Shown piece by piece: positions 1 to 64,000 of a stretch of DNA of 64,000 nucleotides (the first letter of the stretch is position 1; the number at the start of each line of letters is the position of its first letter). The DNA comes from Chondrosia reniformis (taxonomy: Eukaryota; Porifera; Demospongiae; Chondrillida; Chondrillidae). Position numbers and translations under genes: made by a program. The notes under the pieces are model-generated. The model was not told the DNA's origin. It made no database searches and saw only the letters and a program-made list of their open reading frames with translations. Location: assembly GCA_947172415.1 (NCBI GenBank), contig OX359189.1, positions 9,934,501 through 9,998,500 on the forward strand, written 5' to 3'.

Positions 1-559
1 GTAAAGATTCTGATTAATATGCTAATCTTGTAACTTCAAAGAAAAACAAACATCATTTAAAGAGGCTATAATTGGTCTGATTCCCTAAACAAGATGACCT
101 ACCAATCAGTGAAGTTTAGGGCATGTACAACGCCAAAGTTCCTCAAAATTAGCAATTACCCCCTTCAGCTGCAGCTTCAGCGGCTAGTACGTTGCAACGG
201 CCATTTTGGATTCACAAATTGATTGAGCAATAACATAACGTATGCACGACGCAATCACTCAAAAGATTTTCTTCATTAATATGGATATAAATAAGAAATC
301 TGTGATTCTGTAACAAATACATCTGAATCCTTGATTCTTAATGTGCATGAAACATGTCGCATGACATACGTATGTATGTCAATTTATGCGCTCTCAAGAG
401 CTTGTATATGTCTAATTAAGATAAATGATTTCTGCTGAACAATTGAGTTTCATTGAAACATTAATAGTTTGTGTAAACACTTCCATTCATGGGATCACCG
501 CAATTGTTTTATGATTCAATTATGACTTTGCTTGATAGCCATGCATGCATGTTTTCGAG

Positions 560-1440
560 TTTGAACTCAATAGAAATAACAAATTGCTGAATAGATCGGG
601 GCATGTACTACATGTTGTCTATTGTTCTCGAACATGACATCGAAAACAATGTGGATCCGCAATTTTCCGCCAAGTTCACGATGTTTCCTGCCGACAATTT
701 CTAATAAATAGGCAAGGAAATTTTCAGTCTTCGGCCTCCGGGCTATCAACTCTGGAGGTCTACTTTGGTGTGGATCGATGCGAAAACCATTCTTGGAGTA
801 CGAGCAATGGTACATGCCTATCCGAAGGGTCATCGGTGTTCGTATAGTGGGGTGGTCTCTCTATCATGGGTTAGTGCCTGGAGATGTATCTCACTATTAA
901 TCCTGCTTGTGTGTTAAATTGGCACTTGCGGGATTCTTGCTATACGACCCGTACCTGGAGGTTGGTGTGGTCCAGTGCCACTACGTAGTCGGTCAGGAAC
1001 CCCTGTTGTAGGCTGCAGCTTCAGGTTGGTTTGGAAGGAATTTGCATTTAATTTGCATTCAAAGCAGTATTTTATATTATGTATTTTCAATTCTTTTCTT
1101 GCAGTTCAGTGAACTGATGGGTCCCTACTCTAAAGCGCCTGGCCGATCCCAATGAGCTAAAGTCTGTGTACAGTACTCTCAAGCTGCGTTGTGTGCACAT
1201 GATGATTCTCATTGGTGGGAGTTTGTGGTCCGCCAGGGTCGGGCTTGTTCTGTCCGTAGCGTGAGGCAGAGCAGGACTAGTAACTGGTCACAGGTCGGTC
1301 AGGTACGCCGGACCGTTCCCGAGCAGCTTCTCTTACGACGCAAGTAGTGGAAGTGTCAAACAGAGTTGAGAAACCGGAGGCCTTTTGGGGCACAAAGTAC
1401 TTCTACCTCCACGTGGTGTGCCCTGGGATCACTTTTACTC
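560..1440. other. GC-richer conserved block of unknown nature
   Basis: This block is clearly GC-richer than its surroundings and is almost unchanged in the second copy (about 56,190-57,075). I see roughly six substitutions plus one small indel region. An 88-codon minus-strand frame (567-833) is kept open in both copies. On the plus strand, after an acceptor-like ttgcag at about 1,104, a frame runs past an in-frame TGA near 1,153 to a stop near 1,349 in both copies. I recognise no protein or RNA family. It could be a decayed transposon, a non-coding RNA gene or a promoter-like island. Confidence 0.4.
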
Positions 1441-2242
1441 AGTAAAGTGATGCGAAAAGAAGTACTACAGCAAACCAATCCAAGCCACTCAAGAGGAAGA
1501 GAAACATTAAAACTATAAGGAGAAGAAACAGCATGTTTTTAAGAACTACATTGTTTAAACATTTTTCTCTTTTTAATTTGAAGTGTAAATGTACATTGCA
1601 AATGATCATTGATCGTATATACAATCCCAATTGGTAATATATATATACGAAAATCTATATATATCTTATACTACAGCTAACGCATCCATCTATAATCATT
1701 CAGTATACTATTGTAAATGCTTGCATAGTTATAAGATTATTCCAGTAACACAAGAAACAACAAGGAGAACTTGATTAAGAACTGCATTATTAAGATTTTA
1801 TTTAAGTTAAAACCATGTATATGGATATTTCAAAAGTTAAACAGAAGTGATCATTGTGTTATGTAGAAACCCAATTCCGATAATGATGATAATAAAATTG
1901 GTATAATAGGAAGGTATACATTAAAATATAACCCAGCGCATCGCATACAGCATGTAAGCATTCAGTATACTCTCGTAAATTATTGCATAACAAGCACAGA
2001 CATATACAAGGGAAGACGAAAAAGGAAAAAAAGAAAAATGAATAATGCACATGTATACAAACGAAAAAAGAAAAAAAAAGAAAAAATGAAGAATTTCAAA
2101 GCATAGGTTCAAAGTAATAAAACAAAAAAAGGAAAAAAGATATCATGCATGTGTACTCCAGAGAATAAGAAGAGAGGGGTAGTGTACCAGTCCCTTGTAA
2201 GGATTGCAACAGGACCTATATGAAGATGAAGAGGACTCTTAA

Positions 2243-2890
2243 GGTTAGGTTAGGTTAGGTTATTTCAATTTAAACAGGATAGTCCCATCAGCTCATGTGG
2301 CTGGTCTACCTGGGAGTCCTGAAACAAGAATACAATAATACACATGAGTGAGTGATGAGCAATGCATAAGTCCGATAAAAATTGATAAGAATTGAATGTA
2401 AATTGTGAATATCAATGGAGAGTCTTGAAAAAAAAAGAAACTAGTTCATCAGATAAGATTTCAACGCACTCTTGAATGATGATGCAGCCTTGATGTTCCT
2501 AATCTCCAGAGGAAGACTGGACCACTCCACTGATGCTCTAAATATAAAGGATCTCCTCCCCCACTCAGATCGAACTGGGAAGAGGTGGGGATTGTTGGAG
2601 CCCCTTGTCCTAATATAGCCTAAGGAGCAATTCCTGTGTACAGACTCGGTGAGGTAGGCCGGAGCCAGTTGATTCATACATCTGTGCATGAGGATGAGGC
2701 GGAATATTACTCTCCACCTTTCAAGGGGCATCCAATGCAAGGTATGTCTCATTTCCCTGCTGGGTGTTCTGGGTGGCTGGGATAAGATCAGTCTCATGCC
2801 ATAGTTGAGGATCCTTTCCACCTTTGCATGCAGTTCCTTATTACATTCGTGCCAAGCAACTGCACAATAGTCTGCATGTGGCAATACAAG
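2243..2890 (-). mobile_element. 5-prime-truncated non-LTR retrotransposon fragment ending in a pentamer repeat
   Basis: The minus-strand frame 2,884-2,441 encodes about 147 residues. They resemble the region after the reverse-transcriptase core of non-LTR elements, with a PHADYCAVAWH-type motif, an RxIL..P region and a C-terminal SFKSALKSYL. The 5-prime part is missing. The element ends at 2,243-2,262 in four copies of GGTTA (plus strand), which may be its 3-prime terminal repeat. It sits inside the 23-bp minisatellite, with satellite units on both sides, and is absent from the duplicated copy near 57,865. It therefore inserted after the duplication or was lost from copy 2. Confidence 0.75.
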
Positions 2891-3225
2891 GTGAGATGAA
2901 GAGGACTCTTAAGGTGAGATGAAGAGGACTCTTAAGGTGAGATGAAGAGGACTCTTAAGGTGAGATGAAGAGGACTCTTAAGGTGAGATGAAGAGGACTC
3001 TTAGGGTGAGATGAAGAGGACTCTTAAGGTGAGATGAAGAGGACTCTTAAGGTGAGATGAAGAGGACTCTTAAGGTGAGATTAAGAGGACTCTTAAGGTG
3101 AGATGAAGAGGACTCTTAAGGTGAGATGAAGAGGACTCTTAAGGTGAGATGAAGAGGACTCTTAGGGTGAGATGAAGAGGACTCTTAAGGTGAGATGAAG
3201 AGGACTCTTAGGGTGAGACTTGGGG
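2890..3225. repeat. 23-bp minisatellite, copy 1 (about 15 units)
   Basis: This is a direct tandem array of a 23-base unit containing gatgaagaggactctta, with single-base variants (ttaagg or ttaggg). The orthologous array in the second duplication copy (57,866-58,082) is shorter, at about 9-10 units, so copy number has changed since duplication. Confidence 0.95.
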
Positions 3226-4684
3226 AGTACAAACAGGAAGTGAGGAGAGGTAATCCTAACAATGGTAATGGTCTTGTAAAATCTTACATAACAAGCATAA
3301 TTAGATATACATTTTATAGAATGTTTTGCCTATTCAAGAATGTAAATAATTAAGAAAAAGAAAAAAATTTAATGTTTAAATACACTTCTTATTTATAGAA
3401 TATACACATTGTCTATCATTTAAAAAAAATACAGAATTTGGTTCTCTATAAGTCATATACTTACTTGAATTTCATTTCCAGAAGTTGAAGCAGCCACCAA
3501 CCCTAATCGATCAAATATACCCAAAAGCAGCAAGTCTCAATCAAACCTAAACCACATGGTTCCATAATATTATGTGGAAATATAGTTGCAATGGGTGAAT
3601 TGTCTATCAACCCTTCAGATCTATTCCTATATACTCTCTAATACTTTGGAGGCATGCACAGTAGACTGTGATGGAGAAGCTACTGGTAGCTAGGACAGGT
3701 CTGCATTCTTCATTATTAACTTCACTATCTGAATCAGATGCACAGTTTCAGTGAGATAAAGTGGCATAAATCTTCTTAATATGTCTTGATTGAAATTTGA
3801 CAATGGCTTTGTTTGGTACTGTGGTCGCCATCTAGCAGTAATATGTGGGTCTTATGTATTTCACTATAATTACATTAATCAGGGGATTGGTTTGTGGGGA
3901 GCCACTCTCCCCAATGTGCTGCTACCAGGTGGTACAATAATTGACACTGTCTCAAGACAAATGTTTCCATAATGATGGCTATATCAGCTGGTGGTAACAT
4001 GTACAGTCAGAACATGTATACCTCTCCAGGACTGAAGATATATATTCTATCTGTTCTGTCAAGTGTTTTATCTGATTTGTATTGTACATATATAGTTACA
4101 TACAGTCGCACTGATAAAGTCTACATATTTAGACTGAGACAGTCTTTATCAATACTCATTATTATTACGTATCTGCCTTTATATAGCAGAGTCAGATAGA
4201 CTTGTTTGGTATATATATTGTCCTTTTGAACACATTAAAACTTCCAAATGGAAATTTTAGAATCTTTAAGTATACACCCTAGCAGTTCCATATGTTATTG
4301 TAAGTCCACTCTGAAACACTTGTGGTTGTGTTACTAGTTTCAAAGATGTTACACTGAATGTGCATTAAAAGGAGGAAGTGTTACAATACCATGCAACAAA
4401 AGATATATGTGAAAACAAACTGATAGAAAATGAAGTTAACAGTTAACAGTTAACAGATGATTATGTACTAGGAAGTCACTTAAGAATCAATAACAATACA
4501 CAAAATATTATTCCTATTTACATATTACACTAGTATTACGTACTGTATGTATGTACATATAACTTAAAACTTAAGAAAAAGGAGAGCTAATGTTATGCTC
4601 TTATATAATAAATACAGATTATATGGTAAAATCGGAATTAAAATGGCTTCAAGATAAAGTGTGTATATTTGTGTTGAAGTTGTG

Positions 4685-7600
4685 TTACAGGTTACTGTAC
4701 TCTGTGTGTTTGGTCAGAACACCATAAGCAGGGTTCTCCTCAATCACCACTCTGTCCCTCATCTCACACTCTTCATACACTGGACCCTGCACCTGACCAG
4801 TCAGACCAGGTGAGGAGAGGGGAGAGGAAACAGTTACATAAGATGGGTTGGGCTGGAGGAGGTCAACCTCTTTAGAATCTACATCTTCATACACCACCTC
4901 TTTAGTCTGTTTTGTCTGACCTACAACTATATGGATATAAAGATGAAAATATAAATATTTTACATATATAAACATGAAATTTGCAGTTATAATTATAGTT
5001 AAATAACATAAAAGTACTATAATATTGGTTGGTTACATGACTATTGGCCCTAAATAATGTCTCACAAACCTTTAGATCTTGTCTTATGCCTCCAATAACA
5101 GCTTGTAAATAGTATGAATATGATGAGTAGTAGAATTACAAGAATAACTCCGATGACACCTCCAATTATGACTGATGAGTAGTCTTGAGTTACCAACATA
5201 CTTGTAGCTGTGCAGAAAACAAATGTAATATATATACGTACGTACATATACATATATAAAATTATTTGGCTGAATGGTATAAAGCATAAAATTTATAACT
5301 ATATAGGTAAATGTACACCAAAAAAGAACATATTTCAAATTTATACAGTTCCCTCACTTGACATGTAATTGTTTACAGTAAAGCCAGTCTGAAATGTTTC
5401 ACTTGGTCCAACTCTGTTTACAGCTCTTACATTAACATTATAATACACTCCTTGTTTTAATGTTTCCACAGTCAAATTATGAGACATCAGTTGAGCTGTA
5501 GAAACTACATTCTCATTCCTGTAGCCTGCTGATGTAATCAATACCTATGTATTTATATGGAATATAAATCTATATACAAAGGTATGTATGCTTAAACACT
5601 CACAGTATAATTATCCACATCTTGTCCTCCGTCAGTCAGTAGTACAACATCCACTGATAGAATAGTCAGTGAGAGTGCTTCAACTGATACACTCTCAATA
5701 ATAGGAACTACATAACAGACAAATACTCATATACTTCACTATACACTACATGGAACTACATCTCACATACCTGAGTCTGGTGTAGTAAAGGTACTGGCTG
5801 CTGGAGGACTAACTCCATATTCATTCTCAGCTACTATTTCCACTTCATATTGAGTGCTGTGATGAAGGTTAGTCAGTGACAGAGTAGTCACATCTGATAT
5901 AGTGAAGGAGAGAGTGACAGTGTTGTTTGTGATGTTAATGGAGTACTTGAGTGGTTGATCAGTTCCTCAATTATCGGATGGAGGGATCCAACTGATAGTA
6001 GCTGAGAATGGACTAACATCCTCAAATGTGATCATTTGTGGAACAGTTGGAGAAGCTATGAAATTTAGTAGAAATACAAAGTTATAAAGAATTATAATGA
6101 GAAATTAAAGTTTACAACAGTCAATTAGAACTTTTGAATGTAACTTATATTAGAAACACTATAATCTAAACTTCCATTTCCTACAAACTGTTGTACAGTA
6201 AAAGAACTACGTATATATATGGAACTAAACCTAATGAGAGCTTTGGATGAGGATACAAGAGTCTTCTCTTTATTCTTCTGCTCTACTGCACCACCCTTCA
6301 TCAGTGACCCTGGGAGTCTTTGTCTTCTTGTTTGTGAGTCCTTGGCTCTTTGTGCTAAATTGTGCATACAACACTTAATCAGTGACCGAGGGAATCTTAG
6401 CAATTGTCTTCTTCTTGATATTGGCTCTCTGTGCTGAATCATGTACATGTGTATATATAATAGGCATAAGATATATAGAGGAAATATATATATATATAAA
6501 ATGTAGAGGAAAATGAAAATGCTTCTTACCTGTAACTAATAAATAGGTTGCTATGGTAACACTTCTTACAACATTCATAGCAGTGCAAGTATAATTTCCA
6601 GTATCATCTCTCTTCAAAAATGTAACTGAGAATATGGATCCATTCACTCCTTCTGTGATGTTCACTCCATCTCTCTCAAACACATAACTACTAGGTGGAG
6701 GATTGGCAGCTGATGGAGTACAGTTGAATGCGAAGACAGAACCAGTTGCTAACATTTGCACTTTTGGAAGTAAAGTTGCAAACTCTGGAGAAACTGAAGA
6801 ATCAAAATATATATCATAGATCAGTGATATTGAAAAGACATGATATATATAGTGGAATTCGAAGGTTTCAAAGATATAATAAACTCACAGTATAAAGGAT
6901 AATGTAGATACATAAGGCTGAGTATTTAACTCACAATACACATTTAATGTAAAGTTGGCAGATCCACTTCCAGCGACATTAGAAGCCGTTACTATATACA
7001 CTCCATTGTCACTTCTACTGACACTACTGATTGATATACTATCTACAGTCAAGGCTATCCTTTCAGTAGAAGAGAGAGGAACAGTGTCTCTGGTCCAAGT
7101 GAAGTTGTCTGGTTGAGGGTCAGCACTGATAATATAGTTGTACATGAAGGTGTCTCCTTCAGTTGGAGTTGTGGACTGGACTGGTGGAGATGGAGTGTAG
7201 GAGGGAGGATCTGTAAAATTGATTATGCAATTAAAGCTCCTGTGTATGCATAAAATTAAATTTCTACTAAAAATTTGATCAACCACCAGCTGCATACTGG
7301 AATTATACTAAAAACAAACCAATTGCAGGCAACCATGCAGCTGGGGGAGTAAAGTCCTATGGAAAGTGGCAAAAAGAAAGTGATTGCGTCCCAGTTATCC
7401 AAAATGGAAAAATCATCAAAGAACAACATGCAGGCACCTGTTGGGCCTCATCAGTGTGTCAGTGTGAGTCACAAAAACAGCTGTATATATGGGTGACTGA
7501 AAAGTGAGCACTGGTTTAATATTTGGTCAAGTGACTACCCATAAGCCTTTGTATAGGTATAACTCCGACCACGTGCATGGCAATACACTCACTTCCAACA

Positions 7601-8000
7601 ATGAGAGTGGTTATACTGGACATTGCACCAGTGACCCTATTAGTACATTGAAACCTCGTTCCATTGTTGCTCCTGCTCACTGGTCCGAAGGTATAAATAA
7701 GTACGTTATTAGCTGTATCTTGGACAGGCTCGTTCTCTATTGCTACTAAACCGTCGATCCCTCCAAAGAGGTCAACTTCGAGAAGAAGTCCATTACCTTC
7801 AGGAGTACAGTTTAACGTTGTTACATCGGTCTCCCTAAGCACTACTACTCCCTCTCTGGTGAAATGGAGGTAGACGTACAACCTATATACACACGTATAT
7901 ATTGTAGTGATTATTGTTTGTAGAATTATTCTCGCATGTTGCAATAAGAGGTACCTGAAACACTGCAGCACAATATTGAGAGGCAGAAAAGGACTTTCAT
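4685..8000 (-). pseudogene. Gene A: Ig-Ig-Ig-FN3-FN3-TM receptor with type 1 tail, damaged
   Basis: Exons in order (minus): signal peptide 8000-7955, Ig1 7882-7593, Ig2 7210-6935, Ig3 6793-6530, FN3a 6055-5771, FN3b 5707-5604 and 5544-5358, TM 5207-5070, tail 4920-4685. The layout and splice phases match the intact relatives, but there are two lesions. Ig1 is one base short of a phase-compatible length; its frame slips near 7,846-7,853, after a SISPE-like start shared with genes B, C and E. FN3a has TGA at 5969-5967 where relatives have GGA (glycine in DNGGTDQ). The tail keeps VVYEDV, NPSYVTV, VYEEC, NPAYG and TEYSNL. The Ig1 exon resembles B, C and E, whereas the rest matches gene J, so the 5-prime end looks exchanged. 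Sequencing error is possible, but two independent lesions favour a pseudogene. Confidence 0.8.
6200..6450. repeat. Dispersed repeat in an intron of gene A
   Basis: The segment containing gaactaaacctaatgagag and the following tctt-rich and gtctttgtc stretches recurs in gene J (about 60,960-61,130, same orientation) and inverted at about 36,640-36,840. A short related piece lies at about 54,020-54,075. No coding content is evident. It may be a non-autonomous element. Confidence 0.6.
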
Positions 8001-8204
8001 TACTAGTATATTAATCAAATGAGGCGAAAGCCAGAGCGATCACACTAGAATTTGAAACGTCTTATAGAAAGGGGCTCGGAATATTTGTCAGTTTAGGCCA
8101 CGAAAAAAAAGACCTTTTTGTCCCAGAAGGAGTAGACAAAACGCATGTGGTATTATACTTTCAAAGTTTTGCTATTGTTTAATTACCCACTTTTCTTTCA
8201 TTTT

Positions 8205-8690
8205 GAGTTTAATTTTAGCTTAGTTGAGATAAAAGGATTGTGTTGCATATCCACAACCTTCTTCATCTCACAGTCTTCATAAGTGGGATTTTTAGGAGGA
8301 GGAGTAGACTTGGAGAATATATCTGTAAAAGGCAATTTTAGGAGTTATGGAACACCTATATAGATAAGAAATAAGGGCGGATCCTTAATTGAGTATGTAA
8401 AGAGAATTGTGCTGTATGATGTGAAAGTGCGTTCCACAGGATTAAGCAGCTGGTCTAAAGCTGCTGAAAAAATTGGACTATAAAAATTTAATTGAATAAA
8501 AGGATACACATTGATGACATACGTATAAGTCAATTTATATTAATAGGGGTCCTTTTGACATACAATCTCAACCTACATGAAACGATCAATATCACAGTAT
8601 TCAAAATTCTGTCTGGGTCACTAAGAGGTTTCGAGTGATCTTGCAATTTAGTACACACCCATTGTGTTTTTTACGTATACCCTGTCACTT
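8205..8690 (-). pseudogene. Receptor remnant: Ig1 end, Ig2 start and decayed tail exon
   Basis: Three pieces survive in transcriptional order. About 8,680-8,575 matches the end of the gene J Ig1 exon (DHSKP.SD...NTV.LIVS, then GTAGG). About 8,480-8,430 matches the start of the J Ig2 exon (DQLLNPVE). About 8,325-8,205 is a cytoplasmic tail exon after ttttacag, reading SKSTPPPKNPTYEDCEMKK, then MQHNPF, then a stop. The NPSY motif of the type 2 tail has decayed to NPFI. All domains between are lost, so this is a deletion-collapsed gene. Confidence 0.7.
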
Positions 8691-9115
8691 TCCAGTACTA
8701 GTGATGTGATGTGAATATCAGTAACATATAATTCAGTTGGCATGACCAATTAGAGAAGGTATATTTAGGTGGAAATGCATTTCATATATAGTACTTGAAA
8801 AATGAGTTTTATTGTCTAGTATGCATGTCATGTGATGAATATGTGACTTATACCATGCCACCAAACATAAATATAGTAAATGCTTATACAATTAATAAAT
8901 AACTTATGCATAGAAATTAATGCAGGAGAATTGAAAAACTTCATTTTGACCAAATTTCTCCTCTCCACTTAGTTGTTCATTTGAAAAGGAACTACTTGCT
9001 ATATAATTAAAAGCAAACAAAATGAAATTGAAACTGTACATGTTCATATAAAACATGGAACATATATAAACTGAATGTCACACAAGAAAACAAGGTAATA
9101 TATTGGATCCGGAGC

Positions 9116-11900
9116 TCAAGAAGGAGGTTCATAAACAATAGTGTTTCCTTTTTTGTCAGCCATATTGTTCCCAGGTCCTTCCTTCTCAGTCAGTTGGGAT
9201 GGTACAGCATAAGAAGGATTGTGTTGCATTTCAACAACATTCTTCATCTCACACTCTTCATATGTAACAGGAGCAGAACTAGACTTGCTGGAAGGTACAT
9301 CTGTGAAGAGTAAATATGCACGTATACCATTCATCTCACACTTATCTTAGAGAGGTAGATTAGGAGGAGACATCATCATCTGTACTGACAGAGTATGTAC
9401 ATAAAGAGTATACAAAGTTGCATGCATATGGTAGGGGCCAATAGCAGCATTGTACCAGTAGAATATAGATAATCTCTCTAATGTATTAATATTAATACTA
9501 CTTCTTTGGTTTTGTGTCATATGGAACACAATATATATATACCTCTTCATGGAAATTATTTAAATCTTGTATTTAATATTTCTTTATAAACAAGTTTCAT
9601 TATTAAAGACATGTACAACTCACGTTTAGCGCCACAAAGATGTCTGTGATGGCAGACAAATATGAAAACAGAAATAAGAATTCCCAGGATCACTCCAATT
9701 GTTAATCCACCAAATGATCCAGCCACTGTACCAGTTATTAAGTTAGTTGTCGGACAGGTACATGTACACAGAGGGGAAGTCCCTGAATGTATTTAAATGT
9801 TTACACATAATAAACATCACTTATAAGTACTAGTACTGGTAACATAATATACGTATACGTATATTTATAAGAATAACTTATATATATGCATTATATAAGA
9901 ATAACTTCAACAGAGGAAAACTATGTGGTATATATACTTATTAGTGAAACTTGTTTTAAATGGTGCACTAACACCAACACTGTTTGTAGCAGTTACAATA
10001 AAGCTATAATTCTCTCCTGCAATTAAGTTGTGTACATTTAAAATATAAGGTGTTAACTTTGTTGAAGGAATAGACATCTGTAAACTGTAATTGCATCCAG
10101 TGATAATAATCTAATTTTGAGGGCAAATGAAAAAAAAACAGTGAAATATTATGGTTTAAATATTCTTAATTACATATTATACCGTACAATGGATGAGAGA
10201 AATTATGATCAATTAAACAACTGTATTTATATGTGTCTAGCTAGCAATAGGTGTAATATGACTGTAACAATTCTCACAGTATAATTATCAACATTCTGTC
10301 CTCCGTCAGTCAGTAGTACAACATCCACTGATAGAATAGTCAGTGAGAGTGCTTCAACTGATACACTCTCAATAATAGGAACTACATAACGGACAAATAC
10401 TCGTATACCTCACTATACACTACATGGAACTACATCTCACATACCTGAGTCAGGTGTAGTAAAGGTACTGGCTGCTGGAGGACTCACTCCATATTCATTC
10501 TCAGCTACTACTCTTACACTATACATTGAACTGTGCCATATTCCATCATCCATAGTTAAGGTCAATTGAGTTGAAGTTGTACTGAAGTACAAGTTGACAG
10601 TGTCATTTATCACTCTGACAGTGTAGGAGAGAGGTTGACTAGTTCCTCCATCATCAGATGGTACCTCCCAACTTAGAGTGATACTGAATGGACCATTGAC
10701 TAGTAACATCAGTTGTCTCAGAACAGTCGGAGGAGCTGAAGATATACATTCATAGATATACGTAGAATAGTAATAATTACATATTGTCACTCACCTTTAA
10801 CCATTAACTGTACAGTCACTGAATCCCTCCCAACTCCATTGCTCACTTCACAACTGTAGTATCCTCTGTGGTTCCTAACTACTGAAGATACACTCAACAC
10901 ATAACCAGTTGTAGTCCCACTCTCCTCAGCTGCTCCAGTGTTGTTGTAAGAGAAGGAGACAGTAGCTGGAGGATTTCCTTTATCAACTGGAGTGCAGTTC
11001 AAAGTGAATGGAGCACCAGCATTCAGTGTAACACTCTGTTGAATATCACCAACTACAGGTGGAGCTGAATGTAAGGAACACTAATGTAGCCTAACCTATA
11101 GCTATACATTTTCTATGTTATAACTAAACTGAGACACTCACAGTATACATTCAGTGTAAAGTTGGCAGATCCATTTCCAACTACATTACTACTGAATATA
11201 GTGTACACTCCAGAATCACTTCTATTGACATTACTGATTCTTATACTGCTTATAGTTACAGTAATTCTGCTACTGTTAGAGATAATCCGACCATTCCTTC
11301 TCCAAGTGTAACTGTCTGGTTGAGGGTCAGCACTGATAATATAGTTGTACATGAAGGTGTCTCCTTCAGTTGGAGTAGTGGACTGGACTGGTGGAGATGG
11401 AGTGTAGGAGGGAGGATCTGTAGAAAGATATGTAAACAAGATATATCGATATTATAGTTCACGCGATGTGATAAACTTACTTGCTACGTTGAGAATAGCT
11501 TTCTCAGATGAAGTAGCAAGAAAGATATTTCTGCAGATAAATGTTGTTCTACTTTGTTGTCTGGTGACTGGTCCGAAGCTGTAGATAACTACGTGATTAA
11601 CTGTGTCTAATTCGGAAGGGACTTGCAAGTCCACTATCCTATTACCCTCCTGGACCTCGGACAGTCTAATCGCACCGAGAACCTGTCCAGTGCTCTCTGG
11701 AGTGCAGGTCAGTCTTAGTGTACTACCCTCTACTACTAGTACTTCACCTTCTGGAGAGATGGAGATGGAATTGACTCCACCTGTGAGATGTAGAAGCAGG
11801 ACTACGTATATGGGGAATCCTGATAGGAATTAGATACGTCCCACTTATACGTACCTGGAAAACTGCTTAATAATATCGAAATGAAATAAACAACTTTCAT
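9116..11900 (-). CDS. Gene B: Ig-Ig-Ig-FN3-FN3-TM receptor, type 2 tail, 609 aa
   Basis: Probable cell-surface recognition receptor. Exons (minus): 11900-11855, 11819-11481, 11417-11142, 11064-10795, 10735-10445, 10381-10278, 10110-9951, 9782-9624, 9300-9116; sum 1,830 bases, all phases compatible. Signal peptide about 1-15 plus the hydrophobic start of Ig1; Ig1 to about 128, Ig2 to 220, Ig3 to 310, FN3a to 407, FN3b to 495, membrane helix within 496-548, tail 549-609. The Ig exons carry the usual cysteines and DSGVY or HRGYYSC signatures. FN3a is the second variant (PSDDGGTSQPL), shared with D and F. The tail has VTYEEC, HNPSYAVP (an NPxY endocytosis or PTB-binding motif) and IVYEPP, with no classical ITIM. 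The donor after FN3b (GTTTCA) is weak. The start is the only ATG giving a signal peptide in phase. Confidence 0.88.
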
Positions 11901-12772
11901 CGCTTTTGGATCAGACACTGAATTGATACTGACCAAACTTGTGCTTTTTGAAGTTACTACTGCATCAAATACGCCATCTTAATTTTGCTAATGTACCAAT
12001 TCTGTTTAGGACCTTTCTTGGAGCCATATATGTATTCCATTATTTATTAAATTTATTAACCTATATTAGATTACTATGATATATTGTTACTTGCTCTGTA
12101 TATAGCGCTTATATAGTATCATAGTTGAAATTCGTTCAATAGTGTTCATGATCATGCAGGGGTTGATTGATCTGATGAAACTTTGCATAATATTTCTATA
12201 TACTACATTAGTATCATACACAAACAATTTTACTAAAAATTAAAGGTATCCGGTCGTGTTCAGTAAGAAGTCAGTTTTGCAAGTTTAAGTTTATTATAAT
12301 CAGCTGTATTTTGCATATCAAAAAAGAGTTAACATTCAAATTGTTAAAACTGAGTATGTATATTAAATGAGGAAGTGTGACAAAAGACATTTGAAAACAA
12401 ACTGATAGAAAATGAAGTTGACAGTTAGCAGGAAGAACAGAATAATAACAATACACATTATTTACATATAAGAAAATATTACTAAGTATATAACCTAAAC
12501 ACGTAGAGTGCACATGATTAGAGCAGATGTACTGTTCTCATGGTAGTAGTCCATTAGAGAAGAAGCAAATTATATACATACAGAATTAAAATGCTAAAAT
12601 GTATATGTAGAGTGAACATGCAAAATTGTTGAAGTTGTGTTATAATATACTGTATATATGTATTGGACCACAACATATGATGAGAGCAATTGCAAATTGT
12701 AAAATATACAGAAATTACAAAATCAGAATGTTATAAAATTGGCTTCATTATAAATATCAACATTGTTTGTTG
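11901..12772. other. Intergenic region between genes B and C
   Basis: No gene is seen. The left part should hold the gene B promoter. The right part (about 12,366-12,772) resembles the 3-prime flanks of A, E, F and J, with shared text such as ctgatagaaaatgaagtt, and is probably the 3-prime untranslated region of gene C. Confidence 0.6.
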
Positions 12773-15700
12773 TTATAGGTTACTGTACTCTGTGGGTGTG
12801 GTCAGAGCACCATAAGCAGGGTTCTCCTCAATCACCACTCTGTCCCTCATCTCACACTCTTCATACACTGGACCCTGCACCTGACCAGTCAGACCAGGTG
12901 AGGAGAGGGGAGAGGAAACAGTTACATAAGAGGGGTTGGGCTGGAGGAGGTCAACTTCTTTAGAATCTACATCTTCATACACCACCTCTTTAGTCTGTTT
13001 TGTGCGAACTATTGGAGTACAGTGAATATATGATAGTGAAAATTAGTGTATTGGTTTAATTCCTCTTCCATATTTCTGGATAGTTACTAATGTAAGTTCA
13101 CAAACCTTTTTTAACTTTATTGTGTCCCATACATAGTCCAATAACTAGTATGACGATTAGTACTCCTCCAACTACAGCTCCAATAACACCACCAACTATG
13201 GCTGACAAGGACTGAACTGTGCATATAAAAATACTATTCATATCATAGCTTATATTGTTACTACAGAAAGCTCTTACGTACTTCAGTTGAAGCAAATATA
13301 CGTATATAAGTAACAATTATATGTAGTCAATGTGAAGCTTACTTGTTATAGTGAATATGTCAGATATTTCAGAAGTTGAATTTCCAAACTCATTCTCAAC
13401 TCTCACATAAACCCTGTACTGTCCAACTGGTAACTCTATATCTATCCTTCTCAATATCCCTTGACTTGGATCAGTAACTGGAACACTCTCCTCCACTTCT
13501 CCACTCTGTGCATTACCAACTGACTGATATCCAATATACAACCTCAGTTCTCCTCTAGTACCAGGATATTGGACTGTCACTGACACTGTTACAAGTGTAC
13601 CACTCACAGAATAGGTTGGTGTACTTGGCTGAGATGGAGCACCTGTAGATAACGTGGACATAGTTAATATACACTGTCAATTATAAGGTAGACATGCATT
13701 TGAATTTATTGAATTAATTTGACATTTGTGATTTCTATTCTTACTGTGTGTGCACATTTAAAACCTTCGTTACATACGGTATACAACTACTCATTGAAAT
13801 CATTAAGGTATATACTATATAACTCACCTATATACTATAATGATAACCTTACCTATTAAAGGTGCCGTAGTCACATTTCTCATTTCACTTCCAAACACAT
13901 TGGACACTGTAACTCTTATAGCATACTCAGTACCAGCTACCAGACCTTCTACATAGATAATGTCCATGTCTGTGATATTTTTAGTTAAACTTGCTTCACT
14001 AAAGTCTCCTCCACCAGTAGACACTTGTACTTGTATCTCAACAGGATTATTAGGATTCTGTAGTCCCAACTGTATACCAGCACAACATGTGTTGGGAGGT
14101 ATAGCAGAGAGGTCCAGTGGAGTTGAGGGAGAAGTGAAGTTTGGAGGAACTATAAAAATGCATAGTACGTACATGCAAACTTATAATTATATCTTTTTAC
14201 AGATGCATGCATTACATGCATAATCATTATGCATGAAATTAATTTCACACATTATATACATGAATAAAACACTATAATGTATATACATTAAATAATTACA
14301 CTTACAAGGTACAAAAAAGTTATACAAAAGTGGTTCACTCATTCCAATACTAGTTGTAGCTGTCAGTGAAGCTTGGAGGAACTATATTTCATACAATAAT
14401 ACAGATGCCATATATGGAGCTGTGTATTATGCAAAATTTTGTTTAACAAGAGAACTAAAAGGCCAGTACCAGGAGTGTACTCATAACCAGTTTCCATTGT
14501 ATATAATACATGGTATCTTACATGGTACAGTGAAATTTGATTGAAATGGTTCACTCATTCCAATACTATTCGTAGCAGTTATACTAGCACTGTAATACTC
14601 TCCTTTAGTTAAGTTGTCTACTGTTAAATTGTGAGTTATCAACTGAACTGAATGAATAACCGCTTGAGATATATAGGCATTTCCTGTAATTGAAATCTGT
14701 AAAATAATATTTGATACATGGAATTTCAAATCTTCTATACAGATATTACTACAATATAAACTCACCATATAACTTGTAACATTCTGTCCTCCATCAGTCA
14801 GTAGTACAACATCCACTGATAGAATAGTCAGTGAGAGTGCTTCAACTGATACACTCTCAATAATAGGAACTACATAACAGACAAATACTCATATACCTCA
14901 CTATACACTACATGGAACTACATCTCACATACCTGAGTCAGGTGTAGTAAAGGTACTGACTGCTGGAGGACTCACTCCATATTCATTCTCAGCTACTATT
15001 TCCACTCCATATTGAGTGCTGTGTTGAAGGTTAGTCAGTGACAGAGTAGTCACATCTGATGTAGTGAAGGAGAGAGTGACAGTGTTGTTTGTGATGTTGA
15101 TGGAGTACTTGAGTGGTTGATCAGTTCCTCCATTATCGGATGGTGGGATCCAACTGATAGTAGCCAAGAATGGACTTACATCTGATGAATACAATTGTCT
15201 TGGGGTAGTTGGAGGAGCTGGAAAGGAAGACATTCCATTATTTAAGTATCAAACCTATTCCACTGTTCCAACCACTAACCTACAACCATTAACTGTACAG
15301 TCACTGAGTCCCTCCAAACTCCATTGCTCACTTCACAACTGTAGTATCCTCTGTGGTTCCTAACTACTGAAGATACACTCAACAAATAACCAGTTGTAGT
15401 GACACTCTCCTCAGCTGCTCCAGTGTTGTTATAAGAGAAGGAGACAGTAGCTGGAGGATTGCCCTCATCAACTGGAGTGCAGTTCAAAGTGAATGGAGCA
15501 CCAGCATTTAGTGTAACACTCTGTTGAATATCACCAAGTACAGGAGGATCTGAATATATATGTAGCAATGTAAGGAACACTAATGTAACGTGCTATATAC
15601 ACTTTCTACGTTATAATAAAAACCCCTTATCACTTCTAACCTCACAGTATACATATCATACATGTAAGGAACACTATATAACACACACACATATATACTT

Positions 15701-16471
15701 TTATTAGATAACTAAACTGAGACACTCACAGTATACATTCAGTGTAAAGTTGGCAGATCCATTTCCAGCTACATTACTACTGAATATAGTGTATACTCCA
15801 GAATCACTTCTATTGACATTACTGATTGTTATACTGTTTGCAGTTACAGTAATTCTGCTACTATTAGAGATAATCTGACCATTCCTTCTCCAAGTGTAAC
15901 TGTCTGGTTGAGGGTCAGCACTGATAATATAGTTGTACATGAAGGTGTCTCCTTCAGTTGGAGTAGTGGACTGGACTGGTGGAGATGGAGTGTAGGAGGG
16001 AGGATCTGTAGAAAGATAGGTAAACAAGCTATATCGATATTATAGTCCACAAAGGGATTAACTCACTTGCTACGTTGAGAATAGCTTTCTTAGATGAAGT
16101 AGCAAGTGCGATATTTCTGCAGATAAGTGTTGTTCCACTTTGTTGTCTGGTGACTGGTCCGAAGCTGTAGATAACTACGTGATTAACTGTGTCTAATTCG
16201 GAAGGAACTAAGTCTGCTATCGTATTATTCCCTTTGACCTCAGACAGTCTAATCGCACCGAGAGGGTGTTCAGTGCTCCCTGGAGTGCAGTTCAGTCTTA
16301 GTGTACTACCTTCTACTACTAGTACTTCACCTTCCGGAGAGATGGAGATGGAATTGACTCCACCTGCGAGATGTGGAAGCGATACGTCTAGGTTGCGAAC
16401 TTATACGTATACAGTACATATATACCTGGAAAACTGCTTATTAATATCACAAAGAAATATACAACTTTCAT
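12773..16471 (-). CDS. Gene C: three Ig plus four FN3-like domains, type 1 tail, 806 aa
   Basis: Exons (minus): 16471-16426, 16387-16067, 16005-15730, 15549-15280, 15217-14933, 14869-14766, 14696-14522, 14149-13853, 13642-13343, 13216-13106, 13008-12773; sum 2,421 bases, in frame throughout. Signal peptide MKVVYFFVILISS; Ig1 to about 122, Ig2 to 214, Ig3 to 304, FN3a to 399, FN3b to 492, two extra beta-sandwich FN3-like domains to 591 and 691, membrane helix within 692-728, tail 729-806. The two extra domains are shared only with F and, more distantly, G. The tail holds VVYEDV (an ITIM match, VxYxxV), NPSYVTV, VYEECEM, NPAYGAL and a terminal TEYSNL. Phosphotyrosine signalling and NPxY-dependent trafficking are inferred from these motifs. 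Gene D starts 250 bases upstream. Confidence 0.88.
14306..14390 (-). pseudogene. Chimeric exon scar inside gene C
   Basis: Between the FN3b second exon and the first extra FN3-like exon lies a fusion. It joins an acceptor plus first bases like those of the extra FN3-like exon (atag, ttcctcca) to the last third of an FN3b exon (ATTSIGMSEP..FVPC) with its GTAAG donor. Spliced in phase 1 it hits a stop within about a dozen codons, so it is a recombination scar rather than a usable exon. Confidence 0.6.
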
Positions 16472-16720
16472 CACTTTCCTTAGAAGTTACTGTATTGACC
16501 AAATTGTGCTTTTAGAAGTTACTACATATAGGAAATACGCCATCTTCAAACCAAACCCACCTAGCTGTAAGAATAGCTGAGTTTTGCAGTGTTTAGTCTA
16601 CTAAAGGAACTTGCTAATTAAAAGCAAACACAAATTGAAATTGAAACTGTACATGTTTATATAGAACACAGAACATATATAAATGGAATACACAAGAAAA
16701 CAAGTTCGTATAATTGGAGC

Positions 16721-18113
16721 TCAAGGAGGAGGTTCATAAACAATGGTGTTTCCTTTTTTGTCAGCCATCTTATCCCCAGGTCCTTCCTTCTCAGTTACTT
16801 GAGATGGTACAGCATAAGAAGGATTATGTTGGATTTGAACAACATCCTTTATCTCACACTCTTCATATGTAAGATTAACAGGAGCAGAACTAGACTTGCT
16901 GGAAGGTACATCTGTGAAGAGTAAATATGCACGTATGTATACCATTCATCTCATACTTAGAGAGGTAGATTTGTAGGAGATATCTGTAGAGTGTGTACAT
17001 AAAGAGCATACAACGTTGCATGCACATGGTAGGGGCCATAGCAGCATTGTACCAGTAGACTATAGAGATGTACGTATCTACTATGTAAGTTCTCTCTAAT
17101 GTATTATAATATATAATATTAATACTATATACTTCTTTGGTTTTGTGTCATACAACACAAGGTAGTATATATATTATTTAGCAAAATATACCTTCTTATG
17201 TAAATTATTTTAAAACTTATTTCTTTATAAACAAGTTTCATTATTAATGACATGTCTAATGTACAACTCACGTTTAGCGCCACAAAGATGTCTGTGATGG
17301 CAGACAAATATGAAAACAGAAATAATTATAAGAATTCCCAGGATCACTCCAATTGTTAATCCACCAAATGATCCAGTCACTGTACCAGTTATTGAGATGG
17401 TTGTCGGACAGGTACACGGAGGGGAAGTCCCTGCAGTATTTAAATGTTCACACTGTACTTGTTTTAAATGGTGCACTTACACCAACACTGTTTGTAGCAG
17501 TTACAATAGTGCTATAATTCTCTCCTTCAAGTAAGTTGTGTACATTCAAAATATAAGGTGTTAACTTTGTTGACATCTGGAAAGTGTAATTGCATCCAGT
17601 AATTGTAATCTAATTTTGAATGCAAATGAACAAGACAGTGAAATATTAAATTCTCAATTACATCTATCTATTTATATGTATGCATTTACGTTGGTTGGAT
17701 TTTATGGATGAGAGAAATGATCAAATTAATCATAATAAGGTGTCTAGCAAGCAATATGAGTGTAACTCACAGTATAATTATCCACATTCTGTCCTCCATC
17801 AGTCAGTAGTACAACATCCACTGATAGAATAGTCAGTGAGAGTGCTTCAACTGATACACTCTCAATAATAGGAATTACATAACAGACAAATACTCATATA
17901 TCTCACTATACACTACATGGAACTACATCTCACATACCTGAGTCAGGTGTAGTAAAGGTACTGGCTGCTGAAGGACTCACTCCATATTCATTCTCAGCTA
18001 CTACTCTTACACTATACATTGAACTGTGCCATATTTCATCCGTTAAGGTCAAATGAGTTGAAGTTGTACTGAAGGGCAAGTTGACAGTGTCATTTATCAC
18101 TCTGACAGTGTAG
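16721..18113 (-). pseudogene. Gene D: 5-prime-truncated receptor with type 2 tail
   Basis: Remaining exons (minus): partial FN3a about 18113-17938, FN3b 17874-17771 and about 17610-17459, TM 17430-17272, tail 16911-16721. Homology to gene B stops abruptly near 18,113 inside FN3a, and no Ig exon lies upstream. The acceptor before the first FN3b exon is AA instead of AG; at 17,875 the plus strand has t where all relatives have c. The intron before the TM exon has shrunk to 28 bases (17,431-17,458), too short for normal splicing, and reading through it meets TGA. The tail frame is still open (TYEECEI, HNPSYAVP, IVYEPP). Three lesions make this a decaying copy of a B-like gene. Confidence 0.82.
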
Positions 18114-19434
18114 CTTGTTTATCAACTTCATAAATCAGTTGACATGAAACTGCTATAAATGATCTCATCATACAACACACCACTTTCTGGAGGCTCAATT
18201 AGGAATGCAGTATTTATAGGTTGAGGTGGGTCTGGAGTTGTACTATTCATGGTTTGTGTTGTTAGATGTCTTCAAAAGTTTAATGTTTTGTACCCATTAT
18301 ATTGGTATTAGTAGCACTGGTCAACTTCGAATTCCATGCACCACTGGTAATGTCCAAGTCAGGCATATGCTTCTAGCTACCAAGCTTCTGTCCTGTATGG
18401 GGATACACATATATATTATTTGACCACATGTACAGTATAGACTTAGACTGGCCACACATATTACAAGCCATTGCCATATACTATTGGTACATTTACCATG
18501 CAATTGATAGTTCCCATTCAAAACCCTGAATGCAATAATCATATTCAACCTTTTCATCAGCCAAAGAAAGAGTAGAGAATACAAAGGTCATTTTCAGATT
18601 TCTTCTTACCACATATAACAGGAACATTAATTCCTTTCTTACGTATATAGATCTAAGGCAATCTTAAAGCTTCAATATTGAAATCAGATTTTACCCTCTC
18701 ATGAGCTAAGAGCACAAAAGAGCTAATGGATGGAACCATCAGGGATTAGTAGGTAAAATGCAGAAATATAATATATATTATACTCGAATAAACAACTGAA
18801 TTGACTGTTTATCATAGTCAGACAACACCAACTTTACTATAAACAAGTAGTCGTGTTTTGCATATCAGAAAAGAGTTAAGTTCACATTCAAATTGTTTAA
18901 ACTGAAAGAATATTAAATGAGGAAGTGTAACAAAAGACATTTGAAAACAAGCTGATAGAAAATGAAGTTAGTTAACAGTTAACAGTATTAAGGAAGTCAC
19001 TTACAGTAGGAATAATAACAATACACAACATTCCTATTTACATATATACATGTAGACAAGGAAATTTTATGCAATATATATATATGTACATATACAGTAC
19101 GTAATATACTGTATAATACATATTGGACTAAACACGAAGAATGATGAGAGCCATTGTAATCTAGTCTGCTGTGAAAGATACAGAAAGTAATAGAGTAGAG
19201 GTTTATCACTATGTTGAGTATATGGCGGTTAATTATTGAGCTTGCTATAGCGTTATGAAACAAGAATTTCAAGATATTTTTAAACTGATGAAGGTCCACA
19301 GACTGAAACGTCTTGAAATTCTTGTTTCATAACGCTATGGCAAGTTCAATAATAAACCGCCAGATACAGAAATTATACAAAAAATCAGAATGTTATAAAA
19401 ATGGCTTCATTATAAATATTGAACATCTTTGTTG
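18114..19434. other. Intergenic region between genes D and E with a hairpin element
   Basis: Upstream of the gene D breakpoint the sequence matches no other receptor. Short open frames at 18,226-18,584 have no recognisable content. From about 18,900 the sequence resembles the 3-prime flanks of A, C, F and J, so it is probably the gene E 3-prime untranslated region, interrupted by the hairpin at 19,224-19,361. Confidence 0.55.
19224..19361. repeat. Long inverted repeat (hairpin element)
   Basis: Arms of about 50 bases (ggcggtt..ttattgagcttgc and its complement ending at 19,361) enclose a loop of about 35 bases. The related 3-prime flanks of A, C, F and J lack it, so it looks like an insertion, possibly a MITE. 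Confidence 0.8.
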
Positions 19435-22400
19435 TTATAGGTTACTGTATTCTGTGGGTTTGGTCAGAGCACCATAAGCAGGGTTCTCCTCAATCACCAC
19501 TCTGTCCCTCATCTCACACTCTTCATACACTGGACCCTGCACCTGACCAGGCAGACCAGGTGAGGAGAGGGGAGAGGAAACAGTTACATAAGAGGGGTTG
19601 GGCTGGAGGAGGTCAACCTCTTTAGAATCTACATCTTCATACACCACCTCTTTAGTCTGTTTTGTGTGACCTATTAGAGTACAGTAAATATATGGTAAAT
19701 GCAATGAATATAGTATATATGTATGAACATAATTTTACAAATACATAAATTAACATCATGTATGTATGTACGTACGTATGTACACTGTATTGGTTAAGAA
19801 AATGTCTGCCTTTAAAGCATCACAAACCTTGAGATCTAGTCTTATGTCTCCAATACAGTCCAATAAGCAGTATAAATGTGGTAGTGAATACAATTAAAAG
19901 AATAGTTCCTATAACTCCTCCAACTACAGCAACTACAGCTGGTATGTAGCCTTCAGTTGCAGGTATAGCTATATACAGCAGAATTGGACAATTATGATTA
20001 CATGAGAACAAAGAAATGCATGTTTGGCTTAATGGTATGGCTAAATACAACAGCAGAAACTAAAATGGAAATGGATTCACAAATTTCATACAAGAGATCC
20101 CATGGTTTCTTATTAGACATGTTATTCAAGTAAAAAGACAGTTATAGACTGCAATAAACTGCAAATTAAAATAGGGAGACACATCAAAATTAAAATAAAA
20201 ATTGTAGTATATATTGTAAATTCAGTATTGAGAGCACTGCCATGATGTTTATATTCATCAAATGTCTTTCTTTTCGAAATCGTCTTGTAAAGGATTCTCA
20301 TGAGAACCATAGAACTCCAACATTGAGTAGCCATTTTTCCAGTTAGGTTCCGTAGCATGTGTTAAAGGCAAAATTAACACGTAGCACACCAGACGATTAT
20401 GCTTGTATTTCTGAAACGAATTGCAAAGATATTAAAGCATTTAATTATAAGGTATCATAATTTTGAGTTATTGTTCATCTCAGTCACACTTTCTGGATAA
20501 ATCATATGAGGAGCATCACAAAGGACTTGATAATTTGATGGGGCACAAACTGTAAACCGAATTGAAGGGAGGGGCACGTGCTATGTGTACATATAATACT
20601 AAGTCTTACTATAGGAATATTTTAAATGAGTTCCTTACATGATACAATTAATTTTGATTCAACTGGAACACTCCTGCCAATACTGTTTGTAGCAGTTACT
20701 GTAATTGTGTAACTCATTCCTTTAGTTAACTCATTTACTGTCAAAACATATGAGGTTGTGTTTGGCTGGGCTAAAATTGTGTTAATACTGTTGAAAATTG
20801 TGACCTGTAAATATGCAAATATTCACATGTAAATAAGCAACCATTTCAACTGAATACATGGGTGCAAAAATGTGTTACAGTTAAGTGATGTTTGAAAATC
20901 TTACACTCACAGTATAATTATCAACATTCTGTCCTCCGTCAGTCAGTAGTACAACATCCACTGATAGAATAGTCAGTGAGAGTGCTTCAACTGATACACT
21001 CTCAATAATAGGAACTACATAACAGACAAATACTCATATACCTCACTATACACTACATGCAACTACATCTCACATACTTGAGTCAGGTGTAGTAAAGGTA
21101 CTGGCTGCTGGAGGACTCACTCCATATTCATTCTCAGCTACTATTTCCACTCCATATTGAGTGCTGTGTTGAAGGTTAGTCAGTGACAGAGTAGTCACAT
21201 CTGATGTAGTGAAGGAGAGAGTGACAGTGTTGTTTGTGATGTTGATGGAGTACTTGAGTGGTTGATCAGTTCCTCCATTATCGGAAGGTGGGCTCCAACT
21301 GATAGTAGCAGTGAATGGACTAACATCTGATGAATTCAATTGTCTTGGAGCAGTTGGAGGAGCTGTAAAGGAGACATTACGTAATTTAAGTATCATTCTA
21401 TTCTACTGTTCCAACCACTAACCTCTAACCATCAACTGTACAGTCACTGAATGCCTCCCAACTTCATTGCTCACTTCACAACTGTAGTATCCTCTGTGGT
21501 TCCTAACTACTGAAGATACACTCAACACATAACCAGTTGTAGTGACACTCTCCTCAGCTGCTCCAGTGTTGTTGTAAGAGAAGGAGACAGTAGCTGGAGG
21601 ATTGCTTTCTAGCGGAGTGCAATTCAAAGTGAATGGAGTACCAGCATTTAGTGTAACACTCTGTTGAATATCACCAAGTACAGGAGGATCTGAATGTAAG
21701 GAACACTATATAACACATGTATACACTTTTATGTTATAACTAAACTGAGACACTCACAGTATACATTCAGTGTAAAGTTGGCAGATCCACTTCCAACTAC
21801 ATTACTACTGAATATAGTGTACACTCCAGAATCACTCTTATTGACATCAGTGATTGTTATACTGTTTACAGCTACAGTAATTCTGCTACTATTAGAGATA
21901 ATCTGACTATTCCTTCTCCAAGTGTAACTGTCTGGTTGAGGGTCAGCACTGATAATATAGCTGTACATGAAGGTCTCTCCTTCAGTTGGAGTAGTGGACT
22001 GGACTGGTGGGGATGGAGTGTAGGAGGGAGGATCTATAGAAAGATATGTAAACAAGATATATCAATATTATAGTCCACAATGGGAATAACTCACTTGCTA
22101 CGTTGAGAATAGCTTTCTTAGATGAAGTAGCGAGTACGATATTTCTACAGATAAGTGTTGTTCCACTTTGTTGTCTGGTGACTGGTCCGAAGCTGTAGAT
22201 AACTACGTGATTAACTGTGTCTAATTCGGAAGGGACTTGCAAGTCTACTAGACTATCACCCTCCTGGACCTCGTATAGTCTAATCGCAAGAAGAGGATCT
22301 TCAGTGCTCTCTGGAGTGCAGGTAAGTCTTAGTGTACTACCTTCTACTACTAGTACTTCACCTTGCGGAGAAATGGAGATGGAATTGACTCCACCTGTGA

Positions 22401-22503
22401 GATGTAGAAGCAGGACTAATCTTAATCTGATAGGAATTAGATACTACTTATACATACCTGGAAAACTGCTTAATAATATCGAAATGAAATAAACGACTTT
22501 CAT
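19435..22503 (-). CDS. Gene E: Ig-Ig-Ig-FN3-FN3-TM receptor, type 1 tail, 613 aa
   Basis: Exons (minus): 22503-22458, 22415-22095, 22033-21758, 21689-21423, 21362-21078, 21014-20911, 20804-20639, 19968-19828, 19670-19435; sum 1,842 bases, in frame. Signal peptide MKVVYFISILLSS; Ig1 to about 122, Ig2 to 214, Ig3 to 303, FN3a to 398, FN3b to 488, membrane helix within 489-535, tail 536-613. The Ig1 acceptor must be the attag at about 22,416; the more obvious cag upstream would give an early stop. FN3a uses a GACTCAA|GTATG donor, slightly different from relatives. The tail has VVYEDV, NPSYVTV, VYEECEM, NPAYGAL and terminal TEYSNL. The ectodomain is closest to B and C, while its second FN3b exon is distinct. 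Confidence 0.88.
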
Positions 22504-24250
22504 CGCTTTTGGATCAGAGGCCTTAGAAACTGAACTTAATTGTACTGACCAAATTAGTGCTTTTTTGAAGTTTTGATGCTACCACGCCATCTTAATTATG
22601 CTAATTATGCTAATATGCCCATTGTGATTCATGATCATTATTGTTAACTTTCTTATCATACACAAATAAAAAGGTGTAGTTGTGTTCAGTCTTTGTTAAG
22701 TTTAATTATAAGCAATGTGAATGTTATATGTTGTTATATATTTAAGAGTGTGTATAGCTGATTATGATAAATTTTGTTATTGAGTTACAGTTAGACAATC
22801 CATATGGTTCTTATACTGAATAAAGTACATATCATGCAGCCTTCACTACATGTCAGTACAGTTGTACTTGACCAATGGCAGAACTCTGTAGCAGTCAATA
22901 GTTCAACATATGTATGGCTTCTCTCCTACTTCAAAGTTGTGGTGATGGACTGAGTGTCGGGTACAGGTCGAGCTTGTCCTTCTGAAAGTGTGTTTTCCTT
23001 TTTAACTGTTATTTTCTGTATGCTAATTGTTATGAGGTTGTTTTCAGTATATTGTGATATTGATAAGTCTTCATTAACAACGGATACATTACTTGCATGA
23101 ATTACCTTGCTATCATAAGTACCATTTATAAACATACTTTATGATCCATTACATACTGAAATGTGTGAATACAATATTAGTGCTTGGCCAATGTATTAAG
23201 ATTACAAAACTTAAAAATGGCTGTTTAAGGATGTAATTAGATAAAAACATGTTTATTATAAAGTTCTATATCTCTAAAATCAGGCTGCATATTTTAATAA
23301 CACTCATTAAGGTCTAATATACGTACGTACATATAATGAAAATGTAATTGTTGGTAATGTAGTTTCTGTCCTTTTTAAACCATTACATACTGAAATGTGT
23401 GAATACAGCACAGGAATAGAGACTCCAGTTATTAAGTATATGTTTAATGTGTTAGAAGAAGGATTTCCTTAATCTAGCTCAACCTTTTAGATGGGTCACC
23501 TTGGAATACTAAGAGACTAACTTTGCTTAAACTTCGCTTGACTAGACTAAACTTCGCCTGACTAGACTAAACTTCGCCTGACTAGGCAATCTAAATTCTT
23601 AAAGATATCCTAAGTGTACACAGCATTAGTGCTTGGCCAATGTTTAAAAATGGCTGTCTTAGGGTGGTGGTAGGTATGTATTGTAAAAACATGTTTATTG
23701 ATAGCAGATATAAAGTTCTATATCTCTGAAATGAGGCTGCATGTTTTAATAACACTCATTAAGGGTCTAATATACGTATAATGAAAATGTAATTGTGGGT
23801 AATCTAGTTTCTGTCCTTGACTGTCACGCATTGTTAAGTAACTTTACAATGTTGTAATTACTGTTTTTTAAGATTCTTTTTCCTCCAAACAGACCAGTTA
23901 CAAACATGAGCATCACTCCAATATATTGCATAATACAAGCTGAGATTGAGTAATGCTTTATCTTTTCTTTATCTTTTACCCCTTTGGTCTGGACATATAT
24001 TTCTGGAATTTTATCCGTCATTAGTTGTATGTAGTCTTTCCATAGTCCTCTGAAGGACCTTACACATGTCTCGGGAAAGGAAATGTGTACAGACATATCT
24101 GTCTAAAACTGGAGAGTCTTCTCATTCTCCATATGTCACCTCCTCCATAAGTAACATCAGTAAACTTGGTCCATTAAACAAGTAACTGTATGTAAACTCA
24201 ATGTATCTTTCAATGTCCCATTTTACCCTCTCCCTCCTCCCCCCATACAG
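22504..24250. other. Gene-poor region with a local duplication
   Basis: No receptor exon is seen. About 23,179-23,372 and 23,627-23,818 are diverged tandem copies of the same roughly 190-base text (agtgcttggccaatgt ... tagtttctgtcctt). A 20-base unit (actaaacttcgcctgactag) is repeated about three times near 23,525-23,585. Minus-strand frames at 22,926-23,135 and 23,824-24,096 are unrecognised; the latter contains a hydrophobic stretch, but there is no supporting splice context. Confidence 0.6.
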
Positions 24251-24394
24251 GGGTTGATGTATGCTGATTTAGACTTTTCAAGGAATGAGATGCAGAAGGC
24301 ACAGAGAGAGACTAAGCAACCGGAACCGGCCACCATCTACGCAGAAGTGACGGTAGCCAACACGGAGGATGTCTCCCCAACGACACGTATCTGA
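24251..24394 (+). pseudogene. Orphan cytoplasmic exon with ITIM and ITSM (type 3 tail)
   Basis: After a pyrimidine-rich acceptor (ccccatacag) a 144-base phase-0 frame reads GLMYADLDF, later ATIYAEVTVAN, then a stop. It is the counterpart of the last exon of gene I (GLVYADLAF ... VIYSEVRVAN). LMYADL fits the ITIM (I/V/L/S-x-Y-x-x-L/V/I) and TIYAEV fits the ITSM (TxYxxV/I), with 26 residues between the tyrosines. I find no TM or Ig exon upstream on the plus strand between here and gene E at 22,503. It is therefore probably a stranded exon of a lost gene, although its frame and acceptor are intact. A distant or alternatively spliced partner cannot be excluded. Confidence 0.7.
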
Positions 24395-26196
24395 ACTGTG
24401 TTTCAACAATTATTCAATTTGAAAGTAATCACTCCAAATTACCTAGATAAACATTTGAAATAGTTTTGTAAAAATTAACAATTCACATACTTACATAATA
24501 CATACATACATACATTATCAATTCTTGTGTACTTCACCATTTTCTGTAATTAAACACTTAATTTTCTATTTGCTATTCTTCAATTATCTTGCACATTTTC
24601 ACACATTGTCATCAATTTGAAGTGGTATAGTGAACAATTGTAATAATGTAAGTAATTATATTAGCATCATGCTTGTATTACCTGTGCATACGTACGTAAA
24701 TTACAATGGAAATTAAAAGGTCTCAATGCAAGTAAATCTCATATACGTACATAATATACAGTATTTCATTTTAATTATATAATTACATACATGTACATTC
24801 TCTCCCATTTGGCTATGCTATACGTATGTATATAGCCAAACATGCACTCATATTGCTCCCATGAATATAATGAGACCATCAGTTGAAATACTGTACACCA
24901 ATTACTATTATCAGGACAAAACAATATAGATATAATAGATATTATTTGCTTGCAAAATACTGTAGAACACCTAAAAACACATAAATTAATATTTGCTACT
25001 TAAATAGGACACATATAGCTGATGGTGAATATATGTTATAGAGTCTAGCAAAAAAGGAAAAAAAGAAGAAAAATTGATAATACGTACATACTCATCAAAG
25101 TTCTGTTATAAAAACAGTCAAATTTCCCTCAACCTCATAGCAAGACATAATAGAAGTGATGCGCATGACTTTAGAATGCACTGGTGCCTTATGACTACAT
25201 TAATTAAGTGTTAGATGTGTATACATTTCAATATACTGTACATATATATATAGCTTAGTATCATTGTTGCATTGTAAATATAACTTCTTTGATTTGTTAT
25301 ATTATTATAACTATATACGTATGTACATATATGTACATAAATTATTTGGAACTCTGGACTGCTCTTGTAATGACATATATAGTGTTCATGTACGTATATG
25401 TAATCATAATTATTTATTTTATGAAACAAATGAATCTAGACTTTGCATATATATGTATTACCACTGTATGAAAAATTGATGTGATAATCAAACCACAAGT
25501 AATTATCAATGAAACATCATAAAGAGGGAAAAACACGAAAGAAGCAATTGCTGGGAATTGAACCAATGCAATGTATGCATTAGTATTACACATAAACAAT
25601 TTTACTAAAAATGTACGCTGTGTTTTGTATGAATCAATATAAGAAGTCAGGTTCACATGTTTATCATAATCAATTAGGTTACACAAACTTTATTATAAAC
25701 AAGTAGTTGTGTTTTGCTTATCAGAAAAGAGTTAAGTTCACATTTAAATTGTTTAAACTGAAATGAGGAAGTGTGACAATGTCATATAACAAAAGTACAT
25801 TTGAAAACAGGCTGATAGAAAATGAAGTTAACAGTTAACAGTATTTGTAGGAAGTCACTTAAGAATCAATAACAATACACAACATTCCTTATTACATATA
25901 AGGAAATTTTATACAAAATGATAGGGAGTAATTTTAGTTGCGTTCATTATGATAGATTAGTTTATCGGAGCTATCTGCAACGAAAATCCAATCTAGCTCG
26001 ATTTTCTTTGCAGATAGGTCTGATAAACTTATCTATCATGTACATATAATATACGTACTGTATAATACATATTGGACCTAATCATGAAGAATGATGAGAG
26101 TAATTATACAATCTGGTCTGATGTAAAAATACAGAAATTATACAAACAAAATCAAAATGTTATAAAATTGGCTTCATTATAAATATCAACATGTTG
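24395..26196. other. Intergenic region upstream of gene F tail
   Basis: AT-rich and without recognisable genes. From about 25,690 the sequence resembles the 3-prime flanks of the other type 1 tail genes and is likely the gene F 3-prime untranslated region. It includes the hairpin at 25,949-26,039. Confidence 0.55.
25949..26039. repeat. Inverted repeat (hairpin element)
   Basis: Imperfect palindrome of about 91 bases: atgatagatt..gtttatc at the left and gataaac..atctatcat at the right, with inner arms aaaatc and gatttt around a loop of about 11 bases. It is MITE-like and absent from the equivalent flanks of the other genes. Confidence 0.75.
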
Positions 26197-29100
26197 TTAT
26201 AGGTTACTGTACTCTGTGGGTTTGGTCAGAGCACCATAAGCAGGGTTCTCCTCAATCACCACTCTGTCCCTCATCTCACACTCTTCATACACTGGACCCT
26301 GCACCTGACCAAACAGACCAGATGAGGAGAGGGGAGAGGAAACAGTTACATAAGAGGGGTTGGACTGGAGGAGGTCAACCTCTTTAGAATCTACATCTTC
26401 ATACACCACCTCTTTAGTCTCTTTTATGCGACCTATTAAAGTAGTGAAAATTACTGTATGTATGTGTTTATGAATTTGTACTATACCTCATTGCAAAATT
26501 AGATATAATTAGTAATTCCTCTTCCATATTTCTGGATAGTTACTATATAAAATAAGTTCACAAACCTTTTTTAATTTTATTGTGTCCCATACATAGTCCA
26601 ATAACTAGTATGACGACTAGTACTCCTCCAACTACAGCTCCAATAACACCACCAACTATGGCTGACAAGGACTTAACTGTGCAGATAAAAATACTATTCA
26701 TATCATAGCTTATATTGTTATTACAGAAAGTTCTTACGTACTTCAGTTGAAGCAAACAAATCCATATAATAAGTAACAATTATATGTAGTCAATGTGAAG
26801 CTTACTTGTTATAGTGAACACGTCAGATATTTCAAAAGTTGAATTTCCAAACTCATTCTCAGCTCTCACATAAACCCTGTACTGTCCAACTGGTAACTCT
26901 ATATCTATCCTTCTCATTATCCCTTGACTTGGATCAGTAACTAGAACATCCTCCTCCACTTCTCCACTCTGTGCATTACCAACTGATTGATATCCAACAT
27001 ACAACCTCAGTAGTCCTCTAGTACCAGGATATTGGACTGTTACTGACACTGTTACTATTGCACCACTCACAGAATAGGTTGGTGTGCTTGGCTGAGATGG
27101 AGCACCTGTAGATAAAGTATAAAGTAGATATAGAAACGCTAGCTTATAGTATGTATATCATTATAATTATTTCTTCAAGCACTACCATTGACTCTACATA
27201 GTCTTACACACACCTACAGACACTGTGACACTGCTACCTGCTACAGTGACAGCGGGTCGGGACGGCTTAGAGGGGGTACCTAGTGGAGAGGGTGGTTACC
27301 ATGGTGATGACCTTCACACAAGAATGTAACCTTACCTATTAAAGGTGTTGTAGTCACACTTCTCATTTCACTTCCAAACACATTGGACACTGTAACTTTT
27401 ATAGTATACTCAGTACCAGCTACCAGACCTTCTACATAGATAATGTCCATGTCTGTGGTATTTCTAGTTAAACTTGCTTCACTAAAGTCTCCTCCACCAG
27501 TAGACACTTGTACTTGTATCTCAACAGGATTATTAGGATTCTGTAGTCCCAACTGTATACCAGCACAACATGTGTTGGGAGGAATAGCAGAGAGGTCCAG
27601 TGGAGTTGAGGGAGAAGTGAAGTTTGGAGGAACTATAAAAATGCATAGCACATGCAATACTTATATATAAGTATAGTATGTATTATACAATAGTCATGAA
27701 TAATTATGTAGTTTCACGTCTTAGTATGAATATAATATATAATGTACACTAACTTACAAGGTACAGAAAAGTTATATGAAACTGGTTCACTCATTCCAAC
27801 ACTATTTGTAGCAGTTATACTAGCACTGTAATACTCTCCTTTAGTTAAGTTGTCTACTGTTAAATTGTGAGTTATCAACTGAACTGAAAGAATAACCCCT
27901 TGAGATATATAAGCATTTCCTTTAATTGTAATCTGTAAAATAATATTGGATACATGGAACTTCAAATCTTCTATACAGATATTACTACAATATAAACTCA
28001 CCATATAACTTGTAACATTCCGTCCTCCATCAGTCAGTAGTACAACATCCACTGATAGAATAGTCAGTGAGAGTGCTTCAACTGATACACTCTCAATAAT
28101 AGGAACTACATAACAGACAAATACTCATATACCTCACTATACACTACATGGAACTACATCTCACATACCTGAGTCAGGTGTAGTAAAGGTATTGGCTGCT
28201 GGAGGACTCACTCCATATTCATTCTCAACTACTACTGTTACATTATACATTGAACTGTGCCATATTCCATCATCCATAGTTAAGGTCAATTGAGTTGAAG
28301 TTGTACTGAAGGACAAGTTGACAGTGTCATTTATCACTCTGACAGTGTAGGAGAGAGGTTGACTAGTTCCTCCATCATCAGATGGTACCTCCCAACTTAG
28401 AGTGACACTGAATGGACCAACATCATCAGATGTGATTTCTTGTGGACCACTTGGAGGACCTAATTGAGATTGAGACAGAACAGACAGAACTAAATGGAAG
28501 AATGTACATTACTATACATACATAAAACACTCACCCAACACATTCAGGAATGTTGCTATGGCAACACTCCCTACTTCATTAGTCACCATACAAGTGTAGT
28601 TTCCACTATCTTCACTTCTCTTCAGAGAAGAGACAGTTAAGATGGATCCACTCACTCCTTCTGTGATGTTCACTCCATCTCTCTCAAACATATAACTACT
28701 AGGTGGAGGATTGGCAGCTGATGGAGTACAGTTGAATGTGAATGTGTTCCCTTGTTCAATCTCCTCCATTCTCTTCACTTCAGTGAACTCTGCAACATCT
28801 GATGTGTTAGAGAGAGAAGGATATTGTTACATGTTACATTAAAGGTCACTTCATCAACTCACAGTACACATCTAGATAGAATGACACAGAGTCACTCCCA
28901 GCTAATGTAGTCACTGTGATGGTGTAGTTTCCACTGTCAGTACGAATCACATTACTGATCGTCAAACTTGTCAAGTCCACACTAAATCTTCCTCCAGTTA
29001 ACAAGACAGTCTCTCCATTCCTGGACACAATAAAGTTAACAAGTTCTGGATCACTGACTCCATCAACACTGAATGAGAAAGTAAATGTATCTCCTTCTAC

Positions 29101-29625
29101 TGAACTGCTGGTAGTTACAGCAGATGTAATGTTTGGAGGAGCTAGAGATATACAAAAGATGCATGAAAGTATCACGTGGTTTGCAAATAATGTATGTGAA
29201 GATGTACATTATAGTTTCAAAACCATCTCACACAAAACTGTTACAGTAGGTCTGCTCAGTTGTGGTTGGACAATAATGGTCACTCCATTATCATATCGAC
29301 AACCAACTATAGCTCCATCTAATTCCCTCGACACATTTGTGAATACAAGAGGAGAACCATATTCACTGCCAACAAACACAAGTGTACCTAGAACGGTTTG
29401 GTTATTGATTATTATAATATCGCCTCCACCCTTTGGAGGTGATATAAACCAGGCGACAGTAGTCCTCGCTCCATCGATAGTTGGAGTACAAGAGAGTTGA
29501 GCAGTTCCTCCTAACACAACAGTCACATCTTCTGTTGGAAAGTTATCGACTGACTGACCTGCAACTGACACAATCACTGATATCCAAATGCATATGACTT
29601 CAGCTATGTACGCTCTCAATGACAT
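26197..29625 (-). CDS. Gene F: three Ig plus four FN3-like domains, type 1 tail, 816 aa
   Basis: Exons (minus): 29625-29232, 29141-28863, 28798-28535, 28459-28169, 28105-28002, 27932-27758, 27632-27336, 27105-26806, 26676-26566, 26432-26197; sum 2,451 bases, in frame. Signal peptide and Ig1 share one exon; the same junction in K and I is an intron ending in the same gttgcag. Ig1 to about 131, Ig2 to 224, Ig3 to 312, FN3a to 409, FN3b to 502, extra FN3-like domains to 601 and 701, TM to 738, tail 739-816. The ectodomain (VDNFPTEDVTV start, FERDGVNITEG in Ig3) is of the K/I type. FN3a is of the B/D type, and the FN3-like block and tail are of the C type, so F is a mosaic. Tail motifs: VVYEDV, NPSYVTV, VYEECEM, NPAYGAL, TEYSNL. 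Confidence 0.87.
27214..27279 (-). other. Possible 66-base cassette exon or exon relic in gene F
   Basis: Between the two extra FN3-like exons lies a GC-rich segment bounded by AG and GTGTG. It reads TPSKPSRPAVTVAGSS, then VTVSV, in phase 1-1, resembling the first strands of the next exon (APSQPSTPTYSVSG). At 66 bases with symmetric phase, inclusion would keep the frame. It may be a truncated duplicate exon or an optional linker. Confidence 0.5.
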
Positions 29626-29885
29626 TGGAGCTACACTTCGAATTCGATTATTATTACTAGCGAATTTATGAGCGAGTTAATTGTTTCCGTCCTATATAAG
29701 AGGACTGCAAAAGAGAAGTTCTCAAGATGGCGGCGGGTTTCTAGCAATTTAGGCAAGGCAATTTTGTGCCAGCATTACTCTACAGCCAGCTGACGCTCTT
29801 TTGGGACTGTATATAAACGTTAACTAGTTGGAAGAGCCATATAGCTAACTTCCATTAGAAAGAAATTAAGCTTTGCTGCTATTAG

Positions 29886-30087
29886 CAGCATGCGTTATAC
29901 AAGCAGATACCTTACGGTACATATACGGAAGCTTCTTTACAACAACTTAGTTCTCCCACATTTACAGTACTGCTCAACTGTATGGCACTCATGCAACCAG
30001 TCACTTTCTCAGAAGCTTGAAAGAGTATATACAAAACTATGCTATGAGGGTGATTCTTATATCCTCCTCATACATCAAGTAAGCTGA
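29886..30087 (+). mobile_element. Non-LTR retrotransposon fragment between F and G
   Basis: The plus-strand frame includes LYNNLVLPHLQYCSTVWHSC followed by QKLERV. This is the same post-core reverse-transcriptase region as the fragment at 2,441-2,884, but from a different copy. It breaks off after about 60 codons. It sits in the 670-base divergent promoter interval between genes F and G and could influence either promoter. Confidence 0.75.
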
Positions 30088-30293
30088 GGAAGTCCCTCAG
30101 GTACTGTGGACCTATTATATAAACAACGAACAACCTGGCTTAGCATACACCAATAACAATAACAAATGTGTGTGTCATTGCAGCTTCCATGCCATGTGCT
30201 CATAATAACAATAACAATAACAAATGTGTGTGAATTATAGCAGCGAAATCGCCATATTCCGAAGATTTATTTGGCGATACGATAAGAATCGCG

Positions 30294-33078
30294 ATGTACA
30301 GGCTAAAGCTTCTCGTTCTAGCTCTAGCTACAATTTCAGAGTGTAAGTTTCTAAGTACGTTGCATGGTTAGTTACATATGTATAAATTCGTTGTGCTAAA
30401 ATAGGTGCAGTCCACTTCAGTAGTTTTCCCACCGGATCTACCAGCGTGATGGAAGGTGGAACAACTGCCTTTAGTTGTGTAGTGACAGTTAATGGTGTGA
30501 GGAGTAACGTGTTCTGGAAGATTACCAAAGGACATAGCATCACTCTTAATTCTACTCAGAGGTTCAGGAGTACCAACTTCTATGTTGGCTCAGAGTACCT
30601 CTCTCCTTTGACTCTTACTGGTGTTTCAAAGGAGCTTCATGGAGCTTCAGTTAGGTGTGGAGCCAGTGATGGAGGCACTAATAGTTTCCAGTCAGGCTAC
30701 GGTAGTGTGAATGTTTTGTGTGAGTGCTGACTCAGATAACCTGTCGCTAAGTATAACAGCACCTGTATGTGAATATATATACACATCCATGCAATACCTG
30801 CAGCATTATATACATACATATGTATATTATGACATTACAATTTCCTTTAATCAACTATCAGTGTCTATGCCTGTTCAATTATCCATTCTCAGATAGACCA
30901 AACTTAGTTGGAAGCCTTAATTTCGTGAGTGCTGCTCTGGCCAGCATATTTACATATCATTTCAGTGTGGATGGCAATCCAATTCCTACACCTGCCAATT
31001 TTCAATTGGCTAAAGCTGGAGCAGTGCAATATGGAAGTAGATACACCTTCAGTTCGTCAAGTCTCATGATATCCAACATGCAGTATGCAGATACTGGAAC
31101 ATACACTATTAGTGTGTCAACTGTATCTGGAAGCGATTCCATAAGCTTTTATTTGAGTGTTTATTGTAAGTATATAGATATTTATCATTTATGTAATATT
31201 GATTCAGAATCCGTATTATGTACCTAAAGATTTGTATACATGTTCATATGTTTATGTATTTATAAACAGGTCTAGCTACATTTAATGAGTATCCAACTGG
31301 TAATTGGACTGTTTGTGAAGGAGGCATAGTACACTTCATTTGTAATGTAACAGGAAATTGTGCTAACAAGCAGGTATATTGGGTAATAGATGATGGATCT
31401 TCTATGGCAGTGAACAGAAATGGTACATTCAGAGACACAGACACGTTTGTAACAATTGAAGATACTTATGGTTTTTCACTGAAGCTTTCTAATGTAACCA
31501 AAGAATTGGATGATGCAAGAGTGTTTTGTAGAATTGATGATGGTGTAAATATTGTCCATCAGCCAAAGCTTCCAGGAGCTCGTGTTATTTTAGTTTGTAA
31601 GTTTGGTTTATATATATATTAAGTCTAGTCCGTCAACCATTAATTCTTTTATTATATTCTGCTTCAACATGGTTATAGATCCTCCAAGATTTATTAGGAA
31701 TTCAACTTTAATGGACCTTTCTGATATTCCTTTGAATGTGTGTTGTGCTGGTATAAGGCTGGGACTGCAGAATCCAAATGATGCTGATCTTACATTTGAA
31801 GTGCAAGCATTTGTAAATGACACCCTTTTTGTCCATAATTTTACCAAGAAAGGCGACCACCTCTTTGTACAGGATGTGGTAGCTGGCAAAGAATACATTA
31901 TACAAGTTATTATAGCTAACAAATACAAAAAGGAAATAAGGACATTCAACACGAGACCACTCCTAGGTTTGCTCAGTGCTAATTCTGTTTTTTTCCTAAC
32001 TTTTATTGAATGCGTGCATAAATTTGCCATCATTCAATTAGTGAGGTATTCTTAATTATCAATTAAGCCATATTATTGTCTGAGTTTATATTCTGGAGAC
32101 TAATAAATGTTGGTCATGTTATTATTATATAGGGATACCACTTACTCCAATGAAGCCAATGGTCACAGTAAATGATCAAAATATCAAGGTGTCTGTAGAT
32201 GTCCCCTATCCTGGTACAAGAGGAGATGTGACAGTGAGTGTTGGGTATCAGAGAGTCAGTGCAAAGAGACAAAGTGACAGAGTAGAAATGACTTTAACAT
32301 TATTCAACTCATCAGCTGGTCCAGTAATGGGAGAAATGACCTTTGAAGGTCTACCTGTTGGAGACTTTATTGTTACCGTTAGAGCTGAAAATAAATTTGG
32401 AGTATCTACGTCTTCACAATCAGATGTATTTACTGTGAAGAGAGAAGGTACATATACAAAGTCATGCATGGATTCAGTTAGATCTTCTGTCTATAATTTT
32501 GAATCTCTATTTTTACCATTTTTATTTACATTTGTACAGCAGCTATAACTGATATTCATATTATAATTGGTGGAGCAGTTGGGGGAGGGACAATCGTGAT
32601 TGCTTTTCTTTTAGTGATCTTAGTCTTATTAGCTTTGAAGTTATACCACAAGAAAAAAGGTCAGTGGGAGCTATGAATATGGACGGTATCAAAGTTTCCA
32701 CAAAATAATCTTTTCCATTTGTAGTTTTCTATATATTATAGTTTCTATGTACGTAAGTGCCAATTAATTAAACTTGAAATTTGTATATATATATATTGTT
32801 TAAGTAGTTATTAATTCAATTCAGCCTTTTGTGAATTTATTATTATATTGTATACAGATAAAATCCTGCTATTTTATACTGCAGAAATTCCTTCCAAGTC
32901 TCGTCCTGTTAATGTTGTCTATGAAGATTATGAAGTAAAGGATGTTTTGGAGATGCAGCACAACCCTTCATATGCAATACCTGTACCAACTCAATCATCA
33001 GGAGCTGAGAAGAAAGAGCAGGAAGAAAAAATGGCTGACAAAGAAGGGGATATAGTTACATATGAAACACTTTCTTAA
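30294..33078 (+). CDS. Gene G: three Ig, two FN3-like, TM, ITIM-bearing type 2 tail, 626 aa
   Basis: Exons: 30294-30342, 30405-30719, 30893-31165, 31270-31596, 31679-31966, 32133-32447, 32540-32659, 32885-33078; sum 1,881 bases, in frame. Signal peptide MYRLKLLVLALATISE; Ig1 to about 121, Ig2 to 212, Ig3 to 321, FN3-like to 417 and 522, membrane helix within 523-562 (GGAVGGGTIVIAFLLVILVL), tail 563-626. It lacks the FN3a/FN3b pair of the other genes. Its two FN3-like domains (PPRF..DIPLNVCCAGI, PYPGTRGDV) are diverged relatives of those in C and F. The tail has VVYEDYEV, HNPSYAIP (NPxY) and VTYETL, the last a full ITIM match three residues before the end. G is the most diverged family member and is divergent from F. 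Confidence 0.88.
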
Positions 33079-33619
33079 GAGATTAACTTAGAGTTGGAGG
33101 CTTTAAACATATACAGTTGTGAGACTGCATGATCTTGCATGCATTGCTATATATAAGGTAATTGATTGTCTGATCCTGCATTTTGAAGTTTTCAAGTATA
33201 AAGTTTATAAGTTATCAAGTGATCTAGACATATAATATCATAATAATCGGAATATACGTATATGTACTGTACGAAGTCTCAGTAGACATCTCCTTCAACC
33301 TATGCCAGGACATCAATAATCTTACTTGTACACTATATCTGGCTGGTAACCATTGACTCACTGTATATTTCCAGTGCAGTAAGTTGTGGTGGATGTTTAC
33401 TCCTAGGAAACCTCTGAGGGCTCTATTCTGTACACTACAATTCTAGGTATATATATAGAGTCCCCCTCCCCAAACCTCTGCCCATGGTTAATTACTGAGG
33501 AGACTTATATTATACTTCAAACAATCTCAAATATAATAAATAACACAAATACTGAAAAGCAGGTTTAGGAACTCATTCTGAAAACACACTACCTAAGAAT
33601 ACAAAACAGTGGTGTAGTT
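33079..33619. other. Convergent 3-prime region between G and K
   Basis: The 3-prime ends of gene G (plus) and gene K (minus) face each other across 541 bases. Nothing coding is seen. It should hold both 3-prime untranslated regions. Confidence 0.6.
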
Positions 33620-36321
33620 TTAAGAAGGCATTTCGTAAGTAACAACATCTCCTCCCTTGTCAACCATCTTCTCGGCTTTTCCCTTCTTTTGAGATCGAGT
33701 TACTTGAGATGGTACAGCATAAGAAGGATTTCGCTGTAACTCAACAGCATCCTTCATCTCCAAGACTTCGTATGTAACATGTTCTGGATGAGCAGGCTTA
33801 TCAGAAGGGAGATCTACAAGTTAAATATAAAACTCATCTCTCATATATACCGGTAGAATTATATAACTTCCTTAGCATCACATGCATGTCGGTGTACATG
33901 GTTGTGGTTGATTATCATGAGTGCACTTCCATTGGTAATTACAGTCACTTTCAGATCTGTAGCTCACTTTTAATGCCATAGTGATATCGATTGTAGCAGA
34001 TGAATATTATAGCTGTGGTCACAGCTCCTAATATTATTCCAAGTACTAGTCCCCCAAATGATCCAGCAAGTAGTGCGGTCAATGTGTAGTTAGAGGAGCC
34101 TGCTTGAATGATATAATAAAAACTGTTTAAAGATTTTATTTTGCAATAGCATATGCATGTATGTATTACATACAACTTCAGTTTGATGCAAATTTATAAT
34201 TTAACACTTACTAATTGCAGTCATGTTTTCAGTTACTGCAACTATATAAAGAAATAAAACAGTAAATGTATATTTCAGAGTTCATATACACATCTTGAAT
34301 CACTTACAAATCACAAATGCAATTTCCTTACCCATTACGTTGTGCACAGTAAAGTTTGATTGAAATGGATCACTCTCTCCAACACTATTTGTAGCAGATA
34401 TTATAATTGTAAACTTCTGTCCAATCCTTAGCATAAGATTTTCAATCCTCATTTGAGGAGATGAAGGAATGACTACATCAAAACTATAGTTACCTCCAAA
34501 AAGTTCTAGTATTACCTGTAAACATATGTATATACTATATAGACATTTTTTAATTTTTGTAGTTCTGTGATAACCTTGTTTTGTACAGAAGAATAACATT
34601 GAAATTGCATTCAAACACTCACAGAATAATTATCCACATTCTGTCCTCCATCAGTCAGTAGCACAACATCCACTGATAGAATAGTCAGTGAGAGTGCTTC
34701 AACTGATACACTCTCAATAATAGGAACTACATAACAGACAAATACTCATATACCTCACTATACACTACATGGAACTACATCTCACATACCTGAGTCAGGT
34801 GTAGTAAAGATACTGGCTGCTGGAGGACTCACTCCATATTCATTCTCAGCTACTATTTCCACTCCATATTGAGTGCTGTGTTGAAGGTTAGTCAGTGACA
34901 GAGTAGTCACTACATCTGATGTAGTGAAGGAGAGAGTGACAGTGTTGTTTGTGATGTTGATGGAGTACTTGATTGGTTGATCAGTTCCTCCATTATCGGA
35001 TGGTGGGCTCCAACTGATAGTAGCTGAGAATGGATGAATTTCATCAAATGTGATACTTTTAGGAGGTGTTGGAGAACCTATATGTATTAATATATAATAT
35101 TAGCTATCATAATAGAAATTAAATACCTATATTATAATAAAATTCACCCAACACATTCAAACATGTTGCTATGGCAACACTCCCTGCTTCATTAGTCACC
35201 ATACAAGTGTAGTTTCCACTATCTTCACTTCTATTAAGAGAAGAGACAGTTAAGATGGATCCACTCACTCCTTCTGTGATGTCTACTCCATCTCTCTCAA
35301 ACACATAACTACTAGGTGGAGGGTTGGCAGCTGATGGAGTACAGTTGAATGTGAATGTGTTCCCTTGTTCAATCTCCTCCATTCTCTTCACTTCAGTGAA
35401 CTCTGCAACATCTGATGTGTCAGAGAGAGAAGGATATTGTTACATGTTACATTAAAGGTCACTTCATCAACTCACAGTACACATCTAGATAGAATGACAC
35501 AGAGTCACTCCCAGCTAATGTAGTCACTGTGATGGTGTAGTTTCCTCTGTCATTACGAATCACATTACTGATAGTCAAACTTGTCAAGTCTACACTAAAT
35601 CTTCCTCCAGTTAACGAGACTGTCTCTCCATCCTTGGTCACTTTAAAAGTAGCGAGTTCTAGACTAGAAACTTCAGCAACACTGAATGAGAAAGAGAACG
35701 CTTCGTCTTCCACTGAACTGTCCATTGTAGTGTCAGATGTGATGTTTGGAGGAGCTATATATTATATTATATATAAATAAATATATAGCATAATACAGCC
35801 GATCATTATCTGTCTAGATCTGGTAATAAATCAACTCACACAGAACTGTGATGGTAGGTCTGCTCTGTGGTGATTGGGTGTGTGAATCTATTCCCTCAAG
35901 GTATCGGCAAGCAACTCTAGCTCCGTTAAAATCCCTCGAGATACTATCTAGTATAAGAGGAGAATGATACTCACTGCCAACAAACACAAGTGTACCCAGG
36001 ATGGTTTGGTTCATTGATATGACCATAGTTGAACCATTCGAAAGTGATATCAACCAGACGACAATAACCCTCGCTCCATTGACAGTTGGAGTGCAAGAGA
36101 GTTGAGCAATTCCTCCTAACGCAACAGTCACATCTTCTGTTGGAAAGTTATCGACTAACTGACCTGCAACTGAGGCAACGGAGCAGCCACGTGCACTTTA
36201 ACTTTAGTCGACAGACAAGACTAAACTACAAATACATATGTAAAGACGTTTTACCTGTAACTTTATAAATGGATGCGAGAACACTGAAAAGTAGAGCAGA
36301 CGTTAAAACAAAAGTGAGCAT
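33620..36321 (-). CDS. Gene K: Ig-Ig-Ig-FN3-FN3-TM receptor, ITIM-bearing type 2 tail, 621 aa
   Basis: Exons (minus): 36321-36255, 36163-35840, 35754-35476, 35411-35148, 35077-34790, 34726-34623, 34515-34332, 34241-34212, 34099-33968, 33813-33620; sum 1,866 bases, in frame. Signal peptide MLTFVLTSALLFSVLAS; Ig1 to about 130, Ig2 to 223, Ig3 to 311, FN3a to 407, FN3b to 503, short stalk to 513, membrane helix within 514-557 (LAGSFGGLVLGIILGAVTTA), tail 558-621. The tail holds HVTYEVLEM (VTYEVL is a full ITIM match), RNPSYAVP (NPxY) and VVTYEMP. The ectodomain is nearly the same as that of gene I on the opposite strand; differences I see include STMVIS versus STINLS in Ig1, N versus K in Ig3, and a few in FN3b. 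After the stalk exon the two genes are unrelated in sequence. K and I therefore look like a paired-receptor set. Confidence 0.88.
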
Positions 36322-36440
36322 TATATCGATCTAACGTTGACAATATAATGGTGTCAATCTACAGCTATACCCTAGCTTGTAATATACTAAGAAGCGATTT
36401 CCGTTATGTTCAATGGCAAGCAGCAATTTCCGTTAACGAT
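34200..36440 (-). repeat. Inverted duplication, left arm (gene K ectodomain)
   Basis: This arm is an inverted match to 43,234-45,450. It covers signal peptide, three Ig, FN3a and FN3b exons with all introns. The outer boundary by the 5-prime flank lies at cgttaacga (36,431-36,439). Similarity ends after the stalk exon near 34,200, just before the TM exons. Confidence 0.88.
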
Positions 36441-36898
36441 TCCATCATTGAGAAGAATAACAGTCCAGTCCATGCAAATTATAAACAAACAAACACATTA
36501 ATAAATCCATTTAAGTATACAAGATGATATACATTAGCTATGTCCGACACTGGAATCTCTTGACCCACATCTTCTCTATTGTTCTTGCTACTCCTTCCTC
36601 TTTCGCTGCCATTTGCAGGGTCATGCAGAGCTAGGTTATCTAGGATTAAAGACATTTGTGCATGCAGAAGGATTCGCAGAAGATCAAGATAAAGAAAAGA
36701 CAGGATCACTGATGAAGGGTGGAATTCCCAGAAACGGCTGTCTGACCCAGTGGAGAAGAAGATGAAAGAAGGAAGAAAAGACTCCAGTATCTTCATCCAA
36801 AGCTCTCTTCAGGTTTAGTTCCCCTATAGGCTCTTTTACAGAATAGGCATAGCATGTAGGAAAATGGTATCTTAGATTGTTCATGCTTATATCATTCA
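36441..36898. repeat. Inverted copy of the dispersed repeat, between K and the orphan TM exon
   Basis: About 36,640-36,840 is the complement of the repeat found in introns of A and J (gctctcttcaggtttagttc, agactccagtatcttcatc). The minus-strand frames at 36,479-36,899 come from this repeat and show no recognised protein. Confidence 0.55.
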
Positions 36899-37060
36899 AG
36901 CAGGCTCCTCTTACTACACATTGACCACACTTCTTGCTGGATCACTTGGGGGACTAGTACTTGGAATAATATTAGGAGCTGTGACCACAGCTATAATATT
37001 CATCTGCTACATTCGATATCACTATGGCATTAAAAGTGAGCTACAGATCTGAAAGTGACT
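36899..37060 (+). pseudogene. Orphan transmembrane exon, inverted copy of the gene K TM exon
   Basis: After attcaagcag the plus strand reads LLAGSLGGLVLGIILGAVTT and continues IIFICYIRYHYGIK, then a GTGAG donor. This is nearly the same as the gene K TM exon at 34,099-33,968 but on the opposite strand. No other exon of such a gene is adjacent. It is probably a leftover from the rearrangement that made the K/I inverted pair. Confidence 0.8.
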
Positions 37061-37369
37061 GTAATACATAAATTACCAATGGATCCGGAAGTGCATGCCT
37101 GTCTAGATCTAACATCAACATTTCAGCATGAAATCAAAATTAATATGATAATACATGTTTCGTCTATACATACAGAACATCTTATCAGAAACATGCATGC
37201 ATTACATTATTTGCACAAAGCAATCTGAATACCTACAAAAGCTTAAATGTAGAAATTCTATGTAATACTGAAGACTTCAACATCTCCTTTTGTATACTTT
37301 AAGATTCTACATGAGTGAAAGGTAATAGTTGTTAATTTCTTTAAATCAATTTTTTATTTAGATTCTTAC

Positions 37370-38236
37370 TTTTTTTAGCTACCACAACACACACTATGGC
37401 AGTTATAGCAATCGGTAGAATAACAAGCACAACACCACCAATGGCAATACCAACAATAGCCCCAGTTGGGAGTATTGTTGGATCATCTACAAAAGTGAAG
37501 AAAACACATAGACAACTTGAAATTGATAAAATGAACAGTACAGGGTATAGTAGATATACAGTAAATTAGTTACAGTATTGCTATATAGAAACTGTAAATT
37601 TTAGCCTATATGGGAAGTGAAACAGGACAAAAAATATTTTAGATTCTACATACTATAAATACTTCATACTAGAATATCTGTACTCAAGTGTCACAAGTGG
37701 TATAGTGACTGACACATATGCAAAAGTACCAAAATAAGACAGTGATTATATGGAAAGTCTAATCTACAGAGGTGGCATTCTGAAATTTACATAAGTGGCT
37801 TAACCATTACATCACTTCTGTGTTTGGGTGCATCATCATGATAATGATGCACAATAGTGCAAAGCTTTATGTGATCCCTCCATTGTTTTGAAAGTTTCTT
37901 GGCAATAATTTTTCAGCCAGCAGATGACTAAGAGCTCTTAATTAAAAACTGGTGTCCTAAAATTTAGTCCCTTAGTAAGTTAAAGTAGTAAGTGCTAACT
38001 TACTACTTTATGCATTCAAATCTAAGAAAAATTTGTTTATAGGGTTTAAGTTTTGGATACTATCATGAAAGAAAAGGAATAAAAATAAAGAAAACTGGAA
38101 GTAGGGCTATAGCTGTACATAATAGAATAAGGATTTCTTCTAACTTCGTTGAACTTATCTTTTGAAAGATGATTCTTTCTGTGCATGTTAAAAATGCTTT
38201 ATTGGTTTTGTAAAGGTGAAAAGGTGTTAACCGTGA

Positions 38237-38288
<52 letters not shown>

Positions 38289-39158
38289 CAAGACATCAGC
38301 CTCAAGCTGCGTCCAAGATGCACTGTATGCTGATGACGTGACCTTGATTGCTGAAACTAGGAATGAGCTACAGCATATGATTACCACCCTGGACAAGGCA
38401 TGTGAGCGATGGGGAATGCACATCAATGGCGAGAAGACAAAGGTCCTCACAGTGGGTGAGACAGCCAATCAACCACCACTGAAGCTCAAAGGCCAGCAGC
38501 TAGAGGAAGTGGAATCCTTCCCCTACCTTGGGAGCGAAGTGTGTCAAACTGCCAAAGTAGAAAGAGAGGTGATGGTGAGACTGAGGAAGGCTGGTACAGT
38601 GTACCAGATGTGGAGATGGAAGGTTTTTCGAAGCCGTAATCTCAGCAAGACCACCAAGCTTCGTGCTCTCCGCACATTAGTGATGCCAATCCTTCTGTAC
38701 GGTGCGGAGACATGGCCTGTCACACAGCAAGACATCAGGAAGCTGAGGACCTTCCACATGAGATGCCTCCGTGACATCCTGGGAATCACACTGTGGGACA
38801 TGCAAAGGAATGCTGACATCTTGAAGGTGACTGGAGAACTGCCAATTGATGAACAGCTGAGGAAGAAACGCCTGCAGTGGTTTGGTCATGTGAAGAGAAT
38901 GCAAGATGAACGCCCCCAGAAGCAACTCTTGAAGTGCAGACCAAAAGGGAAGAAGAGACCACAAGGGGGAAACCCCCTGAGATGGATCGACCTCATCAGC
39001 AGAGACCTATCCAAGCTGACCAACTGGCAGGAGATGGTGAAGGACCGTGCCACATGGCGAGCCGCTATCCACCACTCCTAATCTGCCACCATGTGATAGT
39101 ATCCTGTTTCTAGATCCCGCCCAACATCCGCAATGGATAAGGAGTAAAGAGGAGGAGG

Positions 39159-39210
<52 letters not shown>

Positions 39211-41805
39211 GTTAGCTAACTCCTCCTAAACTACAGCAGCAAACGCTGCCTAACCTACACGGATTACGGAGAACGGCCTGGAAAGTATCCTCCATGGGTC
39301 AAAGAAGCTCGTCCTACCGTTGTTCTGGTGTTCTCCTTCCACTTCCGGCTTTTTCCTTCGCGACGGACAGCCATATTTTCTAATTATCGCTTCCGGTTGC
39401 TGGCTCCCTCGCAACATAGAAGCAACGATTCGATGATTCACTCTATGCTAGTAATATTATAATAAATATTGAATAGGCAGGCCATGTTTTTTGTGCCATC
39501 CCTACTTAGAGAGTACAGCACTCTCTGATGGCAACAAGCTAGAATGCCTCAAATTAAAGTGGCTAAACTTCTTATAATGTATTTAATAACCATCTCCTGG
39601 ACCAGGATAAATAGTTTCTTAAGATTAAACTTTAAAATTGCAAATGTTATTATTTTAAACACAGTTATGGCTAATTGTTATAAAAGGTATACCTAAGAAA
39701 CTAAGGACCATGGTTTCCCTGTAGAAATATATGTAGAATAAGTCTTTGAAAGAGATACTGCAATATAACTAACCTTCAGGCATTCTTTCCGAAATTCCCA
39801 ACTCAATAATAAATGTAGGACTCCTTGTGCCATTTCCAAAGGTAGCAGTATAAAGGCCTTGCTGTTCCTCCGTAATATTAGTGAACTGCAGTCCTCCATT
39901 ATCACCAAAAATAATCATGACATTTGGAAATGTAGAGTTTGTAAGGTTGGATGGTGTTCCACCTTGAAATGTCCAGCTAGGCTCTGGAATTGGAGGATTT
40001 CCTCTGTCTGAGATGTTATAAGTCACAGTCAAATTCTGACCAATTAAGCCTGAAAAATTTGTAAATACTCTCTTTGGAGGATGAATACGAGCATTCCCTA
40101 TATGAATACATATGTAAAATATAATAAATATCGGATATATGTATAACTAAAAATCGTGACATATACATAACTAAATACCAATATTTATATTAAATATCAG
40201 ATAAATAGCAGAAGGAGGTTATGGAGAAGAAAGTTAATAAGGAATTTGAAGCGAAACAGCTATAGAAGAGGATCTATAATATTCCTTTATCACACTATTG
40301 GCCCAAAGCAGTATGTCCTATAAAGGTGATGATAAGTAAACACGAGTAGGCCTACTGGTGATATAACATTTATCTCTAGTTTAATTGTGAAATATAAGGT
40401 TTATAACACCCCAGATATCACCCGGTTGCCCCGGTAACGTGATATATAGGTATATATCATGAATGGTTTATGAAGTTAGGCATATGTCCACTGTACCCAG
40501 GGCAAATATGCTTAAATTATGCTACTTCTGTATGCATGATTTCATCCAGAAATGCTTGTAAGGAGGGCTGGGGGCAAAAATAGACTTTTAAAATTGTTAC
40601 AGGAGCGATGTGTGCCTTGATAAAATAGTTAAGGGGCAACCTAAATCCTACATGATCACTGTGGTTTCAAGTTTTCTAGATGTCCCAGTCACTGTTGCAG
40701 CACTGCCATTCCCTATACTTCAACATATCATTTTTAAATGCTTTTATCTTTGATCATATGCATTCTTTAATTACTGAACATAGCGGAAGTGAGGTCTTAT
40801 GAAGTTACAAAAGGACTACGAGGCTATCATACTCTATACCCTATAGGGACAACATTGAGGCATCAAACAAAGGTGGGCATTTCAATTTAGGTAACATACT
40901 GGATGTGTGAAAATGGCTGAAATGTTTTTCATTGTCACAGGCCCAGAGATCAAGTTCCTATCCTATCCTATCGGGGATAATGTCCATTGTCTTGAAATTA
41001 CGAGTTTAAACTTTCCTGCAGCTACATTTTTTATTGGAAGAGCAGGGACTAGTACGTAATTTCACTTCAGAACACTCAAACAGATATTTTATTACCATAT
41101 ATGGGCATGTATATTGTACACAAAAACGGTAGTTTCAAATAAGCAGCCATTTTGTTTTCTCCAGTTTAACCTGCAGTGGATTATTGCATCATCTAAGCTT
41201 TACAACACATTAGCTCTCTTCATTCCAACCAAAGAGTATAAAAAGCGAGGTCATGAACTGTGTTCACAACTAGTTAGATAGTTTGTCTAATAATTAGTTT
41301 ATACATGTCTTCTTAATTAGTGGTAATTCTCTTTATCAGAACAAACTGATAATCAATGCAATCTACAAAGAAAGCTACTCACAGAGTACATTTAATTCTA
41401 GGACGCCTGATAATTGACTAGTTAAAGCGATTTCACACTGAATTCTCTCTCCACTTTGATTCCTGTAAACTGGTCCATATGTAAATCTATTCCCCAGAGG
41501 AATGCCTTCTCCTCTCAGGTCAATAGGTGTGTTATTAACTCTTACAGCAAAAGTCTGTCTAGGCTCTATGGTACAGTTAAAGACAATATTTGACCCTTCC
41601 TGTACATTCTGTCTTCCACTGGGAGTTATATCTTGCGTAAACACAGGAGATCCTAGAAGAAATTAGGGGTACACACCTTAAACACTGTCAACAATAATAA
41701 CGCTTTTAAAGTATATAATTCTTCAAACTAGTCCATTTTGCGAATATTGTATCGCTACTGCTAACCTTGTATGATCATAACAGCTAGCACTACAAGGAAC
41801 TTCAT
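37370..41805 (-). CDS. Gene H: short two-Ig receptor, no tail found (partial)
   Basis: Exons (minus): signal peptide 41805-41766 (MKFLVVLAVMIIQ), Ig1 41652-41383, Ig2 40097-39774, TM 37486-37370. All phases are compatible (1-1). Ig1 has FNCTIEP and GERIQCEI as the cysteine-bearing strands. Ig2 (PPKRVF, NLTVTYNISD, QQGLYTATF) lacks an obvious second cysteine. The TM exon reads GAIVGIAIGGVVLVILPIAI and ends AKK|GTAAG. No cytoplasmic exon with tyrosine motifs is visible between 37,370 and the start of K at 36,321. The tail may have been lost in the inversion, or the transcript may read into the intron. The 2.3-kb second-last intron holds the reverse-transcriptase fragment. The ectodomain is unlike the other genes. 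Confidence 0.65.
38239..38287. repeat. (GT)n microsatellite
   Basis: About 24 GT dinucleotides directly precede the reverse-transcriptase fragment and mark its truncated 5-prime end. Confidence 0.97.
38288..39081 (+). mobile_element. Non-LTR retrotransposon: reverse-transcriptase C-terminal fragment
   Basis: An open frame of about 264 codons ends in TAA at 39,081. It contains LYADDVTLIAE (the YADD catalytic motif of the RT palm), GMHINGEKTKVLTVG, LLYGAETWPVT, RTFHMRCLRDILGI, RLQWFGHVKRM and a C-terminal DRATWRAAIHHS. These are standard landmarks of metazoan non-LTR endonuclease/RT proteins. The N-terminal endonuclease and RT fingers are missing. The frame upstream of 38,288 is only the GT repeat read as Val-Cys. 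The fragment lies in an intron of gene H, antisense to it, and is of a different family from the two other RT fragments. Confidence 0.9.
39161..39204. repeat. (GT)n microsatellite
   Basis: About 22 GT units end the retroelement fragment on its 3-prime side, matching the repeat at its other end in strand and phase. Confidence 0.97.
40098..41382. other. Large intron of gene H
   Basis: 1.3 kb between the two Ig exons, AT-rich, with no recognisable exon, RNA gene or repeat. Confidence 0.5.
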
Positions 41806-42289
41806 CCTTTCGGACATACGGTATAAGCGTCTCTTACGCGTGATTAAAATTTGCTTGTCACGCGCAAAGCTCGGATACGATGTCATCAGGTGACCGGACG
41901 GTATGATGTTTAATTTTTCATTGAGGCAGCATCATGGTCCGAATTCTCTGTTGATATAAACAATCCGATATTCATTTCATATATCTAGGTTGTGTGCATG
42001 CAGAAATAGAGTGCATGCGAGTTAAATTATATGTAGCAATGGGTTATTATGATTACTGTTTCATATTAAATATTATATTTTATATATTTTTATCCAGTAA
42101 ATGCATGTTATTGACTGTACGTACATGATATTGAACATTAGCTATGCCACAAGGGTGTTGTATGTTTAATGCATATATAGCTAATGCTTCACTGGGTAAC
42201 ATCCTTTTCTTGTTTCTGTGCTTTTTATGCCATCCCTACATCTTTTTGTCTCGGCACCAAAGTGCCACCAGCTGATTATCTATAGCTAA

Positions 42290-43200
42290 GAAGCATGCAG
42301 ATAGTATTCAATACAGCTTTAGGGGGCTTTCTTCCTTACGTTCCCAATCACCCTTTCTACATGTATATTCTGACATTCGCAATTCTTCTGGTTTGCTCGA
42401 CTTCTATCCCGATCAGTTGCTTTTTCCTTTTGTGAATGCTGGTAACTTTATTGTATAGCACAGTACAAACCAACACTATCCTTTATGTCAAATCCACGAT
42501 CCGCTAATATGGTGTCTAATAGGTTCTTTAAAATTCCACAATTCTCTGTTAAATGTTTATCACTTACTCTCCCTCCCCATCCAGTAGAAATGAAACTAAC
42601 AATGCCATGTGATGTTATTCATATTAAATATTTAGCAGTATTATGATGTTTGTATGAAGAGTATATGTCAGTGACCTAGCAAGAAGTGCTTAGGGTCGAT
42701 CAATGAAGATTTCAAAACAGTCAATAATGAATACACAGTCAGGACAATGCTTTCTAAAATCCATGGGCATAGTCTTCTTTAATTTGCTTCTCTCCGGCCA
42801 TAAAATGAAGTGCTTCAGCCTCTTGTAGAGTATATATGTCCAGTTTATCAAACCAGTATAGTATCTAACTTTTTCATTGTCGTCTTCATTCAATTCTTTT
42901 GATTTCTCTGCTTCTTTTCAGCCCTCAAAGCAGCATTCTTCGAGGCTCTTGTAATTTTATGCAATTTTGCTTAAGCTCTTTCAGCTGCACTTCTGCCATG
43001 GCTAAGCTATCTATCTATCTCAGTCTCTGTCAACCGAGAACTTCTAGTGATGGTGTCACTACAGATGGTACTTCTATACACGTGTCCCTTCCCATTGTTT
43101 CAGCTTCCTGTTGTCTTTTAGTGCCTTTTGTAAGTGTTAGAGAAGCCTCAATCGGAATGCCGCTTGGATACTGCTCTTTGCCAGGATTATTAAGTTTCCT
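42290..43200 (-). mobile_element. Decayed DDE transposase (DDE_Tnp_4-like)
   Basis: On the minus strand, 42,893-42,690 reads [19 protein letters not shown], then a WP.R..L...MP..FRKHCPD segment, IIDCFEIFI and DRP. After frame breaks, about 42,590-42,300 reads [17 protein letters not shown], then [18 protein letters not shown] and HVERVIGNVR. These match the landmarks of DDE_Tnp_4 transposases (IIDC.E, GGR.SD, DRGF, HVER). Several frame breaks show it is dead. A coiled, charged region upstream (42,950-43,150) may be its N-terminus. It lies in the H/I divergent interval, and its 5-prime edge abuts the boundary of the inverted duplication (43,234). Confidence 0.8.
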
Positions 43201-43233
43201 TGTATGTAACTATAAACGTTTTCTCAAAGCCAA

Positions 43234-45450
43234 ATCGTTAACGGAAATTGCTGCTTGCCATTGAACATAACGGAAATCGCTTCTTAGTATATTACAAGCT
43301 AGGGTATAGCTGTAGATTGACACCATTATATTGTCAACGTTAGATCGATATAATGCTCACTTTTGTTTTAACGTCTGCTCTACTTTTCAGTGTTCTCGCA
43401 TCCATTTATAAAGTTACAGGTAAAACGTCTTTACATATGTATTTGTAGTTTAGTCTTGTCTGTCGACTAAAGTTAAAGTGGCTGCTCCGTTGCCTCAGTT
43501 GCAGGTCAGTTAGTCGATAACTTTCCAACAGAAGATGTGACTGTTGCGTTAGGAGGAATTGCTCAACTCTCTTGCACTCCAACTGTCAATGGAGCGAGGG
43601 TTATTGTCGTCTGGTTGATATCACTTTCGAATGGTTCAACTATAAACTTATCAATGAACCAAACCATCCTGGGTACACTTGTGTTTGTTGGCAGTGAGTA
43701 TCATTCTCCTCTTATACTAGATAGTATCTCGAGGGATTTTAACGGAGCTAGAGTTGCTTGCCGATACCTTGAGGGAATAGATTCACACACCCAATCACCA
43801 CAGAGCAGACCTACCATCACAGTTCTGTGTGAGTTGATTTATTACCAGATCTAGACAGATAATAATCGGCTGTATTATGCTATATATTTATTTATATATA
43901 ATATAATATATAGCTCCTCCAAACATCACATCTGACACTACAATGGACAGTTCAGTGGAAGACGAAGCGTTCTCTTTCTCATTCAGTGTTGCTGAAGTTT
44001 CTAGTCTAGAACTCGCTACTTTTAAAGTGACCAAGGATGGAGAGACAGTCTCGTTAACTGGAGGAAGATTTAGTGTAGACTTGACAAGTTTGACTATCAG
44101 TAATGTGATTCGTAATGACAGAGGAAACTACACCATCACAGTGACTACATTAGCTGGGAGTGACTCTGTGTCATTCTATCTAGATGTGTACTGTGAGTTG
44201 ATGAAGTGACCTTTAATGTAACATGTAACAATATCCTTCTCTCTCTGACACATCAGATGTTGCAGAGTTCACTGAAGTGAAGAGAATGGAGGAGATTGAA
44301 CAAGGGAACACATTCACATTCAACTGTACTCCATCAGCTGCCAACCCTCCACCTAGTAGTTATGTGTTTGAGAGAGATGGAGTAGACATCACAGAAGGAG
44401 TGAGTGGATCCATCTTAACTGTCTCTTCTCTGAAGAGAAGTGAGGATAGTGGAAACTACACTTGTATGGTGACTAATGAAGCAGGGAGTGTTGCCATAGC
44501 AACATGTTTGAATGTGTTGGGTGAATTTTATTATAATATAGGTATTTAATTTCTATTATGATAGCTAATATTATATATTAATACATATAGGTTCTCCAAC
44601 ACCTCCTAAAAGTATCACATTTGATGAAATTCATCCATTCTCAGCTACTATCAGTTGGAGCCCACCATCCGATAATGGAGGAACTGATCAACCAATCAAG
44701 TACTCCATCAACATCACAAACAACACTGTCACTCTCTCCTTCACTACATCAGATGTAGTGACTACTCTGTCACTGACTAACCTTCAACACAGCACTCAAT
44801 ATGGAGTGGAAATAGTAGCTGAGAATGAATATGGAGTGAGTCCTCCAGCAGCCAGTATCTTTACTACACCTGACTCAGGTATGTGAGATGTAGTTCCATG
44901 TAGTGTATAGTGAGGTATATGAGTATTTGTCTGTTATGTAGTTCCTATTATTGAGAGTGTATCAGTTGAAGCACTCTCACTGACTATTCTATCAGTGGAT
45001 GTTGTACTACTGACTGACGGAGGACAGAATGTGGATAATTATTCTGTGAGTGTTTGAATGCAATTTCAATGTTATTCTTCTGTACAAAACAAGGTTATCA
45101 CAGATCGAACTACAAAAATTAAAAAATGTCTATATAGTATATACATATGTTTACAGGTAATACTAGAACTTTTTGGAGGTAACTATAGTTTTGATGTAGT
45201 CATTCCTTCATCTCCTCAAATGAGGATTGAAAATCATAATCTTAGGATTGGACAGAAGTTTACAATTATAATAACTGCTACAAATAGTGTTGGAGAGAGT
45301 GATCCATTTCAATCAAATTTCACTGTGCACAACGTAACAGGTAAGTGATTCAAAATGTGTATATTAACTCTAAAATATGCATTTACTGCTTTACTTCTTT
45401 GTATATAATTGCAGTACCTGAAAACATGACTGCAGTTAGTAAGTGTTAAA
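43234..45450 (+). repeat. Inverted duplication, right arm (gene I ectodomain)
   Basis: Inverted match to 34,200-36,440, exons and introns alike, starting at tcgttaacggaaattgctgc and ending just after the stalk exon of gene I. Confidence 0.88.
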
Positions 45451-48364
45451 CTGTTTATTGCATTATTAAATATACATATTGTTGGTCTTACATTTTATAC
45501 ATACTATTATACAATACTATTGTAATTCTATTGTACAGTATATGGTATCTACATAAATATATTCATAACATTATTCCAGCTCAGTCTACATCAGCCATAG
45601 TTGGAGGTGTTGTTGGAGCAGTTATTCTAGTTCTAATAATCATCTTGATCATACTGCTCCTTGTACTGTATTATTTGAAAAGAAAAGAAAGAAGTGAGTG
45701 AGTGATACATTATTAGTAAGTTACTCACTCAATGATCAGCAAACAGCTTCCTAATTGGAATGGTTGCATCCCGTTGATCATGAGTACATTTACTGTATGT
45801 TTAAAATGTGGAGCCTGAAAATAATTTTGAGAATTACATACCTATACCTTAAGGTTACTAATTTTAACAGGTATTAATTTTAGCAAATTTAGCGAGCAAT
45901 CCCTTAATCGCTAAAATTAGTAGCCTTAAGGTAATATCAAATCTCCCACAGGAAATAAAAAAGCAAAATGGAGTTACACTATTTTGATGTAGTTTTTAAG
46001 ATATATGTATATAGATAAATTACCTTAGTATACATATACTAGCAGAGAAGCCCATCACAGCTACATCAGACAGGTCATTGATAGTTAACAAATAAATGGT
46101 TTAAGTTAGTACTGGGAAGGTTTGGTCACAATGCCCATTTTCATCCGGCGGACATGTTGATCAGCATGTAAGCATATATGTACTGTACGTCCGTCATGTT
46201 CGTGAGTTATGGAGGGATTTCGAATGGAAGACTTTGGGGGTGGAGGAACATATAGATAAAATGATGTGCAAGTTAACAGTATACTCTTCAAAACTTCAAT
46301 TATGCACTTATAAGAGGCTCTAAGAGTTACAGCAGGAACCTATGTACATACGTACAAGAGAAACTGTTAAAAAACCTATTAGTTGTTGATTTCTGAGGGA
46401 TCAGTGTACAATACATTCAATGTTACCATGGCAGAATACTGTTGTGATATATGTGTAAGGTATATGTTGCAAACCTTAAATGAATTATTCCATGTATTTC
46501 TAATTCAGAAATCTACATGATACAATTATCAATTATCACATGATCTGATACTTTTTGTAGGAATAACAAAGGAGTAAGTGAAATATGAAATGCAAAGGAT
46601 GCAGATGGGACTTCGCCTCCAGAAATATTCTTTAGTATACTCCCAACCCCATCAATGTTTTTGCAAATTTATTATTTATTGTTCATGTGTAATACACAGC
46701 TGTGCACAGTGATATGTAATTTAGTATTTTAAACATTGCCTTCAAATGCTATAGGAATGAGGCAGGTCTACACTTATCTAATGAAAGAGAGGTAAAGAAG
46801 GCAGAACCAATTGTCTCAATGTATGCTGACACTATACATGATGAACCAAATAATGAAAAGTCTGAGACTAGCAATACCAATAAAGAGGTGAAGCGACACA
46901 ATATTACATACATACGTACAGTATATATAGTAAAGAGGTGAAGTGACACAAGTATAAGTATATATAAGAAATGCATAGTCTAATTGTAATTTTATTAAAA
47001 CAAGTGTAGTTATGTATATAGTTTGACAGTGTAATAGAGTGTACCTGTAACTGTGACCTACGTAATATGTGACTTATTCTGGTCTTAGACTGGTACATTA
47101 TTAAATTTCTCATTGTTCTCTCCTTAGCTCCCTAAAGTAATAAAGTACATTTGTAGATATGCAGGGATTGTACATATGTAACAATAAACAAGTCAATAGT
47201 TTTAGCTGAAAGTAGTTATCTTTCATTACTACACAGGCAGAGACTCACACCATCATCACTTAGGGATTGAATGAATATTAAATGTTCTTCAGCTCTTCTC
47301 TCCCTATTTATATACTGTGCTTAGAGAGCTTCCTGCTCTTGTGTGTCTTGTGATGAAGTGACACAAGCTAATATACATATAAGAAATAATATATAATAGA
47401 CTAATAGTATGTACGTATATATTGAAAACAATTGTTAGGTATAGTTTGACAGTCTTAGACATTATACTTTTACATCCCTTCTCTTCTCTCTTAAAATAAT
47501 AAAGTGCATTTGTAGATACATTTGCAGGGATTGTACATATATGTAACAATATATTCCTTATCTTTGAAATGGTTCATCTTTTAGTCAATTGAGTGTCTAG
47601 GGACCCAATTGGTTCTTTTAGGTTTGGGGTCTTCAGCGCTCAAAAGACTAATAGATGAACCATCTCAAAGATACGTTTGGTGCAGTTAGAAGAATTCCCT
47701 GTCATCTAATATATATATTCCCTTTGCAGCACCAATCTATCTAGATACACATATATGATCATAAAAAGCATTCAATTCTTAAAATTTGATGTTTTACAGA
47801 ACCTTGCTTCCATTTAGCACTCCTCTTAGTCTATACTATTATCCACTTGCCCTTAGTACTATTAGTACATATGTGTACAGACATATATATTGACTCACCT
47901 TAAGCTACAGTAAGTCACTGGTTTCATCTACAAGCAGTTGTCTTTAGTTACTAAACTATTCCTCAGCTCTTCTCTCCCTATTTATATAAGTGTGTAGAGC
48001 TTCCTGCTCTTGTGGTGTCTTCATTTCCGACTTCTTTTCCGCTTTCATTCTCTCTTGTCCACACACAGTGTTGGTTTTACAGCAACCATATAGGAACAAC
48101 TATAGTTCTATGAATTCATTTGATGAGCTTGTTACTTGGTTATGAATATGTAGTTCTTATGCTGTTATTCCATGCAACTTCAATGTAAAATAGTCTTGTG
48201 ATTGCAGCTATAACAATAAAAGAGACATGTCCTTCCCACTTCTCCATGTACAGGGACTAGTGTATGCAGATTTAGCATTTTCAAATGCACCAGTAAAGAA
48301 ACCTCCAAAAGATGTTAAACAAGAAGAGGCAGTCATCTACTCTGAAGTTAGAGTGGCCAACTGA
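43353..48364 (+). CDS. Gene I: Ig-Ig-Ig-FN3-FN3-TM receptor with YADL ITIM tail, 634 aa
   Basis: Exons: 43353-43419, 43505-43828, 43914-44192, 44257-44520, 44591-44878, 44942-45045, 45157-45340, 45415-45438, 45580-45693, 46561-46573, 46755-46887, 48254-48364; sum 1,905 bases, every phase compatible. Signal peptide MLTFVLTSALLFSVLAS; Ig1 to about 130, Ig2 to 223, Ig3 to 311, FN3a to 407, FN3b to 503, membrane helix within 512-549 (VGGVVGAVILVLIIILIILL) followed by YYLKRKER. A 13-base microexon is needed to keep the tail in frame. The tail holds VSMYADT (Y about 577), LVYADL (Y602, ITIM) and VIYSEV (Y627, second ITIM), 25 residues apart. In vertebrates such paired motifs recruit SH2 phosphatases; here an inhibitory role is inferred. 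The ectodomain is nearly that of gene K. The long 3-prime introns contain two hairpin repeats. Confidence 0.85.
45845..45933. repeat. Inverted repeat (hairpin element) in a gene I intron
   Basis: taccttaaggttactaattt at the left and its near complement ending ccttaaggta at the right, around a loop of about 35 bases. MITE-like. Confidence 0.8.
46561..46573 (+). other. 13-base microexon of gene I
   Basis: gaataacaaagga sits between a ttttgtag acceptor and a GTAAGTG donor. With it, the phase 1 end of the TM exon joins the phase 2 start of the next tail exon without a stop. Without it the next exon reads a stop after about a dozen codons. The codons read through the junctions as RITKEN. Confidence 0.7.
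47561..47671. repeat. Inverted repeat (hairpin element) in a gene I intron
   Basis: tctttgaaatggttcatctt and its near complement gatgaaccatctcaaaga bound about 111 bases. The inner part is less paired. MITE-like. Confidence 0.75.
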
Positions 48365-51300
48365 GTGGAACTGGAGGGATAAGAAGGAATGAGATCAACT
48401 TAATGTTGTTAAAAGTGTGTATTAACTCATATTTTAACCCCTTGCTTTCAACTTTGTATCCACATCCACATGTAATGTGTGAGGAACTAATTAACTAGTT
48501 AGTATGTGTGTGTGTGTACATATTATATACAATGTCAAATCACTCATGATTTAGAGAATGCAACATCTCACAAATGCATGTAATTGAGTGCGATGACAAT
48601 TCAGAGTTCCTTCAAATGAGCTACTTTTCAATTCTTCAAATAGTATGCAATTACTGGATCTTAATTAGTTACAGCAGCTCTCTGCAGTATCAACAACATA
48701 CACTCTTACATAGTGAATCCACTACAATGTAATGCTATATACATGTGCACAGTCCAAGAAATGCGTCTCATATTAACACTGTTGTACACATACAGTCTAA
48801 AGAAGGTCAATATTTTACATTGTCATTGCATAATTCAGAACAGAAATTATTGTTAACTTTAAAACTAAAACTACATAATTCACCATCACAATTTAATGAC
48901 ACTGAATATTCATTGTAAACAGTGTTATTTTCAATGTTACAACTTAAAATAACTTTGTGTGTAAGAATTACTAATTATTAACAACTTGTTTACCTTAAAA
49001 CATATTACAGTACAAGAATTTCTATACAGAAACCCCAAAATTAAATATTCTTATTAAGCTTTGCTGCACAGCACTGGACAGTCATGCATTACCATACCTC
49101 TGCAAGAGAAGAGTGCAAATAGGACAATTATTATCATTATCTGAGGTCTTTTATCAACAGAATAATAAGATGTTGATTTCGTGGTAGTCAGTTATATGTA
49201 CGTATATGGATATAGTCATTCACATGCACATGTAGTTCTAAAGTGTGTATATACATAAGATGCGTTCATGTTTAGTCCAAGCGCCTGTGTGAAGCCATAG
49301 GGGAAACCAAACGTTTACTGTCACCTGACCGATTAAGGGCAGGATTTTGGAAAATCCCTGAAGAAGCCACTGGTTAGCTCAGACGTAATCATCATTTCTC
49401 AGTTGTCACGATTGTCACAACTGATACGTAAAGGAAGGTTGATCTCGAATGAAGTGAGTTATTTGAGTGTCTAGTGATGTAGTGCTGCTGTACAGAGTCA
49501 CGAGTACACTCATAGTGATGACATGTTTGTAGGAGAAAGGTTTCCTACTGAACAGACAATGAGAAGACTCAATTTCAAAGTTTTCAGTTAACTGCTTAAC
49601 TTTCAATTTCACTGTACCAGTATAGCACTAAATTGAATAGTAAACACAACTTTATGGTTTCAAACAATTCCGTAACAGTAAACATGAAGCCAATAACAAT
49701 ACTAGTAAAGACCATTTCAGCACATTTCAGCAATTAAGGATATATTTGGAATGCCTTACTTCTGTTGAATCACGTGACCCTTGTATTGTATCACACGGGT
49801 GCGCAATAATAAACCATATTAGACCTTCTCTATACTTAGTATAGAAGATCTATCTATAAATAAACTAGTATTGAGAAATGAAACTGTGTAAATTAGTAAA
49901 TGTTGACCTATGTACAAGGTTTCTGTAAAACGTCTTCTTATTTAACTACTGTTGACTTACTGGCATTGTAAAAGAATGTACAATATCAGGGTGTGTCCAG
50001 TAACTAAGGGGTGTGTCCAGTAACTAAGGGTGTGTATTCAGTTTCCTCTTTCCTACTTCATGTGTGTGTGTTTTCCAAGAACCATGTATGTAGTTATTAA
50101 CTTTCAGAAATATTATGTATAATTTATTCATAGTTAGTTTTATACTAATGAATAAATGTCCCCTTTTGGTCAGGAGGAGGTACCTCCAGTCTGAGTTCGA
50201 GGATCATTTGTTTGTGTGGTTCAGTTCCCAAGGGAGTAGGTAGTAATGACTGTTCCAGTAATGAATGTAATGAATGACCATGACAGTCTGTTCTCAATTT
50301 AAATGCACAAAATATTAAGACCTTTTTATGTAACAGAAAATGCAAAATTAATGCATATCTTTTAGATAGTATATGGAACTGTCTAAATATGATAATAAGA
50401 TAACAACAGGTGATGTATGTATAGTCTATAATGGTATTGCTATTGTGTAGTAATCTAAAACAGCTGTTCATGTGTATTGAACTCATCAATAATAATAAAT
50501 GAATAGCTTACTATATTGATGAGTGAATGTAGTCATATATTTAATCTTTCAAATTCTACTATCCTTTGTTATGAGTTGTAACTCCTACTCATATCTTCTT
50601 GCATTCTTCATTATTTGTGTATCTGTAGTAGTTTGAGTACATCAATGGGTTTAGTGTGGAAATGGTTTATCAGTTGATACTGCTAGGTTGTTTCAACCTA
50701 CACTAGTAAGTATACAGTCCGTCTTCTGTTGGTACAGTAGGAATACACTTGAATATTAGAATTTAGTTACTCTGTCTGTTACTATAAATAGTCACATCCA
50801 TATATAGAAGTAACCAGTATCTTTCCAACTTCCCACCAGACTGCTCATGTGGAACATTATATTACCACAACCTACCTACCCTCTATGCCAAGATGACCAC
50901 AGATATAGTGTTGGTAGTAGTTGTGAGATCTGTTCCTATGTAGCAATACTAACACACTACATGTAACATTGTTCTACTGTATCAGTACAAACTAGTTCAT
51001 TTTTATGTATACACAATATAGTAACATATTTAAGAGGATGAAAACTATTACTGTAAAAGGCTTCAATTCAAATGGTCAAAACATGATATATGAAGTGGTT
51101 CGTGTATACAGTGGATTATGTACAATGGAACTATTGTATATACTGATATCATTGGGAAATTGACACAAATAGAGTGACAGATCATTTTATCCTACAAATA
51201 TCTGAATATAAACCTAGTAAATCCTTAATCCAATTATGCAGCTTCTATTTTATACATAATATTAGTAGTACTAAAGGGTGTACCAATGTTACAGACATAC

Positions 51301-51700
51301 ATACTATAGTATATGTACACTCTCAGTACACTATATAGTAGTTGTTATTTCCATTAGCTGACAGTGTGTATGTTATTCATGTTATTCATGTTATGCGTCT
51401 CATTTTCCATATAGGTACATGAGGTGTTATTGAATGTTTAAAAAGGTTATTACCAATTACGATATTGTTATGATAACTTATTAGGTTTAGGGGAATGTTT
51501 TGCCAAAGTGACTTTGCCCATAACATCATGTCTGCTCTAGCAGGGTCTGTATGTGCAAGACTTGAGCGATCCTTTTTCTTCTTTTTCATTTCATATTCAA
51601 GATATAACAATTTACTTTTTGAAGGCAACCAGTAGTGTACATAGGATACAATTATCAATATACCAAACACTACTAATACAAATCATTTTTCCATGTAACC
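48365..51700. other. 3.3-kb stretch without recognised genes
   Basis: AT-rich sequence downstream of gene I. Short open frames (for example minus 50,145-50,489) have no recognisable motif or splice context. A 19-base text (gtgtgtccagtaactaagg) is directly repeated at about 49,992-50,031. Nothing else is seen. Confidence 0.6.
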
Positions 51701-51706
51701 TTCTTT

Positions 51707-53933
51707 CTCTACCACTCTTGTTCAACTCTCTCTACCACTCTTGTTCACATCTCTCTGCCATTCTTGTTCACATCTCTCTGCCACTCTTGTTCACCTCTCT
51801 TTCTACCACTTTTGTTCACCTCTCTCTGCCATTCTTGTTCACCTCTCTCTGCCACTCTTGTTCACCTCTCTCTCTACCACTCTTGTTCACCTCTCTCTGC
51901 CACTCTTGTTCACCTCTCTCTACCACTCTTGTTCACCTCTCTCTACCACTCTTGTTCACCTCTCTCTACCACTCTTGTTCACCTCTCTCTGCCACTCTTG
52001 TTCACCTCTCTCTACCACTCTTGTTCACCTCTCTCTGCCACTCTTGTTCACCTCTCTCTACCACTCTTGTTCACCTCTCTCTACCACTCTTGTTCACCTC
52101 TCTCTACCACTCTTGTTTACATCTCTCTCTACCACTCTTGTTCACCTCTCTCTACCACTCTTGTTCATCTCTCTCTACCACTCTTGTTCATCTCTCTCTA
52201 CCACTCTTGTTCATCTCTCTCTACCACTCTTGTTCACCTCTCTTTCTACCACTTTTGTTCACCTCTCTCTACCACTCTTGTTCACCTCTCTCTGCCACTC
52301 TTGTTCACCTCTCTCTACCACTCTTGTTCACCTCTCTTTCTACCACTCTTGTTCACCTCTCTCTACCACTCTTGTTCATCTCTCTCTACCACTCTTGTTC
52401 ACCTCTCTTTCTACCACTTTTGTTCACCTCTCTCTGCCACTCTTGTTCACCTCTCTCTGCCACTCTTGTTCACCTCTCTTTCTACCACTCTTGTTCACCT
52501 CTCTCTGCCACTCTTGTTCACCTCTCTCTACCACTCTTGTTCACCTCTCTCTGCCACTCTTGTTCACATCTCTCTACCACTCTTGTTCACCTCTCTCTAC
52601 CACTCTTGTTCACATCTCTCTGCCACTCTTGTTCACCTCTCTTTCTACCACTCTTGTTCACCTCTCTCTACCACTCTTGTTCACCTCTCTCTACCACTCT
52701 TGTTCAACTCTCTCTACCATTCTTGTTCACATCTCTCTGCCACTCTTGTTCACCTCTCTCTACCACTCTTGTTCACCTCTCTCTACCACTCTTGTTCACC
52801 TCTCTCTACCACTCTTGTTCACCTCTCTCTACCACTCTTGTTTACATCTCTCTGCCACTCTTGTTCACATCTCTCTCTACCACTCTTGTTCACCTCTCTC
52901 TACCACTCTTGTTCATCTCTCTCTACCACTCTTGTTCATCTCTCTCTACCACTCTTGTTCACATCTCTCTACCACTCTTGTTCATCTCTCTCTACCACTC
53001 TTGTTCACATCTCTCTACCACTCTTGTTCATCTCTCTCTACCACTCTTGTTCACATCTCTCTACCACTCTTGTTCATCTCTCTCTACCACTCTTGTTTAC
53101 ATCTCTCTGCCACTCTTGTTCACATCTCTCTCTGCCACTCTTGTTCATCTCTCTCTACCACTCTTGTTCACATCTCTCTACCACTCTTGTTCATCTCTCT
53201 CTACCACTCTTGTTTACATCTCTCTGCCACTCTTGTTCACCTCTCTCTGCCACTCTTGTTCACCTCTCTCTACCACTCTTGTTCACCTCTCTCTACCACT
53301 CTTGTTCACATCTCTCTACCACTCTTGTTCATCTCTCTCTACCACTCTTGTTTACATCTCTCTGCCACTCTTGTTCACCTCTCTCTACCACTCTTGTTCA
53401 TCTCTCTCTACCACTCTTGTTCACATCTCTCTACCACTCTTGTTCATCTCTCTCTACCACTCTTGTTTACATCTCTCTGCCACTCTTGTTCACATCTCTC
53501 TCTGCCACTCTTGTTCATCTCTCTCTACCACTCTTGTTCACCTCTCTCTACCACTCTTGTTCACCTCTCTCTACCACTCTTGTTCACCTCTCTCTACCAC
53601 TCTTGTTCACCTCTCTCTACCACTCTTGTTCACATCTCTCTACCACTCTTGTTCACATCTCTCTGCCACTCTTGTTCACCTCTCTTTCTACCACTTTTGT
53701 TCACCTCTCTCTACCACTCTTGTTCACATCTCTCTACCACTCTTGTTTACATCTCTCTGCCACTCTTGTTCACATCTCTCTACCACTCTTGTTCACATCT
53801 CTCTACCACTCTTGTTCACCTCTCTCTACCACTCTTGTTCACATCTCTCTCTACCACTCTTGTTTATATCTCTCTGCCACTCTTGTTTATATCTCTCTGC
53901 CACTCTTGTTCACCTCTCTCTACCACTCTTGTG
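51707..53933. repeat. 23-bp pyrimidine-rich minisatellite, about 97 units
   Basis: A tandem array of ctctctaccactcttgttca plus three bases (cct, cat or tct), with variants taccac/tgccac, ttcac/tttac and occasional 2-base expansions of the ct run. Because 23 is not a multiple of 3 and the unit lacks stops, all three plus-strand frames stay open for over 700 codons and cycle through the same 23-residue repeat. This is expected of such a satellite and does not indicate a gene. In the right half, blocks of several units recur as a higher-order repeat. Confidence 0.97.
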
Positions 53934-53939
53934 AAGGTG

Positions 53940-55675
53940 TGAAAGTGACCAGAAGAAGATTAAATAAGCTGATCAACACATGAACATGAACCAAGGAATG
54001 AGAATATCATCCCAAATGTGGTCTAGGATCAGTGAACCTGGGAGTCTTTGTCCTATTTGTATGTCCATGGCACATTTTATACAACAAAACATTTAACATT
54101 TGTAGTTTAAACATTCTATGATTTGTATTAATTACATGTGAATGAAAATAATTGTTCATGATCAGTGACAATCTAAATAATCAATTAATCTGATAGCTAA
54201 ATACAAACTGTGTTCAAATTTACAGACATCCATAAAGCATGTCCAATTAGTTTTAGATATTTTGATATATAAATACATAATATATATATACCAACATTTG
54301 CCCAATGTATCTCTCAACATGTTAGAAGTATACATCCACAAATAGAGGTGTGTATATAGTGCAGCAAGTTAAGGTTTCTATACCTATCTTCACATGTAGT
54401 ATAGAGCACTGTAATTCTTATAACTTATAAGGGATGATAAAATTAACTTTTTTAAAAACAATACATTGTAGCCCTCAAAGAAGTTGCTATTCGATTAGGA
54501 CATGCTCAGACACAAATCTTTCCAAAACATGTTATTGCATCAACCACTGTCATATGCTGTTACAATGAAGCAGTTGGACAGAAAAGTTTCAATGAAAATT
54601 ATAATCTACAAAACCAATACTAGTACAGTAGTTACAGATAGGTCCTGTTAAAAGGACATGAAGTACATATAAACATTATATCACCTTTCCATACTGTACA
54701 ACAAATTAATGTTTGTTTTTTTCATGTACATCCATTAATAATGACTTTTGAGAAACTGCCTGGTCTCAATTAGGATCAGCTGACTAGGTGAAGATACCAC
54801 TTTGACTTACATGTGTGAAGTTGTTCTACAAGTGAGAGCCATTTGAATATTTATTTCCTTGATGGTTGCCAGGGAACTGCACCTGGTTGTTATGGAGACT
54901 TTTCTATATAAAATTGGAAATAATATCGGTAGAGAATTAAACAAACAAACCAGTGGGACAAATATAACGGAGTATTCCTATATCTAGTTACAATAGATAC
55001 TCAAAAAGAGTAAAAACAAGTAGATTATCTAAGTAGCTACAGAAACAAGAAAGATTTTGATCAAATAGATTGTAAAGTTTCAAAGCCAAATGCAAGGTAA
55101 ACTGATCTATAGGATACAGAGAACCTGATAAGCATGTACTACACACCTCCCCCAACTGAACTACGGTAGCTAGGAGTTACTAGGGACTGGTAGAGATGCT
55201 AATCTGGTAGTCCCATTGGACAAATGTAAACCAGGTCCTTTACAGTTGTTATACTCACTGCTGATTCCAAGCAAATTTCCCCTTGATCCAATACCTTCTT
55301 TCACAATCTTTCCAACCTGGATATTGGTGTAGTCAATAATTTAAAGATCCTCTACCACTCAGTCCTTCTGCTTACTTAATTGAACATGTTGCTAATTCCA
55401 TGGAAATGTCTCCCTTCATCCAACACTGTCTTTCACTATCTTTTCCACTGATATGGGTTTAGTCAATAACTTTAATAATCTCCTATTTAATTGGACATGT
55501 TGCTAGGTAACTGACATTTGATTTCCATGATAATTCTTCTGCAAATACAGCAAATAAAGTATAGGCTGCACAATAAGCCATATACGTGTGCAATCAAATG
55601 TTGGTTTGCATAAAGTGTACCTACAGTGATAAATTACATTTTGAGCAGTCTCACAAGTTAGTATTCTTACATGAG
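53940..55675. other. 1.7-kb stretch without recognised genes
   Basis: AT-rich sequence between the minisatellite and the second duplication copy. A short match to the dispersed repeat (cctgggagtctttgtc) lies near 54,038. Nothing else is seen. Confidence 0.6.
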
Positions 55676-58600
55676 TTAAAGATGCTGATTAATATGCTAA
55701 TCTTGTAACTTAAAAGAAAGACAAACATCATTTAAAGAGGCTATAATTTGTCTGATTCCCTAAACAAGATGACCTACCAATCAGTGAAGTTTAGGGCATG
55801 TACAACGCCAAAGTTCCTCAAAATATATAGGCAATTAGCGGCTACGTTGCAACGGCCATTTTGGATTCACAAATTGATTGAGCAATAACATAACGTATAT
55901 GCACGACGCAATCACTCAAAAGACTTTCTTCATTAATATGGATATAAATAAGAAACCTCCTTGATTCTCAATGTGCATGAAACATGTCGCATGACATACG
56001 TACGTATGTCAATTTATGCGCTCTCAAGAGCTTGTATATGTCTAATTAAGATAGATGATTTCTGCTGAACAATTGAAGTTCATTGAAATATTAATAGCTT
56101 GTGTACGCACTTCCATTCATGGGGTCACTGCAATTGTTATATGATTCACTTATAACTTTGTTTGATAGCCATGCATGCATGTTTTCGAGTTTGAACTCAA
56201 TAGAAATAATAAATTGCTGAATAATCCGGGGCATGTACTACATGTTGTCTATTGTTCTCGAACATGACATCGAAAACAATGTGGATCCGCAATTTTCCGC
56301 CAAGTTCACGCTGTTTCCCGCCGACAATTTCTAATAAATAGGCAAGGAAATTTTCAGTCTTTGGCCTCCGGGCTATCAACTCTGGAGGTCTACTTTGGTG
56401 TGGATCGATGCGAAAACCATTCTTGGAGTACGAGCAATGGTACATGCCTATCTGAAGGGTCATCGGTGTTCGTATAGTGGGGTGGTCTCTCTATCATGGG
56501 TTAGTGCCTGGAGATGTATCTCACTATTAATCCTGCTTGTGTGTTAAATTGGCACTTGCGGGATTCTTGCTATACGACCCGTACCTGGAGGTTGGTGTGG
56601 TCCAGTGCCACTACGTAGTCGGTCAGGAACCCCTGTTGTAGGCTGCAGCTTCAGGTTGGTTTGGAAGGAATTTGCATTTAATTTGCATTTAAAGCAGTAT
56701 TTCTTTGTATTTTATATTATGTATTTCAATTCTTTTCTTGCAGTTCAGTGAACTGATGGGTCCCTACTCTAAAGCGCCTGGCCGATCCCAATGAGCTAAA
56801 GTCTGTGTACAGTACTCTCAAGCTGCGTTGTGTGCACATGATGATTCTCATTGGTGGGAGTTTGTGGTCCGCCAGGGTCGGGCTTGTTCTGTCCGTAGCG
56901 TGAGGCAGAGCAGGACTAGTAACTGGTCACAGGTCGGTCAGGTACGCCGGACCGTTCCCGAGCAACTTCTCTTACGACGCAAGTAGTGGAAGTGTCAAAC
57001 AGAGTTGAGAAACCGGAGGCCTTTTGGGGCACAAAGTACTTCTACCTCCACGTGGTGTGCCCTGGGATCACTTTTACTCAGTAAAGTGATGCGAAAAGAA
57101 GTACTGCAGCAAACCATTCCAAGCCACTCAAAAGGAAGAGAAACACTATGAAGAACTTGTTTTTAAGAACTACATTGTTTGAAGAACTAAAACTATATTT
57201 GTTTAAACATTTTTCTCTTTTTAATTTGAAGTGTAAATGTACATTGCAAATGATCATTGATCGTATATACAATCCCAATTGGTAATATATATATTCGAAA
57301 ATCTATATCTTATACTACAGCTAACGCATCCATCTATAATCATTCAGTATACTCTTGTAAATGCTTGCATAGTTATAAGATTATTCCAGTAACACAAGAA
57401 ACAGCAAGAAGAACTTGATTAAGAACTGCATTATTAAGATTTTATTTAAGTTAAAATCATGTATATGGATATTTCAAAAGTTAAACAGAAGTGATCATTG
57501 TGTTATATAGAAACCCAATTCCGATAATGATGATAATAAAATTGGTATAATAGGAAGGTATACATTAAAATATAACCCAGCGCATCGCATATAGCATGTA
57601 AGCATTCAGTATACTCTCGTAAATTATTGCATAACAACACAGACATATACAAGGGAAGACGAAAAAGGAAAAAAAGAAAAATGAATAATGCACATGTATA
57701 CAAACGAAAAAAGAAAAAAAAAGAAAAAATGAAGAATTTCAAAGCATAGGTTCAAAGTAATAAAACAAAAAAAGGAAAAAAGATATCATACATGTGTACT
57801 CCAGAGAATAAGAAGAGAGGGGTAGTGTACCAGTCCCTTGTAAGGATGGCAACAGGACCTATATAGGTGAGATGAAGAGGACTCTTAGGGTGAGATGAAG
57901 AGGACTCTTAGGGTGAGATGAAGAGGACTCTTAGGGTGAGATGAAGAGGACTCTTAGGGTGAGATGAAGAGGACTCTTAGGGTGAGATGAAGAGGACTCT
58001 TAGGGTGAGATGAAGAGGACTCTTAGGGTGAGATGAAGAGGACTCTTAAGGTGAGATGAAGAGGACTCTTAAGGTGAGACTTGGGGAGTACAAACAGGAA
58101 GTAAGGAGAGATAATCCTAACAATGGTCTTGTAGAATTTGGTTCTCTATAAGTCATATACTTACTTAAATTTCATTTCCAGAAGTTGAAGCAGCCACCTA
58201 TCGATCAAATATGCCCAAAAGCAGCAAGTCTCATCAAACCTAAACCACTTGGTTCCATAATATATATGTGGAAATATAGTTGTAATTGGTGAATTGCCTA
58301 TCAACACTTCAGATCTATTCCTACATATATACTATCTAATACTTTGGAGGCATGCACAGTAGACTGTGATGGAGAAACTACTGGTAGCTAGAACAGGTCT
58401 GCATTCTTCATTATTAACTTCATTATCTGAATCAGATGCACAGTTTCAGTGAGATAAAGCCTCTTATGTCTTGATTGAAATTTGACAATGACTTTGTTTG
58501 GTACTGTGGTCGATCGCCATCTGGCAGTAATATGTGGGTCTTATGTATTTCACTATAATTACATTAATCAGGGGATTGGTTTGTGGGGAGCCCAATGTAA

Positions 58601-59399
58601 ATCTGCTCTCTCCCCAATGTGCTGCTATCAGGTGGTACATTAATTGACACTGTCTCAAGACAAATGTTTCCTTAATGATGGCTATATTAGCTGGTGGTAA
58701 CATGTAGAGTCAGAACATGTATACCTCTCCAGGACTGAAGATATATATTCAGTAGAGATCTATCTGTTCCGTCAAGTGTTTTACCTGATTTGTATTGTAC
58801 ATATATAGTTACATACAGTCACACTGATAAAGTCTACATGGACTGTTTAGGCTGAGACAGTCTTTATCAATACTCATTATTATTACGTATCTGCCTTCAT
58901 ATAGACAGAGTCAGATAGACTTGTTTGGTATATATATTGTCCATTTGAAAACATTAAAACTGGAATGGAATGAAATGGAAATTTTAGAATCTTTAAGTAT
59001 ACACCCTAGCAGTTCCATATGTTATTGTAAGTCCACTTTGAAACACTTGTGGTTGTGTTACTGGTTTCAAAGATGTTACACTGAATGTGCATTAAAAGGA
59101 GGAAGTGTTACAAATACCATGCAACAAAAGATATATGAAAACAAACTGATAGAAAATGAAGTTAACAGTTAACAGAATATGTAGGAAGTCACCTAAGAAT
59201 CAATAACAACACACAAAATATTATTCCTATATTTACATATTACACTAGTACTACGTACTGTATGTATGTACATATAACTTAAAACTTAAGAAAAATGAGA
59301 GCTAATGTTATGCTCTTATATAATAGATACAGATTATATAGTAAAATCGGAATTAAAATGGCTTCAAGATAAAGTGTGTATATTTGTGTTGAAGTTGTG
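55676..59399. repeat. Segmental duplication, copy 2 (3-prime flank of gene J)
   Basis: Co-linear with 1-4,684 in direct orientation. It contains the GC-richer conserved block (about 56,190-57,075) and a shorter 23-bp minisatellite, and lacks the LINE fragment of copy 1. The last part is the probable 3-prime untranslated region of gene J. Confidence 0.85.
57866..58082. repeat. 23-bp minisatellite, copy 2 (about 9-10 units)
   Basis: Same unit as at 2,890-3,225 (gatgaagaggactctta core), mostly the ttaggg variant, while copy 1 is mostly ttaagg. The array has been turned over since duplication. Confidence 0.95.
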
Positions 59400-62342
59400 T
59401 TACAGGTTACTGTACTCTGTGGGTTTGGTCAGAGCACCATAAGCAGGGTTCTCCTCAATCACCACTCTGTCCCTCATCTCACACTCTTCATACACTGGAC
59501 CCTGCACCTGACCAGTCAGACCAGGTGAGGAGAGGGGAGAGGAAACAGTTACATAAGAGGGGTTGGGCTGGAGGAGGTCAACCTCTTTAGAATCTACATC
59601 TTCATACACCACCTCTTTAGTCTGTTTTGTCTGACCTACAACTATATGGATATAAAGATGAAAATATAAATATTTTACATATATAAACATGAAACTTGCA
59701 GTTATAAAATAGCATAAAAGTAGTTGCAGTTATAATTATAGTTTAATAACATAAATGTACTATAATATTAGTTGGTTGCATGACTATTGGCTCTAAATAA
59801 TGTCTCACAAACCTTTAGATCTTGTCTTATGTCTCCAATAAAGGATTGTAAATAGTATGAATATGATAAGTAGTAGAATTACAAGAATAACTCCGATGAC
59901 ACCTCCAATTATGACTGATGAGTAGTCTTGAGTTACCAACATACTTGTAGCTGTGCAGAAAACAAATGTAATAACTCTTATACGTATACGTACGTACATA
60001 TATTATACGTGTATATTTGGCTGAATGGTATAAAGCATAACTATATAGGTAAATGTACATCATAAAAGAACATATTTCAATTTTATACAGTTCCTCACTT
60101 GACATGTAATTGTTTACAGTAAAGCCAGTCTGAAATGTTTCACTTGGTCCAACCCTGTTTACAGCTCTTACATTTACAATATAATACACTCCTTCTCTTA
60201 ATGTTTCCACAGTCAAATTGTGAGACATCAGTTGAGCTGTAGAAACTACATTCTCATTCCTGTAGCCTGCTGATGTAATCAATACCTATATGTATTTATA
60301 TGGAATATAAATCATCATATACATGTATATATGTATGCTTAAACACTCACAGAATAATTATCCACATTCTGTCCTCCGTCAGTCAGTAGTACAACATCCA
60401 CTGATAGAATAGTCAGTGAGAGTGCTTCTACTGATACACTCTCAATAATAGGAACTACATAACAGACAAATACTCATATACCTCACTATACACTACATGG
60501 AACTACATCTCACATACCTGAATCAGGTGTAGTAAAGGTACTGGCTGCTGGAGGACTCACTCCATATTCATTCTCAGCTACTATTTCCACTCCATATCGA
60601 GTGCTGTGTTGAAGGTTAGTCAGTGACAGAGTAGTCACATCTGATGTAGTGAAGGAGAGAGTGACAGTGTTGTTTGTGATGTTGATGGAGTACTTCAGTG
60701 GTTGATCAGTTCCTCCATAATCGGATGGAGGGCTCCAACTGATATTAATTGAGAATGGACTGACATCTTCAAATGTGATCATTTGTGGAACAGTAGGAGG
60801 AGCTATGAAATTTAGTAGAAATACAAAGTTACAAAGAATTATAATGAGAAATTAAAGTTTACAACAGTCAATTAGAACTTTTGTAACTTATATAGAAACA
60901 CTATATATTAATTTAAACTTCCATTCCTACAAACTACTGTACAGTACATAAAAGAACTATATACGGAACTAAACCTAATGAGAACTTTGGATGAGGATAC
61001 AAGATTCTCCTCTTTATTCTTCTGCTCTACTGCACCAGATAGCTGTTTCTGGGAATACCACCCTTCATTTAGTGAGTCTTTGTCCTCTTGTTTGTGAGTC
61101 CTTGGCTCTCTGTGCTAAATCATGTACATTTGTGTCTATAATATGCATAAGATATATGGAGGAAAATGAAAATGATTCTTACCTGTAACTAATAAATAGG
61201 TTGCTATGGTAACACTTCTTACAATACCCATAGCAGTGTAAGTATAATTTCCAGTATCATCTCTCTTCAAAAATGTAACTGACAATATGGATCCACTCAC
61301 TCCTTCTGTGATGTCCACTCCATCTCTCTCAAACACATAACGACTAGGTGGAGGGTTGGCAGCTGATGGAGTACAGTTTAATGTAAATACAGAACCAGCT
61401 GCTAGCTTTTGCACTTTTGGAAGTAAAGTTGCAAACTCAGGAGTAACTGAAGAATCAAAATATATATAGATCAGTGATATTGAAAAGACATGATATATAT
61501 GATGGAAGGTCACAGTACACATATAATGTAGATACATACATAATACATATCATATAGATACATAAGGCTGAGTATTTAACTTACAGTACACATTTAATGT
61601 AAAGTTGGCAGATCCACTTCCAGCTACATTAGAAGCTGTTACTACATACACTCCACTGTCACTTCTACTGACACTACTGATTGATATACTATCTACATTC
61701 AAGGCTATCCTTTCAGTAGAAGAGAAGGGAACAGTGTCTCTGGTCCAAGTGAAGCTGTCTGGTTGAGGGTCCGCCCTTATTACGTAACTGTAGGTGAAAG
61801 TGTCTCCTTCCACAGGATTAAGCAGCTGGTCTGAAACTGCTGAATAACTTGGAGCATCTAGTATTAAGTGAATAAAAGGATATAGTAAGTCAATTTAGTA
61901 GCGGTCCTATAACCTACATGAAACGATCAATGTCACAGTATTCGAAGTTCTGTCTGTATCACTTGGAGGTTTCGAGTGATCTTAACAGTTTAGTACAGAC
62001 CCGTTGTCACTTCTTGCTACGAGACCGAGTTGGTAAATTACCGCACGAGCAGTTGCGTTGATAGTTCTCTTTGGCGGCCCCATCGCTTGTACCTCAGTGC
62101 CATTCCAGTAAAGGAGTAACATTACAAGGTTATTTTCGACTCCTGCTAGACAGGTAATGACTAGTGGAGATCCCTCTATCACTTCCAGTCTGCCGAGGTT
62201 ACCGGACGAGATGGTGGGAACTGCTGTTGTACCACATATCATAGCCAAACCTAAATACATGGAGAGATCCAAACTTCCGTGCATTCTAATTCACTCTTAT
62301 TTCAACCTACTTACCAAGAAAGGAGATGAGTACAGCCATCAT
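59400..62342 (-). pseudogene. Gene J: Ig-Ig-Ig-FN3-FN3-TM receptor, type 1 tail, one nonsense codon
   Basis: Exons (minus): 62342-62315, 62250-61918, 61857-61585, 61446-61183, 60802-60518, 60454-60351, 60285-60099, 59950-59813, 59635-59400; sum 1,848 bases (616 codons), all phases compatible. Signal peptide MMAVLISFLGLAMICGTTA. The single defect is TAA at 61984-61982 (codon 99), directly after the second Ig1 cysteine (DNGSVLNC); the frame then continues DHSKPPSD..NTVTLIVS. Because the lengths are still in frame, this may be a recent null allele, a read error or a true pseudogene. From Ig2 to the tail it is the duplicate of gene A; Ig1 is a different type. Tail: VVYEDV, NPSYVTV, VYEECEM, NPAYGAL, TEYSNL. 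Confidence 0.78.
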
Positions 62343-62519
62343 ATCAAATATTAATAAATCTGTAGGTGAAGTTTCTGTAGAAAACCTATCGACCAGTATA
62401 CGAAGTAATGATGATGTTGGACTCAGAACTCTGGGGACTGCTATCTGTGCAGGCATTTTGATTTTTGCGAAATTTCCGGATCCGGCTTAATTTCGAATAT
62501 AGAGGAGCTGTACTACAAG

Positions 62520-63581
62520 ATGAAGTCGTTGATTTTAGCACTCCTCTTTGGCTGTCTTCATTTATGTTGTTAATTTACCGAAATCTAGTTTTGGGAACAG
62601 AATTATTTTCCCTTCCATAGGGGGACAGGCGGTTATCGATACTTCACCAGAGGACACTTTTGTGGTCGAGGGGAATGACGCTGTTTTCACCTGTATTGCA
62701 GAAGAAAATGATATGATTCTTCCTCCTGGTAACATTGAGTGGAGGTTTAGTGTTCCTTCAATGAGCTCTAATGTACCGAGTATCTTTTTTAATGGTACAT
62801 CAACGATTTCGTGTGTAGAAAATGGCATATCTGAGTACTAATGCTACACAGCTTATCCTTAAAAGTGTCGAAAGACGTGCCAACTGTGGACTGTCGTGGT
62901 TATGGTACTGGAGGAGATATTGCAACTTCATCTGAAGCCAACTTAACTGTTCTAAGTAATTTCTGTACCAAGTTCCACACATGATTACATCTTTGTGCAT
63001 CCAAATGTAATGTAGACTGTGTAGAAGTTTCATGATCACTTACCTCATAGCTTGTTTACTAAAAGGGGAAAATGAGACTGTTAACATTTTCAATAAGGAA
63101 ATTTAGAGCCTTAAATTAAATGAATAAATTTGGCAAAACATATTTTCTGAAAGAGTACTCTAAGTAACCAGGTTAAAATTATTTATGTCTTAATGATCAC
63201 AACAGAAATTGATTATAATTGAAGTTTGATTGTAACTACAATTATTCAAAGACAGCTAAACATCACTACTTTCTACATGAATAATTTCTTAACAATCAAG
63301 TGTATATATAATTGTCTTAATCTTTTATGTAGTATGTCCTTATATATATGAAAACTTTAGAGTTGTGAACCAGGATGTATCTTTTACGGGATCATTGACA
63401 ATACAGTATAAAATAGTAAATTCAGAGAATGCTTCATTGTCAATTCCTAGCTTACCTGGTAGTGATATGGAACTAGAGGATGATGGAAGTAGCATTCAAA
63501 TTAAAGGCTTTGGTAGCTTTACTTTTGGAGAGCTAACATTGGTATATTCTAATCCATTGTGCTCAACAAGCTATAATACAG
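62520..63581 (+). pseudogene. Gene L: start of a divergent Ig-type receptor, damaged and cut by the window
   Basis: A possible 46-base signal-peptide exon, 62520-62565 (MKSLILALLFGCLHL), matches the length and phase of those in A, B, C and E, but its donor (GTTGTT) is poor. The Ig-like exon about 62621-62955 (VVEGNDAVFTCIAEE ... VDCRGYGTG ... EANLTVL) can only be followed by changing frame twice, near 62,830 and 62,870, and its length is not phase compatible. The next exon, 63333-63581, is intact (phase 1-1, FRVVNQDVSFTGSLTIQYK; no family assigned). L starts 178 bases from J, head to head. The rest lies beyond the window, and 63,582-64,000 shows nothing more. Confidence 0.55.
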
Positions 63582-64000
63582 GTAATTAATTTATTTTAAG
63601 TACTTTTTGTAGCAGCTTTGTGGTATTATTGCCTTGCCTAATAATGCATATTATTACCCTAACCATAAAATTTTCCAATACCTACATATATATTAATGAC
63701 CTCTTATGTGTAAACAATTCCTGTGAATCGTCAATTGGTGACATCTAGTTTCCAGGCTAAAAGTTATATATGTATCAGACTTATAAGCAAGGTTACAAAT
63801 ACAATAAACATGAGTCAATTTTTAAAACTTTCTATCCTGTCAACCTCTATATATATAGTTGGAAGTATATAAGCAAACAGTAGCTAGTATGTTTTAGGAC
63901 TGTCTCATGTTACACCACCTCCTAAGAACTGTTTCTATGACCTCTAGTAGATAAGTTTCCTGTACAAGTGAGATTACCAAACATAAGATTTAATTAGACC

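Follow-up and report, generated by a model that had tools for sequence, protein, structure and literature searches.

K and I, two receptor-like genes of the sponge Chondrosia reniformis, have arms that lie head-to-head on opposite strands, 6.8 kb apart, and join nearly the same ectodomain to two unlike tails. We slightly favor the reading that recent exchange between the strands made the shared ectodomain near-identical and that the pair may read one ligand with two outputs. With a little better than even confidence, we also read K and I as members of a sponge receptor family in which ectodomain and tail are separate, exchangeable modules.

An inverted gene pair with a shared ectodomain

The window, the whole stretch of 64,000 nucleotides that was analyzed, corresponds to C1:9934501-9998500, where C1 (10.409 Mb) is one of 15 contigs of a 117.38 Mb genome. 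The available part of the genome description reports that odChoReni1.1 was assembled from HiFi data, with 14 chromosomes, a chromosome 1 of 10.41 Mb and a mitochondrion of 17.45 kb (PMC12181767). The gene cox1 sits on C15 (17451 bases). The cluster was read over C1:9874501-10130000 (~256 kb), a stretch that holds 34 FN3b1 markers and leaves 9.69-9.87 Mb, 10.13-10.21 Mb and the C4 cluster outside. Neither the window nor these surrounding 255.5 kb contain any N bases.

Gene models of K and I were built by hand from splice sites and phases, using the sequence only. The arms come from self-comparison and the exons from the spliced models:

34200..36441, minus: K arm, inverted ectodomain repeat
36255..36321, minus: K exon 1, signal peptide beginning with the ATG at 36321; no difference from I exon 1
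35840..36163, minus: K exon 2, Ig1 (N-terminal Ig-like domain); 4 mismatches to I, all within 5 bases
35476..35754, minus: K exon 3, Ig2; best I-set stretch
35148..35411, minus: K exon 4, Ig3; Pfam Ig_3
34790..35077, minus: K exon 5, FN3a; Pfam fn3
34623..34726, minus: K exon 6, first half of FN3b
34332..34515, minus: K exon 7, second half of FN3b
34212..34235, minus: K exon 8, stalk
33968..34099, minus: K exon 9, transmembrane (TM) exon of alpha type, membrane stretch uncharged
33620..33813, minus: K exon 10, alpha tail with VTYEVL, NPSYAVP, VTYEMP and stop
36887..37065, plus: inverted copy of the K TM exon and flanking intron, 97.2% identical, 0.45 kb upstream of the K arm
43233..45450, plus: I arm, inverted ectodomain repeat
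43353..43419, plus: I exon 1, signal peptide
43505..43828, plus: I exon 2, Ig1
43914..44192, plus: I exon 3, Ig2
44257..44520, plus: I exon 4, Ig3
44591..44878, plus: I exon 5, FN3a
44942..45045, plus: I exon 6, first half of FN3b
45157..45340, plus: I exon 7, second half of FN3b
45415..45438, plus: I exon 8, stalk
45580..45693, plus: I exon 9, TM exon of beta type
46561..46573, plus: I exon 10, micro-exon (RITKE) joining phases, inferred from the phases; the stretch is 89% alike in S
46755..46887, plus: I exon 11, tail part 1 (SMYADT), 90% to S
48254..48364, plus: I exon 12, tail part 2 with LVYADL, VIYSEV and stop; tandem ITIM, 25 residues apart

The intervals singled out in the original prediction, 34,200-36,440 and the reverse complement of 43,234-45,450, proved to be inverted copies. 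Self-comparison of 43233-45450 (plus) with 36441-34200 (minus) gave 97.15% identity over 2248 columns, with 28 mismatches and 13 gap openings. Both spliced frames are open, with 619 aa in K and 634 aa in I and GT-AG introns, and the stop codons fall at 33620 and 48364, as predicted. The exons and introns had been said to match from the 5' flank to the stalk, and the eight shared exons are indeed equal in length and phase. The ectodomain order in both genes is signal peptide, three Ig, two FN3 and stalk.

Mismatches between K and I in exons 1 to 4 are 0/67, 4/324, 0/279 and 3/264, and in exons 5 to 8 they are 0/288, 2/104, 9/184 and 2/24; the common 5' flank differs at 0/120. At the protein level, Ig1 matches in 105/108 positions and FN3a in 96/96. 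The differences are those expected, MVI/INL in Ig1, N/K in Ig3 and four in FN3b, to which the stalk exon adds two. The likeness starts 120 bases before the start codon and ends 12 bases into the last shared intron, past the stalk exon. Beyond this point the tails do not align (score -8), which bears out the predicted abrupt switch of TM and tail.

Pfam returned only Ig and fn3 families for K and I (Ig_3, I-set, ig, Ig_2, V-set, fn3). For each family the strongest stretch falls in Ig2, Ig3 or FN3a; I-set was matched at two stretches, one of which may be Ig1. We read Ig1 and the split FN3b from their sequence pattern. No kinase or phosphatase catalytic domain was found in either protein by Pfam. 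The TM stretch of K holds no K, R, D or E, and a charged TM residue is absent from both K and I. The inverted copy of the K TM exon is probably the scar of a rearrangement.

Footprint of exchange between K and I

The divergence between the two arms is uneven and patchy, which backs the earlier suggestion of conversion between them. Between the start of the shared 5' flank and the end of intron 6, K and I are mismatched at 10 of 1920 aligned bases, and introns 1 and 6 add 10 gap bases; seven of the ten mismatches fall into two clusters, one spanning 5 and the other 13 bases. The stretch of exons 7 and 8 with intron 7 has 18 mismatches in 280 bases, and the intron contributes 26 gap bases (Fisher 1.8e-10 for the contrast). 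Exact runs reach 567 and 561 bases. The pattern supports recent conversion or crossing-over as a probable cause; we claim no direction of transfer.

Several of the differing sites carry variants that are found in third genes. The cluster holds 10 copies of the 14-base Ig3 variant of I and three of that of K, each count including the gene itself. In exon 7, four neighboring sites of I agree with X1, a gene at 5.84 Mb, and at three of these K agrees with X2; at three further sites that differ between K and I, I matches neither X1 nor X2. Part of the differences between K and I therefore circulates in the family. The Ig1 variants of K and I are unique to these two genes within the 255.5 kb. We had considered K as the ancestral combination, on the view that a K-like tail and a K-like ectodomain stand together at C1:5.84 Mb. 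This was withdrawn, as they belong to two separate genes there: X1 joins another ectodomain to a K-type tail, and X2 joins a K-like ectodomain to a gamma tail.

Tail classes, motifs and constraint

Three main tail types were read in the cluster, each with its own tyrosines: alpha (..YEEC..NPSYAVPSQ..VTYE.PS, with variants), beta (YADL..IYxEV) and gamma (VVYEDV..NPSYVTV..VYEEC..NPAYGAL..EYSNL). The tail of K has 64 residues and three tyrosines and is of the NPxY/YxxP type. The motifs named in the original prediction, NPSY in K and YADL/VIYSEV in I, are present. The VTYEVL of K fits an ITIM, yet it is a lone case among the seven K-type alpha tails examined, the six others reading YEEC, YEDC or YEIC at this position, and shuffling the K tail produced one ITIM motif 2295 times out of 20000. 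NPSY and YAVP are present in all seven. At 10.04-10.13 Mb, most of the more distant alpha-like tails have VSYEEI, another fit to an ITIM, and the ch36 tail and the gamma tail have one ITIM-like motif each. With these VSYEEI tails and the single motifs in K, ch36 and gamma, ITIM-like motifs occur among NPxY tails too.

Two ITIM/ITSM motifs, spaced 24-26 residues apart, occur in all five beta tails examined (I, S, P1p, g37 and P4p), a set drawn from 11 beta-type tail exons seen; shuffling of the I tail gave two such motifs in 121 of 20000 cases. The g39 beta tail has lost its first tyrosine (LSADL). By their motifs, beta tails are set apart from NPxY tails by the tandem ITIM pair and the lack of NPxY. 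No ITAM was found in the tails given to the motif search, K included.

Ka/Ks values of 0.19-0.59 for alpha tails (seven comparisons) and 0.22-0.47 for beta tails (four, those with P1p being near synonymous saturation at pS 0.60-0.66) indicate that both tail types are under constraint. For Ig1, K gave 0.96 against ch22, 0.70 against ch32 and 0.67 against X2, values that hint at relaxed or positive selection and are too weak for a claim.

SHP proteins bind tandem ITIMs at a spacing of about 24-26 residues, NPxY is a PTB motif and YxxP an SH2 motif. On the minus strand of contig C3, SH2 and phosphatase exons alternate, and we read these frames as two tandem SH2-SH2-phosphatase genes that appear SHP-2-like. 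A linker fragment had its best match in PTPN11/SHP-2 (2.6e-38), and an SH2 exon matched PTPN11 at 9.3e-34.

Ectodomains and tails across the cluster

K exon 6, the conserved FN3b1 exon, has 79 genome-wide matches, some of them partial. Each ectodomain was paired with the first tail exon that follows it on its own strand, with order along the strand as the criterion. TM type was tried as a label and dropped, as a beta-like TM is followed by an NPxY tail in some minus genes; the tail exon was used instead.

The three tails recur on like ectodomains. In one set with Ig1 at 93-96%, M has the alpha, S the beta and ch16 the gamma tail (a TM exon was searched for in ch16 and none was found); in another, at 85-92%, ch9 has alpha, ch11 beta and ch3 gamma. 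K has alpha and I beta, and the more distant ch22 (62%) has gamma. Pair P1 is head-to-head (90% over 1622 bp) and pair P4 tail-to-tail (92% and 95%), each with one NPxY-type and one ITIM-type gene, the NPxY-type partner of P4 reading NLSY.

When the three tail labels are placed on an Ig1 tree of 31 genes, 15 changes are required, against a shuffled mean of 14.9, and 130 of 200 shuffles were as low. The beta label is slightly clustered (6 changes, shuffled mean 7.9, 38 of 500 as low). The tree rests on a short alignment with 7 of 26 inner branches starred and a program warning of long branches; it omits six unlabeled chains that have an Ig1 hit (5, 6, 23, 24, 40 and 41, of which 23/24 belong to the plus gene with an NPxY tail), and ch0 and ch1, with a variant alpha tail, and the P4 partner (NLSY) were scored as alpha. 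On this evidence, tail class and Ig1 appear uncoupled.

Tail class goes with DNA strand in the stretch read. In the 255.5 kb, all nine YADL tail exons found by motif search lie on the plus strand and 32 of 33 NPxY tail exons on the minus strand (Fisher 2.2e-8), counts that rest on motif patterns in frames of at least 30 residues and include several non-independent copies from recent block duplications. Tails that have lost the motifs fall outside the 9 and 33 (9999229, 10081107 and 10088290 on minus; 10080711 and 10065080 on plus); these degenerate tails are two beta on plus and three NPxY-type on minus. An absolute rule of ITIM on plus and NPxY on minus is not claimed, given one NPxY tail on plus at 9967462 and NPxY on plus at C1:5.83-5.84 Mb.

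The adjacent minus gene was the best-scoring 5' match in four of ten plus genes or remnants: P1p (95.7%), I (98.3%), S (95.1%) and P4p (93.0%). Slightly higher identity over less sequence is seen between S and the distant ch16 (95.6%) and between P4p and its second neighbor (95.8% over 212 bp). Five plus genes at 10.05-10.12 Mb have their best matches among themselves; minus genes reach only 83-87% over ~380 bp, and pairing is therefore loose in this plus-strand sub-family at 10.05-10.13 Mb. One plus remnant has the common Ig2 piece only, and some beta tails stand without an ectodomain.

These data also bear on a strong rival, which we rate as rather unlikely: ectodomains and tails may be reassorted at random, driven by frequent recombination in the homogenized core Ig3-FN3a-FN3b, K and I being the latest product, with a common ligand, common cells or a common function unnecessary. 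The tree, on which tail class is indistinguishable from shuffled labels, the FN3a/FN3b1 stretch, mostly 85-98% alike between unlike genes, and the third-party variants at the sites that differ between K and I all favor such neutral shuffling. It is opposed by the constraint on the tails, with two ITIMs retained in five of five beta tails examined, by the segregation of tail classes by strand and by the four of ten plus genes or remnants whose best 5' match is the adjacent opposite-strand gene.

A paralogous block with a second pair

A second head-to-head pair, M (minus, C1:10017.5-10020.4 kb) and S (plus, C1:10031.0-10036.3 kb), lies ~49 and ~53 kb to the right of the K/I pair. Its two ectodomains, inverted relative to each other, are 93.9% identical over 1470 bp and lie 10.4 kb apart. 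The two blocks, of ~24 kb each, are collinear, and in the window the block of K and I is flanked by:

27996..29569, minus: ectodomain of the left neighbor ch22, 82% like that of K and followed by a gamma (NPxY) tail; 91.7% over 1578 bp to C1:10014848-10016399 in the paralogous block
49308..51648, strand not assigned: right flank of the duplicated block, 84.9% over 2411 bp to C1:10037179-10039453

The tail DNA of K and M is 88.2% identical over 255 bp, and the tail exons and introns of I and S are 81-95% alike; the blocks also share a 97-bp piece of the spacer. Protein identity in Ig1 is 105/108 for K-I and 98/102 for M-S, against 19/100 in each of the four cross pairs. Ig3 gives 86/87 and 86/90 within pairs and 29-31% across, and FN3a 96/96 and 89/97 within pairs and 53-54% across; FN3b1 is 94-100% identical in all six comparisons. 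In the TM, K-M is 19/42 and I-S 24/36, with 16-34% in other combinations. In the tail, K-M is 46/63 (73%) and I-S 68/80 (85%), and the other four combinations give 22-27% with negative scores. The within-pair Ig1 matches and the cross-pair tail matches thus yield two ectodomains and two tails in all four combinations.

Divergence would hardly explain unlike ectodomains beside like tails. If the ectodomains were replaced, at least two transfers would have taken place since the block duplication, at least one of them across strands. M matches ch16 (C1:9929975-9931911) at 94.3% over 1975 bp, longer than its match to S, and ch16 may be the source of the M/S ectodomain. The left neighbors reverse the pattern: their ectodomains are 91.7% alike, yet ch22 has a gamma tail and its counterpart ch32 an alpha tail. 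The block comparison indicates that both tails stood head-to-head before the block duplication, so the K/I pair would be older than its 97% identity.

That order tells against a simple recent inverted duplication in which the copy came to lie beside a foreign tail exon with no need for conversion, as does the uneven divergence of the arms (10/1920 vs 18/280). High identity, inversion, short distance and the nearby inverted K TM fragment, which suggests rearrangement, all fit such an event; we judge it improbable. Inverted repeats of this size are a known assembly hazard, but a joining of two alleles or orientations by the assembler is very improbable in a HiFi assembly with no N in the window or the 255.5 kb around it, given arms 2.8% apart with unlike flanks on both sides and the recurrence of the same order in the M/S block.

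A possible mechanism and its meaning

Recent exchange between the inverted arms, the reading that we favor, could take two forms. Gene conversion would copy one ectodomain over the other and leave the tails in place. Crossing-over between the arms would invert the spacer and trade 5' parts and promoters between the tails. Neither would shift a tail to the other strand or remove a gene, and head-to-head exchange would therefore give matched ectodomains and fixed, strand-sorted tails. Since only 120 upstream bases are common, the distal promoters of K and I differ.

On this reading, K and I would both be expressed and have one ligand in common. The ITIMs of I, 25 residues apart, would recruit an SHP-type phosphatase and damp signaling. 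The NPxY and YxxP tyrosines of K would recruit PTB/SH2 adaptors, with a different, perhaps positive, output. More tentatively, and short of even confidence, the cluster may be a combinatorial paired-receptor locus of sponges sorted by strand. Tandem-ITIM receptors would be transcribed one way and NPxY receptors the other, ectodomains would cross strands through conversion or through inversion by crossing-over of the arms, and new specificities would keep an inhibitory and a non-inhibitory reader.

If this is true, the logic of paired receptors, known from vertebrates, would be present in one of the oldest animal lineages, in a genome encoding SHP-2-like phosphatases. Paired opposing receptors would then stand at the base of the animals, through deep descent or convergence, and the locus would be a concrete candidate for sponge self recognition or for talk with symbionts. 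The locus also suggests a testable reason for the head-to-head order, namely that sequence traded between inverted arms would change ectodomains without touching tails or losing a gene. In the part of the literature available, ITIM-type motifs on recognition receptors are reported back to cnidarians (PMC12065747).

Comparison with known systems

A search of 5.8 billion proteins, with scoring limited to the 8000 candidates that had the most words in common with the query, returned four weak matches (best E 3.7e-13, 27% identity, 39% of query), and a relation to catalogued proteins was rejected on this basis. Among the best 60 of 100 matches in a PDB sequence search, the top entries were titin, DSCAM, RPTP, ROBO, NCAM2 and contactins; the same 60 held one CD22 Ig fragment (6.8e-7, query residues 208-292), a generic Ig similarity, and no specific sequence relation to Siglecs. 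The structure predicted for Ig1 was of low quality (mean pLDDT 43.9, 5 sequences) and was not used. No sponge paired or ITIM receptors were among the matches listed from open-licence literature.

By description, IgSF proteins of the sponge Geodia resemble K and I in their Ig domains and are discussed for adhesion and cell recognition in the part of the source available (PMC11999971). The Geodia IgSF receptor kinases differ, as Pfam found neither a kinase nor a phosphatase domain in K and I. Botryllus fuhc FF/FcoR and Hydractinia Alr are, in the available account, likewise invertebrate IgSF clusters with ITIM-like motifs, and in Botryllus neighboring genes also form pairs (PMC12065747). As described there, however, the Botryllus pairs join two different families and not one ectodomain with two tails, and FcoR (V Ig - sushi - two C2 Ig) has a sushi domain, which Pfam did not find in K and I.

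The original prediction took K and I to have the design of vertebrate paired receptors, a reading that is partly supported. The features of such receptors, as given in the available part of a review (PMC3533184), are found by sequence in K and I as far as ectodomain, clustering and an ITIM member go, and the anatomy recurs in pairs P1, M/S and P4. A partner with a short tail and a charged TM residue for an ITAM adaptor was not found, K having neither. The 'design' itself is less secure, since tail class is scattered on the Ig1 tree like shuffled labels and is not separated from random modular exchange. We therefore describe K and I as apparently like paired receptors in anatomy and do not file them as members.

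CEACAM, KIR, LILR, PILR and CD300 are, on the same partial account (PMC3533184), clustered IgSF receptors with like ectodomains on differing tails and concerted evolution. ITAM coupling separates activating from inhibitory members there, whereas the sponge has alpha, beta and gamma tails and its tail class goes with DNA strand in the stretch read.

By analogy, the closest known system appears to be SIGLEC11/SIGLEC16 of primates, which the available part of the source describes as head-to-head and ~9 kb apart, with a ~3 kb N-terminal region homogenized by conversion (PMC5701461). Siglec-16 is, in that description, activating via an ITAM adaptor, whereas K has no charged TM residue and carries a long tyrosine tail. 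K and I share with this pair the head-to-head order (6.8 kb apart), a region of 2.2 kb kept alike, unlike tails and one inhibitory member, putatively I with its tandem ITIM.

Organization of the receptor cluster around K

The first-half exon of FN3b, a marker exon of the receptor family (window 34623-34726 in K, the minus-strand gene), shows 88-100% protein identity in most of its 79 genome-wide matches, and the neighbouring exons of the family are far less conserved. This conservation is due either to strong constraint or to a hot spot of conversion. Immediately upstream of K, an inverted copy of its TM exon (97.2%) is preceded by a repeat, which four further sites in the cluster match at 88-90%.

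window 36665-36884, repeat
window 36887-37065, plus strand, inverted K TM-exon copy

Three further features lie on the plus strand.

window 30419-33075, plus strand, gene with Ig domains and an NPxY tail, between K and its neighbour ch22
window 24251-24361, plus strand, beta (ITIM) tail exon
C1:9922872-9922982, plus strand, beta (ITIM) tail exon

The NPxY tail of the first is the only plus-strand one counted within 255.5 kb. Upstream searches from both beta tail exons found no intact plus-strand ectodomain, and these exons are either orphan tails or pseudogenes.

The cluster also contains three 23-base minisatellites (window 2888-3218, 51706-53932, with ~96 copies of the unit, and 57866-58079) and an inverted repeat (C1:10058581-10061077) with arms of ~920 bases, 98.4% identical, around a 659-base spacer. 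Window 3433-6293 is directly duplicated at 58133-61037 (91%), and this pair of copies belongs to a larger cluster duplication.

Phosphatase genes elsewhere in the genome

Two SHP-2-like phosphatase genes, candidate readers of tandem ITIMs, lie in tandem on the minus strand at C3:9106400-9116600. Many arrayed tyrosine phosphatase exon matches were observed at C6:0.6-1.3 Mb and C13:1.65-1.96 Mb; these arrays form a separate large phosphatase family.
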